A stretch of 64,000 nt of DNA, taken from contig NZ_OY781872.1 in the NCBI RefSeq assembly GCF_963677065.1, positions 1 to 64,000 of the forward strand. Direction: 5' to 3'. The DNA comes from an uncultured Methanoregula sp. (GTDB taxonomy: Archaea; Halobacteriota; Methanomicrobia; Methanomicrobiales; Methanospirillaceae). Both the position numbers and the translations under genes were made by a program. Positions 1-64,000 of this stretch are shown here, in pieces; position 1 is the first letter of the stretch; each line of letters begins with the position of its first letter. The notes below the pieces were generated by a model. The model worked only from the letters and a program-made list of their open reading frames with translations. It made no database searches and was not told the origin of the DNA.

Positions 1-978
1 TTTGCCCGTGAACGGACCCAGTACCCCCTCCAATCCATAAACCGCGCGCATGTCCTCGGGCACGCCCGCCACCACCAGAAAGCCGCCGCCCGGAACCACC
101 GTGCCCGCCGGGAAAGTGAACGCGATGTCCCCCCCGATTTGCCACCCGCTTATGTCCTCATAATAAGGCTGCGGGTTGTACAGCTCGACAAACTCGACGT
201 TCTTCCCGTCCGTCCGGGTGGCCGGATGGTACATGATCTCGGTGATCGTCATCGCCGAACGCCGCGATGAAGGCCCCAAGGGCTCGATTTCCACCCGGAC
301 TGGTTCATTCACCGCGTTTTCCACCACGCTCAGGTCGCGGAACTCGGCCATGGTCGCGTTGGTGCTGTGACTCGTCACCGCCAGCCCCAGGTAACCGTTC
401 GTCCCCAAAGCGAGCGTTTTCGTTCCCAAAAGACTCCACCGGTGGCCGTCGTATCCGGCGAAACCGCTCACCACCTCCCCTTCCCGGCGCAGCCGCAACC
501 AGCCAAACGGCTGATTGGCCGGAAAATACCCCTGATTGGCCGCGTTGCCCCCGCTGCTGTCGCGCGCCTGGAACAGGCAGCCGGCGCCCGCCGGCGTGGT
601 CATCACCGCCGCAAACGCGGCGCCCGCGGAACGTTCCGCCCGGAGCATCAGCCCGGCTTTGGCCCAAATATCCGAATTTTTCAACGCCGACACCCGCACC
701 CGCACATCGAAATCGCCCGGTTCCGACACCGCCGCAAAATGAAATCCATCGCTCTTGAACCCGATGCCCCCACCTCCCGCGGTCACCGTGATGGCCTCCG
801 TCGTCACCACCGTCGCGCCGGCCACGCTCGGCGTGCCCACGTCCCCCGCCGCCAAACCCGACGGATCGATCCCGGCCCCCAGGGCGAAGTTGGCCAAACC
901 CAGCAGGAGGGCGCCGCTCAAGCGGGCGAATCCGGGGCGGCTCATAAAAGACGGATGCTGGTGAACAATGCTCATCAT
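1..978 (-). CDS. Secreted lamin-tail-domain (LTD) protein, 3'-partial
   Basis: This frame is open from an ATG pair at 978/975 to the window edge, 326 codons, and the C-terminus lies outside. After about 10 residues comes a hydrophobic signal-like stretch (LSGALLLGLANFALGAG), so export is likely. Residues of about 50-215 read like a LamG/DUF1349-type beta-sandwich (KSDGFHFAAV, GDFDVRVRV, KAGLMLRAE, GYDGHRWSLLG). From about residue 243 an LTD domain starts with ITEIMYHP, then FVELYNP, DISGWQIGG and FTFPAGTVVPGGGFLVVA, which are hallmark motifs. Such proteins are common in secreted multidomain proteins of Verrucomicrobiota and Planctomycetota. The substrate is unknown. No strong Shine-Dalgarno sequence precedes the start. 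Confidence 0.85.
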   Translation of the reverse strand, partial: MMSIVHQHPSFMSRPGFARLSGALLLGLANFALGAGIDPSGLAAGDVGTPSVAGATVVTTEAITVTAGGGGIGFKSDGFHFAAVSEPGDFDVRVRVSALKNSDIWAKAGLMLRAERSAGAAFAAVMTTPAGAGCLFQARDSSGGNAANQGYFPANQPFGWLRLRREGEVVSGFAGYDGHRWSLLGTKTLALGTNGYLGLAVTSHSTNATMAEFRDLSVVENAVNEPVRVEIEPLGPSSRRSAMTITEIMYHPATRTDGKNVEFVELYNPQPYYEDISGWQIGGDIAFTFPAGTVVPGGGFLVVAGVPEDMRAVYGLEGVLGPFTGK

Positions 979-1152
979 AGGTGAATGGTCTGGTTTTCGA
1001 GGGGAACCTGCGGCTTTTCGGGGTGGTCTGGTGAGAATGCCATCACGTCAACAAAGGGGGTGGTGATTCGGCGGCGCGGCCGCCGAGTCAGGCTCGCTAG
1101 ACTCAACTGAGAAGGTCCTCATGCCCCTAACCTACAGGAGCACCGATTAAGA

Positions 1153-1192
1153 TTACATTAAGATGTCACCGCTTTGTCACCTGGGCGTAACT
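1153..1192. promoter_or_regulatory. Candidate Pho-box-like direct repeats
   Basis: Four 7-mers lie at exact 11-bp spacing: TTACATT (1153), TGTCACC (1164), TGTCACC (1175) and CGTAACT (1186). Helically phased 11-bp direct repeats of this kind are the layout of PhoB-type boxes. The site lies in the 979-1440 gap between the divergent LTD gene and the kinase operon, so either could be the target. CGTAAC also recurs upstream of the phoU-pst operon (38137). I see no gene in the rest of this gap. Regulator identity is inferred. Confidence 0.4.
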
Positions 1193-1440
1193 TGCCGCCA
1201 ATCCTCCGGCCTTTCGGTTATTCCCGGCGCCCCGCCGCCCGCCGGTTTCCGCGCCCGCCGATTTCGGCTCTCTTTGCCGCAACGCCCCTGGCACGCTCCG
1301 TGCTTCCCAATCGCGCGGGCCTGGGACGCCACCTTTGTCCAGGTCCGTGACGGATTCGGGAACCGGGCGCCGGATAATGAGACAGTCGCGGGCGCGCCGG
1401 GGGGTCTCGCATCCGCTCCCGCCGGGGCGGGGATGGGGGT

Positions 1441-2295
1441 GTGATGAGCATGCAAATGGAGTCCATCTCATTGACGAGGGAACAAACCCGAACGGCAACC
1501 CCGTGGCTGGGCGCCCCGCGGGGGGCGGCCCGCGCGGCCCGCGCGGACGAGGCCTTTCACGGCGCGACCTGCCCGCACTTCCGGCGCGTGCTGGCCGACC
1601 TGGCCCCCGCCAAACCGGCGGACGTCGAGTTGCGCCGCCTTTACGAGCAAACCCGGGAGGATGCCGAGACGAAGACCGAACTGCTGCGCGAGATCAACCA
1701 CCGGGTCAAAAACAATCTCATCAGCATCCTGGGCCTGATTCGGGCCGAGCAACTCTACACCCCCAACCGGGAAGACCGCCCCGTGGTGCGGGATGCCCTC
1801 GAACATTTGAACCAGCGGGTGCGGGGCCTCATCGAGGTGCATCAAATGCTCTCCGAAACCCAGTGGCGTCCCATGCGCCTGTCCGAGTTGGCGGAGCGGA
1901 TCATCAGCGCGGTGGCCGATTCGCTCGGCCCCAGCAAGCAGATCGCCGTGGCCGTCACCCCGTCCCCGGTGCTCGTGTCCCCGCGGCAGGCCAACAGCTT
2001 GGCCTTGGCGCTCAACGAACTGGCCACCAACACCCTCAAATACGGCGCCGCCGGACGCATGATGACGCGGGTGACCGTGCGCCTGGACCCCGAGGATGAA
2101 TTCATCCGCCTCGAGTACCGGGACGACGGCCCGGGGTTTCCCGCCGACATCCTCAACCGCCAGCGCCAGGGCGTGGGGCTCGTGTTGCTGCAACAGTTGA
2201 CCACCGGCGCCTTTCGCGGCTCCTTGACCCTGGCCAACGACCACGGCGCCGTGGCCGTCCTGCGCATCAAGTCCGAGGAAGTCCATCGCACCTGA
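1441..2295 (+). CDS. Cytoplasmic sensor histidine kinase, HisKA_2/HWE-like
   Basis: The 284-residue protein has no membrane segment. The phospho-acceptor region is ELLREINHRVKNNLISIL, with His about residue 87; this H-R-V-K-N form is characteristic of HisKA_2 (HWE-related) kinases. The ATPase domain follows with the N-box ALNELATNTLKYG and G-box DDGPGFP, then GVGLVLLQQL. The N-terminal 80 residues are short and lack a recognisable PAS or GAF domain, so the signal probably comes from a partner protein. ATG codons lie at 1441 and 1444. The response regulator starts only 4 nt after the stop, so the two form one operon and very likely a cognate pair. The stimulus is unknown, although a Pho-box-like repeat lies upstream. 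Confidence 0.88.
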   Translation: MMSMQMESISLTREQTRTATPWLGAPRGAARAARADEAFHGATCPHFRRVLADLAPAKPADVELRRLYEQTREDAETKTELLREINHRVKNNLISILGLIRAEQLYTPNREDRPVVRDALEHLNQRVRGLIEVHQMLSETQWRPMRLSELAERIISAVADSLGPSKQIAVAVTPSPVLVSPRQANSLALALNELATNTLKYGAAGRMMTRVTVRLDPEDEFIRLEYRDDGPGFPADILNRQRQGVGLVLLQQLTTGAFRGSLTLANDHGAVAVLRIKSEEVHRT

Positions 2296-2299
2296 AACT

Positions 2300-2905
2300 A
2301 TGAAAGGCATGGCAACTCACGGCGTCCGCGCCCTTATCGCCGAGGACGAACCTCTCGTCGCCACCGTGATCGAGAGCGAGCTCGAACTGATCGGCGTCGA
2401 GGTCGTCGGGAAGGCCGCCGACGGCCGGCAAGCCGTGTGCCTGGCCCATTCCCTGGAACCCGACGTCGTGATGATGGACATCGAGATGCCCGAAATGAAC
2501 GGCCTCGACGCCGCCAGGCAGATTCAGGACTGGCACCCCACCCCCATCGTCATGCTCACGGTCTATTCCGCCCAGCCCACCATCCGCGAAGCCGCGGCCG
2601 TGGGCGCCGGGGCCTACCTCATCAAACCGCCCCGCGCCCATGAAATGGAGCGCGCCATCCTCATCGCCCGCGCCCGCTTCCACGACCTCATGGAACTGCG
2701 CCGCGTCAACGCCGAGCTCAAAAACGCCCTGGCCCATGTCAAACGCCTCCAAGGCCTGCTGCCCATCTGCATGTATTGCCACAAAATCCGCACCGATCGC
2801 ACCTCCTGGGAGCAACTCGAGATCTACCTCAGCGAGCACACCGACGCCACCTTTACCCACGGCATCTGCCCCGGATGCCTGCATCAACATTTCCCCGAGC
2901 TCTGA
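2300..2905 (+). CDS. Response regulator with C-terminal CxxC motif pair
   Basis: The 201-residue protein begins with a receiver domain. The acidic pair is in LIAEDEP, the phospho-acceptor Asp60 is in VVMMDIEMPEMNG, the switch residue is in VMLTVYS, and the conserved Lys is in YLIKPP. A helical linker (residues of about 120-150) leads to a short tail with two Cys pairs, CMYC and CPGC, flanking KIRTDRTSWEQLEIYLSEHT. This tail (LLPICxYC...THGICPxC) recurs at the end of many receiver and PAS proteins and probably forms a small zinc-ribbon-like unit. There is no DNA-binding domain, so output is likely by protein contact. It is translationally close to the upstream kinase (4-nt gap). Confidence 0.88.
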   Translation: MKGMATHGVRALIAEDEPLVATVIESELELIGVEVVGKAADGRQAVCLAHSLEPDVVMMDIEMPEMNGLDAARQIQDWHPTPIVMLTVYSAQPTIREAAAVGAGAYLIKPPRAHEMERAILIARARFHDLMELRRVNAELKNALAHVKRLQGLLPICMYCHKIRTDRTSWEQLEIYLSEHTDATFTHGICPGCLHQHFPEL

Positions 2906-3022
2906 ACCCGCGAGGCCGCGACGAAAGTCTTTGGTAGCGTTCTTGATCCAACCGTTTTTCTCAATTTCCTGTGGCGGGATGATTTCGATCGTGCTAATCA
3001 TGGGACCGAACGATCACGGGAT

Positions 3023-3877
3023 ATGTCCTTATTTGGGGCGAAAACTCAAGACTCCGACGGCGGACCGAAGGCCAACACTTTCGGGCCCTACCGCCTGCAT
3101 GAATTGATCAACAGCGGCGGCATGGCCGATTTATGGCTCGCCACCAGCCAAAAAGAGGAAACCTTCGCCCTGCGCCTGATGCATGAAAAGTTGAAGTACA
3201 ACTTCCTCGCCAAACGGCGCTTCCTGCGCGGCTGTGAGATCCTGGCCAAGATCCATAACCACGAGCAGATCATCCGTTATTATGACCACGGCAAGTTGGA
3301 CGGCCGGCTCTACCTCCTCATGGAATACGTCGAGGGCGCCAATCTGCGGGAGATGTTCGCCCAAAACGACCCCATCCTCGTCGAGAAAGTCTGGAGCATC
3401 CTCCTCGATATGGCCCTAGCCCTCGAATACGTCCACGAATCGGGCTTCATGCACCTGGATTTCAAGCCCGAGAACCTCATGATCACCCGCAACGGCCAGC
3501 TGCGCCTCGTCGATTTCGACCTCTCCCTCCCCCGGCCCGACAAACCCGAAAAGCTCTGGAAATACGCCGGCACCCCGGCCTATATGGCCCCCGAACAACT
3601 CCTCCACAAGCCCATCGACCACCGCGCCGACATCTTCGCCTTCGGCGTCGTCGCCTATGAACTGCTCACCTGGAAACGGCCCTTCGTCGGCGAGACCGCC
3701 GAAGAGGTCATGCGCCGCCAATTGGACCCCAACTCCCCGTTGACCCCCCCGCGCGAGCACAATCCCCAACTCTCCGTCCCCCTCGAGAAAGCCATCCTCA
3801 AATGCCTCGAACGCGAGCCCGACAAGCGCTACCCCTTCATGAGCGTCCTCATCCGCGATCTCCAGGCCGCCCCGTAG
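3023..3877 (+). CDS. Ser/Thr protein kinase-like protein with altered motifs
   Basis: A 284-residue single-domain Hanks-type kinase fold without a membrane segment. The glycine loop is NSGGMADLWLA. The usual VAxK lysine is Arg51 (FALRLMHE). The catalytic loop is HLDFKPENLM, which keeps Asp, Lys and Asn. The metal-binding DFG is DFD (LVDFDLSL). The activation segment GTPAYMAPEQ and the DIFAFGVVAYELLTWKRPF helix are intact. The fold assignment is firm, but activity is uncertain because the ATP-anchoring Lys and the DFG Gly are both replaced. It may be a pseudokinase or a slow kinase. It lies 117 bp after the response regulator, so a shared transcript is possible. Confidence 0.85.
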   Translation: MSLFGAKTQDSDGGPKANTFGPYRLHELINSGGMADLWLATSQKEETFALRLMHEKLKYNFLAKRRFLRGCEILAKIHNHEQIIRYYDHGKLDGRLYLLMEYVEGANLREMFAQNDPILVEKVWSILLDMALALEYVHESGFMHLDFKPENLMITRNGQLRLVDFDLSLPRPDKPEKLWKYAGTPAYMAPEQLLHKPIDHRADIFAFGVVAYELLTWKRPFVGETAEEVMRRQLDPNSPLTPPREHNPQLSVPLEKAILKCLEREPDKRYPFMSVLIRDLQAAP

Positions 3878-3965
3878 GGGTGTCATGGCGGGCCGGGGCC
3901 GTGAATAGAACCCCGCGCCAAAACGTCTGTGGATGGACTGCGCACGGGAAACGTTTCGCCACCAT

Positions 3966-4751
3966 ATGCATATAAGGAGCAAGAAACTCTTCGGCTTTAC
4001 GCTGATTGAGCTGTTGGTCGTCATCGCCATCATCGCCATCCTGGCTGGATTGCTGCTGCCCGCCCTGGCCAAAGCCAAAGACAAGGCCAAATCCATCGCC
4101 TGCACCAACAACCTCCGCCAACTCGCCCAAGGCTGGGTCCTCTATTGCGACGACTTCAGCGACCGCCTCGTCAACAACCACAACCGCGCCGAAACCACCG
4201 CCATGCGGCAAAGCTGGGTCAATAACATCGAGGACTGGGACATCACCGACGACAACACCAACGTCGCCCTGCTCCTCAGCGGCAAACTCTCCTCCTACGT
4301 CAACCAGGCCACCGCCATCTACAAATGCCCGTCCGACACCTCGAAAGCCGGCAACGGCTTCCGCATCCGCACCTACTCCATGAACTCCCTCGTGGGCGAT
4401 CCCAGCCAAGCCCTCGATCAATTCAATCCCGCCTACCAGCAAGTCTTCAAAATGTCCCAATTCATCCGCCCCTCCGAAACCTTTGTGCTTCTGGAAGAAC
4501 ATCCCGACACCATCAACGACGGTTTCTTTGTCAATACCCTGGAGGACACCAAGTGGGGCAACTTGCCCGCCTCCTACCATAACGGCTCGGCCAACCTCCA
4601 GTATTCCGACGGCCACATCGAAAGCCATCGGTGGGCGGTTCAGGACACCATCCGCCCCGCGCTCAAAGGCGGCGCCGGCGGTGGTTTCGTCCCCAAGCCC
4701 ACCACCGACTGGGACTGGCTCAAATACCGCGCCGGCGTGCGCAAGCAATAG
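3966..4751 (+). CDS. Type II pseudopilin-like protein (prepilin N-terminus)
   Basis: The start at 3966 gives [19 protein letters not shown]..., a short basic leader followed by the class III cleavage site G/FTLIE and a hydrophobic helix ending in [13 protein letters not shown]. An upstream in-frame ATG at 3933 would give an atypically long leader. The 261-residue product continues with the [12 protein letters not shown] motif typical of the large verrucomicrobial and planctomycete prepilin-like family. It ends with a W-rich globular domain containing [20 protein letters not shown], the H-x-DGH motif common at the C-terminus of these proteins. Role: a secreted or surface pseudopilin of unknown cargo. 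No secretion machinery genes are in the window. Confidence 0.85.
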
Positions 4752-4772
4752 GTCCAAAAGCTCACCCGGCAA

Positions 4773-4958
4773 ATGGGCCTTCCCCTCAACCAGCGGGCCG
4801 AAGTCTGGCTCAAGGGCGGCATCCGCCTGCGCGGCGTGCTCAAACTCAAGGAGGAACAGTTGTTCGTCGCCGAAAAACGCGATCCACGCCTGGAACTCGC
4901 CGTCGATGGCGTCTCCTTCCTGGCCGCCGAGATCGAATCCTGGGTGCGCCTATCCTGA
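4773..4958 (+). CDS. Small hypothetical protein
   Basis: A 61-residue ORF starts 21 nt after the pseudopilin stop. The composition is protein-like: charged, with alternating hydrophobic strands (NQRAEVWLKGGIRLRGVLKLKEEQLFVAE) and an ending IESWVRLS. The strand pattern suggests a small beta-barrel (Sm/LSM- or PilZ-like) fold, but no diagnostic motif is visible. It ends just before the repeat cassette that begins near 4972. Function is not recognised. Location suggests co-transcription with the pseudopilin. Confidence 0.55.
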   Translation: MGLPLNQRAEVWLKGGIRLRGVLKLKEEQLFVAEKRDPRLELAVDGVSFLAAEIESWVRLS

Positions 4959-4971
4959 TCCGTGCCCGCTT

Positions 4972-7233
4972 TCACCACCACGAATGCACACGAATTCACA
5001 CGAATTATCGATTACGCGGGACCGACCCCAGGTCCATGAAGAGAGAAGAGTGAATTAAGAAGAGTGAAGAGCGAATTAAGAAGAGCGAAGAGCGAATTAA
5101 GAAGAGCGAAGAGTGAATTAAGAAGAGCGAAGAGAGAATTAAGAAGAGCGAAGAGAGAATTAAGAAGAGCGAAGAGAGAAATAGGAAGCGTAAAATGGAA
5201 CCGATTTCACCATTCAATCTTCTCCCTTCTCCATTCTTCCGGTCTGCCTTTCGGCTCGGCCTGTTCCCTCTTCGTTTCGTTCGTTAACTTCTGTGACGCC
5301 TCCCTTTCGGTCCCCTCCTCACCTCCAAAATCTCACACCAAGCTAACGAAGCTGACGAAGGTTACTCTCCGCCGTCGTGATTGTGCGCCAACTCCGTGCT
5401 CCCGCACTACGGGCCACGCGGCCGAGGAATCTCCCTCTCCCTGAGCGGGAGAGGGCCGGGGTGAGGGCGGGCGTTCCTCCCCAGCCACGGCGCACCCATG
5501 CATGAACTCGTGTCATGGACCGCCCCCCTCGCCAAATCTTTGTCGCCAACTTTGTCGCCAACTATCTTCCCCGGAAAACGCGCCGCAAAAGAGCGCAAAG
5601 AGCGCAAAGAAAACGCTCCCTCCTCCCCGCTTTCACCACCACGAATGCACACGAATTATCGATTACGCGGGACCGACCCCAGGTCCATGAAGAGAGAAGA
5701 GTGAATTAAGAAGAGTGAATTAAGAAGAGCGAAGAGCGAATTAAGAAGAGCGAATTAAGAAGAGTGAATTAAGAAGAGAGAAGAGTGAATTAAGAAGAGC
5801 GAAGAGTGAATTAAGAAGAGCGAAGAGAGAAATAGGAAGCGTAAAATGGAACCGATTTCACCATTCAATCTTCTCCCTTCTCCATTCTTCCGGTCTGCCT
5901 TTCGGCTCGGCCTGTTCCCCCTTCGTTTCGTTCGTTAACTTCTGTGACGCCTCCCCTTCGGTCCCCTCCTCACCTCCAAAATCTCACACCAAGCTAACGA
6001 AGCTGACGAAGGTTACTCTCCGCCGTCGTGATTGTGCGCCAACCCCGTGCTCCCGCATTACCACCACGCGGCCGAGGACTCTCCCTCTCCCTGAGCGGGA
6101 GAGGGCCGGGGTGAGGGCGGGCGTTCCTCCCCAGCCACGGCGCACCCATGCATGAACTCGTGTCATGGACCGCCCCCTCGCCAAATCTTTGTCGCCAACT
6201 TTGTCGCCAACTATCTTCCCCGGAAAACGCGCCGCAAAAGAGCGCAAAGAGCGCAAAGAAAACGCTCCCTCCTCCCCGCTTTCACCACCACGAATGCACA
6301 CGAATTCACACGAATTATCGATTACGCGGGACCGACCCCAGGTCCATGAAGAGAGAAGAGTGAATTAAGAAGAGTGAATTAAGAAGAGCGAAGAGCGAAT
6401 TAAGAAGAGCGAATTAAGAAGAGCGAATTAAGAAGAGTGAAGAGCGAATTAAGAAGAGTGAATTAAGAAGAGAGAAGAGTGAATTAAGAAGAGAGAAGAG
6501 TGAATTAAGAAGAGTGAAGAGTGAATTAAGAAGAGTGAAGAGTGAAATAGGAAGCGTAAAATGGAACCGATTTCACCATTCAATCTTCTCCCTTCTCCAT
6601 TCTTCCGGTCTGCCTTTCGGCTCGGCCTGTTCCCTCTTCGTTTCCTTCGTTACCTTCTGTGACGCCTCCCCTTCGGTCCCCTCCTCACCTCCAAAATCTC
6701 ACACCAAGCTAACGAAGCTGACGAAGGTTACTCTCCGCCGTCGTGATTGTGCGCCAACCCCGTGCTCCCGCATTACCACCACGCGGCCGAGGACTCTCCC
6801 TCTCCCTGAGCGGGAGAGGGCCGGGGTGAGGGCGGGCGTTCCTCCCCAGCCACGGCGCACCCATGCATGAACTCGTGTCATGGACCGCCCCCTCGCCAAA
6901 TCTTTGTCGCCAACTTTGTCGCCAACTACCTTCCCCGGAAAACGCGCCGCAAAAGAGCGCAAAGAGCGCAAAGAAAACGCTCCCTCCTCCCCGCTTTCAC
7001 CACCACGAATGCACACGAATTCACACGAATTATCGATTACGCGGGACCGACCCCAGGTCCATGAAGAGAGAAGAGTGAATTAAGAAGAGTGAATTAAGAA
7101 GAGCGAATTAAGAAGAGTGAATTAAGAAGAGTGAATTAAGAAGAGTGAATTAAGAAGAGCGAAGAGAGAAATAGGAAGCGTAAAATGGAACCGATTTCAC
7201 CATTCAATCTTCTCCATTCTCCATTCTTCATTA
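4972..7233. repeat. Three tandem copies of a 650-715 bp intergenic cassette
   Basis: The anchor TTTCACCACCACGAATGCAC recurs at about 4972, 5632, 6281 and 6996, giving unit lengths of about 660, 649 and 715 bp. Each unit has a purine-rich microsatellite built from GAATTAAGAAGAGYGAAGAG words whose copy number varies. Then come a Pu/Py block, a hairpin CTCTCCCTGAGCGGGAGAG followed by GGCCGGGGTGAGGG, and a conserved tail (CATGCATGAACTCGTGTCA). The ORFs inside are frame shadows of repeats and no gene is called. The fourth, partial copy ends inside a truncated vapC at about 7233. Pieces of the same family recur at 7613-7700, 9420-10260 and 11380-12030. Confidence 0.85.
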
Positions 7234-7273
7234 CCAGCCAAAGCAGCGCGCAGGTGTCCAGGAGCGCATTCAT
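7233..7273 (-). pseudogene. VapC-type PIN toxin, 5' remnant only
   Basis: An ATG at 7273 overlaps the antitoxin stop as ATGA, the usual layout of antitoxin-toxin pairs. It opens with MNALLDTCALLWL, the standard first strand of a PIN-domain ribonuclease including the first catalytic Asp. After about 13-14 codons the frame runs straight into the dispersed repeat (MKNGEWRRLNGE...), so more than 100 residues and the other acidic residues are missing. This is a broken toxin produced by the cassette boundary. Confidence 0.8.
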
Positions 7274-7503
7274 CGGTATTCCCCGGGGATTTCGTCCTCC
7301 GACAACGGCTCGGTGGGATCGTAGCGCAACGTGACCCGCAGGGCGGGATCGGGCGTGAGTCGGTCCGCGTCGGGCGCAAAGCGAACGATCCTGGCGACCG
7401 GTTTGCCGCGCCGACAAATGGTGACCGCGTCCGTGTTTTTCTCCACCGCATCGACCAGTTGGCTCAGCCGCGTCTTGGCCTCATGCATATTCACTTTGAT
7501 CAT
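7270..7503 (-). CDS. Phd/YefM-family antitoxin, now without intact toxin
   Basis: A 77-residue protein, MIKVNMHEAKTRLSQLVDAVEKNTDAVTICRRGKPVARIVRF. This is the classic Phd/YefM N-terminal DNA-binding fold (N/E-AK..LS.L...V) with the GKPVARI beta turn. The C-terminal tail (EPLSEDEIPGEYR) is the flexible toxin-binding part. It overlaps the vapC start by ATGA. Since the toxin is cut after about 13 codons, the antitoxin is orphaned. It may still autoregulate its promoter or neutralise a toxin encoded elsewhere. Confidence 0.85.
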   Translation of the reverse strand: MIKVNMHEAKTRLSQLVDAVEKNTDAVTICRRGKPVARIVRFAPDADRLTPDPALRVTLRYDPTEPLSEDEIPGEYR

Positions 7504-7813
7504 CCTTAGCTAAGTTAGCTAATGAGGCGGGATTCGGCGAGCGTTACCGTGCCCTAGCCCAAACCCGTCGAGGCGTCCCCGCCAAACGGAAATCCGTGGC
7601 CCTTGGCGGTGAAGAGAGAAGAGCGAATTGGGAAGAGTGAAGAGTGAAATGGGAGGTCACCGATTTTACCATTCAATCCTCACTTTTCACCATTCCTCCG
7701 GTGAGGGCGGGCGTTCCTCCCCAGCCACCGAGCACCACCAATAGTCACTTTTCTAGGACCCCTTGACGTCCCCTTGACGTATGTATTGGCCTGAACAGAA
7801 AGCGGAACGCGAC
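7504..7813. repeat. Intergenic fragment of the dispersed repeat family
   Basis: The gap between the antitoxin and the AbiE pair contains another GAAGAGAGAAGAGCGAATTG-type microsatellite (7611-7660) and the CCATTCCTCCGGTGAGGGCG block. A short duplication, CCCTTGACGTCCCCTTGACG, lies near 7761. No coding frame is convincing. Confidence 0.6.
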
Positions 7814-8680
7814 CTAATCTATGGCCTCCCCGTCGTTCATGCGCGCGAGGAGGTTCAGGAAGAAGTCCCCGCTCCACGCGCGGAGTCCCTCCTGCTCGCG
7901 CAGGGGCAGGAAGCGCTGAACATCAGCCCGGACGTAGGCCCAATCCAGGCGCCGGATGGCCGATTCCATGTTTTCCCGCACCCAAGGCGGGGTCACCGTG
8001 AGCGGTTGGCCGGCCCATGGTCCCTGCTGGTGCAAGGCCCTGGCCAGCAGACTCAGATCGGGCCGGGTTTTGCGCGCGACGTACCACACGAAGTCATACC
8101 AGTCGCGACCTTTGACATAGGAGCGGCAGAGCAAGGCGTGCAGTTTCAGGGCGAAACCCGATTCCAGGGACTGCGTGGTCATGGACGTCGTCACGGGGAA
8201 CGTGATGTAGCTGGTCGAGAAGGTCGAGCCCGCGGGAGGATTGGTGTCGATCTCCAACTTGATGCGGATCTTGCGCGCCTGATACCGCTCGAAAGGCAGG
8301 TCGAGCGTTAGAATCTTGCCGATGGAATCGGTCTTCAAGAACGCTTTCTGAACCGCCTTTCCCGCTTGGGACTTATCCTGCGCCCCAAACGCAATGCCTT
8401 CGCCGGCACAGTCTTTCCGAACGGATTCAAGGTAACCTTGCCAGCGGAAGCGCGGATTGGGTTGCTTGAGCAGAAAATCCAGGTCCTCCGAAAACCGGTT
8501 CATCCCGTGAACGATCCGCAGGCAGGTGCCGCCGTGAAACATGGCTTGCGCGAACAGGCCCGCGCGCGCGAGGCTGGCCAGCACATAGTGCTGCATGAGT
8601 TCCTGGAGCACGTTCTCCTGCTCAACGGTGTTCGCCGGCGCATATTCCCGGATTTTCGCGCTCAATACTTTATCCAGCAT
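7814..8680 (-). CDS. abiEii: AbiEii-family nucleotidyltransferase toxin
   Basis: The 288-residue protein matches the AbiEii/AbiGii toxin family. The signature FHGGTCLRIVHGMNRFSEDLDF (about residues 48-69) combines the GG-T/S nucleotidyltransferase turn with the paired acidic residues of DLDF. Downstream, KIRIKLEIDTNPP and the C-terminal helical part (LKLHALLCRSYVKGRDWYDFVWY) are also family-typical. AbiEii proteins are NTP transferases of type IV toxin-antitoxin systems that arrest growth on phage infection. The start overlaps the end of abiEi by 11 nt, so the pair is an operon. It lies beside the CRISPR loci, which supports a defence island. Confidence 0.9.
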   Translation of the reverse strand: MLDKVLSAKIREYAPANTVEQENVLQELMQHYVLASLARAGLFAQAMFHGGTCLRIVHGMNRFSEDLDFLLKQPNPRFRWQGYLESVRKDCAGEGIAFGAQDKSQAGKAVQKAFLKTDSIGKILTLDLPFERYQARKIRIKLEIDTNPPAGSTFSTSYITFPVTTSMTTQSLESGFALKLHALLCRSYVKGRDWYDFVWYVARKTRPDLSLLARALHQQGPWAGQPLTVTPPWVRENMESAIRRLDWAYVRADVQRFLPLREQEGLRAWSGDFFLNLLARMNDGEAID

Positions 8681-9329
8681 GGTTCATGGCTCCCTTCAAC
8701 CCCTCGAGGTACGCCCGCACGCGCCGACTGCGGATGCTCTCGACGATTTCGTCCATCGCTTCAAAGTCGAGCGGGCGCAGATCGTCCTCCTCGATGCGGA
8801 GCGATTCCGTCAAGTAGCCCAGGCCATGGCGATTCCAGGAGATCTCCTGGTTAAGGTAAACCGCATCGGCAATGGCGCGCAGGGGCGAGGCGATAAACGC
8901 CCAGGCGTTGCGCGCGACCGCCACCGCCTCGACCCCGGCCCGCGGCGCGCGCGCCGGCACCCGGCGAAAACTGAACACCCCCAGCGGCGTGGCATACTCC
9001 CGACTGCGCCCGACCGTGACACTGCTCACCTGGTAGACCGCCTCAGGGATCAGCCCGTGGTGCGCCAAGGCGGATTCCAGACTAATATGGGACGGGGCGT
9101 GCAGCGCACTGGCCAACACGAACGGATGCGGCTCGGACTTCCGATAAAGCGGCCCGAGCACGTACCGGCCGGGTTTCAGACGCAAGATTTCACCCGCCTG
9201 CCAAGCCCGATGCACCAACAAAGCGCGGGCGCCCGCACTGCTGTCCGGAAACAGATTGTGGATGACGGTCTCATCGAACAACCCGCCCGGCGGCGTCAGT
9301 TGGAAAACCCTTTCGGTAAGGCTTTGCAT
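8670..9329 (-). CDS. abiEi: AbiEi-family antitoxin and autoregulator
   Basis: A 219-residue protein. Residues 1-75 form a winged-helix-like region ending in the family motif EILRLKPGRYVLGP. The C-terminal AbiEi domain includes FVLASALHAPSHISLESALAHHGLIPEAV and the basic segment TPLGVFSFRRVP, and ends with residues that read as an effector-interacting helix bundle. In characterised AbiE systems AbiEi represses the operon and counteracts AbiEii. It precedes and overlaps abiEii. The start ATG at 9329 fits the family length. Confidence 0.88.
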   Translation of the reverse strand: MQSLTERVFQLTPPGGLFDETVIHNLFPDSSAGARALLVHRAWQAGEILRLKPGRYVLGPLYRKSEPHPFVLASALHAPSHISLESALAHHGLIPEAVYQVSSVTVGRSREYATPLGVFSFRRVPARAPRAGVEAVAVARNAWAFIASPLRAIADAVYLNQEISWNRHGLGYLTESLRIEEDDLRPLDFEAMDEIVESIRSRRVRAYLEGLKGAMNHAG

Positions 9330-9656
9330 TTATGCTCACACATTACGCTATTCGTAATCTTGATGCAAGAATATGCGCAGCCGCGCGAGCGTTTTCCGGG
9401 CCCGGCGCTTGCGGTAAAGAGAGAAGAGCGAATTGGGAAGAGTGAAACGGAACCGATCCAATCACCGGTTTCACCATTCAATCTTCACCCTTCACCATTT
9501 CTTTGTTCCGCCCTTCGGCTGGGTCCGTTCACCGCCAAAAACCATGGCAGAAAAATGAACCGGCAGAAATATGTCTCCATTGGCTCCGTTCTTCATTTTT
9601 CTGCCCCCCATCTTTCTGCCAGGATTTTCAAGCCTCCCTTCCTCCGGCCCGCCTTT

Positions 9657-10209
9657 CGGCAAATACCGTCCCTACGGTAAAGAGCGAAGAGTGAATTAGG
9701 AAGAGTGAATTAGGAAGAGTGAAATGGGACCGATCCATTCACCGGTTTCTCCATTCAATCTTCACTTTTCTCCATTTCTTTGTTCTGCCTTTCGGCTCGC
9801 TCCGTCCTTTAGCATTTAGCCTTCAGCCTTGAGCCTTATTTGTCGAACTCCCGCACCACCACCACGCGGCCGAGGACTCCCCCTCTCCCCGAGCGGGAGA
9901 GGGCCGGGGTGAGGGCGGGTGTTCCTTCCATACTCTGCAAATAGAGCTCGTATTCTCTCCCGCGCATGCTCGGTCCCCGCTGGGGCTGGCATGTCCTCAA
10001 AGCCGCCAAGGCCATCCAGCTGGCCGAATACCGCTCCGGAGTCCACGCCTTCCTGGACGGGGTCATCACCCACGAGGGCATCGAGGAAGGGGTGTTACCC
10101 ATTCCGCTGGTCAACCTCGCCCCGTTTTGGCTCCGTTCGTCGCACATGGACGACTCCTGGAACGCCGCCCAGGTCATTTCTGCAATATGCAAGGACTGAC
10201 ACTTTTACG
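9657..10209. repeat. Left copy of a direct repeat flanking CRISPR array 1
   Basis: The segment starting at CGGCAAATACCGTCCCTACGG and ending with AAGGACTGACACTTTTACGG recurs almost identically at 11587-12328. The right copy holds an extra block of about 190 bp (roughly 11805-11995). The copies carry a GAATTAGGAAGAG microsatellite, the CTCTCCCCGAGCGGGAGAG hairpin and a 77-codon ORF. The remaining DNA at 9330-9656 is more of the same dispersed family. Confidence 0.8.
9966..10199 (+). CDS. Hypothetical 77-aa ORF, copy 1
   Basis: The ORF reads MLGPRWGWHVLKAAKAIQLAEYRSG...SHMDDSWNAAQVISAICKD. Its composition is protein-like and unlike the shadows around it. The frame is open from 9945, after a TAG at 9942, so the start could be non-ATG or the ORF could be the tail of a longer lost gene. 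It lies within the duplicated segment; the second copy (12084) differs visibly at one residue, Lys to Arg in KAAKAI. Function is not recognised. Near identity of the copies follows from the recent duplication and does not itself prove selection. Confidence 0.4.
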   Translation: MLGPRWGWHVLKAAKAIQLAEYRSGVHAFLDGVITHEGIEEGVLPIPLVNLAPFWLRSSHMDDSWNAAQVISAICKD

Positions 10210-10362
10210 GTGAAGAGAGAAGAGTGAATTATGAAGAGTGAAACGGAACCCGGTTTCTGCATTCAATCTTCACTTTTCACCATTCCTTCGGTCCGCCTTT
10301 CGGCGTTCACCGATTCCACGACTGGCAAAACCTACCATTAGCATCTCGGTTGTCGGAGCGTT

Positions 10363-11370
10363 GTCTCCATTGCCTTTCGGCGTTCACCGATTCCACGACC
10401 ATGAAAGGTCGCCAAGCGGTGACCGATTATCTCGTCAGTCTCCATTGCCTTTCGGCGTTCACCGATTCCACGACCCAGAAATGGCGCACCGAGGCAAATG
10501 GTTGGCTGAGAGTTAGTCTCCATTGCCTTTCGGCGTTCACCGATTCCACGACAACAGTTTCAATGGTGAAACTGTTCCACTGTTTCCATCGTTGTCTCCA
10601 TTGCCTTTCGGCGTTCACCGATTCCACGACGAAATCCTTGGAAACGGTGGTGAGGCCAACGCTTGAGGTCTCCATTGCCTTTCGGCGTTCACCGATTCCA
10701 CGACAAAGTTTTATGGAAAAACTACAAGACATTTCGGATTCGGAGTCTCCATTGCCTTTCGGCGTTCACCGATTCCACGACTAGAAGCTGGTTTCGAACG
10801 TATTAACAAGCAGCTGTGGTCTCCATTGCCTTTCGGCGTCTACCGATTCCCCGACCGGCTTCCGTTGCGTCCGCCCCGTCAACAAATGACGGGTCTCCAT
10901 TGCCTTTCGGCGTCTACCGATTCCCCGACCGGCTTCCGTTGCGTCCGCCCCGTCAACAAATGACGGGTCTCCATTGCCTTTCGGCGTCTACCGATTCCCC
11001 GACACGTCGCAGAATCAGAACGCCGACACCACGAGCCCCGTCTCCATTGCCTTTCGGCGTCTACCGATTCCCCGACTAGAAGCTGGTTTCGAACGTATTA
11101 ACAAGCAGCTGTGGTCTCCATTGCCTTTCGGCGTCTACCGATTCCCCGACCGGCTTCCGTTGCGTCCGCCCCGTCAACAAATGACGGGTCTCCATTGCCT
11201 TTCGGCGTCTACCGATTCCCCGACACGTCGCAGAATCAGAACGCCGACACCACGAGCCCCGTCTCCATTGCCTTTCGGCGTCTACCGATTCCCCGACAAT
11301 GAACAAAAGGCTAGGGTTCTAGCCAGAATAGGAGTCTCCATTGCCTTTCGGCGTCTACCGATTCCCCAGC
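10363..11370. CRISPR. Orphan CRISPR array 1, 14 repeats of 37 bp
   Basis: Repeats start at 10363, 10438, 10516, 10594, 10668, 10745, 10819, 10893, 10967, 11040, 11114, 11188, 11261 and 11334. All begin GTCTCCATTGCCTTTCGGCG. The first six end TTCACCGATTCCACGAC. The last eight end TCTACCGATTCCCCGAC. Spacers are 36-41 nt. Three spacers are reused: TAGAAGC... (10782, 11077), CGGCTTCC... (10856, 10930, 11151) and ACGTCGC... (11004, 11225). The last repeat ends AGC instead of GAC. A degenerate half-repeat lies at 10295-10322 inside the dispersed family. The repeat is unrelated to that of array 2, and no cas genes for it are in the window. Confidence 0.92.
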
Positions 11371-11586
11371 TGAATAGCGAAGAGTGAAATAGGAAGAGTG
11401 AAGTGGGACCGATCCATTCACCGGTTTCTCCATTCAATCTTCACCCTTCACCATTCCTCCGGTCTGCCTTTCGGCGTTCACCACTTCCGGCACGGTAAAG
11501 AGAGAAGAGTGAAATAGGAAGAGTGAAATGGGACAGCTTCATTCGCCCTTCAATCTTCACTTTTCACCATTCCTCCGGTCCGCCTT

Positions 11587-12328
11587 TCGGCAAATACCGT
11601 CCCTACGGTAAAGAGCGAAGAGTGAATTAGGAAGAGTGAAATGGGACCGATCCATTCACCGGTTTCTCCATTCAATCTTCACTTTTCTCCATTTCTTTGT
11701 TCTGCCTTTCGGCTCGCTCCGTCCTTTAGCATTTAGCCTTCAGCCTTGAGCCTTATTTGTCGAACTCCCGCACCACCACCACGCGGCCGAGGACTCTCCC
11801 TCTCCCCGAGCGGGAGAGGGCCGGGGTGAGGGCGGGCGTTCCTCCCCAGTCACGGCGCATCCATGCATGAACTCGTGTCAAGGACCGCCCCCAGCTCCAA
11901 AACTTTGTCGCCAACTACCTTCCCCAGCCCAATGTCTTTCGCCGCTAGCCCACGCCAACCCCGTGCTCCCGCACCACCACCACGCGGCCGAGGACTCTCC
12001 CTCTCCCTGAGCGGGAGAGGGCCGGGGTGAGGGCGGGCGTTCCTTCCATACTCTGCAAATAGAGCTCGTATTCTCTCCCGCGCATGCTCGGTCCCCGCTG
12101 GGGCTGGCATGTCCTCAAAGCCGCCAGGGCCATCCAGCTGGCCGAATACCGCTCCGGAGTCCACGCCTTCCTGGACGGGGTCATCACCCACGAGGGCATC
12201 GAGGAAGGGGTGTTACCCATTCCGCTGGTCAACCTCGCCCCGTTTTGGCTCCGTTCGTCGCACATGGACGACTCCTGGAACGCCGCCCAGGTCATTTCTG
12301 CAATATGCAAGGACTGACACTTTTACGG
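11587..12328. repeat. Right copy of the direct repeat, fused to the end of array 2
   Basis: This is the second copy of the 9657-10209 segment, with an extra internal block. Its homology ends at ACACTTTTACGG, where the left copy continues into GAAGAGAGAAG microsatellite but this copy continues straight into GGCGAT and a CRISPR spacer. The 11371-11586 stretch before it is dispersed repeat, including a variant of array 1's repeat core (TGCCTTTCGGCGTTCACC at 11465). Confidence 0.75.
12084..12317 (+). CDS. Hypothetical 77-aa ORF, copy 2
   Basis: Duplicate of the 9966 ORF with KAARAI in place of KAAKAI and otherwise the same sequence as far as I can read. It ends 9 bp before the truncated outermost CRISPR repeat. 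No family recognised. It could be a hitchhiking gene remnant of the duplicated segment. Confidence 0.4.
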   Translation: MLGPRWGWHVLKAARAIQLAEYRSGVHAFLDGVITHEGIEEGVLPIPLVNLAPFWLRSSHMDDSWNAAQVISAICKD

Positions 12329-12369
12329 GGCGATGGAACCGGAGACACTGGTGGATTACGTTGACACAA
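12326..12369 (-). repeat. Truncated outermost repeat plus one spacer of array 2
   Basis: CGGGGCGAT at 12326-12334 equals one end of the array 2 repeat, and is followed by a 35-nt spacer-sized stretch up to the first full repeat at 12370. The other 28 bp of the repeat are replaced by the duplicated segment, so the old (leader-distal) end of the array was cut by that rearrangement. Confidence 0.65.
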
Positions 12370-15300
12370 GTTTCAATCCGCGCCCCGCGTCGAGACGCGG
12401 GGCGATTCGCCTGTTCCAACGCCGGCCCCGTCACTCCAATGTTTCAATCCGCGCCCCGCGTCGAGACGCGGGGCGATCCACGCTACGTACCCGGCCCCGC
12501 CGACCACGAACACGTTTCAATCCGCGCCCCGCGTCGAGACGCGGGGCGATCAAGGCGCCAAATCTTGGCGGACGCCAGCGACTTGTTTCAATCCGCGCCC
12601 CGCGTCGAGACGCGGGGCGATACGGCCTACGCCGACGTGCCCGTCCACAAGGACAAGTTTCAATCCGCGCCCCGCGTCGAGACGCGGGGCGATTTTAACG
12701 CGCAAGATTTCATTAAAACTCTGGACACGGTTTCAATCCGCGCCCCGCGTCGAGACGCGGGGCGATACCAATATATCCGTCCAGACGACATTCGCAGGAT
12801 GTTTCAATCCGCGCCCCGCGTCGAGACGCGGGGCGATTCCGTCTGGCTAAACATGCGCGTTTCCATCGTTACGTTTCAATCCGCGCCCCGCGTCGAGACG
12901 CGGGGCGATAACTGACGCGGTCGCAGTTTGGAGCGTGTACCCCTGTTTCAATCCGCGCCCCGCGTCGAGACGCGGGGCGATAGGCGCGCTCGGGTGTGAT
13001 CGCCGTCCCGCTGTTGTTTCAATCCGCGCCCCGCGTCGAGACGCGGGGCGATGAGGACGTAAGCGTTCGTGGCCGGGTTACCGAGGTTTCAATCCGCGCC
13101 CCGCGTCGAGACGCGGGGCGATATGGGGATGTGGTCGAGGGGCGCCGGCCTGTACATGTTTCAATCCGCGCCCCGCGTCGAGACGCGGGGCGATGATATG
13201 GATCTTGAATCCCTGGCCGGAAGCGTCCGGTTTCAATCCGCGCCCCGCGTCGAGACGCGGGGCGATCCGATGTGGACGTCCTGAACCTGAGCCCGTGAGG
13301 TGTTTCAATCCGCGCCCCGCGTCGAGACGCGGGGCGATAACGCGCTAGATTGCCCAAGAAAGCCGAATAAATCGTTTCAATCCGCGCCCCGCGTCGAGAC
13401 GCGGGGCGATTACAACTCCGCCAGGGAATTTCGCTTATAAGCGCAGTTTCAATCCGCGCCCCGCGTCGAGACGCGGGGCGATCTATCGCGTCGAAGACCG
13501 TAAAGAAAAGCGCGACTGGATTTCAATCCGCGCCCCGCGTCGAGACGCGGGGCGATTAGGGACGCCGCGCCGCGCCGCCCAGGCGACGGCGTATTTCAAT
13601 CCGCGCCCCGCGTCGAGACGCGGGGCGATTGGGACGGTGAGAAAATCCTATCGATGGGCAAGATTTCAATCCGCGCCCCGCGTCGAGACGCGGGGCGATC
13701 CTCGCCCAGGGTGACCTTGCCGCGAACGAATTGCGATTTCAATCCGCGCCCCGCGTCGAGACGCGGGGCGATGAGAGGGCCTTGACAGCATGCCAGGACT
13801 CGGCGCATTTCAATCCGCGCCCCGCGTCGAGACGCGGGGCGATGTGGAAGAACTCGCGGAGCTGGCGAGCGCGAAAGCATTTCAATCCGCGCCCCGCGTC
13901 GAGACGCGGGGCGATTTGGTCCAACGGACTTGCGCCCAGAGGCCGTCGGATTTCAATCCGCGCCCCGCGTCGAGACGCGGGGCGATGGGGTTGTGGACGC
14001 CGGGAAAATGGACAGTTCGGGATTTCAATCCGCGCCCCGCGTCGAGACGCGGGGCGATTCGACATCGAACGTGGCCAGCTTGGCTTGCGCGTCATTTCAA
14101 TCCGCGCCCCGCGTCGAGACGCGGGGCGATCCGTAGTAAGGAAACCGTTCGCACTCTGGATCGTATTTCAATCCGCGCCCCGCGTCGAGACGCGGGGCGA
14201 TAAGCTTACACCGGAAACAGTCGAGGCGATTCGTGCATTTCAATCCGCGCCCCGCGTCGAGACGCGGGGCGATGCGGGGTGAAAACGATAGCTGGTGACT
14301 TCGACTCATTTCAATCCGCGCCCCGCGTCGAGACGCGGGGCGATTTTACGCGCACGGGAGGCACACAGCCGCCGGCGAAATTTCAATCCGCGCCCCGCGT
14401 CGAGACGCGGGGCGATCACGGCGGGGCAAGCAATCGCGCGATTCACTCAGATTTCAATCCGCGCCCCGCGTCGAGACGCGGGGCGATGTTCGCGGGAATC
14501 GTGAGCCATTTGACGCGCTTTTATTTCAATCCGCGCCCCGCGTCGAGACGCGGGGCGATACTTGGCTCTCAAGCTCCTTCACCCGGTTGGTAATGATTTC
14601 AATCCGCGCCCCGCGTCGAGACGCGGGGCGATGCGGGCCAGTATGGCCAGCTCCCCACCCATTACATTTCAATCCGCGCCCCGCGTCGAGACGCGGGGCG
14701 ATCCAAATATCAAGGGGATGGTCCCACTCTCAAATCATTTCAATCCGCGCCCCGCGTCGAGACGCGGGGCGATCTCAACGTCCTCACCAGCGGCACCCCC
14801 GTCGTCTATTTCAATCCGCGCCCCGCGTCGAGACGCGGGGCGATGATCACGCGGGCCTTATCGGCCATCAGCGGCAAAATTTCAATCCGCGCCCCGCGTC
14901 GAGACGCGGGGCGATTTGCCGGGTGGAATATTGGGCGGGCCGATGATGGTATTTCAATCCGCGCCCCGCGTCGAGACGCGGGGCGATAACTGGACTTGGG
15001 GGCGCGAACGCTCGATCCTGAATTTCAATCCGCGCCCCGCGTCGAGACGCGGGGCGATGCTCAGTTTCGGACAGCTCCATGAAGTTGTTGATATTTCAAT
15101 CCGCGCCCCGCGTCGAGACGCGGGGCGATTCGGTCTTGAGCTGTGCCATTTCCGCCTTCGCCTTATTTCAATCCGCGCCCCGCGTCGAGACGCGGGGCGA
15201 TCTCGCCGAGTGCATCCAGCCCCGGCGGAGTAACGATTTCAATCCGCGCCCCGCGTCGAGACGCGGGGCGATACGCGCTTTCGCGGGTGGCTGCTGACAA

Positions 15301-18058
15301 TCTCGAAATTTCAATCCGCGCCCCGCGTCGAGACGCGGGGCGATAACAAAGCCGGGGATAGCGGGATATGGACTGAACTATTTCAATCCGCGCCCCGCGT
15401 CGAGACGCGGGGCGATAAGCATAATTGAAATCGGAATCGGCCTCATACTTATTTCAATCCGCGCCCCGCGTCGAGACGCGGGGCGATCACGCGCAAGCTC
15501 CTGGCTCGACTCTACGAGCCGATTTCAATCCGCGCCCCGCGTCGAGACGCGGGGCGATGGGATGGCCGCATCGTCGGCGGTGGCAACATTCATATTTCAA
15601 TCCGCGCCCCGCGTCGAGACGCGGGGCGATCTGTGATGACGGTTTCAATCTACCCGAATTGCGCTATTTCAATCCGCGCCCCGCGTCGAGACGCGGGGCG
15701 ATAAGAATCGATCACGAAGACTATCCGCGAAAAAATATTTCAATCCGCGCCCCGCGTCGAGACGCGGGGCGATCCGCTATTTGATTGGCAAATTAGGGTT
15801 GTGGAATGATTTCAATCCGCGCCCCGCGTCGAGACGCGGGGCGATCGAGCCAATCAAGACGCACAAGCCCCGAGGTGAATTTCAATCCGCGCCCCGCGTC
15901 GAGACGCGGGGCGATGTCAGAGATGGAAATTACCAAGGTGAATTGCGAGTTTCAATCCGCGCCCCGCGTCGAGACGCGGGGCGATACAAAACCAGGGATC
16001 GCGGGCTATGGGCTAAATTGTTTCAATCCGCGCCCCGCGTCGAGACGCGGGGCGATACGCGAAGACCCCAACGGTGTTCTCGGGGATAGATGTTTCAATC
16101 CGCGCCCCGCGTCGAGACGCGGGGCGATCCGGCCCGTGCGGCGAGGCGGTCGAGCTTGAGCAGTTTCAATCCGCGCCCCGCGTCGAGACGCGGGGCGATT
16201 TTAGGTAAACCCATCGTAACCAGCATGGTAACCGGGTTTCAATCCGCGCCCCGCGTCGAGACGCGGGGCGATACGGTGTGATGGCCACCCCTTGGTCCTT
16301 ACGGATGTTTCAATCCGCGCCCCGCGTCGAGACGCGGGGCGATGCTCACCGGGCACTTAGCGAGTGTCGGCACCGCCTGTTTCAATCCGCGCCCCGCGTC
16401 GAGACGCGGGGCGATGACACGCCATCATCTGCGCTGTCGTCTACACCGAGTTTCAATCCGCGCCCCGCGTCGAGACGCGGGGCGATCTGGAGCCCATCCT
16501 GTCCGGCGCCGTTCAGCGTGTTTCAATCCGCGCCCCGCGTCGAGACGCGGGGCGATCCGCGACGCCGGCGCCCCGGGTGGAATTCCTCCTGTTTCAATCC
16601 GCGCCCCGCGTCGAGACGCGGGGCGATGCCCGCCCAACGTCGGATGCTGATCCTGGATTGGTGTTTCAATCCGCGCCCCGCGTCGAGACGCGGGGCGATA
16701 AACACGCTCAGGTTGGTGGAGTTGGGATGGTATTGTTTCAATCCGCGCCCCGCGTCGAGACGCGGGGCGATCAGCCACCTCCTCTTCCATCGCGGCCGTC
16801 AATTTGTTTCAATCCGCGCCCCGCGTCGAGACGCGGGGCGATCAAGCGCCCGGCGGTCGGCGCGGCCCATGAGCTTGTTTCAATCCGCGCCCCGCGTCGA
16901 GACGCGGGGCGATTCTCCGCCCACGGCTCGGCGTCAACGATCTCGCGCAGTTTCAATCCGCGCCCCGCGTCGAGACGCGGGGCGATTTGACTAATCGCGG
17001 TCGGCGGCGCTGATCATTTGTGTTTCAATCCGCGCCCCGCGTCGAGACGCGGGGCGATTCTTGGCCAACGTCTCAACGACCAACGTCGCCATGTTTCAAT
17101 CCGCGCCCCGCGTCGAGACGCGGGGCGATGTGACGATCTGCTTGTCGATGCGCCCGGCATTGTGTTTCAATCCGCGCCCCGCGTCGAGACGCGGGGCGAT
17201 AGTCCGCCCGTATTCGGTTTGTGGGGCCAGTGAAGTTTCAATCCGCGCCCCGCGTCGAGACGCGGGGCGATATCCGGCGCACATAAGCCAGGAGGCCACC
17301 GAGAAGTTTCAATCCGCGCCCCGCGTCGAGACGCGGGGCGATGAGCCGTGTAAACCCAAGCCCGTGCTGTTTGTTTGTTTCAATCCGCGCCCCGCGTCGA
17401 GACGCGGGGCGATCCAACTCAGACCCCTCCGCGTTGGTGGGAACGGTGTTTCAATCCGCGCCCCGCGTCGAGACGCGGGGCGATTCCAATTCCACCGCCT
17501 CCCATCTTCATTTTGTATGTTTCAATCCGCGCCCCGCGTCGAGACGCGGGGCGATCTTGCCGATCTGCTCATAGATCAGCACGTCAACGGTTTCAATCCG
17601 CGCCCCGCGTCGAGACGCGGGGCGATCGATTACAAACGCGACTTCTTTTGTAACCACCACTTGTTTCAATCCGCGCCCCGCGTCGAGACGCGGGGCGATC
17701 TCCCACGAATCCCGATCGACGCGGCCGCAATACGGTTTCAATCCGCGCCCCGCGTCGAGACGCGGGGCGATCCGGGACCACATGAGCGTGCTGCTCACCG
17801 GTTGGATGTTTCAATCCGCGCCCCGCGTCGAGACGCGGGGCGATATCATTCCTCGAATGAAGTTTCGATCTGAAAGCGGTTTCAATCCGCGCCCCGCGTC
17901 GAGACGCGGGGCGATTCGTCAACCCTTGTGAAGTCGGAGAATATTGCTTTGTTTCAATCCGCGCCCCGCGTCGAGACGCGGGGCGATTGGCGGATTCCCC
18001 GGTATACAGGCCGGGGAGGCGGTTTCAATCCGCGCCCCGCGTCGAGACGCGGGGCGAT
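12370..18058 (-). CRISPR. Type I-C CRISPR array 2, 80 repeats of 37 bp, 79 spacers
   Basis: Eighty repeats lie at 70-74 bp spacing from 12370 to 18022 (starts), with spacers of about 33-37 nt. In the + orientation the repeat starts GTTTCAATCCGCGCCCC and ends GACGCGGGGCGAT. On the minus strand it therefore ends in ATTGAAAC, the usual type I-C handle, after a GC-rich hairpin of 9 bp (CGCCCCGCG/CGCGGGGCG) with a 6-nt loop. Transcription is thus inferred on the minus strand, with the leader next to cas2. At 37 bp the repeat is longer than the common 32-bp I-C form. The terminal base is variable in blocks: G in repeats 1-16 (12370-13446), A in 17-50 (13520-15879), G in 51-80 (15949-18022). Internal repeats are otherwise identical by eye. 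Confidence 0.97.
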
Positions 18059-18276
18059 GGTGGCCAATGCAAACTCAATGGCCGCAAGGTCTTAATAGTG
18101 GCCTATCGCGAAGCCGGACGCAAGAGGCGGCTGGAAAAAATGGATATGTCAAAGAACGACCGCAAAAGGCTTTATTCATCGCGGATTGCGCCGTCCGCGA
18201 ACCCAAGGGGAGCGGCCCGGCGCTGGGGGTTCGCGGGGGGCACGATGGAGGGGCATGAGATGCGAGGCAAAAGGAA
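18059..18276 (-). promoter_or_regulatory. Leader of CRISPR array 2
   Basis: The 218 bp between the cas2 stop and the first repeat on the transcribed (minus) strand contain no gene. Read on the minus strand it holds TTCTTTGACATATCC followed by a T-run (about 18136-18152), a possible -35 element of the kind found in I-C leaders, and a TATTAA further down. The leader assignment follows from array orientation and cas2 adjacency. The exact promoter is not settled. Confidence 0.65.
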
Positions 18277-18567
18277 TCACAGGACGAGCGGTTCGGTCAA
18301 ATCCACCGGTTCATGGACGCCGTGATGTTCAATGCCTTGGACGGCCTTCTGGTCCAGGAAATAGAAGCGCAGGGAGTCGGCGCCGGGATCCATTTCCTTC
18401 AGGAGCCGGTCGCGCAATTGAACCCATTCCTTTTGGCCGACTTGGCATTCAAAGACAGATTTCTGCACGCGGGTGCCGTAGTCCTGGCAGGCGAGCGCGA
18501 CCCGGCGCAGGCGCCGCCGGCCCGGCTTGTCAACGGTGCTCACGTCGTAGGTGACGATAATAAACAT
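18277..18567 (-). CDS. cas2: CRISPR adaptation protein Cas2 (type I-C)
   Basis: A 96-residue protein beginning MFIIVTYDVSTVDKPGRRRLRRVALAC. This is the ferredoxin-like beta1 with the conserved Asp (YDVST), followed by the helix in which I-C Cas2 proteins carry the G..RLRRVA motif. GTRVQKSVFEC is the second strand motif. Cas2 forms the scaffold of the Cas1-Cas2 integrase. It is last in the operon and directly abuts the leader. Between it and cas1 lie 140 bp of an AT-rich repeat instead of the usual tight junction. Confidence 0.95.
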   Translation of the reverse strand: MFIIVTYDVSTVDKPGRRRLRRVALACQDYGTRVQKSVFECQVGQKEWVQLRDRLLKEMDPGADSLRFYFLDQKAVQGIEHHGVHEPVDLTEPLVL

Positions 18568-18707
18568 GGCCCGAATATTTCAGATTTCACATCTCAAATT
18601 AGCGGCCTCGTCTGCGCTGGAGTGTTCACGGATCATCTTTCATTTGAAATTTGCGATGTTACTTCGCCTTTTTGAGATCTGAAAATTGAAATTTGCGATT
18701 TTAACGC
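18568..18707. repeat. AT-rich repeat inserted between cas1 and cas2
   Basis: The 140-bp gap is built from reiterated words such as CAGATTTCACATCTCAAATT, TTTGAAATTTGCGATG and GAAATTTGCGATTTT in both orientations, clearly lower in GC than the flanking cas genes. The same word family forms an in-frame insertion in cas4 (20159-20305). No ORF of interest. Confidence 0.7.
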
Positions 18708-19808
18708 TCATTTGGGGACAAACGGCAGGTAGGCGGGCAGGTCGCCGCGCAGGTGGCGGGCGAGCAGGCGGGCCTGGACATGGGGCAGCTGGGCCAGCCG
18801 CAGGTTTTGGTCGAGAATCGGGTGGGTCAGGGTCTCCTGTTTGCGTTCCTGGTAGGAGGTGATGGCCAGTTTGCGGCCCGCGTCGGTGAGTTCGACCGCG
18901 CCGCCCTCCCGCGCCGCAAAATGGGATTTGCCGATCTGCTGCCGGTTGATGAGAGTGATGGCCAGGCGATCGGCCAGCCAGGGCCGGAACTCCTCCATTA
19001 GATCCAGTGCCAACGACGGACGGTTCGGGCGGTCCACATGCAGGAAGCCCACGAACGGGTCCAGGCCGGCGGCGGTCAGGGCGGCGACGCAATCGTGCCG
19101 GACCAGGGCGTAGAGAAACGAGAGCAAGCAGTTGATCGGGTCCCGTGGGGGCCGGCGGTTGCGCGTGACGAGGTTGAAATCGGCCCGTTGCTGTTTGAGC
19201 AGGAGGGCGAACACGGAAAAATAGGTCTGTGCCGCCGCGCCTTCCGCCCCGCGGATCCTATCCAGCGTGGTCGTGGCGTCGCCGTCCGGGTGGGCCAAGT
19301 CGCGCAGTTGGCGCGCCAAAGCCTCGGCGGCCGCGTCCAGCTGGAGTTGTTCGCCGGGGTCGCCATTCTCGCGTGCGGCCCGGAGGACGCTGTTGCGGGA
19401 GTTTTGGAGCTTGCCCGCCACGACGTGGCGGGCGATGGCGGCGCAGCGGGCGGGATCGTCCGCGGCGCGGAACTGGGTGCGGCGGAGCATGACGCTGGTG
19501 TCGGCCACGCCCGTCATGCGGGCCTGGAAATGGCCGAATTCGCTCAGGAAATTCACGGCCACGCCGTGTTCCCAACACAGCTCGAGCGCGGGCGGGGTGA
19601 GAGTGCTGGGGCCGAATACGCAGATGGATTCGAGGTGATGGATGGGGATCGAGAGTTTCTTCCAGTCCACCACGGTTTCCCGGCGGCGCTCCGCGGCGGG
19701 CAGGTCCGGCGGATACAGCGGGACCTCCACCCGCAAGGTCAGATGATCCCGGTTCACAAACGTGCCGGTCGTAAGCAGGTAGAGCGTGTTTTGTAGGATC
19801 TCAGGCAT
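18708..19808 (-). CDS. cas1: CRISPR integrase Cas1 (type I-C)
   Basis: A 366-residue protein of normal length for Cas1c. The N-terminal beta domain starts MPEILQNTLYLLTTGTFVNRD. The metal-binding residues are Glu189 in IRGAEGAAAQTYF, His257 in FVGFLHVDRPNRPSLALDLMEEF, and Asp269 or Glu272 in the same motif. NCLLSFLYAL is the usual helix between them. With Cas2 it integrates new spacers at the leader-repeat junction, and with Cas4 selects PAM-adjacent prespacers. The start lies 2 nt after the cas4 stop. Confidence 0.96.
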   Translation of the reverse strand: MPEILQNTLYLLTTGTFVNRDHLTLRVEVPLYPPDLPAAERRRETVVDWKKLSIPIHHLESICVFGPSTLTPPALELCWEHGVAVNFLSEFGHFQARMTGVADTSVMLRRTQFRAADDPARCAAIARHVVAGKLQNSRNSVLRAARENGDPGEQLQLDAAAEALARQLRDLAHPDGDATTTLDRIRGAEGAAAQTYFSVFALLLKQQRADFNLVTRNRRPPRDPINCLLSFLYALVRHDCVAALTAAGLDPFVGFLHVDRPNRPSLALDLMEEFRPWLADRLAITLINRQQIGKSHFAAREGGAVELTDAGRKLAITSYQERKQETLTHPILDQNLRLAQLPHVQARLLARHLRGDLPAYLPFVPK

Positions 19809-19810
19809 GG

Positions 19811-20620
19811 CTAAATCTCAAAGAGCGCTTGCGCGATCCGGGCGAGCCGCGGGTCGCCGGAGGTCGCCTTGGGGAGGCAGATGTCGAAGAGGGAGCATTC
19901 GGCGCAGGCGGGTTTATCGACGGCGGGCGGGGCGTGGTCGGCCCGGGCCAACTGGCACAGGGCGGCGGCGGCTTGGGTGAACTCGCGCAACTCGGGCGTG
20001 AACGCCACCTCCCGGCGGCGTTTGCTGTCGGCGTGAAAAATCGCGCCGGTGGGGATGGCGATACCGAACATCTCCTCGAGGCAAAGCGCCTGGGCGCAAA
20101 GTTGGGCGTCGTCGTTCTCGAACTGCCGGCGCTTGCCCACCTTGAACTCCACCGGCTTCATATATTTCAGATCGCAGATCGCAGATTTCATATTGGGCAA
20201 GTCCGAGGCGATCGCGGCGTTTTGAACTTGGATTTGAGATATTTGATCTGCGATTGCCGTTTTAAAATATGAGATTTGAGATTTGCAATGTGAGATATTA
20301 GGGGAAACCTCCACGATATCGCACTTGCCGTTGAGGCCGAGAAGCTCGGAAAAAACGGGCAGGGCGCGCAGGAGAGTGACCCCCTTGGCGACCTCATAGC
20401 CAGGGAGGTCGGCGTGTTCATGGACAATATCCCCGCGCGCGGTGTGCTCGTTGGCGCTCCGCCACCCTTCGATGAGCTTCAACCCCGCCCGCCGCGGGCA
20501 GTAGAGATAATCGTTCAGGAGCGAGAGCGGCAAGAGCTCCCGCTCCTCGGGACTGGCCAGGGGCGAATGGGGGTTGTCGGTGAGGGTCACAATGCAGACT
20601 TCATTGATGGAATCTCCCAA
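19811..20620 (-). CDS. cas4: Cas4 exonuclease (type I-C) with in-frame repeat insertion
   Basis: A 269-residue RecB-like nuclease. The iron-sulfur cluster Cys residues are Cys41 in DYLYCPRRAGL and the C-terminal group in CAECSLFDIC. Nuclease motifs are GKCDIVE (Asp101), PVEFKVGKRR (Glu158, Lys160) and the QLCAQALCLEEM helix. Between Asp101 and Glu158, residues of about 106-154 are an extra Ser/Gln/Ile/Lys-rich stretch not expected in Cas4; its DNA is the AT-rich repeat family. The frame is intact across it. The ATG at 20620 overlaps cas7 by 34 nt. A GTG at 20590 overlapping the cas7 stop as GTGA is an alternative start. Confidence 0.93.
   Translation of the reverse strand: MGDSINEVCIVTLTDNPHSPLASPEERELLPLSLLNDYLYCPRRAGLKLIEGWRSANEHTARGDIVHEHADLPGYEVAKGVTLLRALPVFSELLGLNGKCDIVEVSPNISHCKSQISYFKTAIADQISQIQVQNAAIASDLPNMKSAICDLKYMKPVEFKVGKRRQFENDDAQLCAQALCLEEMFGIAIPTGAIFHADSKRRREVAFTPELREFTQAAAALCQLARADHAPPAVDKPACAECSLFDICLPKATSGDPRLARIAQALFEI
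20159..20305 (-). repeat. AT-rich repeat element inside cas4
   Basis: About 147 bp (49 codons) of AGATCGCAGATCGCAGATTT-type words with alternating orientation, matching the composition and words of the cas1-cas2 gap. The length is a multiple of three and no stop codon occurs in the cas4 frame, so the element is translated. This resembles protein-coding palindromic elements known from Rickettsia. Confidence 0.7.
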
Positions 20621-21831
20621 ATGATTCTCTGGGTAGTGACGATCGGAACCGAATTATTGCCTGCTGTGTTCTCTTGCTTCCTTTCACCCAAAGTTCCGTC
20701 TGGATATCGGCAAATCGCGCCTTCGGGGCACGTTCCGTGGTAATCAACGATCCTGCCGGCGTCACCGGCGCGCGGAAACTCGCTGCCGGAGGATTCAAAG
20801 ACTTCCTTCCCTTCAAGCGTAACTTTCTTGCCCTTCACGTCGACAAGCTCGAACAACTTATGTGCAGGGGCATTGCCAAGCGCCGATTGGTGCTGGAAGT
20901 CCACTAAGCCAACGACACGGAGAAATCGGCCCGCAGCCTGGTCGTCCCGGAACATGTTCGCGAGCGCGAACAAGAAGTTGTCCAGATCATAATAGGTGAA
21001 GCCGGTCTTGGCAGCGAAAGCGGGCGAGAAGTGGATGTGACAGCGATAAAGGCCGTAATCGATGCCGTGTTTGCGCCCCATGGTCCGATTTCCGCCGCTC
21101 TCTTCGTCCGGTTCCTTTTGCTGGTTGTCCTTCACGCTTGCCACCGCACAGCGAGTGATCGTCGTGTCGAGTTGGAGAACCTTGTCCAGGCTTTCCGCAA
21201 ACGTGAATTGAATCGGTCCACGGATTTGGCCATAAAAACTTCCCTTGAGCGGACCTTCGGTGGAGATTACTCCGCCGAAGGCGCGGAGATCAAAGAAGGT
21301 GCGGAGCAACGCGCGGCGGTATGCCTGCTTCTTAAAGTCCTCGGCTGGACTGACTTCCTCTTTCTCCGTTTGATCTGCCTGTTCGGGCTCTGGCTTTTCT
21401 TGTTTCTTACCCTTCCCGCCTTTTCTCTTGCTCTTCGAATCCCAAGCCTCAGGGTTTTGCCCCAACTCTCCACTAAATATTTGCCGAGCGAGCGTTTCGA
21501 TTTCGGGTGCCTTCATTGACTCTTCGAGCACAGCATTCTCGCGGATGAATATCTGGTAGCCGGGTGCGGTTACACCCTCTGGGCGAGGCGTGCCGTCAGG
21601 ATTATACAGACTGAAAAAATTGCGGACCTTGCGTTTCTGGCAAACGTCCGTGACCAACCCCTTCAGCGAGTCCGGTTGGATGCGCGGCATGTTGGCTGTG
21701 TCGGGGTCGCCGTTGGGATTCGACTTGGAGCAATCAAATAGGAAAACAATGTCGTGGCGCTCGGCGACAACGTCTGATGCCCCCTTACCGGTGGGGAGCA
21801 CAATGTGATGCAAGTGAGTTTCGTCTTTCAT
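20587..21831 (-). CDS. cas7: Cascade backbone Cas7 (Csd2, type I-C)
   Basis: A 414-residue protein starting with a short extension and then RHDIVFLFDCSKSNPNGDPDTANMPRIQ, the canonical Csd2 opening. Later motifs DLRAFGGVIS, GPIQFTFAESLD and YGLYRCHIHFSP are typical. It multimerises along the crRNA spacer. It is clearly longer than the usual 280-330 residues because of a Lys/Glu-rich linker (about residues 131-168, KSKRKGGKGKKQEK...) in the thumb-like region and a C-terminal part with an EFPRAGDAGRIVDYHG segment. It follows cas8c by 3 nt. Confidence 0.95.
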   Translation of the reverse strand: MKDETHLHHIVLPTGKGASDVVAERHDIVFLFDCSKSNPNGDPDTANMPRIQPDSLKGLVTDVCQKRKVRNFFSLYNPDGTPRPEGVTAPGYQIFIRENAVLEESMKAPEIETLARQIFSGELGQNPEAWDSKSKRKGGKGKKQEKPEPEQADQTEKEEVSPAEDFKKQAYRRALLRTFFDLRAFGGVISTEGPLKGSFYGQIRGPIQFTFAESLDKVLQLDTTITRCAVASVKDNQQKEPDEESGGNRTMGRKHGIDYGLYRCHIHFSPAFAAKTGFTYYDLDNFLFALANMFRDDQAAGRFLRVVGLVDFQHQSALGNAPAHKLFELVDVKGKKVTLEGKEVFESSGSEFPRAGDAGRIVDYHGTCPEGAICRYPDGTLGERKQENTAGNNSVPIVTTQRIIWEIPSMKSAL

Positions 21832-21834
21832 AGA

Positions 21835-23754
21835 TCAAACGATTGGGGTTGGGGTTTCGGATTGTTTGTTGGTCTTTTCGCGCTTCTTGAAGTGGGGCCA
21901 GTTCCCACAGCGTTTGCGCTCGTGATAGAAGCCGATTGCGAAGATGCCTTGTTCCTCCAGGGAGAGCATACGGGGAAACGCACCACGAGCAGTTTCCTTG
22001 AATTGAGCGACGACAGTCGATAGACCATCAAAGTCCTCGGCCATTCCATCAGCCCTTTCTGCGGCTGGCACCCCTGTTTCGAAGCGGCGGCGGTCGTACA
22101 ATGAGAGTTTGTCCAGGTGGTAGCGGACCAGCTGGCAGAGTTGTGGAAAAGCCAGCGCGGGAGTTTTTGAAGCCGCGCCATAGAGGCGCGTGGCCGGCGA
22201 CGAGGCCGACTTTCCCTCATGCGCCTTGTTGTGGATGTGATCGAGCATAGCGAGCAAGCGCCCGCAGAGAAAAGCCGTGCTGTGCTCGGGTCGAACGGAT
22301 GTCCTGTCGTAGTTTTCGTTCATGCTGATGCCTTTATTGAGGGTGAAATACACCCGAATCAAACTGGTGCGGGCGCGTAGGCGCTCCCCGAAGAGTTTCT
22401 CGGTGTGATCCTGGCCAGCCATCTCAACTTCTTGCCTGGAGATGGCGGCGGCGAGGATTTGATGCGGCAGCGGTTTGCCGAAGAGCGCCGATTCGAACAG
22501 CGCAGAATATGTGGCAGGGGCGGGCTTTGACTTTTGGCGCTTTGCCTTAGAGATCGTGGCTTCCGCGAGTTGGTTCAGCGTCGGACACCCTTCTTCCAAT
22601 GAATCCAAGCTCGTGGCGGCGAACCATTGTCTCAGGTGTTCTTGTGCGCGTGGAAGCGTATCCGTGTGCCAGGAGCGAACAGAGAAGCGTCCTTGGCCGG
22701 GGAGTATTGTTGCGGCGTAAAATCGGCCGGAATCTATCTGGACCGCCCGAGTGCCCCAAATACCCCGAAGAAAATCCCGCACCGCCAAGGAGTCGGATTG
22801 TTCCAACAGTCGGACGAAGGGCGCCGCTGAGGCTCGTGTTTTGCCCGCTTCGCCGTTGATTGGGAGTACCCAGAAGACAGCTGTTTCATCGCCGAGGTTC
22901 AATCGTGTGTCTTTACGCGACAGAAGCCAATTCAATCCAGCTGAGGTTTTTTCTGCCGTTTCCACGCGCATAGTCGATGTCTGCCGGCCCAGCCCGTAGC
23001 TGGTAAAGGGAGCCGAATTGAAGGAGGCAAATGGGATGCTGGAGAACACCGTGGGGAAGTATTCGGTAATCCGCCCCTCACCAGCCTGATACGCGTCTCG
23101 GCCAGGAGGAAGATGCTCCATGACCTCGGCCCTTTGCTTGCGCACTCGCTCGACCCACCATCGGCGCAGTTCGGAATCCGCGATCGCAATTCGACCGTTG
23201 ACGCGGAAGGAGAGTGTTTCTCCCTCCTGACTCGGTCGTTTACGAAAGCAATCGAGATTCTGACGAATCTGCGCCGGTAGAGGGAGATTCAGGAATCTGG
23301 GGCGTGAGCCTAGAAAGAGCCAGATCGAGCGAATTAGCCTGTTCTGCGGATTTTCCGAACGCGCTTTGAAAACGAGTTGCCAGAATTGCCTCCTTTTATG
23401 GCGAAACTTGTTTTCGCCATCAACACCATCATTGAATAGCTCATCCACCGGGCCGGTGAGGAAGTCAGGAAGCCAGTTGTGCTGATTCGTACCGACCGAT
23501 TGAAGTTCAGAGCGTCCCTTTGATTTAACCAAGGCCCACTGCATGTAGTAATTTGCCGAAACTTCGAATTCCTTGCCCCGTATTTCTTTGAGTTCGTCCG
23601 CTTTAGTTCGTTCGACGACTTTGGTTGTAGGACTAACGCCCAGGACCTCACCTTCCAGATCCAAATCAATGAACCAATGGATCGGCCGGCGACGCATCGC
23701 CTCCCAGCCCGTGATGTCGTTCAGTTCTGCGATACGAATGAGTTCGCTGATCAT
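21835..23754 (-). CDS. cas8c: Cascade large subunit Cas8c (Csd1, type I-C)
   Basis: The start at 23754 gives MISELIRIAELNDITGWEAM and overlaps the cas5 stop as ATGA; a longer frame from 23820 only reads cas5 DNA. The 639-residue product matches Csd1: WFIDLDLEGEVLGV, GKEFEVSANYYMQWALVKS, the KRRQFWQLVFKA core, SFNSAPFTSYGLGRQ (a recognisable Csd1 motif) and a helical C-terminus of the kind that can also yield the internally translated Cas11c small subunit. Cas8c recognises the PAM and recruits Cas3. An internal start for Cas11c was not pinned down. Confidence 0.94.
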   Translation of the reverse strand: MISELIRIAELNDITGWEAMRRRPIHWFIDLDLEGEVLGVSPTTKVVERTKADELKEIRGKEFEVSANYYMQWALVKSKGRSELQSVGTNQHNWLPDFLTGPVDELFNDGVDGENKFRHKRRQFWQLVFKARSENPQNRLIRSIWLFLGSRPRFLNLPLPAQIRQNLDCFRKRPSQEGETLSFRVNGRIAIADSELRRWWVERVRKQRAEVMEHLPPGRDAYQAGEGRITEYFPTVFSSIPFASFNSAPFTSYGLGRQTSTMRVETAEKTSAGLNWLLSRKDTRLNLGDETAVFWVLPINGEAGKTRASAAPFVRLLEQSDSLAVRDFLRGIWGTRAVQIDSGRFYAATILPGQGRFSVRSWHTDTLPRAQEHLRQWFAATSLDSLEEGCPTLNQLAEATISKAKRQKSKPAPATYSALFESALFGKPLPHQILAAAISRQEVEMAGQDHTEKLFGERLRARTSLIRVYFTLNKGISMNENYDRTSVRPEHSTAFLCGRLLAMLDHIHNKAHEGKSASSPATRLYGAASKTPALAFPQLCQLVRYHLDKLSLYDRRRFETGVPAAERADGMAEDFDGLSTVVAQFKETARGAFPRMLSLEEQGIFAIGFYHERKRCGNWPHFKKREKTNKQSETPTPIV

Positions 23755-24572
23755 ACCGTCACCACCTTCCCATTCTCGATGCGGTTGACAACGATCCATC
23801 CGGAGTTCGCTTTGGCACACAGTGACTGTGCGGCACTCAGTTTGGGCATACCCGTCTCGACATCGAAGACCCGCCCATCGAAGTCGTTCCAGAATTTGCC
23901 AAAATCGAAATCACGGAACGTAAACCCGAAATGGTCGTTCATCTTCGCCATTTCGGCCTGCTCCATGTTGGGCAATCGCCAAATGCACTTTCCGTCCGCA
24001 TCCAAGCCATTCCGTTCCTCGATGAGATCCCAAGCGCCCACCGAAAACTCGCGGCAACCGAAGAACGGTTGATAAAAGCATTGGCCAGCGCGGGCACGGC
24101 GGAGGAACATCTGATGGTATTTGGCTAAGACGTGTACCGCTTTCCAGCGCGGCTGGAGATGGCGCACGCCACCGGGCCCGAGATCGTCCTCAATTTCAAG
24201 GCAGGCCTCGATCAGGTAGTCCACGTTTTTGAGAATGAGGCTGTGCCGTTGGGCGCGTTTCTCTGTGATGTCGAAGCCGCGCGCGTTGCCGTAAGCAGGA
24301 TGGCTTTCATAGCCAAGTTCGTTACGAAGCAGCGGCACGAAGAAGCCCTTGCGGATGATACCCAGCCGCAGGATTTGCCAACGGAATCCTACCTTGTTGT
24401 GGCGGTTCGCCGCACCTGCTTTTTCGACTGGCTTCATGAGGATAGCCTCGAGGATTCCCCGCGCGGCGGAGGGTGTGATGACCGGGTAGCTCACGCGTTC
24501 GACGTGGAACTCCGGCATCGTGAAACAGGCGAAAGGGCCTTTGACACGAAGACAAATGGGGTCGGAAAGCAT
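23751..24572 (-). CDS. cas5: Cas5c, pre-crRNA endonuclease and Cascade subunit
   Basis: The start at 24572 (MLSDPICLRVKGPFACFTMPEFHVERVSYPVITPSAARGILEAI) is the family-typical N-terminus and lies 2 nt after the cas3 stop. A longer frame from 24782 only covers cas3. The 273-residue protein carries the glycine-rich and basic elements of Cas5c: HNKVGFRWQ, RHSLILKNVDYLIEA, QCFYQPFFGCREF. In type I-C, Cas5c replaces Cas6 and cuts each repeat at the base of its hairpin, leaving an 11-nt 5' handle, here expected to be CGGAUUGAAAC. Confidence 0.94.
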   Translation of the reverse strand: MLSDPICLRVKGPFACFTMPEFHVERVSYPVITPSAARGILEAILMKPVEKAGAANRHNKVGFRWQILRLGIIRKGFFVPLLRNELGYESHPAYGNARGFDITEKRAQRHSLILKNVDYLIEACLEIEDDLGPGGVRHLQPRWKAVHVLAKYHQMFLRRARAGQCFYQPFFGCREFSVGAWDLIEERNGLDADGKCIWRLPNMEQAEMAKMNDHFGFTFRDFDFGKFWNDFDGRVFDVETGMPKLSAAQSLCAKANSGWIVVNRIENGKVVTV

Positions 24573-24574
24573 AT

Positions 24575-27121
24575 TCACAATAATCCGGTAATAAGTTCGG
24601 CAGTAGTTTGACTCAGATCCTCGAAGTTGATTCCGGTTCCGTTGAGGCCACCAAGGTAGCCGGCGTTGCCGGCTTGCCAGATACGGAGATCGAGACCGTC
24701 GTCTGGGGCAAAGACGGGCTCTGTGTAGGGACGCAGCGTTGCCTGCACGGTTTTGGAGCGGGAGTCCAAGGCCACTATCCACGGTTGAATTCTGCGCCAG
24801 TCCTCACGGGTGAACCATCCATGGCTGGCTTCTCCAGGGATTCGGCGCATACGAGCTGCCTCGTGAATGGCGCGGGCTGGCGTTGAGACCGGTTTCCCAT
24901 CGATCACTTGATCCAGGACAAGCAAGGGCACACTATAGTCCTCAATCAATCTGAACAATTTGCTGACCTCCTCAAAGTGGAGCGCGGCGCGGTGCTCTTG
25001 AATCGGACATTCGTCCGGCATGCTGATTTGGTAAAGAAGCCGGAAATATTCGCCAAAGGAACTTGGATCTTCAGGAAGAGCACGGCCCATCTTGCGGAGT
25101 AGGGTCGTTTGAGCCGTGGCCGTGCCGTAGATTCCGGAACGGCCTTCAGGATCATCACCCTCCAAACGGAAGACACGGACGTTGCCCAAGCCTTTGAGCT
25201 TGCCCTCCCGGTTGCAGCGCCCTGCGGCCTGCACAATGGAATCGTAGGGGCCGTAAGCTCGCCAGACTTCTGGAAAATCTACGTCCACCCCTGCCTCAAT
25301 GCACTGGGTGCTCACGAGGAAACACGGCTCGTTGACGGACAAACGGCGGCGGACCTCTTCGAGAACCTGAAGGCGATGGGCGGGGACCATCCAAGTGGAC
25401 AAATGGAAGGTGGCATCAGATAGTCCCATCGCCATGGTTTTTGCCTGAACCGACGCGAATAAACGGCGGGCAGAATTTCGGGTGTTTACCACGATGAGAC
25501 ACTGCTTTTGTTCCTGAGCTGTGGCTTGGCTGGCGACTTGATCTGGAGTGAGCGTCTCGGGTTCCGCGTCTTTCTGAATCCCGGAATAAGTTACGCGCTT
25601 GAGAGTCTTGAAATGCCTTTCGGCGGTTTCTGGAGGAACGATATGCCGTATGTTTCGCAAGCCATGAGGAAATTCCTCTTGGTCGTGGCTAAGCGCCGGT
25701 TGAGTGGCGGTGCAAAAGACAGCCGAGCAGCCGTAGGGGCGATCGGGGCTGGTCAGTTGCCCCAGAACCTCCAGGATCGGCTGGAGCAGGTGCGGCGGAA
25801 GTGTTTGCACCTCATCAAAAATGATGACCGACTGCGCGATGTTGTGGAGTTTCCGGGCATCTGCTGGCCTTCGTGAAAACATGGAATCAAAAAATTGCAC
25901 GCTGGTGGTAACGACAATAGGAGCATCCCAGTTTTCAGCAGCCAGTTGGCGGAGTGACCGGGCCGGGGAGTAGTCGCCGTCCTTAGCTTGGCCTCCTTTC
26001 CGCTCGACCAGCAGGGGGTCCGCAGCGCCGCTGTGATGTTCCAAGACGACTCGTGTATGATTTGGGTCGTTGTTTTCCACCCACGCGCCTTCCTCGCCGG
26101 TTTCGGGATGCTTTACTTTTCGCCCAGTCTGTGGATCGGTGGCATCCTTGGCCCATACCAGGTCACCGAAGACTTTCCGCAATTCGAATGCCGTCTGTTG
26201 GATGATGCTTAGATAGGGAATAACGACAATTATGCGACGAATGGGGCGCCGATGAATCCCGTCGCAGTCGGCTTCATCTCGCGCGTGGGCATGCGCGTGA
26301 CACAAGGCGAAAAGCAGGGATGCGAGCGTCTTTCCTCCGCCTGTTGGGACCGCAAGGGAGAAAAGTCCACGCGGCAGGCTTGCCGCAGTTTTACAGAGAT
26401 CGCCGACCTCATCCCGAACGACTTGGACATCCCTTTGGCGCCCAGCCAGCGTCTCAGATACATTCCTTTTCGCCGTGATGAATTCTGTGGTCAGTTTGAG
26501 GAGCGCCCGGGCGTCAAAACTGCTCCATGCCTTGCGGTTCATCGAAGCATCTCGAGCTTCCGGGTCATTTTCTTCGGTGTCCAATCGGTCGGCGTCCACG
26601 AGTGCGCTGAAAAGGAAGCGGGTGTAAAGATCCACCGCAAGTAACTGCTCGTCCGAATCACCGGACATGCTTTCAATGTACTTAGGCAGAACGGAGCCGA
26701 AGTCGGATTGGAACGTAGTGCCAGTACTGTGCGCGAGTCGGATGCAACACCAGTCGGTTGCACGCTGAGAATAGTATCCACGCCGACCGTGCATGGAATC
26801 TAGGTCGTGGCGATTGTGAAGTCCAGCATGGTGTCCGGCGATAGCGAAGGCGACAGGCCACTGATCGTGCTTTAGCGCCAAGGCCGCGCCATGAAGAGCG
26901 TGCGGTTGCTTCTCGCCATCATCGTTGCCTCTTCCTGCGGCAAAATCTAACCGCTTCTGGAATTCAGGCTCCGCTTTCCCAACGTCGTGCAGCAAACCCG
27001 CCAAATGGGCGTGCTCTTCAGCGCTGAAATGAGCCGCGAATTCTTCGGCCCGGCGCGCCACCCCCGAAAGGTGATCGATGAGCAATTGATTCGGGTGGGC
27101 GAGGATTGTTGCGGCACTCAT
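24575..27121 (-). CDS. cas3: Cas3 helicase-nuclease (type I-C)
   Basis: An 848-residue protein with an N-terminal HD nuclease (His17, then LAGLLHDVGKAEPEFQ with His45-Asp46, later HALHGAALAL and IAGHHAGLH). The SF2 helicase follows: Walker A AVPTGGGKTLAS near residue 260, DEVQ in VIFDEVQTLPP, motif III FCTATQPAL, and motifs V-VI in CIEAGVDVDFPEVWRAYGPYDSIVQAAGRCNREG. It is the first gene of the cas operon. The start ATG at 27121 is about 55 nt downstream of a predicted transcription start. It unwinds and degrades DNA bound by Cascade. Confidence 0.96.
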   Translation of the reverse strand: MSAATILAHPNQLLIDHLSGVARRAEEFAAHFSAEEHAHLAGLLHDVGKAEPEFQKRLDFAAGRGNDDGEKQPHALHGAALALKHDQWPVAFAIAGHHAGLHNRHDLDSMHGRRGYYSQRATDWCCIRLAHSTGTTFQSDFGSVLPKYIESMSGDSDEQLLAVDLYTRFLFSALVDADRLDTEENDPEARDASMNRKAWSSFDARALLKLTTEFITAKRNVSETLAGRQRDVQVVRDEVGDLCKTAASLPRGLFSLAVPTGGGKTLASLLFALCHAHAHARDEADCDGIHRRPIRRIIVVIPYLSIIQQTAFELRKVFGDLVWAKDATDPQTGRKVKHPETGEEGAWVENNDPNHTRVVLEHHSGAADPLLVERKGGQAKDGDYSPARSLRQLAAENWDAPIVVTTSVQFFDSMFSRRPADARKLHNIAQSVIIFDEVQTLPPHLLQPILEVLGQLTSPDRPYGCSAVFCTATQPALSHDQEEFPHGLRNIRHIVPPETAERHFKTLKRVTYSGIQKDAEPETLTPDQVASQATAQEQKQCLIVVNTRNSARRLFASVQAKTMAMGLSDATFHLSTWMVPAHRLQVLEEVRRRLSVNEPCFLVSTQCIEAGVDVDFPEVWRAYGPYDSIVQAAGRCNREGKLKGLGNVRVFRLEGDDPEGRSGIYGTATAQTTLLRKMGRALPEDPSSFGEYFRLLYQISMPDECPIQEHRAALHFEEVSKLFRLIEDYSVPLLVLDQVIDGKPVSTPARAIHEAARMRRIPGEASHGWFTREDWRRIQPWIVALDSRSKTVQATLRPYTEPVFAPDDGLDLRIWQAGNAGYLGGLNGTGINFEDLSQTTAELITGLL

Positions 27122-27183
27122 GGCTTGGTCAATTTAGGAGACGTCTCATGTTAACTTAAGACAAATAACTAGTCATTGGCACT

Positions 27184-27212
27184 ACAGTACTTCTCGGCTC
27201 TGCCGAAGTCAA
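27184..27212 (-). promoter_or_regulatory. Predicted sigma70-type promoter of the cas operon
   Basis: Read on the minus strand, TTGACT (27212-27207) and TACTGT (27189-27184) are separated by exactly 17 bp. The expected start is near 27177. The stretch immediately downstream, AATGACTAGTTATTTGT (27177-27161), is the part that pairs with the pseudo-spacer of the divergent crRNA-like unit at 27263-27353. Promoter call is by motif only. Confidence 0.6.
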
Positions 27213-27262
27213 GGAGTCCGGGTGCGATTTTTTCTGGAGCGGGGCAGTATTGGATTTATAGT

Positions 27263-27353
27263 CTGTCTACGCCTCACGGCGCGGATTGAAACGATGATTA
27301 GTTTTTTGTGAGAAAACACCCTCTCCGGCTGCAAGGCCGGGCAGGGCGTTTTT
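27263..27353 (+). ncRNA. Candidate crRNA-like RNA (pseudo-repeat + pseudo-spacer) regulating cas
   Basis: On the + strand, divergent to cas3. A TATAGT -10-like box lies at 27257-27262 with no clear -35. Next is a shrunken repeat: CGCC-TCAC-GGCG mini-hairpin followed by CGGATTGAAAC (27282-27292), the complete 11-nt handle of array 2. Identity to the array repeat (minus-strand reading) is unbroken over 15 nt, GGCGCGGATTGAAAC. The pseudo-spacer starts at 27293 (GATGATTAGTTTTTTGTG). Positions 2-17 match the minus strand at 27176-27161 except at positions 6 and 12; 1 and 18 also differ. A terminator hairpin closes the unit instead of a second repeat. Effector binding there would cover the cas transcription start. 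The flank 5' of the target is GCC, not the usual I-C TTC, a weakness of this model. Confidence 0.6.
27319..27353 (+). terminator. Rho-independent terminator of the crRNA-like unit
   Basis: The stem is CCCT-CT-CCGGC / GCCGG-GC-AGGG around the loop TGCAAG, followed by CGTTTTT at 27347-27353. One C-C mismatch and one G-T pair interrupt the stem. Orientation matches the + strand unit. Confidence 0.6.
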
Positions 27354-27354
27354 C

Positions 27355-28435
27355 TGGCGGTCGTTGGTCCAGATAAGGAGGTCACGGGAACCAACCGGTT
27401 TCGCTGCCTTGGAACGTACCGGTCGATCAAAGCTCCCCAGCTGCAATCGGCGTTTTCTGGTGGCGTTCTGGAAACCAGTTTGATTACCTCCCCAAGATCC
27501 TGACGGATCTCGGAAATCACCTCGTCCCTCCCGAGGCCGCGTCGAGCCACCGACATCCTCGTGCTATCCGGCCCCCGGCGCCGGAGCGCCGGTGTTGACT
27601 GGCCGACCGAGGCCCGGGCGGGTTGGCCGTTCCGGGATTGCCACAGATGCGCGTAAGAATTCATAAAAGCCCTCAGGCCGGGGAAAACGCGTTGAAATCA
27701 TGTTTACAGAGGCTCATATTAGAACGCAACGCCTTTTTTGAGTTATTCGCGTCCGCAAACCCTCGCGGGTTCTTCCCGTCACGCGGGCCTAATGCCGGTT
27801 TCATGCCAGGAATCCTACCCCCCAGGGTGGGACATCTACGGGCCTACCCTTCGGCAGGGCTCGCCCTGCACCCCACACCGCCTTCGGCGGGTCTCCGCTC
27901 CGCATCCACCAGGAACGTCTAGCCACGAATGCACACGAATGGCCACGAATCAGACGAATTGCGTGGAGTGCGGCGACTCGTCGCCGCTTTTTCCCTGGTG
28001 GCTTGCCGACGGGTTGGGGTGAAGGGTTGACCACGCCGAATGGGTGTCAACCCATGGATTGGTTCGAGAACCGACGGCGCTCTCCCCACTGTAGCGGCGT
28101 TCGTGAGAACGCCGGTGACCTCGCGTCGCGCGCTGGCCATCCGAATGCCTCTCCCAATCGAGAAGGCGGCGCTCTCCCTATTGTAGCGGCGTTCGTGAGA
28201 ACGCCGGTGATATTGTCCTCGCGCGCTGGCCATCCGAATGCCTCACCCAATCGAGAATGCGGCGATCTCACGAGTTGCCGCTACAGGGGCTTTGTATATA
28301 TTAGTGTGGATTAGTGTGGATTAGTGGCTAAATATAAAGGTATGGTAATCATTTCGACCTGTTTTACCCCTCTTAATATAAAGGTTTCGACTTCGATCGC
28401 GACACGGGAAAAGGCAAGATAGGGTGAGGAAGCAT
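27355..28435. repeat. Intergenic repeats with GGCGTTCGTGAGAACGCC palindromes
   Basis: No convincing gene is seen. A minus-strand frame around 27660-27380 has a partly protein-like stretch (RDEVISEIRQDLGEVIKLVSRTPPE), possibly a gene relic. At 28080-28275 two copies of an about 115-bp unit carry the perfect hairpin GGCGTTCGTGAGAACGCC and CGCGCTGGCCATCCGAATGC. The same hairpin family returns at 52565-52720. Confidence 0.55.
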
Positions 28436-29029
28436 CAATAAACAGTCATCAGTCAACAGTCATCAGTCATCAGTCAACAGTCATCAGTCATCAGTCATCA
28501 GTCAACAGGCAACAGGCAACAGTCATCAGTCATCAGTCAACAGGCAACAGGCAACAGTCAACAGTCATCAGCAGGTAAGAAACAGTGATGATTATTTCAG
28601 TCTTCAGTGGCCGGACGCAGCTGTTTCGTGTTCAGCGTAAGACGCTCATACGCAATGACGAATACTGCTCGCTGCTGATGACTGGTGACTGTTCACTGTT
28701 TACTGATCACTTCTTCACCGGACCACATCGATCCATATCGGACCATTTCGGACCATTTCGGACCATATCGGACCATTTCGGACCATATCGGACCATATCG
28801 GACCATTTCGGACCATATCGGACCATTTCGGACCATTTCGGACCATTTCGGACCACATCGATCCATTTCGATCCAATACGATCCACTTGAGTATTTGCCG
28901 GGGGAAGGGAAATGGGGAGAAGATGGAATGGTGAGGAGTGAAGAGTGAAACGTGAAGAGTGAAACGTGAAGCGTGAAACGTGAAACGTGAAACGTGAAAC
29001 GTGAAACGTGAAACGTGAAATTCTGAAAT
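28436..29029. repeat. Three different short tandem repeats
   Basis: 28436-28570: irregular array of CAGTCATCAGTCAACAGTCA words. 28735-28880: an approximately 11-bp repeat, GGACCATTTCG/GGACCATATCG, about 13 units. 28940-29020: GTGAAAC repeats (AACGTGAA). All are non-coding; the ORFs through them are artefacts of periodicity. They run up to the ribosome-binding site of the next gene. Confidence 0.85.
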
Positions 29030-29041
29030 GGAGGAGTGAAT

Positions 29042-31297
29042 ATGAGTGCGGATCCTGAGGCGGGACGTGAGGAGCCCAAGAAACGCGGGGCGAAGTCGCC
29101 GTACGCGGAGGAGATGTTCGAGCGGGTGCGCAGCCGGGTGGCGGAGGGCATGCCGGTGCCGACGGCGATCCAGGCCGCCGGGATGTGCGTTTCCCAGTTC
29201 TACGCGACGGTGGCCGAACACCCGGAATGGAAGGTGGCGCTCCAGAAGGCGCGTCTGGAGCGGAGGGTCGAACGGCTCGAGGATGAGTCGTGCCGGCGGA
29301 TTTTCATCGGCGACTCCCGACTGGTTTTCTGGAAGGGAGAGCAGGTGGGCGAGATCCGGGAGCCGTCGATTGGGATGCTGATTTTCATGATGAAGACTTT
29401 GTCGCCCGAGCGGTACGCGAACACGAAGGCCGCCGCCAAACGCCGCGCCCAACTCGATGGCCTCGAGGCCTCGCGCGCCCGCGTGCTGGTCAATGCCCAG
29501 CGCGGCGTCAAGATCATGCAGGGCCATTATCGCGATTACCTGAAGAGGTGCGGCGTCCCGGTCCCGCCGGGGGATAGTGATCAGTCGTCAGTGAACAGTG
29601 ATCAGTCATCGGTAAACAGTGATCAGTCATCGGTAAACAGTGATCAGTCATCAGTAAACAGTGATCAGTCGTCAGTGAACAGTGATCAGTCATCAGTGAA
29701 CAGTGATCAGTTATCAGTGAACAGTGATCAGTCGTCAGGGAACGGTGATCAGTCATCGGTAAACAGTGATCAGTCATCAGTGAACAGTGATCAGTTATCA
29801 GGGGACAGCGGTCAGAGGGCAGAGGACAGCGGTCAGAGGGCAGAAGACAGCGGTCAGAAGGCAGAGGACAGCGGTCAGTTATCAGGGGAAAACCCGGAGG
29901 CGGGGCAGGGGGGTGATTATGATTGCGATCCGGATTATAATCCTGAGCCTAAGCTGCCGCCACCCTACGAACCGTGGTGGCGGCCGGGTATGGATGTGAC
30001 GGTGACGATGCTCGAGGACGAGGCGTATCGGCTCGCGATCGAGGGGGTGTTGAAACCGATTTATCAGCGGGGCACCGAGGTGGGCGAGCGGCGGGTGCGG
30101 TCGGAGCGCCTGCTCCAGTTCTTGCTGATCACCAGCGCGTTCAAGAAGTACGGACGGCGCGAGGTGGGTCCGCTGCAAGCCGAGGAGGAACCCGGCCGGC
30201 CGGAGTTCATGGCGAAGCTCAACGCGATCTACGGACAGGATGAGGAGTTGCACCGGAAGTTCACGGAGGTTTTTGAGCGGAATAACGCCCGCCGCCACGC
30301 CGAACGCCTCGCCGATCTCGAGCGCAAAAACCGCGCCAGCAAGGCTCCGCCCTGCACCCATGGCGCCTTCGGCGCGGAAGACACCGCGGCTGGGCAAAAG
30401 GGAAATCGTACTCTTGATCATGATCTTGATCTTGTTCCGTCCGGCAGCAAGGCTCCGCACTGGGGGGAAGACAGGGAGACTGGGAGACGCGGAGACACGG
30501 AGACGGGGCAGAGGAAGAGGGACCAGTTATCAGTGAGCAGTCAGCAGTCAGCAGTGAACAGTCAGCAGTCAGCAGTGAACAGTGAGTGGGATGTTCTCGA
30601 TTTTGATCAATTCAGTGCCGCCGTGGCTGCGGCCCGGGGGGAAGACGCGGCGACGGGGAGACACGGAGACACGGAGAGCAAGACTCCGCCGGCCACCCCA
30701 GTCGAAACTCCGGAATGTTCGGAATCGGGACGACAATCTCGTGCGCAAATGGTTGATAATGAGACGATAGCGAGACAAGAAAACCCGGCGGAGAGGGGTA
30801 GTAATCAGTCATCGGTGAGCAGTGATCAGTTATCAGTAAACAGTGATCAGTTATCAGTGAGCAAGGCTCCGCCCTGCACCCACGGCGCCTCCGGCGCGGA
30901 AGACACGGCGGGGACGGTGAACAGAGGTCAGAAGGCAGAGGACAGCGGTCAGTTATCAGGGGAAGGGGGAAGTGATCGGTCATCAGTGCCCCCCAGCGGT
31001 GAAGACACCGCGACCGGGCAGAGGGGGAATCTTACTCTTGATCATGACCCGTCCTCCGTAGCAGAGCCACTGCGGAGGGGGGATCTTAATCATAATCTTG
31101 ATCTTGTTCCGTCCGGTTCCGCCGGGGTGTACCGGCCCGGACCGGCGGCGAATAAGCCGGCGGCGGGGACGGCGGAAAACCAGGGGGTGCCGCCGCCGGA
31201 GCACGACGCGGCTTGGTACAGTCCGAGCGCGCGGGCGGCGAGGATTACCCAGAGCATGATCGAGCATCGATTGCGCCGGAGACGGGTCGAGATGTGA
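29042..31297 (+). CDS. Repeat-rich protein with N-terminal HTH-like domain
   Basis: The ATG at 29042 is preceded by GGAGGAG at good spacing; 751 residues. Residues 1-175 look like a real domain: a helix-turn-helix-like segment (AEGMPVPTAIQAAGMCVSQFYATVAEHPEWKVALQKARLERRVERL) reminiscent of phage terminase small subunits, plus SPERYANTKAAAKRRAQL. Next come about 15 units of the 7-residue repeat SDQSSVN (21-bp DNA unit, 29575-29890). A second conserved-looking block follows (ERRVRSERLLQFLLITSAFKKYGRREVGPLQAEE, about residues 345-420). The remainder mixes more SDQLSVN units with translated copies of other dispersed repeats (KAPPCTHGA, LDHDLDLVPSG). The end is AARITQSMIEHRLRRRRVEM. Function unknown. 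Confidence 0.6.
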   Translation: MSADPEAGREEPKKRGAKSPYAEEMFERVRSRVAEGMPVPTAIQAAGMCVSQFYATVAEHPEWKVALQKARLERRVERLEDESCRRIFIGDSRLVFWKGEQVGEIREPSIGMLIFMMKTLSPERYANTKAAAKRRAQLDGLEASRARVLVNAQRGVKIMQGHYRDYLKRCGVPVPPGDSDQSSVNSDQSSVNSDQSSVNSDQSSVNSDQSSVNSDQSSVNSDQLSVNSDQSSGNGDQSSVNSDQSSVNSDQLSGDSGQRAEDSGQRAEDSGQKAEDSGQLSGENPEAGQGGDYDCDPDYNPEPKLPPPYEPWWRPGMDVTVTMLEDEAYRLAIEGVLKPIYQRGTEVGERRVRSERLLQFLLITSAFKKYGRREVGPLQAEEEPGRPEFMAKLNAIYGQDEELHRKFTEVFERNNARRHAERLADLERKNRASKAPPCTHGAFGAEDTAAGQKGNRTLDHDLDLVPSGSKAPHWGEDRETGRRGDTETGQRKRDQLSVSSQQSAVNSQQSAVNSEWDVLDFDQFSAAVAAARGEDAATGRHGDTESKTPPATPVETPECSESGRQSRAQMVDNETIARQENPAERGSNQSSVSSDQLSVNSDQLSVSKAPPCTHGASGAEDTAGTVNRGQKAEDSGQLSGEGGSDRSSVPPSGEDTATGQRGNLTLDHDPSSVAEPLRRGDLNHNLDLVPSGSAGVYRPGPAANKPAAGTAENQGVPPPEHDAAWYSPSARAARITQSMIEHRLRRRRVEM

Positions 31298-31300
31298 GGA

Positions 31301-31925
31301 ATGAACGCGAAAGGCAAACGTGAGGCGGGGACGAAGAAGGTGAATTCGCGAATTTCGGGCGCGGACGGACGGACGCCGTTACCTGTCGAGCGCGGGGTCA
31401 AAGCGGTCGCCCTTTACCTCGGGGAAACGGCTGGGCGCTCCCTCGTTGTCGGACAGAAAATCTGGGGAGCAACGTTGGTGGGCACGGTTCTGGGAATTCG
31501 CGCGTCTGAGCCAGCCGGTGACGCCGACGCAGGCCAGGATCTGAAAATCGAACAATGTAACGCCAAATATCTGGTCGATCCCGCGACGGAGGCGTGGTCG
31601 GATGGCAGTGTAAAAAAGCTGGTACTTGATGGTTTGTTCGGTAGCGATGCGCTCAGGACCGGGAAATCCCAGCCAACCGCTGGTCCAACGGTGCGGTTCG
31701 GCGAGATCGTCGTGGCCGCAAACGGTGCGTCGGTGAACCTAACCGTCGTGCCAAGCGGTTTGGCCCTGGCGGTGCGCTTGAATGGAAGGATGGAAATTGT
31801 TGAGGCCACCCAAGGGGGGTTGGTATGGCCCGTGGTCCATTCCACTTTCGGAGCCACAAGCGAATGCGGACTGTGGTTTCCACCCAGCGAATTAAGACTG
31901 CCATCGCCACGAGGCGCGGTGATTG
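31301..31925 (+). other. Uncertain ORF region downstream of the repeat-rich gene
   Basis: A + frame opens with ATG at 31301, 3 nt after the previous stop, and reads MNAKGKREAGTKKVNSRISG... then VVAANGASVNLTVVPSGLALAVRLNGRMEIVEA, which is plausible protein. The frame does not stop here but runs on as the antisense of the chemotaxis gene to 33607, so at most its first roughly 210 codons could be real. A minus-strand frame (31983-31414) is equally open. It could be a degraded gene. I cannot decide from sequence alone. Confidence 0.25.
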
Positions 31926-31927
31926 CC

Positions 31928-33496
31928 TTACGTTTTCTCCGTTTTTTCACCGCCCCCGGCGATTCCGGTGAACAGGGTATCACGCTGGGGAGCGGCTATC
32001 GAGGGCGTGGATCTTGCGCTTGGGGCAGGGCTCTCCCGCTTCGTCCTTGCCCCCGGATGGTCGTGGCCATTTCTGGACCCGGCGACACCGAGGGACTTCT
32101 CCGGGCGTGGGGGTTGAATTCCGGGCGGGCGGGAGATTGGGGGCGGAGCGAGCTGCGTTTCCTTGCCGCCGATCACCCCCATGAGTTGGGCGATCGCGTC
32201 TTTGACAGAGGCGGCCTGGCTGGTCAGTTCGGTGGCGGCGCTCGCGATTTCCTCGGCGTTGGCGGCGTTGGATTGGGTGACCGTGTCCATCTGGCTGACC
32301 GCGCTGTTCAACTGGTCGATGCCCTGGCTTTGTTCATGGGATGCCTCGGCGACTTTGACCACCAATTCGTCGACCTGGCGCACCTTGCCCACGATCTCCA
32401 GCAAGCCGGCGGCGACCTTGGCGCTGATCTGGACCCCTTGCGCGGTTTTGGCGATGGCGCCCTGAATTTTCTCCGTGGTCTCCCGGGCGGCCAGGGCACT
32501 GCGTTGCGCGAGGTGGCGCACTTCCTCGGCGACGACCGCAAAGCCCAGTCCCGCTTCGCCCGCGCGCGCGGCCTCGACGGCGGCGTTGAGGGCCAGGATA
32601 TTCGTTTGGAACGCGATTTCGTCGATCGTTTTGATGATCTTGGCCACGTCTTCGCTGGCCGACTTGATCTCGGTCATGGCGCCGCTCATGGTCCGCATAT
32701 CCTGGGCGCCGATGTCCGCGGCGTGATGGGCTTGATTGGCCAGTTCTTTGGCTTGTTGCGCGCTTTCCGCGTTGCGCCGGGTCATGCTCGACATTTCCTC
32801 GAGCGACGCCCCGGTTTCCTCGAGCGAAGCGGCTTGTTCATTGGCGCCCTCGGCCAGCAAAGTGCTGTGGCTATTGAGAGTTTTGGCGGAGAGACTCAGG
32901 CTATCGGCCTCGGCATGCAAACTGTAAACCACCCGGCCCAGCGGACGCACCAGATTACGCTGGATCACCCAGAGCAAGGAGGGAATGATGCAAACGAGAA
33001 GGACCAGTATGCGCACCAGATTTTGCGTCAAGGTGTCCCGGAGTTGCCGCCGCAACGAAGCGTCGGAAAGTCCAATGCTGGCCGCGCCAATGGGTTTGCC
33101 CTCATGCACGATGTCCTTGGAGAGGGAAATCCCGCTCGCGGGGCCATCGTTGGTACTGACATTGATCCGGCCCTGGGGGTCACGGACGACGGATTTGGCG
33201 ATCTTGGTTTCCTTGCCGGCGCCTTCATGGATGACCAGACTCTCCAAATCCGGATCGTTCATTTCCGCTTTGAGCACCGCTTCCAGGCTCTGGGCATCCA
33301 CATTCCACAGGGCTTGCTCGACGCTCAGGGCGATGCGATCGATGATCAGACCGGCCTTGTCTTGCAGTTGTTTTTTGCACGCCCGAGCTTCGGTGGCATA
33401 CTCCCAAATCCCCAATCCCAGGAGCACCACGAGGATGATCGCGGCGATGGAAAGGCTCGTGACCAAGAGCCCCGTGCGGGTCGAATGGTGTCTCAT
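31928..33496 (-). CDS. Methyl-accepting chemotaxis protein
   Basis: A 522-residue protein. The first membrane helix is at residues of about 8-28 ([22 protein letters not shown]). A periplasmic sensor of about 140 residues follows, then a second helix ([22 protein letters not shown]). The linker is short. The signalling tip is the highly conserved [23 protein letters not shown]...[16 protein letters not shown]. The tail after about residue 440 is Pro-rich and lacks a CheR-docking pentapeptide. The adjacent gene (33600, same strand, upstream) is a periplasmic solute-binding protein, so the two may form a ligand sensor pair. No other che genes are in the window. Confidence 0.94.
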
Positions 33497-33599
33497 AGGA
33501 TGATTTTAAAGGGCCTGTGGAAAGCTCCCCGCAAACCCTGCGGGGGCGGGGGTAAAACTTGTGGACTCACGAATGCCGGCACGAACATGGCGAGGACAA

Positions 33600-34430
33600 T
33601 CACTTGATCCAATCCTTGACTCCGTACTTGGCGATGACGCGGCCCAGTTCTCCGGACTTGCGCAACGCGCGAATCCCTTCACTAAAGGTTTTGGCCAATT
33701 CCTTGGATTCCGGTTTGGCCGGAGAAAAAGCCACATACAAAGGCTCGGGTTCGCCCATCATCCCGGCGTCCACGAAGCTGTCGCGGCTGATCCCCATGCG
33801 ATCGACCCGGGTCCAGAACACGATGGAGGCCTCGACATAGATATCCACGCGATCGGCCTGGAGTTTCTTGATCCCGAGTTCCAGGGGTTGGTCGCCCGCC
33901 GATTCATTAATCAACCGGGCGTTACCCGCGTTGGCTTTGAGGTACGGGCCGAGGGGATCTTCGTAAGCGTAACCGGCGCTGACGCCCAGGCATTTGCCTT
34001 GGAACGAATCGATTCCAGCGTATTTCCAGGTCGATCCTTTTTTGATAAAAAACGTGGTATCCGAAACCCCCGTCGGCTCTTCGGGAAAAACGAAGGTCGG
34101 CGCGTCGGATTTGATCGCGCCGATGATCCCATGGATGGCTCCTTTTTCGCCTTCGGCAATGGCGCGTTTCCAGGGCATGATTTGGTAATCCAGAGTGTAG
34201 CCCTTGGGCTCAAATATCAATTTCAGGGTTTCCACCACGTAGCCGGGCTTGGCATCATCCGGTTTGTCATTGAAGGGATACCAGCTATCCGAGCGGATGC
34301 TGATCACGGGTTGGGCGGCCAAAGCGGGGGACCCGAAACCGGCGCAGAACAGGTACAGGCTCAAGGCGAGGAACCCGGCCGTGGCACTTTTCTGACCGGC
34401 AATCCACCCGTAAGATGTATGGAGCTTCAT
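33600..34430 (-). CDS. Periplasmic solute-binding protein, SBP_bac_3 family
   Basis: The start at 34430 gives MKLHTSYGWIAGQKSATAGFLALSLYLFCAGFGSPALAAQP, a Sec signal peptide with an ALA-A cleavage site; an ATG at 34454 would only add 8 residues. The mature protein follows the amino-acid-binding type fold: ISIRSDSWYPFNDKPDDAKPGYVVETLKLIFEPKGYTLDY, then PWKRAIAEGEKGAIHGIIGA, and a C-terminal LAKTFSEGIRALRKSGELGRVIAKYGV. The ligand is unknown. It has no ABC permease or ATPase nearby. It is transcribed towards, and lies just upstream of, the chemotaxis receptor, suggesting a sensing rather than an uptake role. Confidence 0.88.
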   Translation of the reverse strand: MKLHTSYGWIAGQKSATAGFLALSLYLFCAGFGSPALAAQPVISIRSDSWYPFNDKPDDAKPGYVVETLKLIFEPKGYTLDYQIMPWKRAIAEGEKGAIHGIIGAIKSDAPTFVFPEEPTGVSDTTFFIKKGSTWKYAGIDSFQGKCLGVSAGYAYEDPLGPYLKANAGNARLINESAGDQPLELGIKKLQADRVDIYVEASIVFWTRVDRMGISRDSFVDAGMMGEPEPLYVAFSPAKPESKELAKTFSEGIRALRKSGELGRVIAKYGVKDWIK

Positions 34431-34492
34431 TAATGTGATTTTTGTTTTCGACACCTATGAGCGGATATCGGCACAAAGGGAAATTGACTTGA

Positions 34493-34512
34493 GCGTTATT
34501 TATAAATAACGC
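34493..34512. promoter_or_regulatory. Perfect 20-bp palindrome upstream of the binding-protein gene
   Basis: GCGTTATTTATAAATAACGC is a perfect palindrome 63 bp upstream of the 34430 start, in an otherwise GC-rich gap. Its AT-rich centre and symmetry suit a dimeric repressor operator. I see nothing else recognisable in 34513-34794. Confidence 0.45.
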
Positions 34513-34794
34513 ATGAGCGTCAAAAGTATTTGATGGGGTGGTGGTCATGAGGTTGGCATGCCACACCGCGCGGGAGGAACTGGCCGCGATACGCCGCCGC
34601 CTTCCCCAACCCGGCGCGCGGTTTCCACACCACCGGATCGACCGCCGGAACAGCTGAGGATGAAATAAACGATGGCCCCGGAGCGGGCCTATGACGTAAC
34701 GTGCATCGCTCCTTCAGGGCTAATAGCGCGGGGCGCGATTGCCCAGGGCGTTGTCCGGGCTGATGAATGACCGCGCCTTTGGGGCGCGGGCGGA

Positions 34795-35121
34795 TTAGCA
34801 GCGGACTTGGCTCCCGGCGGCAGCTAAGGCCGGCTGCATGGCGGCGTGGTCGAGAGGAGGGGAGGTCTTCGAAGAACTGGCGCGGTAATCACCGTGGTCG
34901 CGAATGGCGATGAAAATGGCGGCGAAGCCGGAGGAAACGCGGCAGCGCAGGTTCTTGGGCTGCATGAAAAAGGCGGTGACGCCTTCGAGCACCAAGGCGG
35001 CGGAGACCTTCCGAAGGTCTTGGGCGTCGGCACAGGCGAGGCAAGCGGTTTCGACGTAGGCGCGGCGTTCGTTGGGTCGGGCGAGAATCCAGTCTTGTCC
35101 CACAGAATCGACAGTGAGCAT
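34795..35121 (-). CDS. Hypothetical 108-aa protein
   Basis: MLTVDSVGQDWILARPNERRAYVETACLACADAQDLRKVSAALVLEGVTAFFMQPKNLRCRVSSGFAAIFIAIRDHGDYR reads as a compact soluble protein with a short Ser/Ala-rich tail. The start is preceded by an AAAGGAT Shine-Dalgarno-like sequence. No family recognised. A CxxC (CLAC) occurs once. Its opposite-strand frame is also open, so confidence is moderate. Confidence 0.5.
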   Translation of the reverse strand: MLTVDSVGQDWILARPNERRAYVETACLACADAQDLRKVSAALVLEGVTAFFMQPKNLRCRVSSGFAAIFIAIRDHGDYRASSSKTSPPLDHAAMQPALAAAGSQVRC

Positions 35122-35278
35122 GATCTTAAATATCCTTTAACGTTAAAATGGCCCCGATCTTAACCAGGGGCGACCAAAGGGTCTGCTAACAGACCCGTAA
35201 ACAGGCTGTAAGATACCAAGACTAACGCTTTGGCTGGCGGATGTCCAATGCAATTGAGGAGGTTTTTGCGCTTGGTTC

Positions 35279-36676
35279 TTACGGCTTGGCGTGGAGCAGT
35301 TCGCGGATGACGGGCATGAGGACGGCTTCGGCCTCGGGTCCCACATTCGAGGCTTCGGGGCTGGCTTCATAGCCACCTTGTTGGTAGGCGATGGCGGTGC
35401 CGATGTAGCCGGGACCGTAGTCGCCGTAGGCAGCCATGGCGACGAAGCGGTCGGGGCGCTCGGCCTTGGCGGCCAGTTGGTATTCGACAAACAACTCGCC
35501 GGGAAGGTGGAGGATCCGGGCGCGGCCGAGGGCAAGGCACGCGACATCGAGACGATGGCCTTCCTGGCAGCGGCGCAGCCAGGCGAGTTTCAGCGGGTTA
35601 TCCGCTTTGAGGATGGTGGCGTCCTTGGCCTGGAGTCGGGCTTGCATCGGTTCAAGGCTCTTGGCGGGCGGCAGGGCGACCGCTGCGACCGTCCAGGCCA
35701 CCGCCTCGGGGGTGATCGGCTCCCGCCGGGTGCTTTCCCAAGCGCGTTTCATGCCGTCGGCCAGGCGTTCGGCGAGCCGGAGGCGGTTTTCGGGGGAGCC
35801 ATCGTTGTATTTGCCGGCGCCGAGATTGCCGCCCGCGCCATTGAAGTGAACGTGCAGGGCCGCCGGCACGGCGAGCTGGCGAAAAAACCGGGCGACTCCC
35901 GGGAAATCGGGGTTGGCCACCCCGGTGCGGTAATAACTCTGGGGGTGGACGGCGTAGTAGCTGAGGACGGCGACGGGCTGTTCGCCGTTCCAGAAACTGA
36001 CCAGCGAGAGCATGGGATCGATGGTGCCCTCGGGCTCCGCGCGCAGGTCCGGATCCTTGCAGGTCGTGTAGCGGGTGGCGCGCACGCGTCCGTCCGCGCC
36101 CAGGATGCGCCGGTTCGAGGCGACCTCGATCACCCGGGCCTCGCCCAAGCCAAGATGGGTGATGGGTTGCGCGCGGCCCAGCGATTGCCGCACGGCGGTT
36201 TCGAGCCGGTGGATGACCTCGCGGGCGAAGGCGCTTTCGTAATTCAAGGGCGGGAGCCCGGCCTCAAGCAGGATCCGCTCGGCCGCGAAGTCGCATTCGG
36301 GGGCGTCGTGCTGGTGGAGGGTGTGGACGGCGGTCCGCTCGGGAACGGTGCCCGCGGCGGCGGCGAGCGCGCGGCGGAAGGCGTCGTGGCCCTCGTTGGC
36401 GATGCCGATCCAATCGATGGCGCACAACACGATCGGTTGTCCGGCGCCCAACACGACCACGCCCCGGGCCCGCAAGCCCAAGTCCCACACGTTGGTGACG
36501 GGATCGTAGGCCATGCGGCTGCCCACCGGCGGGGTGGCGTCGACGTCGAACGTCGCCAACCGCAGGCCGGTTGGCTTAAGGTCCGGGGCCGGGGCCACTT
36601 CCGCGGCGGACGCGGTAAGGGCCAGGAACAAGCCGGCGCAGAGGCATCCCAGCCAGGTTGGGGTCCGGTCCATCAT
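35279..36676 (-). CDS. Neutral/alkaline ceramidase-like exported protein
   Basis: A 465-residue protein with a signal peptide ([18 protein letters not shown]). The body matches the neutral/alkaline non-lysosomal ceramidase-like domain common in Planctomycetota and Verrucomicrobiota: [17 protein letters not shown] at the start, [25 protein letters not shown], a His cluster [11 protein letters not shown] that may bind metal, YAVHPQSYY, and a final [23 protein letters not shown]. True ceramide hydrolysis is not established for this subgroup. The start overlaps the stop of the upstream DegT gene (ATGA), so the two are translationally coupled. Confidence 0.85.
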
Positions 36677-38028
36677 ATCGCCCCCAGTTTGTCCTTGTTC
36701 TCGTAGACCTTGAGGATGGCATCGGCCACCTCATCCATGTCTTCCTTGGTTCCGAGCAGGGGACCCGAAGCCCAGAGCATGGCCATTTCCTCGCAAACCT
36801 GGTCGCATTGGGGGCAAGGCAACTCGTCGCGGTAGCGCCGCAAACGCTCCGGAGAATACATTTTCCGGTAGACCTTCGAGTTTAAGACTTGGTCGACCCA
36901 GGGTTCCTTGTGCAGACCGCGATCGATATACGGGCTCAAGCCAACCCCCTCGGCCTGGAGGGCTTTGAGGAAGCGGGCGCGGTCGGCGTTGTTGAAGTGT
37001 TCCTTGTGGTAACTCATGGCGTAGAGGTAAAAGGAACCGCTGGCCGTGCCGGGATACAACTTCTGCGGGGTCACTCCGGGAAAGCCCTTGAGACGGGAAC
37101 TCAGGTGGGCGGCGTTGGCGTTGCGGCGGGCGAAGCGGGCTTTGACGCCGCTCAGCTGGCCCAGCAGCACGGCGGCCTCGAATTCGTTCATCCGGTATTT
37201 GGGACCGATCCGGTCGGTGCGGCCGCGGCGGTTGGTGCCGTGGTTGTGGACGGTATAGCACTTGTCCATCAGTTCCTCATTGTCGCCGATGATCGCGCCG
37301 CCCTCGCCGCAAGCGATGGTTTTGCTGGTTTGAAAGCTAAAGCAGCCCAGATCGCCGATGAGACCCAACTTCTTGCCTTGGTATTCCCCGAGATGGGCTT
37401 GGCAGGCGTCTTCGATCACTTTCAACTGATGGTCCTTGGCGAGCTTCATGATCGCCTCCAGGTGGCAAGGCTGGCCCATGATGTGAACCGGCATGATGGC
37501 CTTGGTGTTCTCGGTGATCTTCCGCGCCACATCGGCGGGGTCGAGTTGGTACGACTCGCGATCCAGATCCGCAAACACCGGCAGCGCCCGGCTGGACAAA
37601 ATGCCGGAAATCGTGCCCGGGTCGGTGTAGGGGGAAGTGATCACTTCGTCGCCCGGCCCGATGTCCAGCGCCTCGACGCAAGTGTGCAACGCCTGGGTTC
37701 CCGCGCCGGTGGCCACGCAATACTTGCTCCCGAGCAAGTCGCAGTACTCCTTCTCGAAGGTCGCGACCGTGCCGGTGGCGGACTGGATGCGGCACCAGAC
37801 GCCGCTCTTGGTGGTCTTCAGGATCGCGTCGACGACCTTTTCGTCGATGTGCGGCCACGTGGGCCAAGTCTTGTTCTTCCGGACGGGTTCGCCGCCCAGG
37901 ATCGCCAGTTTGCCGGCTTTTCCGGTGATGTCCGCGTAGGCGGGAATGGCTTTGGAGGCGACCGCGACCAGGGAACTCGCGGACACCGCCGCCAGGAAAC
38001 GGCGCCGGGTAAGATCATTCGTGTTCAT
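36673..38028 (-). CDS. Exported DegT/DnrJ/EryC1-family PLP-dependent protein
   Basis: The start at 38028 gives [32 protein letters not shown], a twin-arginine (RRRFLA) signal; a longer frame from 38133 adds only unlikely residues. The 451-residue product has the DegT aminotransferase fold: [45 protein letters not shown], and the PLP lysine in [15 protein letters not shown], followed by [12 protein letters not shown]. The family normally acts in the cytoplasm on nucleotide sugars, so a Tat signal means it folds with PLP before export. It is coupled to the ceramidase-like gene by an ATGA overlap. Confidence 0.88.
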
Positions 38029-38136
38029 GTCCGAACCTTTCGATGGATGCTGTGGATTTCGACGGCCATGGACCCTATCATCGGCGAAACGAGCGGAACC
38101 GGCAATGGAAAAGAAACGGGGGAAAAGACACACGAT

Positions 38137-38164
38137 CGTAACCGAGACGTAACAGAACGTAACT
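38137..38164. promoter_or_regulatory. Candidate Pho-box-like CGTAAC repeats upstream of phoU-pst
   Basis: CGTAAC occurs three times, at 38137, 38148 and 38158 (spacing 11 and 10 bp), in the 38029-38510 gap between the divergent degT-like gene and phoU. Helical phasing and the pst context suggest a phosphate-response regulator site. The rest of the gap shows no gene. Confidence 0.4.
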
Positions 38165-38510
38165 TTCCACGGCCATTCAGTGCTGCTACAAAGGGGGTGG
38201 AGTCAGAGAATGGTGGGCGATCGAGCGGCCGGCAAAGAGCCGGCAGGGAGCACGCCGAACGCGGCGTGGAGCAGGGTTCCCAACCCGCCGTCATAGTCAG
38301 ACTCCTGCTCTCGACGAGTGGAAGGCGTGTTTTGCCGGGCGCGGGGCCAGTTCGGATTGAGCTTGGGCGGCGCGAAGCGGAATCCGGGGGAAAATGGTGG
38401 CTTGTGGTGGCGCGGTTCCCAGGTATCCTGTCGCATGGTGGAATATTGGGCGGAGGGATCCACCGCCCGGCAACAACCGCGATAGTGGGATCCCAGGGAA
38501 GCATCGACAT

Positions 38511-39641
38511 GTGAATACGAAGCATTTTGAGGACAGTCTGCGGCGGGACCTCGACCGGCTGCGCGAGCGCATTCTTTGGATGGGGAGCCTCACCGAGAAC
38601 GCCGTGCGTCAATCCATTCGCGCCTTGGTGGAAAAGAACCGGGAACTCGCCTATGCCGTGATCTTGCGCGACCAGTATATCGACGAATGCGAGAAGGAGA
38701 TCGACCGCCTGTGCCTCGAGTTCCTGGTCCGTCAGCAGCCCGTGGCGAACCCGCTGCGCTTTGCCTATAGCGCCATCAAGATCAATTTGGAGCTCGAAAG
38801 GGTGGGGGACTACGCCGAGAGTATCGCTCGCCAAGCGCTCAAATTGAGCCGCGTGGCCGTGCCCTTGCCCCTGGATCGATTCGAGGAGATGGCGGCCTTG
38901 AGCATTCCCATGGTGCGGGACGCCGTGCATGCTTTCGTGGATCAGGACGTGGAATTGGCGCAGAAAACGATCGAAACGGAACGTACGGTGGACGTGCTCA
39001 AGAGCCGCGTCAACCAGGATTTGATCCGGATGTTCCGCGAGAACGCGTTTCCGCTGGAGGCGCTTAACCCGCTGATCATGGTGGCGCGACGGTTGGAGCG
39101 GGTGTCGGATCAAGCGCGGAACATGTGCATGGAGACGATCTACACCCGCACGGGCGATTACGCCAAGCACCTGGGAACGGATGTATTCCGGTTGCTCTTC
39201 GTGGATGAGCACAACGCCTGCCGCAGCCAGATGGCCGAGGCCATTGCCAACGCGCTGCAACAGAGCCGCTTTGTCTTTAACAGCGCGGGGTTGGACCCCC
39301 GGCCATTGGACGCCCAAACGATCGCCTTCATGAAAGGCAAGGGCTTCGATATCTCGCGCATGACCCCCAAGCTGCTGACCCAAGTGCCCAATCTGGATCA
39401 TTACAAGGTCGTCATCGCGCTGGCCAAGGGTGTCGAACGGGCCTTTCCCACGCGCCCCCAGAAAGTGGTGGTGGTGGACTGGAATATCGAGGATCCCTCG
39501 GAGACCCCAGGCGGCGTGGCCGAGGTGCAAGCGGCTTACGAAAGCACCTTCCAGTTCATCCAGGAACACATCACCGATTTAGTCCGTGCCATCGCGGAAA
39601 CCTCAACTATTGAAATCGAAAAACCTAACCCAAAGATATGA
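38511..39641 (+). CDS. phoU: PhoU fused to LMW-phosphatase-like domain lacking the catalytic Cys
   Basis: A GTG start at 38511 (VNTKHFEDSLRRDLDRLRERIL) fits the PhoU N-terminus; an upstream ATG at 38394 would add non-PhoU residues. Residues of about 1-215 are a two-bundle PhoU with the metal-ligand helices INLELERVGDYAESI and VARRLERVSDQARNM. Residues of about 226-350 are an LMW-phosphatase/ArsC-like domain: FRLLFVDEHNACRSQMAEA, later VVVVDWNIEDPSE. The nucleophile of the CX5R loop is Asp232 here while Arg238 and the DP motif remain, so phosphatase activity is unlikely and phosphate binding is possible. It heads the pst operon and overlaps pstS by 4 nt. Confidence 0.9.
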   Translation: MNTKHFEDSLRRDLDRLRERILWMGSLTENAVRQSIRALVEKNRELAYAVILRDQYIDECEKEIDRLCLEFLVRQQPVANPLRFAYSAIKINLELERVGDYAESIARQALKLSRVAVPLPLDRFEEMAALSIPMVRDAVHAFVDQDVELAQKTIETERTVDVLKSRVNQDLIRMFRENAFPLEALNPLIMVARRLERVSDQARNMCMETIYTRTGDYAKHLGTDVFRLLFVDEHNACRSQMAEAIANALQQSRFVFNSAGLDPRPLDAQTIAFMKGKGFDISRMTPKLLTQVPNLDHYKVVIALAKGVERAFPTRPQKVVVVDWNIEDPSETPGGVAEVQAAYESTFQFIQEHITDLVRAIAETSTIEIEKPNPKI

Positions 39642-40558
39642 TACGAACCTCCATTAGGATCCTCGGTCTCGGTATGCTGGCCGGAGCTCTGCTCGCCGGC
39701 TGTGGCAAGAAATCGGAAGGGGGCGCGGATGCGGCGCCCGGTGCGGGTGGCGCGGCGGCGCCCAAAACGGTGATCCAGAACATCGGATCGGATACGATGG
39801 TGAACCTAGCCCAGGCCTGGGCGGAGGAATACGCCAAAGTCGAGCCGGGAGTTTCGGTCGAGGTGTCCGGCGGGGGGTCGGGCATCGGCATCGCCGCGCT
39901 GCTCAATAAAACGGCGGACCTCGCCAATGCCAGCCGCAAGCTCGAGCCCGAGGAGCTCGAGAAGGCCAAGAAAGAGGGGGAAGATCCCAAGGAATACATG
40001 GTGGGTTACGACGCCCTATCGATCTTTGTGAACAAGAGCAATCCAATTAACGAAATCAGCATGGAAGAATTGGGCGAGATCTACCGGGAAGGCGGCAAGA
40101 TCGCCAAATGGTCCGAATTGGGCGTGACGATTCCGGGCGTCCGCGACGACAAGATCGTGCGGGTGAGCCGGCAGAACAACTCGGGCACGTACCACTATTT
40201 CCGCGAGGCGGTGTTGGGCAAAAAGAGCGATTACCGAGCGGGGTCAATGGATATGAACGGGTCAAAGGACGTGGTGGAACTGATCTCCAAAACGCCGACC
40301 GCGATTGGGTATTGCGGGATGGGCTATGCGACGCCCGAGGTCAAAGTGGTGAAGGTCAGCAAGAAGAAAGGCGAACCCAGCGTGGCCCCCTCGATCGCCA
40401 CCACCCTGGACAAGACTTACCCCATCGCGCGCCCCATGTTCATGTACACCCCGGGCGAACCGCCGCCCCACGTGAAAAAATACCTGGATTGGATCCATTC
40501 GGACGCCGGGCAGAAGATCGTGGAAACGACCGGCTACGTGCCGTTACCCAAGAAGTAA
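39638..40558 (+). CDS. pstS: Phosphate-binding lipoprotein PstS
   Basis: A 306-residue protein with a lipobox signal (GMLAGALLAGCGKKS; Cys22). The mature part matches PstS-type binding proteins: IQNIGSDTMVNLAQAWAEEYAK, VEVSGGGSGIGIAALLNKTADLANASRKLEPEE, NPINEISMEELGEIYRE, RVSRQNNSGTYHYFREAVLGK and the C-terminal PLPKK. It delivers phosphate to PstCA. It overlaps the phoU stop by 4 nt (ATGA). Confidence 0.93.
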   Translation: MIRTSIRILGLGMLAGALLAGCGKKSEGGADAAPGAGGAAAPKTVIQNIGSDTMVNLAQAWAEEYAKVEPGVSVEVSGGGSGIGIAALLNKTADLANASRKLEPEELEKAKKEGEDPKEYMVGYDALSIFVNKSNPINEISMEELGEIYREGGKIAKWSELGVTIPGVRDDKIVRVSRQNNSGTYHYFREAVLGKKSDYRAGSMDMNGSKDVVELISKTPTAIGYCGMGYATPEVKVVKVSKKKGEPSVAPSIATTLDKTYPIARPMFMYTPGEPPPHVKKYLDWIHSDAGQKIVETTGYVPLPKK

Positions 40559-40649
40559 CGCGAGCCTGCCGCGTGAGTCGGGGGGCCGTGGCCGCTCAAC
40601 GCGGCCCGCCCGAAGCCCGCGATCACCACAAACCGATATTGTTCGAGCC

Positions 40650-41603
40650 ATGCCCGAACCCATACCCATAGTTGCCGAGACCCGGCCCCGCCCCGTCCCG
40701 CCATCCGCGACGCTATGGCGCCAGCGTTGGCAGCGCGTGAGCGAACCGGTCATCGAAGGGACGATCCGCCTGTGCGGCATCAGCGCGATCCTCTTTGTCT
40801 TCGGCATCTTCTTTTTTGTGTTTCGCGAGGGCGCCGGTTTTTTGTTCAAAGGGCTGAACCTATCCCAGTTTCTGTTTAGCATCGAGTGGGTGCCGACGTC
40901 CCAAAGCAACGTGCGCTACGGGGTGCTGGCCCTGATCGCGGGCACGATGAGCGTCACCGCGCTGGCGATGGCGATCGCGGTGCCCTTCGGGCTGGGGGCG
41001 GCGGTGTTTGTGTCCGAGTTTTGCGGTCCGAGGTTGAAGGAAGGGTTAAAAATAACCATCGAGCTCCTGGCGGCGATCCCCTCCGTGGTCTGGGGGTTCA
41101 TCGGTCTGAGCGTGATGAACCCGATCATTCAAGACGTGTTCCACGTGCCCGTCGGGCTGAACGTGCTCAACGGGGCGATCCTGCTGGCGCTCATGAGCGT
41201 GCCCATCATCGTGTCGATCGGGGAGGACTCGCTCAAGGCCGTGCCCGACTCGTATCGCGAGGCGGCCCTGGCGCTGGGCGCCACGCGCTGGCAATTGGTC
41301 TATCGCGTGCTCTTTCCGGCGGCGAAAAACGGGCTCCTGGCGGCGGTGCTGCTGGGCGTGGGGCGGGCGGTGGGGGAGACGATGGCGGTGCTCATGGCCA
41401 CGGGCCACGCGGTGAACATCCCCCATAGCGTGTTCGATCCGGTCCGCACCCTCACGGCGACGATCGCGGCGGAGTTGGGCGAGGCTTCGGTGGGGTCGGA
41501 TCATTACCAGGTGCTCTTCATCATCGGGATCTTGTTGTTCACGATCACCTTTGCCGTAAACCTGGCGGCGGACTTGGTGGTCAAAGGCATCCGCCGGAAG
41601 TAA
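40650..41603 (+). CDS. pstC: Phosphate ABC transporter permease PstC
   Basis: A 317-residue integral membrane protein with six predicted helices. The first is GTIRLCGISAILFVFGIFFFVF. The ABC-permease EAA-type loop is PDSYREAALALGATRWQLVYRVLFPAAKNGLLAAV, and AVGETMAVLMATGHAVNIP is the PstC signature. The start at 40650 follows the pstS stop by 91 bp, the widest gap in the operon. It is followed by pstA after 6 nt. Confidence 0.93.
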   Translation: MPEPIPIVAETRPRPVPPSATLWRQRWQRVSEPVIEGTIRLCGISAILFVFGIFFFVFREGAGFLFKGLNLSQFLFSIEWVPTSQSNVRYGVLALIAGTMSVTALAMAIAVPFGLGAAVFVSEFCGPRLKEGLKITIELLAAIPSVVWGFIGLSVMNPIIQDVFHVPVGLNVLNGAILLALMSVPIIVSIGEDSLKAVPDSYREAALALGATRWQLVYRVLFPAAKNGLLAAVLLGVGRAVGETMAVLMATGHAVNIPHSVFDPVRTLTATIAAELGEASVGSDHYQVLFIIGILLFTITFAVNLAADLVVKGIRRK

Positions 41604-41609
41604 TCCCGC

Positions 41610-42494
41610 ATGTTTACCGAAACCCCATTCGTCCGCAAGAAGCTGCGCCGGGAACGCGCCGCGCAGTGGCTCTTTGGCGCAATGGCCATGGCCATGGTGG
41701 TGCCCCTGCTGGTCATCGTGGGCTATTTGGTCTACCGCGCTTTTCCGTTGCTGACCTGGAATTTTTTGGTGACCAATCCCACGAATGGCATGCGGCAGGG
41801 CGGGATTTGGTCGGCCTTTTTGGGCACGATCTACCTAGTGGGCATATCGCTGTGTATTTCCGCGCCGATTGGCGTGCTGGCGGCCGTGTATCTGAACGAG
41901 TACGCCCGCGAGAATTGGTACACGCGCCTCATCAACCTGGCGGTGGTGAACCTGGCCGGCGTCCCGAGCATCGTGCATGCCCTCTTCGGCTTGGGGGCGT
42001 TCGTGCTCTTCGCGGGCCTGGGGCGGTCCATCCTCGCCGCCTCCCTGACGTTGGCGATCATGACTCTGCCGGTGATCATCGCCAGCACCAAAGAGGCGCT
42101 GGCCGCGGTGCCGGTGAGTTTTCGCGAGGCCTGCTGGAACGTGGGCGCCACCCGCTGGCAGACGATCCGCCACATCGTCCTGCCCAACTCGATCAGCGGC
42201 ATCCTTACCGGGGTGATCTTGCAGGTGTCCCGCACGGCCGGCGAGACGGCGCCGATCATGTTCACCGGCGCGGTGTTCTTCAAGAAGATCGCCGAAGGCG
42301 ACCTTTTCGCTTACCACCTCAAGGACCAGTGCATGGCGCTCTCGATGCACCTGTACACGGTGACGACTCAGGTCACCAACGCCCCGGCGGCGCTGCCTTA
42401 CGCCATCGCGGTGGTGCTGTTGGGGACGGTCCTGGCGGTGAACGCCCTTTCCATCATCCTGCGGGTTTACCTGCGTGCCCGGAAAAAGTGGTGA
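41610..42494 (+). CDS. pstA: Phosphate ABC transporter permease PstA
   Basis: A 294-residue membrane protein with six helices. TNGMRQGGIWSAFLGTIYLVGIS and APIGVLAAVYLNEYARENWY are PstA hallmarks. The EAA loop is PVSFREACWNVGATRWQTIRHIVLPNSISGILTGVIL, and SRTAGETAPIMFTGAVFF is the PstA motif. It pairs with PstC to form the pore. pstB1 begins 4 nt after its stop. Confidence 0.93.
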   Translation: MFTETPFVRKKLRRERAAQWLFGAMAMAMVVPLLVIVGYLVYRAFPLLTWNFLVTNPTNGMRQGGIWSAFLGTIYLVGISLCISAPIGVLAAVYLNEYARENWYTRLINLAVVNLAGVPSIVHALFGLGAFVLFAGLGRSILAASLTLAIMTLPVIIASTKEALAAVPVSFREACWNVGATRWQTIRHIVLPNSISGILTGVILQVSRTAGETAPIMFTGAVFFKKIAEGDLFAYHLKDQCMALSMHLYTVTTQVTNAPAALPYAIAVVLLGTVLAVNALSIILRVYLRARKKW

Positions 42495-42498
42495 CCCT

Positions 42499-43260
42499 AT
42501 GCCGGAGCTGAACAAAATCGAGGTGCGGGATCTGCGGGTGGCCTATGGCGTTCGCGAGGTCATTCACGGCATTTCCTTCGACGTCCGGCCCAATGAGATC
42601 CTCGGGGTCATCGGGCCGGCGCAATCGGGCAAGACCTCGCTGCTGCGCTGCCTCAACCGCACCATCGAGTTCACCCCCGGCGTGACCGTTACCGGCTCGA
42701 TCAAGGTCGATGGCCAGGAGGTGCGCGAGATGCGCAATGTGTACGAGTTGCGCCGCAAGATCGGCATGGTCGCCCCCTTGCCGGTCGGGTTGCCGCTCTC
42801 GATCTACGATAACGTGGCGTTCGCGCCGCGGGCGGCGGGCCTGCGCGCGAAGAGCGACCTCGACGGCTTGGTTGAGCGGTGCCTGCGCCAGGCGGCGCTC
42901 TGGGACGAGGTGAAAGAGCGCCTCGATAGCCTGGGTACCAAGCTTTCCGGGGGCCAGCAGCAGCGCCTGACCATCGCCCGCGCGCTTTCGCACCAGCCGG
43001 AGATCCTCTGCCTGGACGAGTTCTCCATCGCGATCGACCCGGTGACCACGATGCGAATCGAGGACGTGCTGAAGGAGCTCAAGCGGGAAATGACCATCAT
43101 CCTGGTGACGAATCTGGTGCAGCAGGCCCGCCGCCTGGCCTCGCACACGATGTTCCTCATGAACGGCGAGGTGGTCGAGTTCGGCGCGAATGACGTCATC
43201 TTCTCGAACCGACCGGCCAACCGCAAAACCTACGACTACGTGAACGGCATATTCGGATGA
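42499..43260 (+). CDS. pstB: Phosphate ABC transporter ATPase PstB, paralogue 1 (lacks Q-loop Gln and switch His)
   Basis: The start at 42499 (MPELNKIEVRDLRVAYGVREVIHGISF) matches family length; 253 residues. Walker A is GPAQSGKTS (residues of about 40-47) and the signature LSGGQQQRLTIARAL is perfect. Walker B ILCLDEF keeps Asp173-Glu174. However, the Q-loop that is normally VFQ-P reads VAPLPVGLP, and the switch histidine is Asn205 (LVTNLVQQARRLA, normally VTHN). Its partner, encoded 4 nt overlapping downstream, has the opposite pattern. A functional heterodimer is inferred. Confidence 0.9.
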   Translation: MPELNKIEVRDLRVAYGVREVIHGISFDVRPNEILGVIGPAQSGKTSLLRCLNRTIEFTPGVTVTGSIKVDGQEVREMRNVYELRRKIGMVAPLPVGLPLSIYDNVAFAPRAAGLRAKSDLDGLVERCLRQAALWDEVKERLDSLGTKLSGGQQQRLTIARALSHQPEILCLDEFSIAIDPVTTMRIEDVLKELKREMTIILVTNLVQQARRLASHTMFLMNGEVVEFGANDVIFSNRPANRKTYDYVNGIFG

Positions 43261-44033
43261 GCAGCCCCTTGGCCTACAGTCTGACGACCCGGAACCTGAA
43301 CCTGTGGTACGGGAAATTCCAGGCGTTGAAGAACATTGATGTCAACATCAAGCGGGGCATCATCACCTCGCTGATCGGACCCTCGGGTTGCGGCAAAACG
43401 ACCTTGCTGCGCTGTTTCAACCGTGTCAACGAGCGGTACGGCTACGTCACCACCACCGGGGAGATCGTCCTGCTGGGCAAGAACATCTACGATCCGGACA
43501 TCTCGCTCATCGAACTGCGCAAGTCGGTGGGCATGGTGTTCCAGCGGCCCAATCCGCTGCCCCTGTCCGTGTACGAGAACGTCGTGTTCGGCTTGCGCAT
43601 CCATCGCGAGCGCGGCGCCCTGACCCGCGCGGAAATGGACGAGGCGGTGGAAACAGCCCTGACGGAGGTCGGCCTCTGGCGCGACTTGAAGGACCGCCTC
43701 GGCCAGCGCGCCATCGGCCTGCAATTGGAGCAGCAGCAGAAGCTCTGCATCGCCCGCCTGCTCCCGCTCAAGCCGGAGATCATCCTCATGGACGAACCGT
43801 GTTCGGCCCTGGACGTGGAAGGCACCCGGGCGATCGAGGAACTCATGTTTGAGCTCAAAGGGCGCTACACCATGGTGATTGTGACCCACAACATGGCCCA
43901 GGCCCGCCGCGCCAGCGACGAGTGCATCTTCATGCTCCTGGGTGAAATGATCGAGCACGCCCGCACCGAGGATCTTTTCCTCAACCCTAAACACCCCAAA
44001 ACCGGCGAGTATATCGAGGGCCGCTACGGTTGA
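43257..44033 (+). CDS. pstB: Phosphate ABC transporter ATPase PstB, paralogue 2 (degenerate signature)
   Basis: A 258-residue ATPase overlapping paralogue 1 by ATGA. Walker A GPSGCGKTT, Q-loop MVFQRPNPLPLSVYENV, Walker B IILMDEPCSALD and switch His211 in VIVTHNMAQARRAS are all canonical. The ABC signature LSGGQ is replaced by LQLEQ (GLQLEQQQKLCIARLL). Combined with paralogue 1, one composite ATP site would have every consensus element and the other would be degenerate, as in asymmetric heterodimeric ABC proteins. It is the last gene of the operon. Confidence 0.9.
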   Translation: MSSPLAYSLTTRNLNLWYGKFQALKNIDVNIKRGIITSLIGPSGCGKTTLLRCFNRVNERYGYVTTTGEIVLLGKNIYDPDISLIELRKSVGMVFQRPNPLPLSVYENVVFGLRIHRERGALTRAEMDEAVETALTEVGLWRDLKDRLGQRAIGLQLEQQQKLCIARLLPLKPEIILMDEPCSALDVEGTRAIEELMFELKGRYTMVIVTHNMAQARRASDECIFMLLGEMIEHARTEDLFLNPKHPKTGEYIEGRYG

Positions 44034-44327
44034 CGGGCGCGACGGGTTCCTGTTCCTAATCTTGATCATGCCCCGTCCTCTCCATCCTCCGTAGCAGAGC
44101 CACTGCGGAGGACGGGCGGAGTCCCGCATGCGGGACGGAGGGTGGATCATGATCATGATCGCTTTCCAGATTTATCAAGTCCCGGCTTCATGGGGAGGGG
44201 CTGGGGTGAGGGCGGACGCTCCTCCCACACCAAACATAAAACCCGCGTGGACTTATCTGGTCAAGAGCGCGATCACCTCAACACCTTACCCCAGGGCTGA
44301 CGCCCCGATGCGCCGCTGGCGCCACCA
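44034..44327. repeat. Intergenic repeats after the pst operon
   Basis: Contains the dispersed GTAGCAGAGCCACTGCGGAG unit (44091) with TCTTGATCATG words, and GGGGAGGGGCTGGGGTGAGGG (44190), both found elsewhere in the window. The convergent end of the pst and SGNH genes lies here. A TGATCATGATCATGATC stretch (about 44147-44160) is palindromic. No gene. Confidence 0.6.
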
Positions 44328-45524
44328 TCAGCGCCCGTCCACGCTTCCCGCTTTCATCCACGCCTGAAAACCCGCGTTCGCAAACGCTTGTTTCGCCAGT
44401 TGCTCATAGCCGGCGGTCAACGGATGGCTGGCGTCGGCGAAGAGCTCCCGGGGCAAGGGATCCGGCGCCCAATAATTCAACTTGTTCTCGGTGAACCAAG
44501 CCGCCGCGCCGTCGCGCAACTTGCGATACGCCGGACGGCTCTCCTCCGCCACGAGATGTTCGTTGAAGGGACCCAGGATGATGAACACCTCGTTGCCCCG
44601 GTCCCGCAAGGAACCCACCAGCCGCTTGAAAGCCTGCCACTGCAGCGATGTCTCCAACCCCACCCATTCAAACTGGCTCGGCCCGCCGCTGTTCTTGAAC
44701 CACGGCACGTGCCGGGGACTGCTCGGCCCCCGCATCGGGTCATCGCCGGGCGCCACGGGCACCTCGAGTGTTATCCGCGCCAGCGGGTTGCGGTAACTGT
44801 TCGGATACCGCGGCGGGTCGGCCCCGTCATCTTGCAGGGTCCAGTTCAGAATGCTCTTGCTCTCGAAATAGGCCTGCTGCAGGTGGTTGACCCACGACAC
44901 CAAGCCCAGATTGCGCTCGATCACCGCCGCCAAACGCTCGTTGGCATCGGCTCGATAGCACGGAATGCGCGGCGTAAATTGAGGGATCAGCCGCGCGTGA
45001 TTGATCTTCTCCTCCTTGGCCGCCTGCAAGTCCGCCTTGGGACTGCTCAGCCACAGGAGATTGCAGTGCAACAGCACCCGCTTATGCCGCAGGCCCTGCC
45101 CGTAATAGGTCTCGAGACCCTCGAGCGCCAGGGGAAACAGCCCGTTCATGCCCAGGTTGACGAACCGGTTCGTTTGTCCGGCCTCCCGGTTCAGAAAATG
45201 CGGCAGGGTGCCCTCGGGCCGCACGTATTCCCCCCACACCACCGAGTCGCCCACCACCAGGATCTTCCCGGCCTCCGGGTTGCGGTCCAACCACCGCTCA
45301 TAGAGCCAATAATCCTGGCTTAACGCGTACGGAATGCGGTAATCCGGGCCGGTCTCGAAACGTTCGATTGCCTTCCAGATTCGCGGCGTCAACGCCAGGG
45401 CCAGCAACACGATCACCCCCACGGCGACCCACTGCCCGAGGGTCAGCCGCATCGCGTTGACCCCAAAGGGCACTTCCCGGCGGGCCGGTGTGGGCGAAGG
45501 CGCGAGGGCGGCGAGTGGGTTCAT
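44328..45524 (-). CDS. Membrane-anchored SGNH hydrolase-like protein (AlgX/AlgJ-type)
   Basis: A 398-residue protein. One membrane helix near residues 30-46 (WVAVGVIVLLALALTP) anchors a periplasmic domain. SGNH block I is KILVVGDSVVWGEYV with the nucleophile Ser, and the C-terminal Asp-His pair is ADASHPLTAGYEQLA. It follows the MBOAT gene by 17 bp on the same strand. In alginate-type and other polymer acetylation systems, an MBOAT protein moves the acyl group across the membrane and an SGNH protein transfers it to the polysaccharide. The polymer is unknown. Confidence 0.85.
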   Translation of the reverse strand: MNPLAALAPSPTPARREVPFGVNAMRLTLGQWVAVGVIVLLALALTPRIWKAIERFETGPDYRIPYALSQDYWLYERWLDRNPEAGKILVVGDSVVWGEYVRPEGTLPHFLNREAGQTNRFVNLGMNGLFPLALEGLETYYGQGLRHKRVLLHCNLLWLSSPKADLQAAKEEKINHARLIPQFTPRIPCYRADANERLAAVIERNLGLVSWVNHLQQAYFESKSILNWTLQDDGADPPRYPNSYRNPLARITLEVPVAPGDDPMRGPSSPRHVPWFKNSGGPSQFEWVGLETSLQWQAFKRLVGSLRDRGNEVFIILGPFNEHLVAEESRPAYRKLRDGAAAWFTENKLNYWAPDPLPRELFADASHPLTAGYEQLAKQAFANAGFQAWMKAGSVDGR

Positions 45525-45541
45525 TGTTTAGTTATACGGGT

Positions 45542-47143
45542 TCAGAATTGAAAGTAGATAAATGTTCCACCTCCCGATGAGAAGATGAACATGTAGAGGA
45601 TCATCACCACCGCCAGACCCACCCGCGCCGCACCCGTTTCCAGCAGTGTCCGCAATTTGGACTCGTAGAGGAACTGATACAGCCACACCACCAGCGCGAG
45701 CCCCACCATCAGGGCCGGGATTTGCGGGTCGCTCCAGGCCGCCGTGAAGAGCCGGCGCACGATCAACAGCGCGTCCGGCAGCGAGTTCGCCCGGAAGAAG
45801 ATCCACGTGAAGCACACGAACGCGAAGACCCCGAGCTGCTTGAGCAAGCGGGGCACCCGCTCGCGGTAATAGGCCGAACGCTCCAACTCGCGCGTGATCA
45901 TCACCCCCAGGGCGTGCAGCGCGCCCCAAATGGCGAACGTCCACGCCGCCCCATGCCACACGCCCGAGATGAAAAACGTGATGAACAGGTTGCGGTACGT
46001 CTGGAAAGCCCCGTTGCGGTTGCCCCCCAGCGGGATATACACATAATCCCGGAACCAGGACGAGAGGCTGATATGCCAGCGCGTCCAAAACTCGCCCAGG
46101 CCGGTGGCCAGATAGGGATTGTTGAAATTGAGGATCAAGTGGAACCCCATCAGCCGCGCCAACCCCCGCGCCATATCCGTGTAGCCGCTGAAATCGAAAA
46201 AGATCTGCCAGGCAAACGCGAACGTGGCCATCGCCAGCGCCGGCGCGCCGAAAGCCTTCGGGTTGTCGTACACCCGCTCGACATACAGCGAGAGATAATT
46301 CGCCAGGGCCAGTTTCTTGAACAAACCCACCAGAAACAGCGAGAGACCGTCGGTGAAGTTCTGCAGCTTGATCGGCGGGAACTGCTGGAACTGCGGCAGC
46401 AAATGCTTCGCCCGTTCGATCGGCCCCGCCATCAGCTGCGGAAAGAAACACACAAACGTCGCGAACCGCAGAAAATTCCGCTCCCGTTGCACGTTCCCCA
46501 AATAGAAATCGATCGTGTAACTCAGCGATTGGAACGTGAAAAACGAGATCCCCACCGGCAGCACATAGGAAAACCCGAACGGCATCAGGGACGCCGGATC
46601 GGTCAGATGAATCGGCACATGCGCCCAGGCAAACACCGCGCTGAGGTTCTCCACCACAAACCGCGCGTACTTGAAAAAGAGCAGCAGCGCCAGGTTGTTG
46701 AAGAGGCTGATCACCAGCCACACCCGCCGGCTGCTGAAGAGCGCCCCGCACGCCATGAGCAGGAAGATCAGCCCCAGCATCCCCATGGTCGGCCGCAACG
46801 TCGGCGGCCCGGCCACCGCCACGCCCAAAATCCCCAGCGTTGCCACCGCCGACGTGATAAACGCCCCGCTCAGCACCCCATCGTTAAAACGCAGCCGCGT
46901 CAGCCGCCCCCACACATCGACCCGTTCGCCCGAGCGCGGGCAGTGGTCCATGAACGTCACCAGAAAGTAATCCAGCGCGGTGGAATACACCACCAGCAGC
47001 AGGTAATACGGGTTCCACCACCCGTAAAAGAAATACGAGGCCGCCATCAGCCAGGGAATCCACAGCCGGGTTTTCCGCAACGCGTAGAACACCGGCAGCA
47101 CGATCACCAGGAACACCAAAAACGGCCAGGTATGAAACAGCAT
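45542..47143 (-). CDS. MBOAT-family O-acyltransferase (AlgI-like)
   Basis: A 533-residue polytopic protein of family-typical length. The start MLFHTWPFLVFLVIVLPVFYAL and ASYFFYGWWNPYYLLLVVYSTALDYFL are AlgI/PatA hallmarks. Also seen are QLMAGPIERA, FFDFSGYTDMARGLARLMGF, FWTRWHISLSSWFRDYVYIPLGGNR and the catalytic-His motif FFISGVWHGAAWTFAIWGALHA. It sits in the inner membrane and passes acyl groups to an extracytoplasmic transferase, here the SGNH protein encoded next. Confidence 0.94.
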   Translation of the reverse strand: MLFHTWPFLVFLVIVLPVFYALRKTRLWIPWLMAASYFFYGWWNPYYLLLVVYSTALDYFLVTFMDHCPRSGERVDVWGRLTRLRFNDGVLSGAFITSAVATLGILGVAVAGPPTLRPTMGMLGLIFLLMACGALFSSRRVWLVISLFNNLALLLFFKYARFVVENLSAVFAWAHVPIHLTDPASLMPFGFSYVLPVGISFFTFQSLSYTIDFYLGNVQRERNFLRFATFVCFFPQLMAGPIERAKHLLPQFQQFPPIKLQNFTDGLSLFLVGLFKKLALANYLSLYVERVYDNPKAFGAPALAMATFAFAWQIFFDFSGYTDMARGLARLMGFHLILNFNNPYLATGLGEFWTRWHISLSSWFRDYVYIPLGGNRNGAFQTYRNLFITFFISGVWHGAAWTFAIWGALHALGVMITRELERSAYYRERVPRLLKQLGVFAFVCFTWIFFRANSLPDALLIVRRLFTAAWSDPQIPALMVGLALVVWLYQFLYESKLRTLLETGAARVGLAVVMILYMFIFSSGGGTFIYFQF

Positions 47144-47185
47144 AGCGCGCGCTCCCCGGTTAAGTTGTGAAGCCCCAGCCGCGTT

Positions 47186-48118
<933 letters not shown>

Positions 48119-48121
48119 GGT

Positions 48122-49185
48122 CTATTCCTTTGCTTTGCCCGGCAAGAACCACGCCGACTCCTTGTTGCTCCAACCGTTGGTCGTCAGCATCGAGAAATCG
48201 CTCTCCTTGGCCGTGTTGAGATCCAGGGTGCCGTCCCGCTCCGCCGACACCGCCGCCAGATTCCAACCCTGGGCGTGCACCCCGACAATTTCACACGCCG
48301 CCTGGAACGTGCCCGGCTTGCTCAAGTCCCCCTCGCCGTCCGGCCCCCGGCTGATGCACAGAAAGCGGCAGTCCGGCGACCAGTCCACATGGTAAATCTT
48401 GTTCTTCTCGTCCACAATCCGCACCCGCCACGGGCCGACCACCGGAGTCTCCGCCTCCGTATCCAGCGGCGCCGCCGCGATCTCGTGGTCGCCTGCCCCC
48501 CAGGCGATCTGTTTGCGTCCGGGCTCAACCACGGCCGGCAACCCGGGATCTTCAGATTGATGATCTTGTCCCCCTTCGCCTCGATCAGCAGAATCGCGTG
48601 ATCCACCCCCATCCCCGCGTGTACCGTCGCCGCGATCCATTTCCCGTTCTTCGAGAAACTCGGGTTATACAGATGAAACAACTTCTCCGTATTCGGATGC
48701 GCCTCGATCTTGCCGCTATCCAGGTGATAGAAACTCATCCCCTTCGTCGAGAAATCCACCACATTGAACTTCGGGTATTCCTGGGGCAGAAAACCGATCA
48801 CCTTGCCGTCCGGGCTCCAGAACGGTTCGCGCGCGCTATCCACCAACTTCTTGCGGTTCTTCCCATCGACATCCATCACCCACAAACTCCGCACCGTATC
48901 GCGGCCCTCCCCCGTATCCACCGAAAACGCGATCCGCGTCCCGTCCGGCGACACCTGCGGATAATGCTCCTGCACCTTGGGCGTCCGCGTCAGGTTGACC
49001 GGGTTGGATCCATCCGCGTTCATCACCCAGATTTCCCAATTATCGGCCACATAACTCTCGAACGCGATTTTATAGGGCAGCGCCTTCAAGCGCTCCCGGA
49101 ACGGAGATTGGGCCTGGGCCACCCCTGGGGTCGCCTCGAGAAGCACCGACACCGCCAGCAATCCTGGCCATATTGATCGTTTCAT
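48122..49185 (-). pseudogene. PD40/TolB-like beta-propeller protein with a 1-nt frameshift
   Basis: The ATG at 49185 gives a signal peptide (MKRSIWPGLLAVSVLLEATPGVAQAQ). TolB-like propeller blades follow: IAFESYVADNWEIWVMNADGSNPVNLTRT, PQVSPDGTRIAFSVD, REPFWSPDGKVIGFLP, PSFSKNGKWIAATV. The frame changes after IPGCRPWLSPD. Adding one base near 48516 (GTTTGCGTCC read as GTTTGCCGTCC on +) restores SPDGKQIAWGAGDHEI and continues with IYHVDWSPDCRFLCISRGPDGEGDL to the stop at 48122. It is either a real frameshift or a sequence error. Same-strand neighbour of the FGE lipoprotein. Confidence 0.8.
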
Positions 49186-49463
49186 AATCATAACTGGGCT
49201 TAAGAGCACGCCGCTTTTGCTTGACTGACGCGCAGGCTAAGTTTGCCTCTCCGCAGCGTCAAGCCTTATGATCAAGATCCAAATTTCCCCTTGATCACTA
49301 ATTACTGTTCACTGATGATCACTGTCCCCAGTCTCATCACCGTCCGATCCGCTTCGCCCACCCGCTGGCGAAGTCTCCAAGAATGCTCGCCATGCTCAAG
49401 ACCGCCACGGCGTCCGCGAGGGCGACTGCGCTCCCGATGCATCGGGAGCGCTTTGACCCCGCC

Positions 49464-51020
49464 CCGTGCATGCTCCGGACAATCTCGCACTCTTACCGAT
49501 TCGCCACCAGCACCATGCAAAACGAAACCACCCCCCGATTTCGGTGTTCCATGCCTTCGAATCTGCGGAGTTCCAATGCCCCGACCGACGTTACCGCGCC
49601 CACGCCCGTGTCCGAGCTCCGCCGCCGGCGCCGAACTTGGCCAGGGCAAAGCAACGGCGGTCTCAAGCGGTCGGACGTGGCACCCCGCGGTGCCGGTCGC
49701 CAAAACCACCCGATAGCTCGCGCTTTCTCCGCACGTTACCATTTTGTTCCCAGCACCTTGCGATATTGCCGTCCAAACCCATTCTGGATATTCCGGAGTT
49801 TCAAATAGGGTCCAGTCCTCCCTCCGTAGCCCGTCCTCCGTAGCAGAGCCACTGCGGAGGGTGGACAGAGCCACTGCGGAGGACGGGGGCGGAGCCTTGC
49901 CCGCCGCTGAAGTCCCGCAGGGACGACCGATAATAGCCCACCGTTTCCAACGGTGGGTTGGCCGAAGGTAACGGGACAAGTCCCGGCAGGGACGAAAGAA
50001 ACGCCCCGCGATTCGTCCCCCGTCCCCACCGCGATACCTAATATTTCAGTTTTCCCCATTCCGCTTCTCCCCCTCCAATCTCCGGACATTTGCATCGTAT
50101 TACCAATTCGCCATCAGCACCTTGTGAAACGAAACCTCCCCTCCATATCGTCACCTCGGATGATCCCAACATTTCGGACCGAACATCGCTGGCAGACTGT
50201 TCGCTGATCACCGATGACTGATGACTCCGCCCCATTCCTATTTCAATCTTCATCATTCCCCTTTCTCATCCCCGCGCCGGCTGATTTCGGCGCTCTACCA
50301 CTCGGTATTCACTTCTTTCAATGTGCATTACACATTCTCCCTGAGCATCTTGTAACATCGTCGTCCCAACCCATTCCAGGAATTCCGGAGTTAGTTATCC
50401 CCACCGGCGTCGCCGGTTTGAGGTGGTTGGAGGCTTCCCAGCGTCCTCGTTCCACGCCCCTATCATCCCAGTTGGAACCTTCTGGAAGCTTGCCGGCTCG
50501 GTTGCCAAAACTCCGGACATTTCAATCGCATTAGCATCTCACCTCCAAAATCTTGCGAACTGAAACCGCCCCTAGATACCAGCAACTCGGATGATCCCAA
50601 CATTTCGGAACGAACACCGCCGGATCCCGGTTCGCTGATCACCGCTGACTGATGACTCCCTATTTCGACCTTCATCATTCCCTTTTGCCCATCCCCGCCC
50701 CAGGCGGATAGGGTGCAGTCCACCCTCCGTAGGAGGACGGGGGCGGAGCCTTGCCCGCCGCTGAAGTCCCGCAGGGACGACCGATAATAGCCCACCGTTT
50801 CCAACGGTGGGTTGTCCGGAAGACCCCGGCGCCAGTCCCGTCAGGGACGAAAGAAACGCCCCATCCTTCGTCCTCGCCGCGTTGCCCTCGGTCCTCTAAG
50901 GTCTTCACTACAATTTCAATTTTCAAAACTCCTCTTTTCCTTTCACCGCCCCCTCCAATCTCCGGACAATCTTGCGCTCTTACCGCTTTGTCATCAGTAT
51001 CTTGCGAATTGAAACCGCCC
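49464..51020. repeat. Four diverged copies of an intergenic cassette
   Basis: A unit beginning CTCCGGACA and running through TTGCGAATTGAAACCGCCCC-like DNA recurs near 49484, 50084, 50512 and 50961. On the minus strand each copy reads a similar peptide (GGF.SQ/H...GE......CPE), although flanks shift frame. Further repeats lie between them: GTCCCGCAGGGACGACCGAT (49914, 50768), CCACCGTTTCCAACGGTGGG hairpins (49937, 50791) and GTAGCAGAGCCACTGCGGAG (49836, 51337). The stretch from 49210 has no convincing gene. Confidence 0.6.
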
Positions 51021-51479
51021 CGCGTTTTCAGCGGTTTCCGCCTTCCCGTTACGGCGCATCCTGGAGCGATGCCAGACGGTAGCCGGCAGTTGAGTGAAAC
51101 GACACTGCCAGATTGCGATTTCAGAACACCTCCCACCCCGGCGGGGTGGCAGCATTCAGTCCGATTTCGGAAAAGATCCGGACCAAGATCAGGGCAACTC
51201 CCGACATTCATGGCGTCTACAGTTGAATATGTTCTTGTCGCGGGCGCCCGGCGCCCGGCTGGTTTTTCGAACCCGTCCCCTCCGAGTCTTCCCCGCCGTA
51301 GGCGGTGTGGGTGCAGTCCACCCTCCGTAGCCCGTCCTCCGTAGCAGAGCCACTGCGGAGGGTGGACGGAGCCACTGCGGAGGACGGGGGCGGAGCCTTG
51401 CTGCACGGCGGAGCCTTGCCGGACGGATCAAGATCAAGATTCCCCTTTTGCCCGGTCGTGGTGGGTTCGGTCGCTCATC

Positions 51480-51970
51480 ACCGATGGTCACCGATCACTG
51501 ATTACCGATCACTGGTCACCGATCACTGGTCACCGATCACTGGTCACCGATCACTGGTCACCGATCACTGGTCACCGATCACTGGTCACCGATCACTGGT
51601 CACCGATCACTGGTCACCGATCACTGGTCACCGATCACTGGTCACCGATCACTGGTCACCGATCACTGGTCACCGATCACTGGTCACCGATCACTGGTCA
51701 CCGATCACTGGTCACCGATCACTGGTCACCGATCACTGGTCACCGATCACTGCTTACCGATCACTGCTTACCGATCACTGCTTACCGATCACTGCTTACC
51801 GATCACTGCTTACCGATCACTGCTTACCGATCACTGCTTACCGATCACTGCTTACCGATCACTGCTTACCGATCACTACTTACCGATCACTGCTTACCGA
51901 TCACTACTTACCGATCACTGCTTACCGATCACTGCTTACCGATCACTGCTTACCGATCACTGCTTACCGT
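51480..51970. repeat. 14-bp tandem repeat, about 34 units in two blocks
   Basis: Units read TCACTGGTCACCGA up to about 51750, then switch to TCACTGCTTACCGA (with a few TCACTACTTACCGA) to 51970. A 14-bp period keeps all three frames open, giving long spurious ORFs (HRSLVTDHWSPITG and similar). The words echo the CAGTGATCAG units at 29.6 kb on the opposite strand. Confidence 0.92.
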
Positions 51971-54043
51971 CCGTCCTCTCCGAGGCGTTCTCACTCATGG
52001 CGGCGTGTACGCCGCTCATGGTCACCAAGATACATCATTCCAGTGCAACTATGCAAGAACAGAATGAATGCATTTCGCTTGGCGATGGATTCACTTATCC
52101 CACCAACCGCCGCCAGCACACAACCCCGGCCAAGGTCCCTCGACGTCCTCGCGCGCGAACGCCATGCCCCGGACCGTCTGAAGGCGGAACTCCGAGCGAG
52201 AGGGCCAGCGCACGGGCCAAGCGCCCGTGATCCAGAAGAGGCGACTGGAAGTTTCCCAAACCCTCCCCCGAACGGGAGAGAATTCTCCCAAGCCAAATTT
52301 CGTGCTTTTAACCCCTGAACCCCGCCAGGAGACTGCGTTTCTTACTCTTGATCTTACTCTTACTCATACTCTTGTCTTGTTACGGGTTTCGGGGCACGGG
52401 GCACGGAGCGTCGGACACGCAGGCACGCAGCCACGGACCAACAAAACAAGAGTAAGATTATGAGTATGATCAAGAGTATGAAGAAACCGACAACGCCGGC
52501 ACTTCACGCCGGTGATTTCGCTCCGCGCGCCGGCAATCCGGATGCCTCACCCGCTCGCGAGTGCGGCGCTCGATCCCCTGGTAGCGGCGTTCGTGAGCAC
52601 GCCGGTGAAATTGTCCTCATCCCCTCCCAATCGGCCCCGTTCCGATCTGGAATGCGGCGCTCTCCCGAGTCGCCGCTACAGAGGCTTATTTACCTGTAGC
52701 GGCGTTCGTGAGAACGCCGGTGACTTCCCTTCGCGCGCACGCCAATTCCAGGCTGCCGCACCGCACGCTCGTAGCCGAAAACTCTCCCTCTCCCTGAGCG
52801 GGAGAGGGTTGGGGTGAGGGCGAACGTTCCTCCCAGATCGACCATAAAACCGGAGTGGACTTGTGTGATCCAAAACATGATCGATGCAACCCCCTGCTCC
52901 CGGGCTCGTCGCCCACATCTCGCCCGATGACGAGAACGCGGAAAAGTCATCGGACACGACCCGCCGCCCGCTTCTCAACCCATGAACCTGGAAGCACCAC
53001 TTTACAGGATCCCCAAGCAAACGAAGCCAATAACTGGCTGGATAGAATGGCCGTCCCTATCATTCACCCTGGCGGTGAGAGGTTGGAATCAGCGCCATGA
53101 TCCGAAACTCGTGGTTTTTCGGACGAAATAAAACCTTCTTTGTCTCGGCCCCCAACACTTGCGTATTCGGTCCCATCTGGCTGGCGACAATTTGAATTCC
53201 CCATCGCATCGATTAATCGACGTTTCCCCGCCCCCCCGTTCCCGGGGCTGAAAGCCACCCATGTGATAGCCTGGGCTGGAGCGAGTTACACGAGCGGAGG
53301 CCCAGGGAGCCCCCCACAAATCTTCAGAGCTCTGAAAGAGCGAAACCTGACGCCGCGAGGAAAACCCGGACCTCCAGGCAAACGATCACAGAAGCAAACC
53401 AAGGAAACAAAGCCAACCACTTGCCGGGGATACAGGCCGTTCCTCACATGAACCGCCGCCGCCATCGTGCCGGCGCTCGCTGTCGGCCGATTGTAGCCTT
53501 CAGCATTGAGAATAGGTTGGTTAAATAATTCCTTGTCCATGTGTTCTTTAAGTTCCATCGCGGCACAGGGGAGGGCGCCGTAAAAGGGCGCAAAGGAATG
53601 AAAGAAAGGAGGGACACGAAAGCCGCGCGCTTAGTCGTCCCGGATAGGTTTGTCTTCATGGTGGGGTGCAGGGCGAGCCCTGCTTCGCGACGAAGTTCAC
53701 CCTCCGGTCCGTCCGGCCATGGACTGCGGCGACTTGTCGCCGCTTTCGCCCCTGAAGCTTGCCGAGGGGGATGTGGCGGACGATTGCCACGGCGTCCTGC
53801 GGTCGGCGACCAGTCGCCGACGGGAAAAAGCGGTGACAAGTCCCCGCAGCCCCCGCAACTCCTGCCGCCGCCCTTCCCTGTAGCGCAGACTGCCTAGTCT
53901 GCTGTATCGCCGACTGCCTAGTCGGCAGCCCCACCCTCGGCCGGACGGATCCTCGTTTCACCCGCGTCACTCGCCCCGCGAACCTCTCGCCGGCTAAGCA
54001 GCCTGCGGCAACGCAGACTAGAGTCCTTGAAACTCAAAGTTCG
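51971..54043. repeat. Gene-free DNA with several dispersed palindromic repeats
   Basis: No convincing CDS. Noted: TACTCTTGATC reiterations (52340-52480); the GGCGTTCGTGAG(A/C)ACGCC hairpin twice (52565-52720); the CTCTCCCTGAGCGGGAGAG hairpin (52789); paired CAGACTGCCTAGTCTG and CCGACTGCCTAGTCGG hairpins at 53886-53922, a sign of yet another repeat family. Confidence 0.6.
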
Positions 54044-54154
54044 GGGTCAAACCATAGTTTGGGTTGGCGTTTTACATCGTGGGCCGTCTTCTTATCATGT
54101 TATCTAATTACCATCGCGTCAATCACATATACGAACCAAACTATGGGTTGACCC
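54044..54154. mobile_element. MITE-like element with 19-bp inverted ends
   Basis: GGGTCAAACCATAGTTTGG (54044-54062) and CCAAACTATGGGTTGACCC (54136-54154) are inverted repeats with a single mismatch, enclosing about 73 bp without an ORF. Rhs homology begins 6 bp to the right (54161). The ends resemble those of the 58501-58575 element (GGGGTCA-A/G-ACC). Mobility is inferred. Confidence 0.55.
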
Positions 54155-57100
54155 GCTTTTCAACGCACCAATCTGTATATCAACCCCGAGACGCAAACGT
54201 ATTACACCCAGCCCCACCGTATCCGGGTGACGGATAATCTCCAACAGATGAACGAGTATTTCTTCCACGCCTTCGACGACATGGGGCCGGTCACCGTCAC
54301 CGACAAGACCGGCAACCGCTGGTTGTATGGGATCACCAACAGCACCACCAACCCGCGGATCTATGCCGACGTCGTCGATGCCACCGTGCCCGGGTTCGAG
54401 GTCGATGGCAACCAATGGGAATTCCGCGCCTATGACGTGAACCTGAACTTGGTCCAACGCGACTTGGCCACCAGTCCCGCCGCCAACCCGGTGCAAATAG
54501 GTTTTAACGACTTGTGGGGGGATTTTCGCCATGACCAGATCCGCATGACTTACCAATACGACACCCGCCACAACCTGACTCAAGCCCGGGTTTATGACAA
54601 CACGACGCAACTGGGCGCCTGGAATTACGGCTATGACACCCGCGATAACCTCACCTCCACGCAAAACCCGCTGAACCAGACCACCCAGTTCGGTTACGAC
54701 ACCCACGACCGGCTCACCTCTGTCCAGAACGCCTTGAATCAGACCACGACCCTGGCTTACGACGGCCAGGGCAATCTGACGCAGCTCACCGATCCCCTCA
54801 ATCATTGGGTTCAATGGGTCTACAACGCCAACGGCTTCAACACCGAGGTCCGTTATCAAGACGGTCTGGTGCTTTACCAAACCCCGGATGCCCTCGGCCG
54901 GGTCAGTACCGCGCGCAACGGCGCCACCGGCCTCCTCCTGCAATATGCGTATGATAATCTGGACCGCGTCACCCAGGTCCTCTTTCCCGACATGACCGCC
55001 TTTCAGATGAACTACGCGTGTTGCGGCCTGGAAAGCGCCACCGACCGCCTCGGGCGGACCACGGTCTATGGTCATGATGCCTTGGGGCGCGTCAATCAGG
55101 TCACCGACCCGCTCAGCCGCGCGGTCAACTTCGAGTACAACGGCGGCAACCAGATCACCAAACTCACCACCCACGTGGGGACGACCGCCCGCGAGAAACG
55201 ATTCCAATATGAATCCGAGCACGGCACCAGCCGCCTCAAACACATCCTGTCGCCCCTGAACAAGCCGTTGGATTTCACCTACACGTTCCGGGGCAACCTG
55301 CAGACCATGGTCAACACCTACGGCACGGTTCAATATGGTTATGATAACCTGCAACGGCTCACTTCGGCCACCTTCCCCAATGGCGGCATCACCGTCAGTT
55401 ATTGGGATGTCCTGGGCAACGTGAACACGGCCGCCCGCACCACCACCGACGGCCAGAATTGCTCCTACACCTACGACCAATACGACGCCCTCAACCGCGT
55501 CACCCACCTCAACGCGTCCCTGGCCGTCCCCGGTTTTACCAACGCTTCCTATACCTTGGGCTATCAATACGACGCCGACGGCAAGGTCACCCAACGCATC
55601 TTCACGCGACTTGCCACCACGATCACCGCCACGTATGGTTATGACACCATGGACCGCTTGACCAGCGTCAGCGAAAGCGCCGGTGGCGCCCTCACCGCCA
55701 CCGCCGGCTACCAGTATGATAGCGCCGGAAGGCTCTGGTTGACCGGCTACGGCAACGCGGACCAGGTCGAGCGCCTCTACGACGCCGAGTCGCGCCTGCG
55801 CAACCTGACGGTCCGGAACGGCGCCACGACGGTGAAAACCCTCGTTTACGTCCCCGATGCCATGGGAAACCTGCAATCCATTACCGCCGACGGGGCGCAG
55901 ACCGCTTACGCCTACGACGCCGGCTACCAGTTGATCCGGGAGGCCCTGCCCAACGGCGGCGACGTCAACGAATGGGATTACGATGGCGCCGGGAACCTGG
56001 TCACCGCCCGCCGTCCGGGCGTTTCGACCGGTTACCTCGTCAACAACGATGACGAACTAACCGAGGCCAGCGGCGCCACCACCGTCACCGGCCAGGTGAC
56101 GGGTGGCCCGAACAACAACAAATGGTACAATTCGTGGGCCGAATGCCGGGGCGTGCGGGCGCGAGTAAGTACGGTGAACGGCAGTTTCACCCTGGCCGGG
56201 GTCCCGGTGTACGCCGGAGCCAACGACCTCCAGGTCACGGTCACCGACGCGTCGGGCAACCAGACCACTCAAACCCGTAACGTCACCAACACTTTGAGTT
56301 ATGCCGCGGTTTACGACGGCAACGGGAACCTCACGTCCCGCGCCAGCGCCCAAGGCTCCAGGGTGTACACCTGGAACGCGCTCAACCAACTGGTGAGCGC
56401 GAGCCTCGGTGGCGCCACTGTCCTGCAAAACTGGTACGACGCCTACGGCCGCCGCATCGCCAAGCAAGAGGTGATCGGCGGCGCCACCAACAAATGGTAT
56501 TACGTCTACGACGGCTGGGTGGTGATCGCGGTCCTCAACGGCACGAACGGCGCCCTCGTCGAGAGCTACACGCGCGGCGTAGGCCTCGCCGGCGATGTCG
56601 GCACCCTGATCGCCGCCCGCCACCACGCCGGCACTTACAACAACCAGGTCATTTACCTGCACTCGAATCATCGCGGAGACGTCATCCTCGCCCGCAGCGG
56701 CGCCACCACCATCGGCGCCTGCGACTACGCCCCCTACGGCGCCCTCCGGAGCACCAGCGGCGCGTACGATTCCCGGTTCAAATTCTCCTCCAAGGAGCGC
56801 GACGCCTCCGCCGAAATCTACTACTTCGGTTTCCGCTTCTACGACCCCAACCTCCAACGGTGGCTAAATAGAGATCCGTTATTCGAAGAAGGAGGCGTCA
56901 ATCTGTACCAGTTCGCCGGGAACAATCCGATCAACAATATTGATCCAGACGGCGAAAGCTGGAAGGACCGCTTTGGCTCCTCAATGACGGCGGTCGGAGT
57001 AGCCATTAAGGTATTCATGTTTGGCGACCCTAATCTGCCGCCCGTCCCTACGCCTCCGGAAGCAAAGCGAATGGAACAAGAGCGAAATGTCAAAAAGGGA

Positions 57101-57382
57101 CCGAATCGAAGCAAACCCTTAACGCCGGGAGGTTCTGGTTCTAAGCCACCAGAGCCATGCTTTAAATTTAAAGGCAAATTCCCTACTCGCGTGCCCGGTA
57201 TATTGCCACTTGTCCCGGGATTCATCGAGGACATCGACCGAGCCCGCAGGGGAAGAGAAAATCACCGTTCATGGTACGAACAACTCAAGGAAGATTTTAA
57301 ACATGATCCGTACATCAGAACACCATATGGGCCTTCGCTTAATCCTTGGTATGACATAAACAAGGATATCACTGACGCTTAA
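54155..57382 (+). pseudogene. Rhs/YD-repeat protein, copy 1, 5'-truncated
   Basis: The frame is open from 54152 after a TGA that belongs to the MITE-like end, so the native N-terminus is missing; the first plausible start is GTG at 54227 (1051 residues). Rhs homology starts at QRTNLY (54161). The core carries dozens of YD repeats (YDTRHNLTQARVYDN, YDGQGNLTQLTDPL) and ends with the conserved FSSKERDASAEIYYFGFRFYDPNLQRWLNRDP. The core is nearly identical to copy 2. The C-terminal tip (about 56870-57382) is different: ESWKDRFGSSM... a Pro/Lys-rich linker, then FIEDIDRARRGRENHRSWYEQL. The tip is AT-richer and is a candidate toxin of unknown type. Confidence 0.8.
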
Positions 57383-57598
57383 CGGTTTTGCTACATTCAA
57401 CTCGATATCCTGTTTGCAGATGACAAACATCATAAACGCTCCTGGGTACAAGCAAACAGCTACACGAGTAGGTCTATTATATATCACATGTGGAATATTG
57501 ATTGCACATATTATATAGATAACAATAACAAGTGTATATATATGTTGTTATTCAAATCAATTATCGCACGTATAATATCATCTGGAGTGCGAGTATGG

Positions 57599-58036
57599 AT
57601 GATATTAAGTTTCAAATTGCGAGGATATAAGCAGGCGCGTATCGGTAAATGTTGGTTTTGGGGACCTGGCGATTTCCTGGAATCCGCCGACGAGGCCATG
57701 AAGAGGCTGGCTGATCTCGACGAGCAACTGTATAGTGAAGTGATTAGTACTACCGTCGCCGTTTATTGGTATCATACTGATGATTTGATCGAAGACAGGA
57801 TCAGTAAATGTTATAGCATCACACAGAATTGCGTAGGCTGGGGACCTGAGGGAATAATAATGCGCGTCGTATCTACGTTCTTTTTGAATCGGCGCCTTGG
57901 TTTTACAGCCTATTCCAAGGAAGATAATATTACACTTCACAACGAAATAAGAAGAACGACGTTTCAATGGCTCGTGGAGCACAAGTTCCCGCAGGAACTC
58001 TGCAATTCCTTTAACACGATGCTGGCTAAGGTATGA
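57599..58036 (+). CDS. Hypothetical AT-rich protein, candidate immunity to Rhs tip 1
   Basis: An ORF open from 57488. Starts at 57599 (MILSFKLRGYKQARIGKCWFWGPGDFLESADEAMKRLADLDEQLY...) or 57488 are possible, and the AT-rich 57488-57600 part looks less protein-like. The 145-residue form is soluble with no motif I recognise. It lies 216 bp after the Rhs copy 1 stop on the same strand and is AT-rich like the tip. Position and composition are what one expects of a cognate immunity gene, but this is inference only. Confidence 0.5.
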   Translation: MILSFKLRGYKQARIGKCWFWGPGDFLESADEAMKRLADLDEQLYSEVISTTVAVYWYHTDDLIEDRISKCYSITQNCVGWGPEGIIMRVVSTFFLNRRLGFTAYSKEDNITLHNEIRRTTFQWLVEHKFPQELCNSFNTMLAKV

Positions 58037-58319
58037 AATGGCCTGTCAAAGGGGTCAAACTAGTACATTTGCATATAAATCCGATGCCGCTAAGAAAAAT
58101 CCCGCCACCTTCGCCATGGTAAAACCCGCCACACTATCAGCGTGAGGGGGGGAGTGTTGTTCTTTCCAAGGAGTGCCCCTCGGGACAAAGAGGATCAGTT
58201 AAAGAATGTTACGGAGCCAAAAAAGACCTCGTCCCACCCTGGACACTGGCGTGTCGATCAGATAAGACGAGGCTATCAAACTACAGTTTAGTATTGTAAG
58301 CGAGAGCCTGGGTTTTTAA

Positions 58320-58500
58320 CAATTCAGATCCAAGGGTATTTCGAGTTTTGTCCAGATTGGTATCGCGGCGCGGTGGTGGGCGATCTGGTAAAGGAATACT
58401 ATTGGGTGTTGCGCGGGGCGCTCCGCACGCATCCCCATCTGCGCCCCTGCCTGACCCCCTGCCGGCATTGCCATATTTTCTTCCTCACCCATCCATGGAA
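58320..58500 (+). pseudogene. Fragment of a Cys-rich (zinc-ribbon) protein cut by the MITE-like element
   Basis: One frame reads IQIQGYFEFCPDWYRGAVVGDLVKEYYWVLRGALRTHPHLRPCLTPCRHCHIFFLTHP and then runs into the inverted-repeat element at 58501. The CxxC (CRHC) after PCLTP is typical of a zinc ribbon whose second half should follow. No start codon is clear. It is a gene fragment, not a functional CDS. 58037-58319 shows nothing except an isolated GGGGTCAAAC word at 58050. Confidence 0.5.
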
Positions 58501-58575
58501 AGGGGTCAGACCAACACAAACGGAAGTGTTTATTGATAGCCGAACTTAATAGTGTAATGTGTTGGTCTGACCCCT
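58501..58575. mobile_element. MITE-like element with perfect 18-bp inverted ends
   Basis: AGGGGTCAGACCAACACA (58501-58518) and TGTGTTGGTCTGACCCCT (58558-58575) are perfect inverted repeats around 39 bp. The element separates a zinc-ribbon fragment on its left from an Rhs reading frame that starts abruptly on its right. Confidence 0.6.
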
Positions 58576-58576
58576 A

Positions 58577-61500
58577 GACGAACTGCATGAGGGCTGCTAC
58601 CACAAATTCAATCAGGAATTCGATGCCGCCGAGGAGCGCTATTTGTCGCTGCTCCGCAAATATCCCAACGAGTCGGGCATGTGGCACAAAGTCCTGCATT
58701 ACCTGCCGCATCTGTACTTCGAAACCGGGCGTTACCAGACGGCCTTGGATGCCCTGGACAAGTTCCAGGAGCTTTCCCTCGCCTGGACGGAAGACCAATT
58801 CGCCGAGAACTACCGCCGGCTTTTCTGGAGCGCCTGGCAAGGGGACCGGCTGGAGCGCCTTTGTGGTACGAAAGCCTTGGCCTTGGTCTTGGCGGCGCAA
58901 CAGGGCCAGCTGCTCAACCAGCCCCTGGATGCCGTCTATGCCCGCCACGCCTGGGCCGGCCAAAAGGCCAAGAATCCCGACGGCTATTCCCTGCAGGAGC
59001 TGGCCGACTTGGCGGGCGGTTCGGCGGTCGAGATGAGCCTCGCGGAACTCCGCGCCGCCGCCACCGCGGACGCACCCGTTTTGGTCTATCTCTCTCCCCC
59101 GGCGCCGCCGCAATGCTTTTCGGTCTGGGAACGCCAGGCCAAAAACGCCCCCGCCCCGTTGACGGGCCATTTCCTGGCGGTAATCCAGGTGGCGGACAAT
59201 TATGTCGATGTCTTGGACCCCAGCGGGGGCCGCGGCCGCTGGCCGTTGGGCCGGTTTCTCTATCGGTGGTCGGGCAAGGGCCTGCAAATGCCGGGACAAA
59301 CCATCGGCCAGGGCCGCCCGTTGCCCCCGGGAGCCGTCGGGCAATTGCGGGGCGGTTGTTGCGGCTCGCCGCCGCGGGATCCTTCCGATGATCCCGGCCG
59401 CCAAGCCGACGCCAACGGCATCGCCAACGCCGCCGGCGGTTGTATCACCTGTACGACGTGTCCGACGCGCCAGGCGCCCTTATACCGGTTCGGCTTGGCT
59501 TCCGCCGATTTCGTGCTCCAGGACAGCCCCATGTGGTTGCCCCCGGCCAAGGGCCCCGCCATGGCCATCGAACTCGCTTATCACCGGGTGGCCACCAGTC
59601 GCATGGCCCAGTACAGCAATGTCAACTACAATTCCTTTGGCAACAAATGGACGATGAATTACTCCTGTTACCTCACCGTCGCCCCCGGGAACTTGGTGGA
59701 AATCATCCTGCCCGGCGGCCGCGTGGAGGCCTTTGTGTACACCAACAGCGTCTGTACCGCCGCGGATCCCTGGAATGAAAACACCTTGGTCAAGACCGCC
59801 GACAACGCCTTTTTCCGGCTGACCTTCAAAAACACCCGGGAAACCTGGGTCTTCAACGCCAACACGAACCCGGGGCAGCGCTTGGAACGGATTGAGGACC
59901 GCTACGGCCTGACCGTGACCCTGAATTATGACGCTTCCGGACGCCTCGCCTATGTCACCGACCCCAGCGGACGCTTCTTCCATTGCTTCTACAACGCGGA
60001 CGGTTTCGTGACCCGCATTGAAGATAGTCAGGGCCGGCATTGCGATTTCGGTTATCTCAACAGCAATTTGGTCTCCCTAACGGATATGGGCGGCTTGACC
60101 ACGGCCATCGAATACGACGCCAATTGTTGGGTCACCCGACTCACCTACCCCAATAACTCGGTCTACGACATCGCCCACCAACGCACCAATCTGTATTGGG
60201 ATCAGAATACGCAAACGTATTACACCCAGCCCCACCGGATGCGCGTGACGGATAATCTCCAACAGATGAACGAGTATTTCTTCCACGCCTTCGACGACAT
60301 GGGGCCGGTCACCGTCACCGACAAGACCGGCAACCGCTGGTTGTATGGGATCACCAACAGCACCACCAACCCGCGGATCTATGCCGACGTCGTCGATGCC
60401 ACCGTGCCCGGGTTCGAGGTCGATGGCAACCAATGGGAATTCCGCGCCTATGACGTGAACCTGAACTTGGTCCAACGCGACTTGGCCACCAGTCCCGCCG
60501 CCAACCCGGTGCAAATAGGTTTTAACGACTTGTGGGGGGATTTTCGCCATGACCAGATCCGCATGACTTACCAATACGACACCCGCCACAACCTGACTCA
60601 AGCCCGGGTTTATGACAACACGACGCAACTGGGCGCCTGGAATTACGGCTATGACACCCGCGATAACCTCACCTCCACGCAAAACCCGCTGAACCAGACC
60701 ACCCAGTTCGGTTACGACACCCACGACCGGCTCACCTCTGTCCAGAACGCCTTGAATCAGACCACGACCCTGGCTTACGACGGCCAGGGCAATCTGACGC
60801 AGCTCACCGATCCCCTCAATCATTGGGTGCAATGGGTCTACAACGCCAACGGCTTCAACACCGAGGTCCGTTATCAAAACGGTCTGGTGCTTTACCAAAC
60901 CCCGGATGCCCTCGGCCGGGTCAGTATCGCGCGCAACGGCGCCACCGGCCTCCTCCTGCAATATGCGTATGATAATCTGGACCGCGTCACCCAGGTCCTC
61001 TTTCCCGACATGACCGCCTTTCAGATGAACTACGCGTGTTGCGGCCTGGAAAGCGCCACCGACCGCCTCGGGCGGACCACGGTCTATGGTCATGATGCCT
61101 TGGGGCGCGTCAACCAGGTGACCGACGCGCTCAGCCGCGCGGTCAACTTCGAGTACAACGGCGGCAACCAGATCACCAAACTCACCACCCACGTCGGCAC
61201 GACGGCGCGCGAGAAACGATTCCAATATGAATCCGAGCACGGCACCAGCCGCCTCAAACACATCCTGTCGCCCCTGAACAAGCCGTTGGATTTCACCTAC
61301 ACGTTCCGGGGCAACCTGCAGACCATGGTCAACACCTACGGCACGGTTCAATATGGTTATGATAACCTGCAACGGCTCACTTCGGCCACCTTCCCCAATG
61401 GCGGCATCACCGTCAGTTATTGGGATGTCCTGGGCAACGTGAACACGGCCGCCCGCACCACCACCGACGGCCAGAATTGCTCCTACACCTACGACCAATA

Positions 61501-63460
61501 CGACGCCCTCAACCGCGTCACCCACCTCAACGCGTCCCTGGCCGTCCCCGGTTTTGCCAACGTCAGCTACGGATTGGGCTATGTCTACGACGCCGCCGGT
61601 AATGTAACCCAGCGGACGTTAACGGGCCTTGCCACCACGATCACCGCCACGTATGGTTATGACACCATGGACCGCTTGACCAGCGTCAGCGAAAGCGCCG
61701 GTGGCGCCCTCACCGCCACCGCCGGCTACCAGTATGATAGCGCCGGAAGGCTCTGGTTGACCGGCTACGGCAACGCGGACCAGGTCGAGCGCCTCTACGA
61801 CGCCGAGTCGCGCCTGCGCAACCTGACGGTCCGGAACGGCGCCACGACGGTGAAAACCCTCGTTTACGTCCCCGATGCCATGGGGAACCTGCAATCCATT
61901 ACCGCCGACGGGGCGCAGACCGCTTACGCCTACGACGCCGGCTACCAGCTGATCCGGGAGGTCCTGCCCAACGGCGGCGACGTCAACGAATGGGATTACG
62001 ATGGCGCCGGGAACCTGGTCACCGCCCGCCGTCCGGGCGTTTCGACCGGTTACCTCGTCAACAACGATGACGAACTAACCGAGGCCAGCGGCGCCACCAC
62101 CGTCACCGGCCAGGTGACGGGTGGCCCGAACAACAACAAATGGTACAATTCGTGGGCCGAATGCCGGGGCGTGCGGGCGCGAGTAAGTACGGTGAACGGC
62201 AGTTTCACCCTGGCCGGGGTCCCGGTGTACGCCGGAGCCAACGACCTCCAGGTCACGGTCACCGACGCGTCGGGCAACCAGACCACTCAAACCCGTAACG
62301 TCACCAACACTTTGAGTTATGCCGCGGTTTACGACGGCAACGGGAACCTCACGTCCCGCGCCAACGCCCAAGGCTCCAGGGTGTACACCTGGAACGCGCT
62401 CAACCAACTGGTGAGCGCGAGCCTCGGCGGCGCCACAGTCCTCCAGAACTGGTACGACGCTTACGGCCGCCGCATCGCCAAGCAAGAGGTGATCGGCGGC
62501 GCCACCAACAAATGGTATTACGTCTACGACGGCTGGGCGGTGATCGCCGTGTTGGACGGCAGCAACGGCGCCCTGCTCGAAAGTTACACCCGCGGCATAG
62601 GCCTCGCCGGCGATGTCGGCACGCTCATTGCCGCCCGCCACCACGCCGGCACCTACAACAACCAAGTCATTTACCTGCACTCGAATCATCGCGGAGACGT
62701 CATCCTCGCCCGCAGCGGCGCCACCACCATCGGCGCCTGCGACTACGCCCCCTACGGCGCCCTCCGGAGCACCAGCGGCGCGTACGATTCCCGGTTCAAA
62801 TTCTCCTCCAAAGAACGCGACGCTTCCGCCGATATCTACTACTTCGGTTACCGCTTCTACGACCCCAACCTGCAACGGTGGCTAAATAAAGATCCTATCG
62901 GGGAGGCGGGGGGAATCAACCTCTATGGTTTTTGTGGGAATGACCCCGTTAACGTAGTGGACCCGCTGGGGCTTTTTACAGCCGTTGCTATAGGGTTGCC
63001 CACATCAGATAATCCGTTCGGACACGCGGCTATTGCAACTACCGGAAATGGAGTGGTCAGCTTTGGCACAGGAACCACATATGGTTCCAGCTTTACCGAT
63101 TACGTTAATAAGCAATCTACGTACCGTAGCAGTCGGATATACATTATTGACACCACTCCTGAGCAAGAAAACGCAATAAATAACTACCTCAAAACGCAGA
63201 AAGGGAAACCGATAAATACTTTTCCTGACAACTGTGCATATCGCACCTCCTCAGCGTTATCGGCTGCTGGATTTGATTTGACCGTACCAGCTCCTGCTGC
63301 ACCATCAGTTGGTATTCCGATTCAGTCCCCCATAAACGGCAGTTTGCCTTTATCCCTTAGCTCTGCGCTGAATCTTAATCCAAATGCTTTGCAGATATCA
63401 ATTCCTCAGGGGACGACGCTGCCAGGGAATTTCTTGAAGGGATTTAATCCAAAGCCATGA
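58577..63460 (+). CDS. Rhs/YD-repeat polymorphic toxin, copy 2, 5' end cut at the MITE-like element
   Basis: The frame is open from 58571, right after the element's TGA. Coding homology (DELHEGCYHKFNQEFDAAEERYLSLLRKYP) starts at 58577, so part of the N-terminus may be lost. TTG 58643 or ATG 58679 could start translation. An N-terminal helical and papain-like-looking region (PDGYSLQELADLAGG, LTGHFLAVIQVADNYVDVLDPSGG) precedes a Cys-rich CITCTTCPT and the YD-repeat shell (about 60000-62880), ending LQRWLNKDPIGEAGGINLYGFCGNDPVNVVDPLG. The tip (about 62960-63460) has GHAAIATTGNGVVSFG and PDNCAYRTSSALSAAGF, a His-then-Cys order suggesting a permuted NlpC/papain-like peptidase or amidase toxin. Confidence 0.8.
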   Translation, partial: DELHEGCYHKFNQEFDAAEERYLSLLRKYPNESGMWHKVLHYLPHLYFETGRYQTALDALDKFQELSLAWTEDQFAENYRRLFWSAWQGDRLERLCGTKALALVLAAQQGQLLNQPLDAVYARHAWAGQKAKNPDGYSLQELADLAGGSAVEMSLAELRAAATADAPVLVYLSPPAPPQCFSVWERQAKNAPAPLTGHFLAVIQVADNYVDVLDPSGGRGRWPLGRFLYRWSGKGLQMPGQTIGQGRPLPPGAVGQLRGGCCGSPPRDPSDDPGRQADANGIANAAGGCITCTTCPTRQAPLYRFGLASADFVLQDSPMWLPPAKGPAMAIELAYHRVATSRMAQYSNVNYNSFGNKWTMNYSCYLTVAPGNLVEIILPGGRVEAFVYTNSVCTAADPWNENTLVKTADNAFFRLTFKNTRETWVFNANTNPGQRLERIEDRYGLTVTLNYDASGRLAYVTDPSGRFFHCFYNADGFVTRIEDSQGRHCDFGYLNSNLVSLTDMGGLTTAIEYDANCWVTRLTYPNNSVYDIAHQRTNLYWDQNTQTYYTQPHRMRVTDNLQQMNEYFFHAFDDMGPVTVTDKTGNRWLYGITNSTTNPRIYADVVDATVPGFEVDGNQWEFRAYDVNLNLVQRDLATSPAANPVQIGFNDLWGDFRHDQIRMTYQYDTRHNLTQARVYDNTTQLGAWNYGYDTRDNLTSTQNPLNQTTQFGYDTHDRLTSVQNALNQTTTLAYDGQGNLTQLTDPLNHWVQWVYNANGFNTEVRYQNGLVLYQTPDALGRVSIARNGATGLLLQYAYDNLDRVTQVLFPDMTAFQMNYACCGLESATDRLGRTTVYGHDALGRVNQVTDALSRAVNFEYNGGNQITKLTTHVGTTAREKRFQYESEHGTSRLKHILSPLNKPLDFTYTFRGNLQTMVNTYGTVQYGYDNLQRLTSATFPNGGITVSYWDVLGNVNTAARTTTDGQNCSYTYDQYDALNRVTHLNASLAVPGFANVSYGLGYVYDAAGNVTQRTLTGLATTITATYGYDTMDRLTSVSESAGGALTATAGYQYDSAGRLWLTGYGNADQVERLYDAESRLRNLTVRNGATTVKTLVYVPDAMGNLQSITADGAQTAYAYDAGYQLIREVLPNGGDVNEWDYDGAGNLVTARRPGVSTGYLVNNDDELTEASGATTVTGQVTGGPNNNKWYNSWAECRGVRARVSTVNGSFTLAGVPVYAGANDLQVTVTDASGNQTTQTRNVTNTLSYAAVYDGNGNLTSRANAQGSRVYTWNALNQLVSASLGGATVLQNWYDAYGRRIAKQEVIGGATNKWYYVYDGWAVIAVLDGSNGALLESYTRGIGLAGDVGTLIAARHHAGTYNNQVIYLHSNHRGDVILARSGATTIGACDYAPYGALRSTSGAYDSRFKFSSKERDASADIYYFGYRFYDPNLQRWLNKDPIGEAGGINLYGFCGNDPVNVVDPLGLFTAVAIGLPTSDNPFGHAAIATTGNGVVSFGTGTTYGSSFTDYVNKQSTYRSSRIYIIDTTPEQENAINNYLKTQKGKPINTFPDNCAYRTSSALSAAGFDLTVPAPAAPSVGIPIQSPINGSLPLSLSSALNLNPNALQISIPQGTTLPGNFLKGFNPKP

Positions 63461-63870
63461 AGTATCGACCTTACATTACTCTTGTAGTTATTCTCTCCAT
63501 CGGGTTTTGTACCTTTTGGGTTTATCGTAGCTTGTTTGCAGGAGAGGAGCTTGTTTCAAAGGTTGAGTGGTCGGTTGTTCAGGCCGTGCAATATCAACAC
63601 AGGGACGAAACCAGTGATCGAGTCCGTATTGTGAAAATGGACGGGTATTCCCTTGTTGGAATTCCAGTTCATGACGCACGAAAGGAAATATGGATAATGC
63701 TGAATACTCGAAACTCACCGTATTACAAGCAACTTCCAAAAGGAAACTACACATTATCCGCAAATGATCTCAAAACGATATTAGCATCCGGTGTGGTGGT
63801 TTCGACCGTGGCAAACTGTCTTGAATCCCATGTTAACGACTTGAATCAGGCAGACGCCCGTAGCAGGTGA
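63457..63870 (+). CDS. Small membrane-anchored protein, candidate immunity to Rhs tip 2
   Basis: A 137-residue protein whose ATG overlaps the Rhs stop (ATGA), so it is translationally coupled. One N-terminal membrane helix (ITLVVILSIGFCTFWVY) anchors a roughly 110-residue extracytoplasmic domain (VEWSVVQAVQYQHRDETSDRVRIVKMDGYSLVGIPVHD...). This topology suits protection against a toxin acting in the periplasm, consistent with the peptidase-like tip upstream. AT-richer than the Rhs core. No family recognised. Confidence 0.6.
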   Translation: MKYRPYITLVVILSIGFCTFWVYRSLFAGEELVSKVEWSVVQAVQYQHRDETSDRVRIVKMDGYSLVGIPVHDARKEIWIMLNTRNSPYYKQLPKGNYTLSANDLKTILASGVVVSTVANCLESHVNDLNQADARSR

Positions 63871-63936
63871 GCCCAGGTCATGGTGAGCAAGCAGGAGCTA
63901 TTTGGAGCAGCTCTATAGGTGCGCCCACCCCCTTTG

Positions 63937-63995
63937 CCGAGACTGGCGGGTTGGATTCCCCTTAAAAGACGACGCCTCCAACCCGCCAGACTCGG
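63937..63995. repeat. 19-bp imperfect inverted repeat at the window edge
   Basis: CCGAGACTGGCGGGTTGGA (63937-63955) and TCCAACCCGCCAGACTCGG (63977-63995) pair with a single mismatch around a 21-nt loop. It could be a terminator-like hairpin for the Rhs-immunity operon (no T-run visible within the window) or a dispersed palindrome. Confidence 0.5.
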
Positions 63996-64000
63996 CTTCG

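Follow-up and report, generated by a model that had tools for sequence, protein, structure and literature searches.

In type I CRISPR-Cas complexes, every sixth base is flipped out. CreR, the cas-regulating RNA, is named for types I-B, I-E and V-A in the available part of one review (PMC13131331), and is also covered in PMC12737573 and PMC12948488 (both in excerpt). For type I-B, the accessible sections of PMC8501985 describe a haloarchaeal CreA that may have one repeat followed by a terminator. In the same sections, the seed of two haloarchaeal CreA RNAs comprises positions 1–5 and 7–11, and positions 6 and 12, which do not pair in type I-B, could be changed without loss (PMC8501985). For type I-C, excerpts of PMC7684278 and PMC10865793 deal with the structure and PAM of Cascade, and one table lists the PAMs CTN, CCN, CTT, TTC, TTN and TTT (PMC8482600, in part). 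A literature search of partial sources, which did not extend to the primary CreR paper (Liu et al. 2023), found no type I-C CreR.

We analysed a window of 64,000 nucleotides from an uncultured Methanoregula sp., which carries a complete type I-C set of cas genes followed by an array:

24575..27121, minus strand: cas3, from a profile search
23751..24578, minus strand: cas5c, starting at ATG 24572, two bases past the cas3 stop, or at GTG 24578, overlapping cas3
21835..23820, minus strand: cas8c (csd1), at 178.6 bits below the NCBIfam cut-off of 218.65 and above that of Pfam
20587..21831, minus strand: cas7c (csd2), profile match
19811..20620, minus strand: cas4, profile match
18708..19808, minus strand: cas1c, profile match
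18277..18567, minus strand: cas2, profile match
12370..18058, minus strand: I-C CRISPR array of 80 repeats of 37 nt, from reading the array

Cas7c and Cas1c scored above the NCBIfam cut-offs, while Cas5c and Cas8c scored below them, yet above those of Pfam; the best NCBIfam model for cas3 was the I-G one, with a score far under its cut-off. The cas3 product matched proteins of Verrucomicrobia MAGs nearly end to end at 49–54%, and those of family members in separate parts only (up to about 52%), so the cas locus may have been acquired horizontally.

The array repeat reads ATCGCCCCGCGTCTCGACGCGGGGCGCGGATTGAAA(C/T). In the middle of the array (window 13520–15900), 34 of the 80 repeats do not contain GCGGATTGAAAC exactly; the displayed copies from this part have T as their last base, where copies at both ends of the array have C. 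The 37-nt repeats of a second CRISPR array at 10286–11383 (GTCTCCATTGCCTTTCGGCG...) are unrelated to these, and blocks of its spacers are duplicated. Elsewhere in the window, short tandem repeats (CGGACCATTT, CAGTCATCAGT-like and GTGAAACGT) lie at 28391–30959, inside and beside an ORF whose match to a terminase small subunit is sub-threshold. An Rfam search of the window gave nothing beyond two equally scoring Acido-Lenti-1 RNAs, spaced by about 850 bases (49911–49957 and 50765–50811, minus strand).

Divergent from cas3 lies a short unit with a single repeat relic, composed as follows:

27257..27262, plus strand: possible −10 of the unit, TATAGT, found by reading and absent from the promoter scan
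27270..27281, plus strand: psi-repeat hairpin CGCC-TCAC-GGCG, from sequence, fold and comparison with the array repeat
27282..27292, plus strand: handle of 11 nt, CGGATTGAAAC, identical to that of the array
27293..27318, plus strand: pseudo-spacer of 26 nt, GATGATTAGTTTTTTGTGAGAAAACA
27319..27354, plus strand: terminator-like hairpin and T tract where a second repeat would be, from the fold and absent from the terminator scan

The initial annotation had described a solitary repeat relic with CGCC-TCAC-GGCG and the full 11-nt handle, and direct reading agreed. The psi-repeat hairpin retains the 4 bp at the foot of the array-repeat stem, and the upper stem is gone. In the 3.17 Mb genome, GCGGATTGAAAC occurs 47 times, with 46 copies in the array and one at the unit, and a search with the reversed pattern as control gave 0 matches. 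As looked for in a CreR, an ectopic repeat with a handle and a processing hairpin adjoins the cas genes. The terminator proposed after the pseudo-spacer was upheld by the fold and not by the scan: the segment 27263–27353 folded at −36.2 kcal/mol (z −3.63, equalled by 0/200 shuffles) and included a long hairpin on its 3ʹ side and T5, whereas a simple terminator scan listed none for the unit. A transcription start directed by TATAGT would fall just ahead of the psi-repeat hairpin, and no good −35 was seen upstream of it by reading.

The pseudo-spacer partially matches the region where cas transcription would start, which involves three further elements:

27184..27212, minus strand: cas promoter-like TTGACT-17-TACTGT, found by reading and absent from the promoter scan
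27178..27180, minus strand: GCC flank of the target, found by reading, a probable PAM from spacer homologues
27161..27177, minus strand: protospacer-like target, matching at 14/17 with mismatches 1, 6 and 12, from guide comparison, shuffles and genome search

The minus strand at 27177–27161 reads AATGACTAGTTATTTGT, with which the pseudo-spacer agrees at positions 2–5, 7–11 and 13–17. Extended to 18 positions, the comparison shows mismatches at 1, 6, 12 and 18, the same as those first annotated. In the seed (1–5 and 7–11), 9 of the 10 positions match, with position 1 mismatched as a possible G-T wobble, so that the mismatch of the first base, already named as a weak point, stands. The cas promoter TTGACT-17-TACTGT, as initially proposed, is present by reading at 27212–27184 on the minus strand and unlisted by the promoter scan, because its 8/12 agreement with the sigma-70 consensus falls under the limit of 9; the sole site in that scan, 27132–27105 (minus strand), overlaps the start of cas3. 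A start from TTGACT-17-TACTGT would fall about at position 1 of the target. Considering that cas5c starts two bases after the cas3 stop or overlaps it, there is no room for a separate Cascade promoter, so that the Cascade genes have no obvious promoter other than the matched one upstream of cas3. An inverted repeat, CTTCGGC-AGA-GCCGAG (27190–27208), occupies the spacing of the proposed −35 and −10 and is a possible operator; its RNA fold was no better than that of shuffles.

A match of at least 14/17 arose in 7/20,000 dinucleotide shuffles of the 141-nt intergenic region and in 8/20,000 shuffles of the spacer. When positions 6 and 12 were left unscored, the observed match was reached in 0/20,000 shuffles of either, and both this omission and the match length of 17 were chosen post hoc, after the match had been seen. 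None of 1,351 other window segments reached it. The 14 matched positions occur exactly at the unit and the cas promoter only in the 3.17 Mb genome, with one further place at one mismatch. These counts indicate a partial match of the guide to the predicted cas promoter beyond chance. The only other full seed match, at genome position 2,667,070, is flanked by CCA and was set aside. When TTC or CTC was required, the guide had no target in the intergenic region (best 5/15), and genome-wide a canonical TTC target had 0 exact sites and two one-mismatch sites, far away. The guide and the cas leader have the same sense, which excludes antisense action on the leader, and only the template DNA strand could be paired. 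From its build and its target, the unit is likely to encode a type I-C CreR-like autorepressor RNA for the cas genes.

The flank of the target, GCC rather than TTC, had been counted as a weak point of this reading, and this objection is largely removed by the viral homologues of four protospacers, which are flanked by GCC. The spacers concerned are:

16057..16091, minus strand: spacer 28, matching by translation a phage protein with DPNxVLGDRW; GCC at 3/3 motif sites
15986..16019, minus strand: spacer 29, matching a phage helicase with TKPGIAGYGLN; GCC flank
15774..15808, minus strand: spacer 32, matching the N-terminal part of the helicase of spacer 29; GCC flank
15345..15379, minus strand: spacer 38, sharing the site of spacer 29; GCC flank

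The evidence consists of protospacer homologues and not of exact protospacers, the best being 28/34 for spacer 29, 30/34 for spacer 38, 25/34 for spacer 32 and 19/35 for spacer 28. By reading, spacers 29 and 38 are two versions of one protospacer that differ at third codon positions, and a degenerate IMG/VR search for their helicase peptide found 7 contigs, with a 5ʹ flank of GCC in 7/7. Among 82 viral loci (two of which, L171 and L176, are one contig, and the contig matches overlap), GCC flanked 17/18 matches of at least 24/34 for spacer 29, 38/39 for spacer 38 at the same site, and 7/7 for spacer 32, elsewhere in the helicase gene. Scores of 24–25, like those of spacer 32, also arose by chance (22 control matches in 0.92 Mb), and spacer 32 was counted because its matches sit at one place of one gene; at a limit of 20, 17 of its 123 matches lay in the helicase context, with GCC in 17/17, and its helicase motif was preceded by GCC at 54/54 sites. 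Spacer 28 had a translated match of 18–19/35 bases, with GCC in 4/4 matches of a second scan. The helicase match of spacer 34, also by translation, was flanked by GCA in 3/3 and, in the second scan, by GCA, CCA and GAA once each, which says little because the codon there differs from that of the spacer. Other spacers among the 110 tested (80 of the window and 30 of the genome G394) gave scattered matches with mixed flanks at the level of controls; spacer 1 had no viral match in IMG/VR, and the array had none among 50,697 phages. At the homologous viral sites the flank is fixed by a conserved Trp codon. GCC makes up 2.6% of triplets in these viral contigs, and by simple arithmetic three independent GCC sites would be expected at about 2 in 100,000. 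Judging from homologues of the protospacers of four spacers at three sites, GCC is probably the PAM of this system, which turns the flank of the cas target into support and, if true, would extend the published type I-C PAM table (PMC8482600, seen in excerpt).

A minor possibility is a decaying CreR that once repressed cas and whose guide and target are drifting apart with little effect now. The mismatch at position 1, the poor −35 and the seed of 9/10 would suit such decay, as would the lack of a homologue in 393 other genomes; against it, the remaining non-flipped positions up to 17 still match, the GCC flank is intact, and so are the handle, the hairpin foot and the terminator-like hairpin. 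The initial annotation had proposed that guide and target be compared for covariation in related genomes, which the window locus does not permit because the upstream stretch is shared by 0/393 other genomes.

The autorepressor reading gains from similar units elsewhere. We surveyed 46 I-C loci from genome contigs, 12 family I-C loci, one array stretch, 23 stretches upstream of cas3, two 19-kb loci and the window (85 stretches in total, some overlapping) for a solitary handle with at most one mismatch together with a full seed behind a PAM, or with 14/15 outside positions 6 and 12. This yielded L032 (Nguyenibacter), L036 (Clostridiales), L038 (Acetobacter persici), L045 (Gluconacetobacter diazotrophicus), G147, G127 and the window, and one full shuffle of the survey gave 0 pairs. 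Eleven further pairs were dropped as array- or repeat-derived or as chance: one of L027, nine of L164 (stemming from two handles, 13348 and 13477) and a second pair of the window. A hairpin-plus-handle scan of 83 stretches added L050 and L047, and proves little alone because its 24 matches compare with a shuffle mean of 9.3. L044 (Acidocella aquatica) was found in a control scan over 75 loci. In all, units were present in 7/46 genome-contig loci, the criteria having in part been chosen afterwards. A further 14 I-C loci on plasmids (from 56 records) served as a fresh set and contained one unit with a target, L253 (Tistrella mobilis), against 0 in shuffles; within this set, Nitratidesulfovibrio vulgaris had no unit with a target, and L263, with a hairpin and a handle-like string, had no target and was rejected.

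Ten other I-C loci thus carry a like unit (L032, L036, L038, L044, L045, L047, L050, L253, G147 and G127), whose seed, incomplete in some, matches sites in the cas3–cas5 gap, just upstream of the Cascade genes. Unit and target both lie between cas3 and cas5 in the first eight of these, while G147 and G127 have their unit upstream of cas3, in divergent orientation, and the target at the cas3 end or in the cas3–cas5 gap. The PAMs of the ten are TTC (8) and CTC (2), compared with GCC in the window. Ten units were scored, namely the window and the others except L044: the seed was 10/10 in L032, L036, L038, L045 and G147, 9/10 in the window, L253 and G127, and 8/10 in L047 and L050. A long terminator-like hairpin stands 3ʹ of the pseudo-spacer in 7/10 scored units, the window included, as well as in L044, and is weak or not evident in L050, G147 and G127. 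The guide of L044 has two sites, one on either strand, where it matches positions 1–10 and mismatches at 11; at 7222–7273 of this locus, two inverted target copies stand behind TTC between cas3 and cas5.

With a PAM required, shuffles reached the observed score in 0–7/2,000 for the ten scored units. Without this requirement, they reached that of L045 in 45/2,000 and that of L050 in 330/2,000, which makes the L050 target weak. Mismatches fell on positions 6 and 12 in 16/20 cells and elsewhere in 21/150; as most units were found ignoring these two positions, 16/20 is what free positions would give and no excess. When other position pairs were ignored in 75 loci, full 10/10 matches numbered 0, 0, 1, 0 and 2, compared with 5 for 6/12, whereas at a limit of at least 9/10 the counts of 13, 9, 11, 13 and 10 versus 14 were not discriminating. 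L012 and L100 from this control scan were dropped after inspection, and L014, L023, L024, L028 and L098 appeared only in its control rows.

Upstream of cas3, 0/12 family I-C loci had a hairpin-plus-handle unit, and the one-mismatch handle-like strings of L101, L103 and L109 were rejected, none having a hairpin. The locus with the most similar cas3, L011 (54%), contains GCGGATTGAAAA and, 22 nt on, a 13/15 match (6/5,000 shuffles), and was rejected as a 22-nt tandem duplication without a hairpin. A relaxed scan allowing three handle mismatches gave mostly array-derived pairs, with 6 and 3 pairs in two shuffles, and was not used; a scan of the 1.2 kb upstream of cas3 for GAAA together with a PAM and a full seed found G147 only, with 1, 0 and 1 in shuffles. 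The A. persici region had no match when compared with plasmids. Units of similar build recur in other type I-C loci, as read from these sequences.

G147 and G127 are two species of one genus, in which 2/25 genomes have the unit, and the first bases of their guides differ (TCATT versus CTATT). The G147 guide fits CTC-TCATTACTTAT with a seed of 10/10. The G127 guide fits CTC-CTATTATTTATCGGAGA at 14/15, a site within a 21-base stretch absent from G147, and fits the counterpart of the G147 site, TTC-TCATTGCTTAT, at 8/10. In this one comparison, guide and best predicted site differ together, by way of a new site and with no plain compensatory change.

A protein regulator could instead bind a DNA operator (ATGAnTAGTTnTTTGT) present twice, once downstream of either divergent start, and a motif copied near two divergent promoters would give the same picture. 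We consider this improbable, since one copy begins a single base past the handle, the mismatches fall on 6, 12 and 18, the flank is GCC, and a like build recurs with unrelated motifs in other I-C loci. Slightly less probable still is an antitoxin of the CreTA/CrePA type, whose guide mainly represses a toxin and addicts the cell to Cascade. The RNA is built like CreA and annotation can miss small RNA toxins, but the target sits at the cas3 promoter, the guide has no other full match genome-wide, and the four ORFs of 99–151 aa at 27209–28314 have no Pfam match, the mini-ORFs of the leader being judged by eye. It is very unlikely that the unit is a solitary repeat of phage origin (Racr) or a neutral remnant of an array: I-C Racrs exist (PMC10651486, in excerpt) and the ORF with the terminase-like match (E 0.067) is 1.7 kb away, but the unit adjoins a complete cas operon, where a Racr would be encoded by a mobile element away from cas genes, the pseudo-spacer of the unit matches the cas promoter, and there is no second exact handle near by.

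The reading first offered, a regulator like CreR or CreA, is therefore the best supported, from sequence only, with the probable GCC PAM and the like units in other I-C loci in its favour. Under such autorepression, the unit would be transcribed from about 27265 into a short crRNA-like RNA, which Cas5c would cut at the foot of the small hairpin, leaving the normal 11-nt handle and the 5ʹ end CGGAUUGAAACGAUGAUUAG. Type I-C Cascade would assemble on this RNA, with the terminator, in the place of a second repeat, defining the 3ʹ end, and would bind the cas promoter and start region behind the probable PAM GCC, blocking transcription of cas3-cas5-cas8-cas7-cas4-cas1-cas2, while the pairing would be too short for destruction of the target by Cas3. 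When array crRNAs or anti-CRISPRs draw Cascade away, repression would ease, and the Cas supply would track demand. More broadly, and with somewhat less assurance, we think that self-regulation of type I-C Cascade recurs, each time through a guide with one repeat and a terminator, aimed at whatever drives the Cascade genes, the window holding a member with a GCC PAM. If true, type I-C would join the systems with RNA-guided cas autorepression, here by a natural guide with one repeat; named strains with like units are Gluconacetobacter diazotrophicus PA1 5, Acetobacter persici and Tistrella mobilis.

Compared with known systems, as the available parts of the papers cited describe them, the unit shares a degenerate-repeat RNA with scaRNA of Francisella Cas9, which guides transcriptional repression by a partial match and differs in working with Cas9, on lipoprotein genes (PMC9458426). 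Like the Racr RacrIC1, it is a solitary I-C repeat mimic; Racr is a virus- or plasmid-encoded inhibitor, whereas the window unit adjoins cas and has a matching spacer (PMC10651486). With CreA of CreTA (Haloarcula hispanica, type I-B) it has in common one psi-repeat followed by a terminator, and it fits the I-B CreA seed rule (1–5 and 7–11) except at position 1; CreA represses a toxin RNA, whereas the target here is the predicted cas promoter and no toxin was found among four nearby ORFs searched with Pfam (PMC8501985). The closest likeness in target is to CreR, a crRNA-like RNA with a partial match to the cas promoter, for which autorepression by the cognate effector is described and for the present unit is putative (PMC13131331, PMC12737573). 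Unlike CreR, the unit, known here from its sequence, belongs to type I-C, consists of one repeat and a terminator-like hairpin, and probably uses a GCC PAM.
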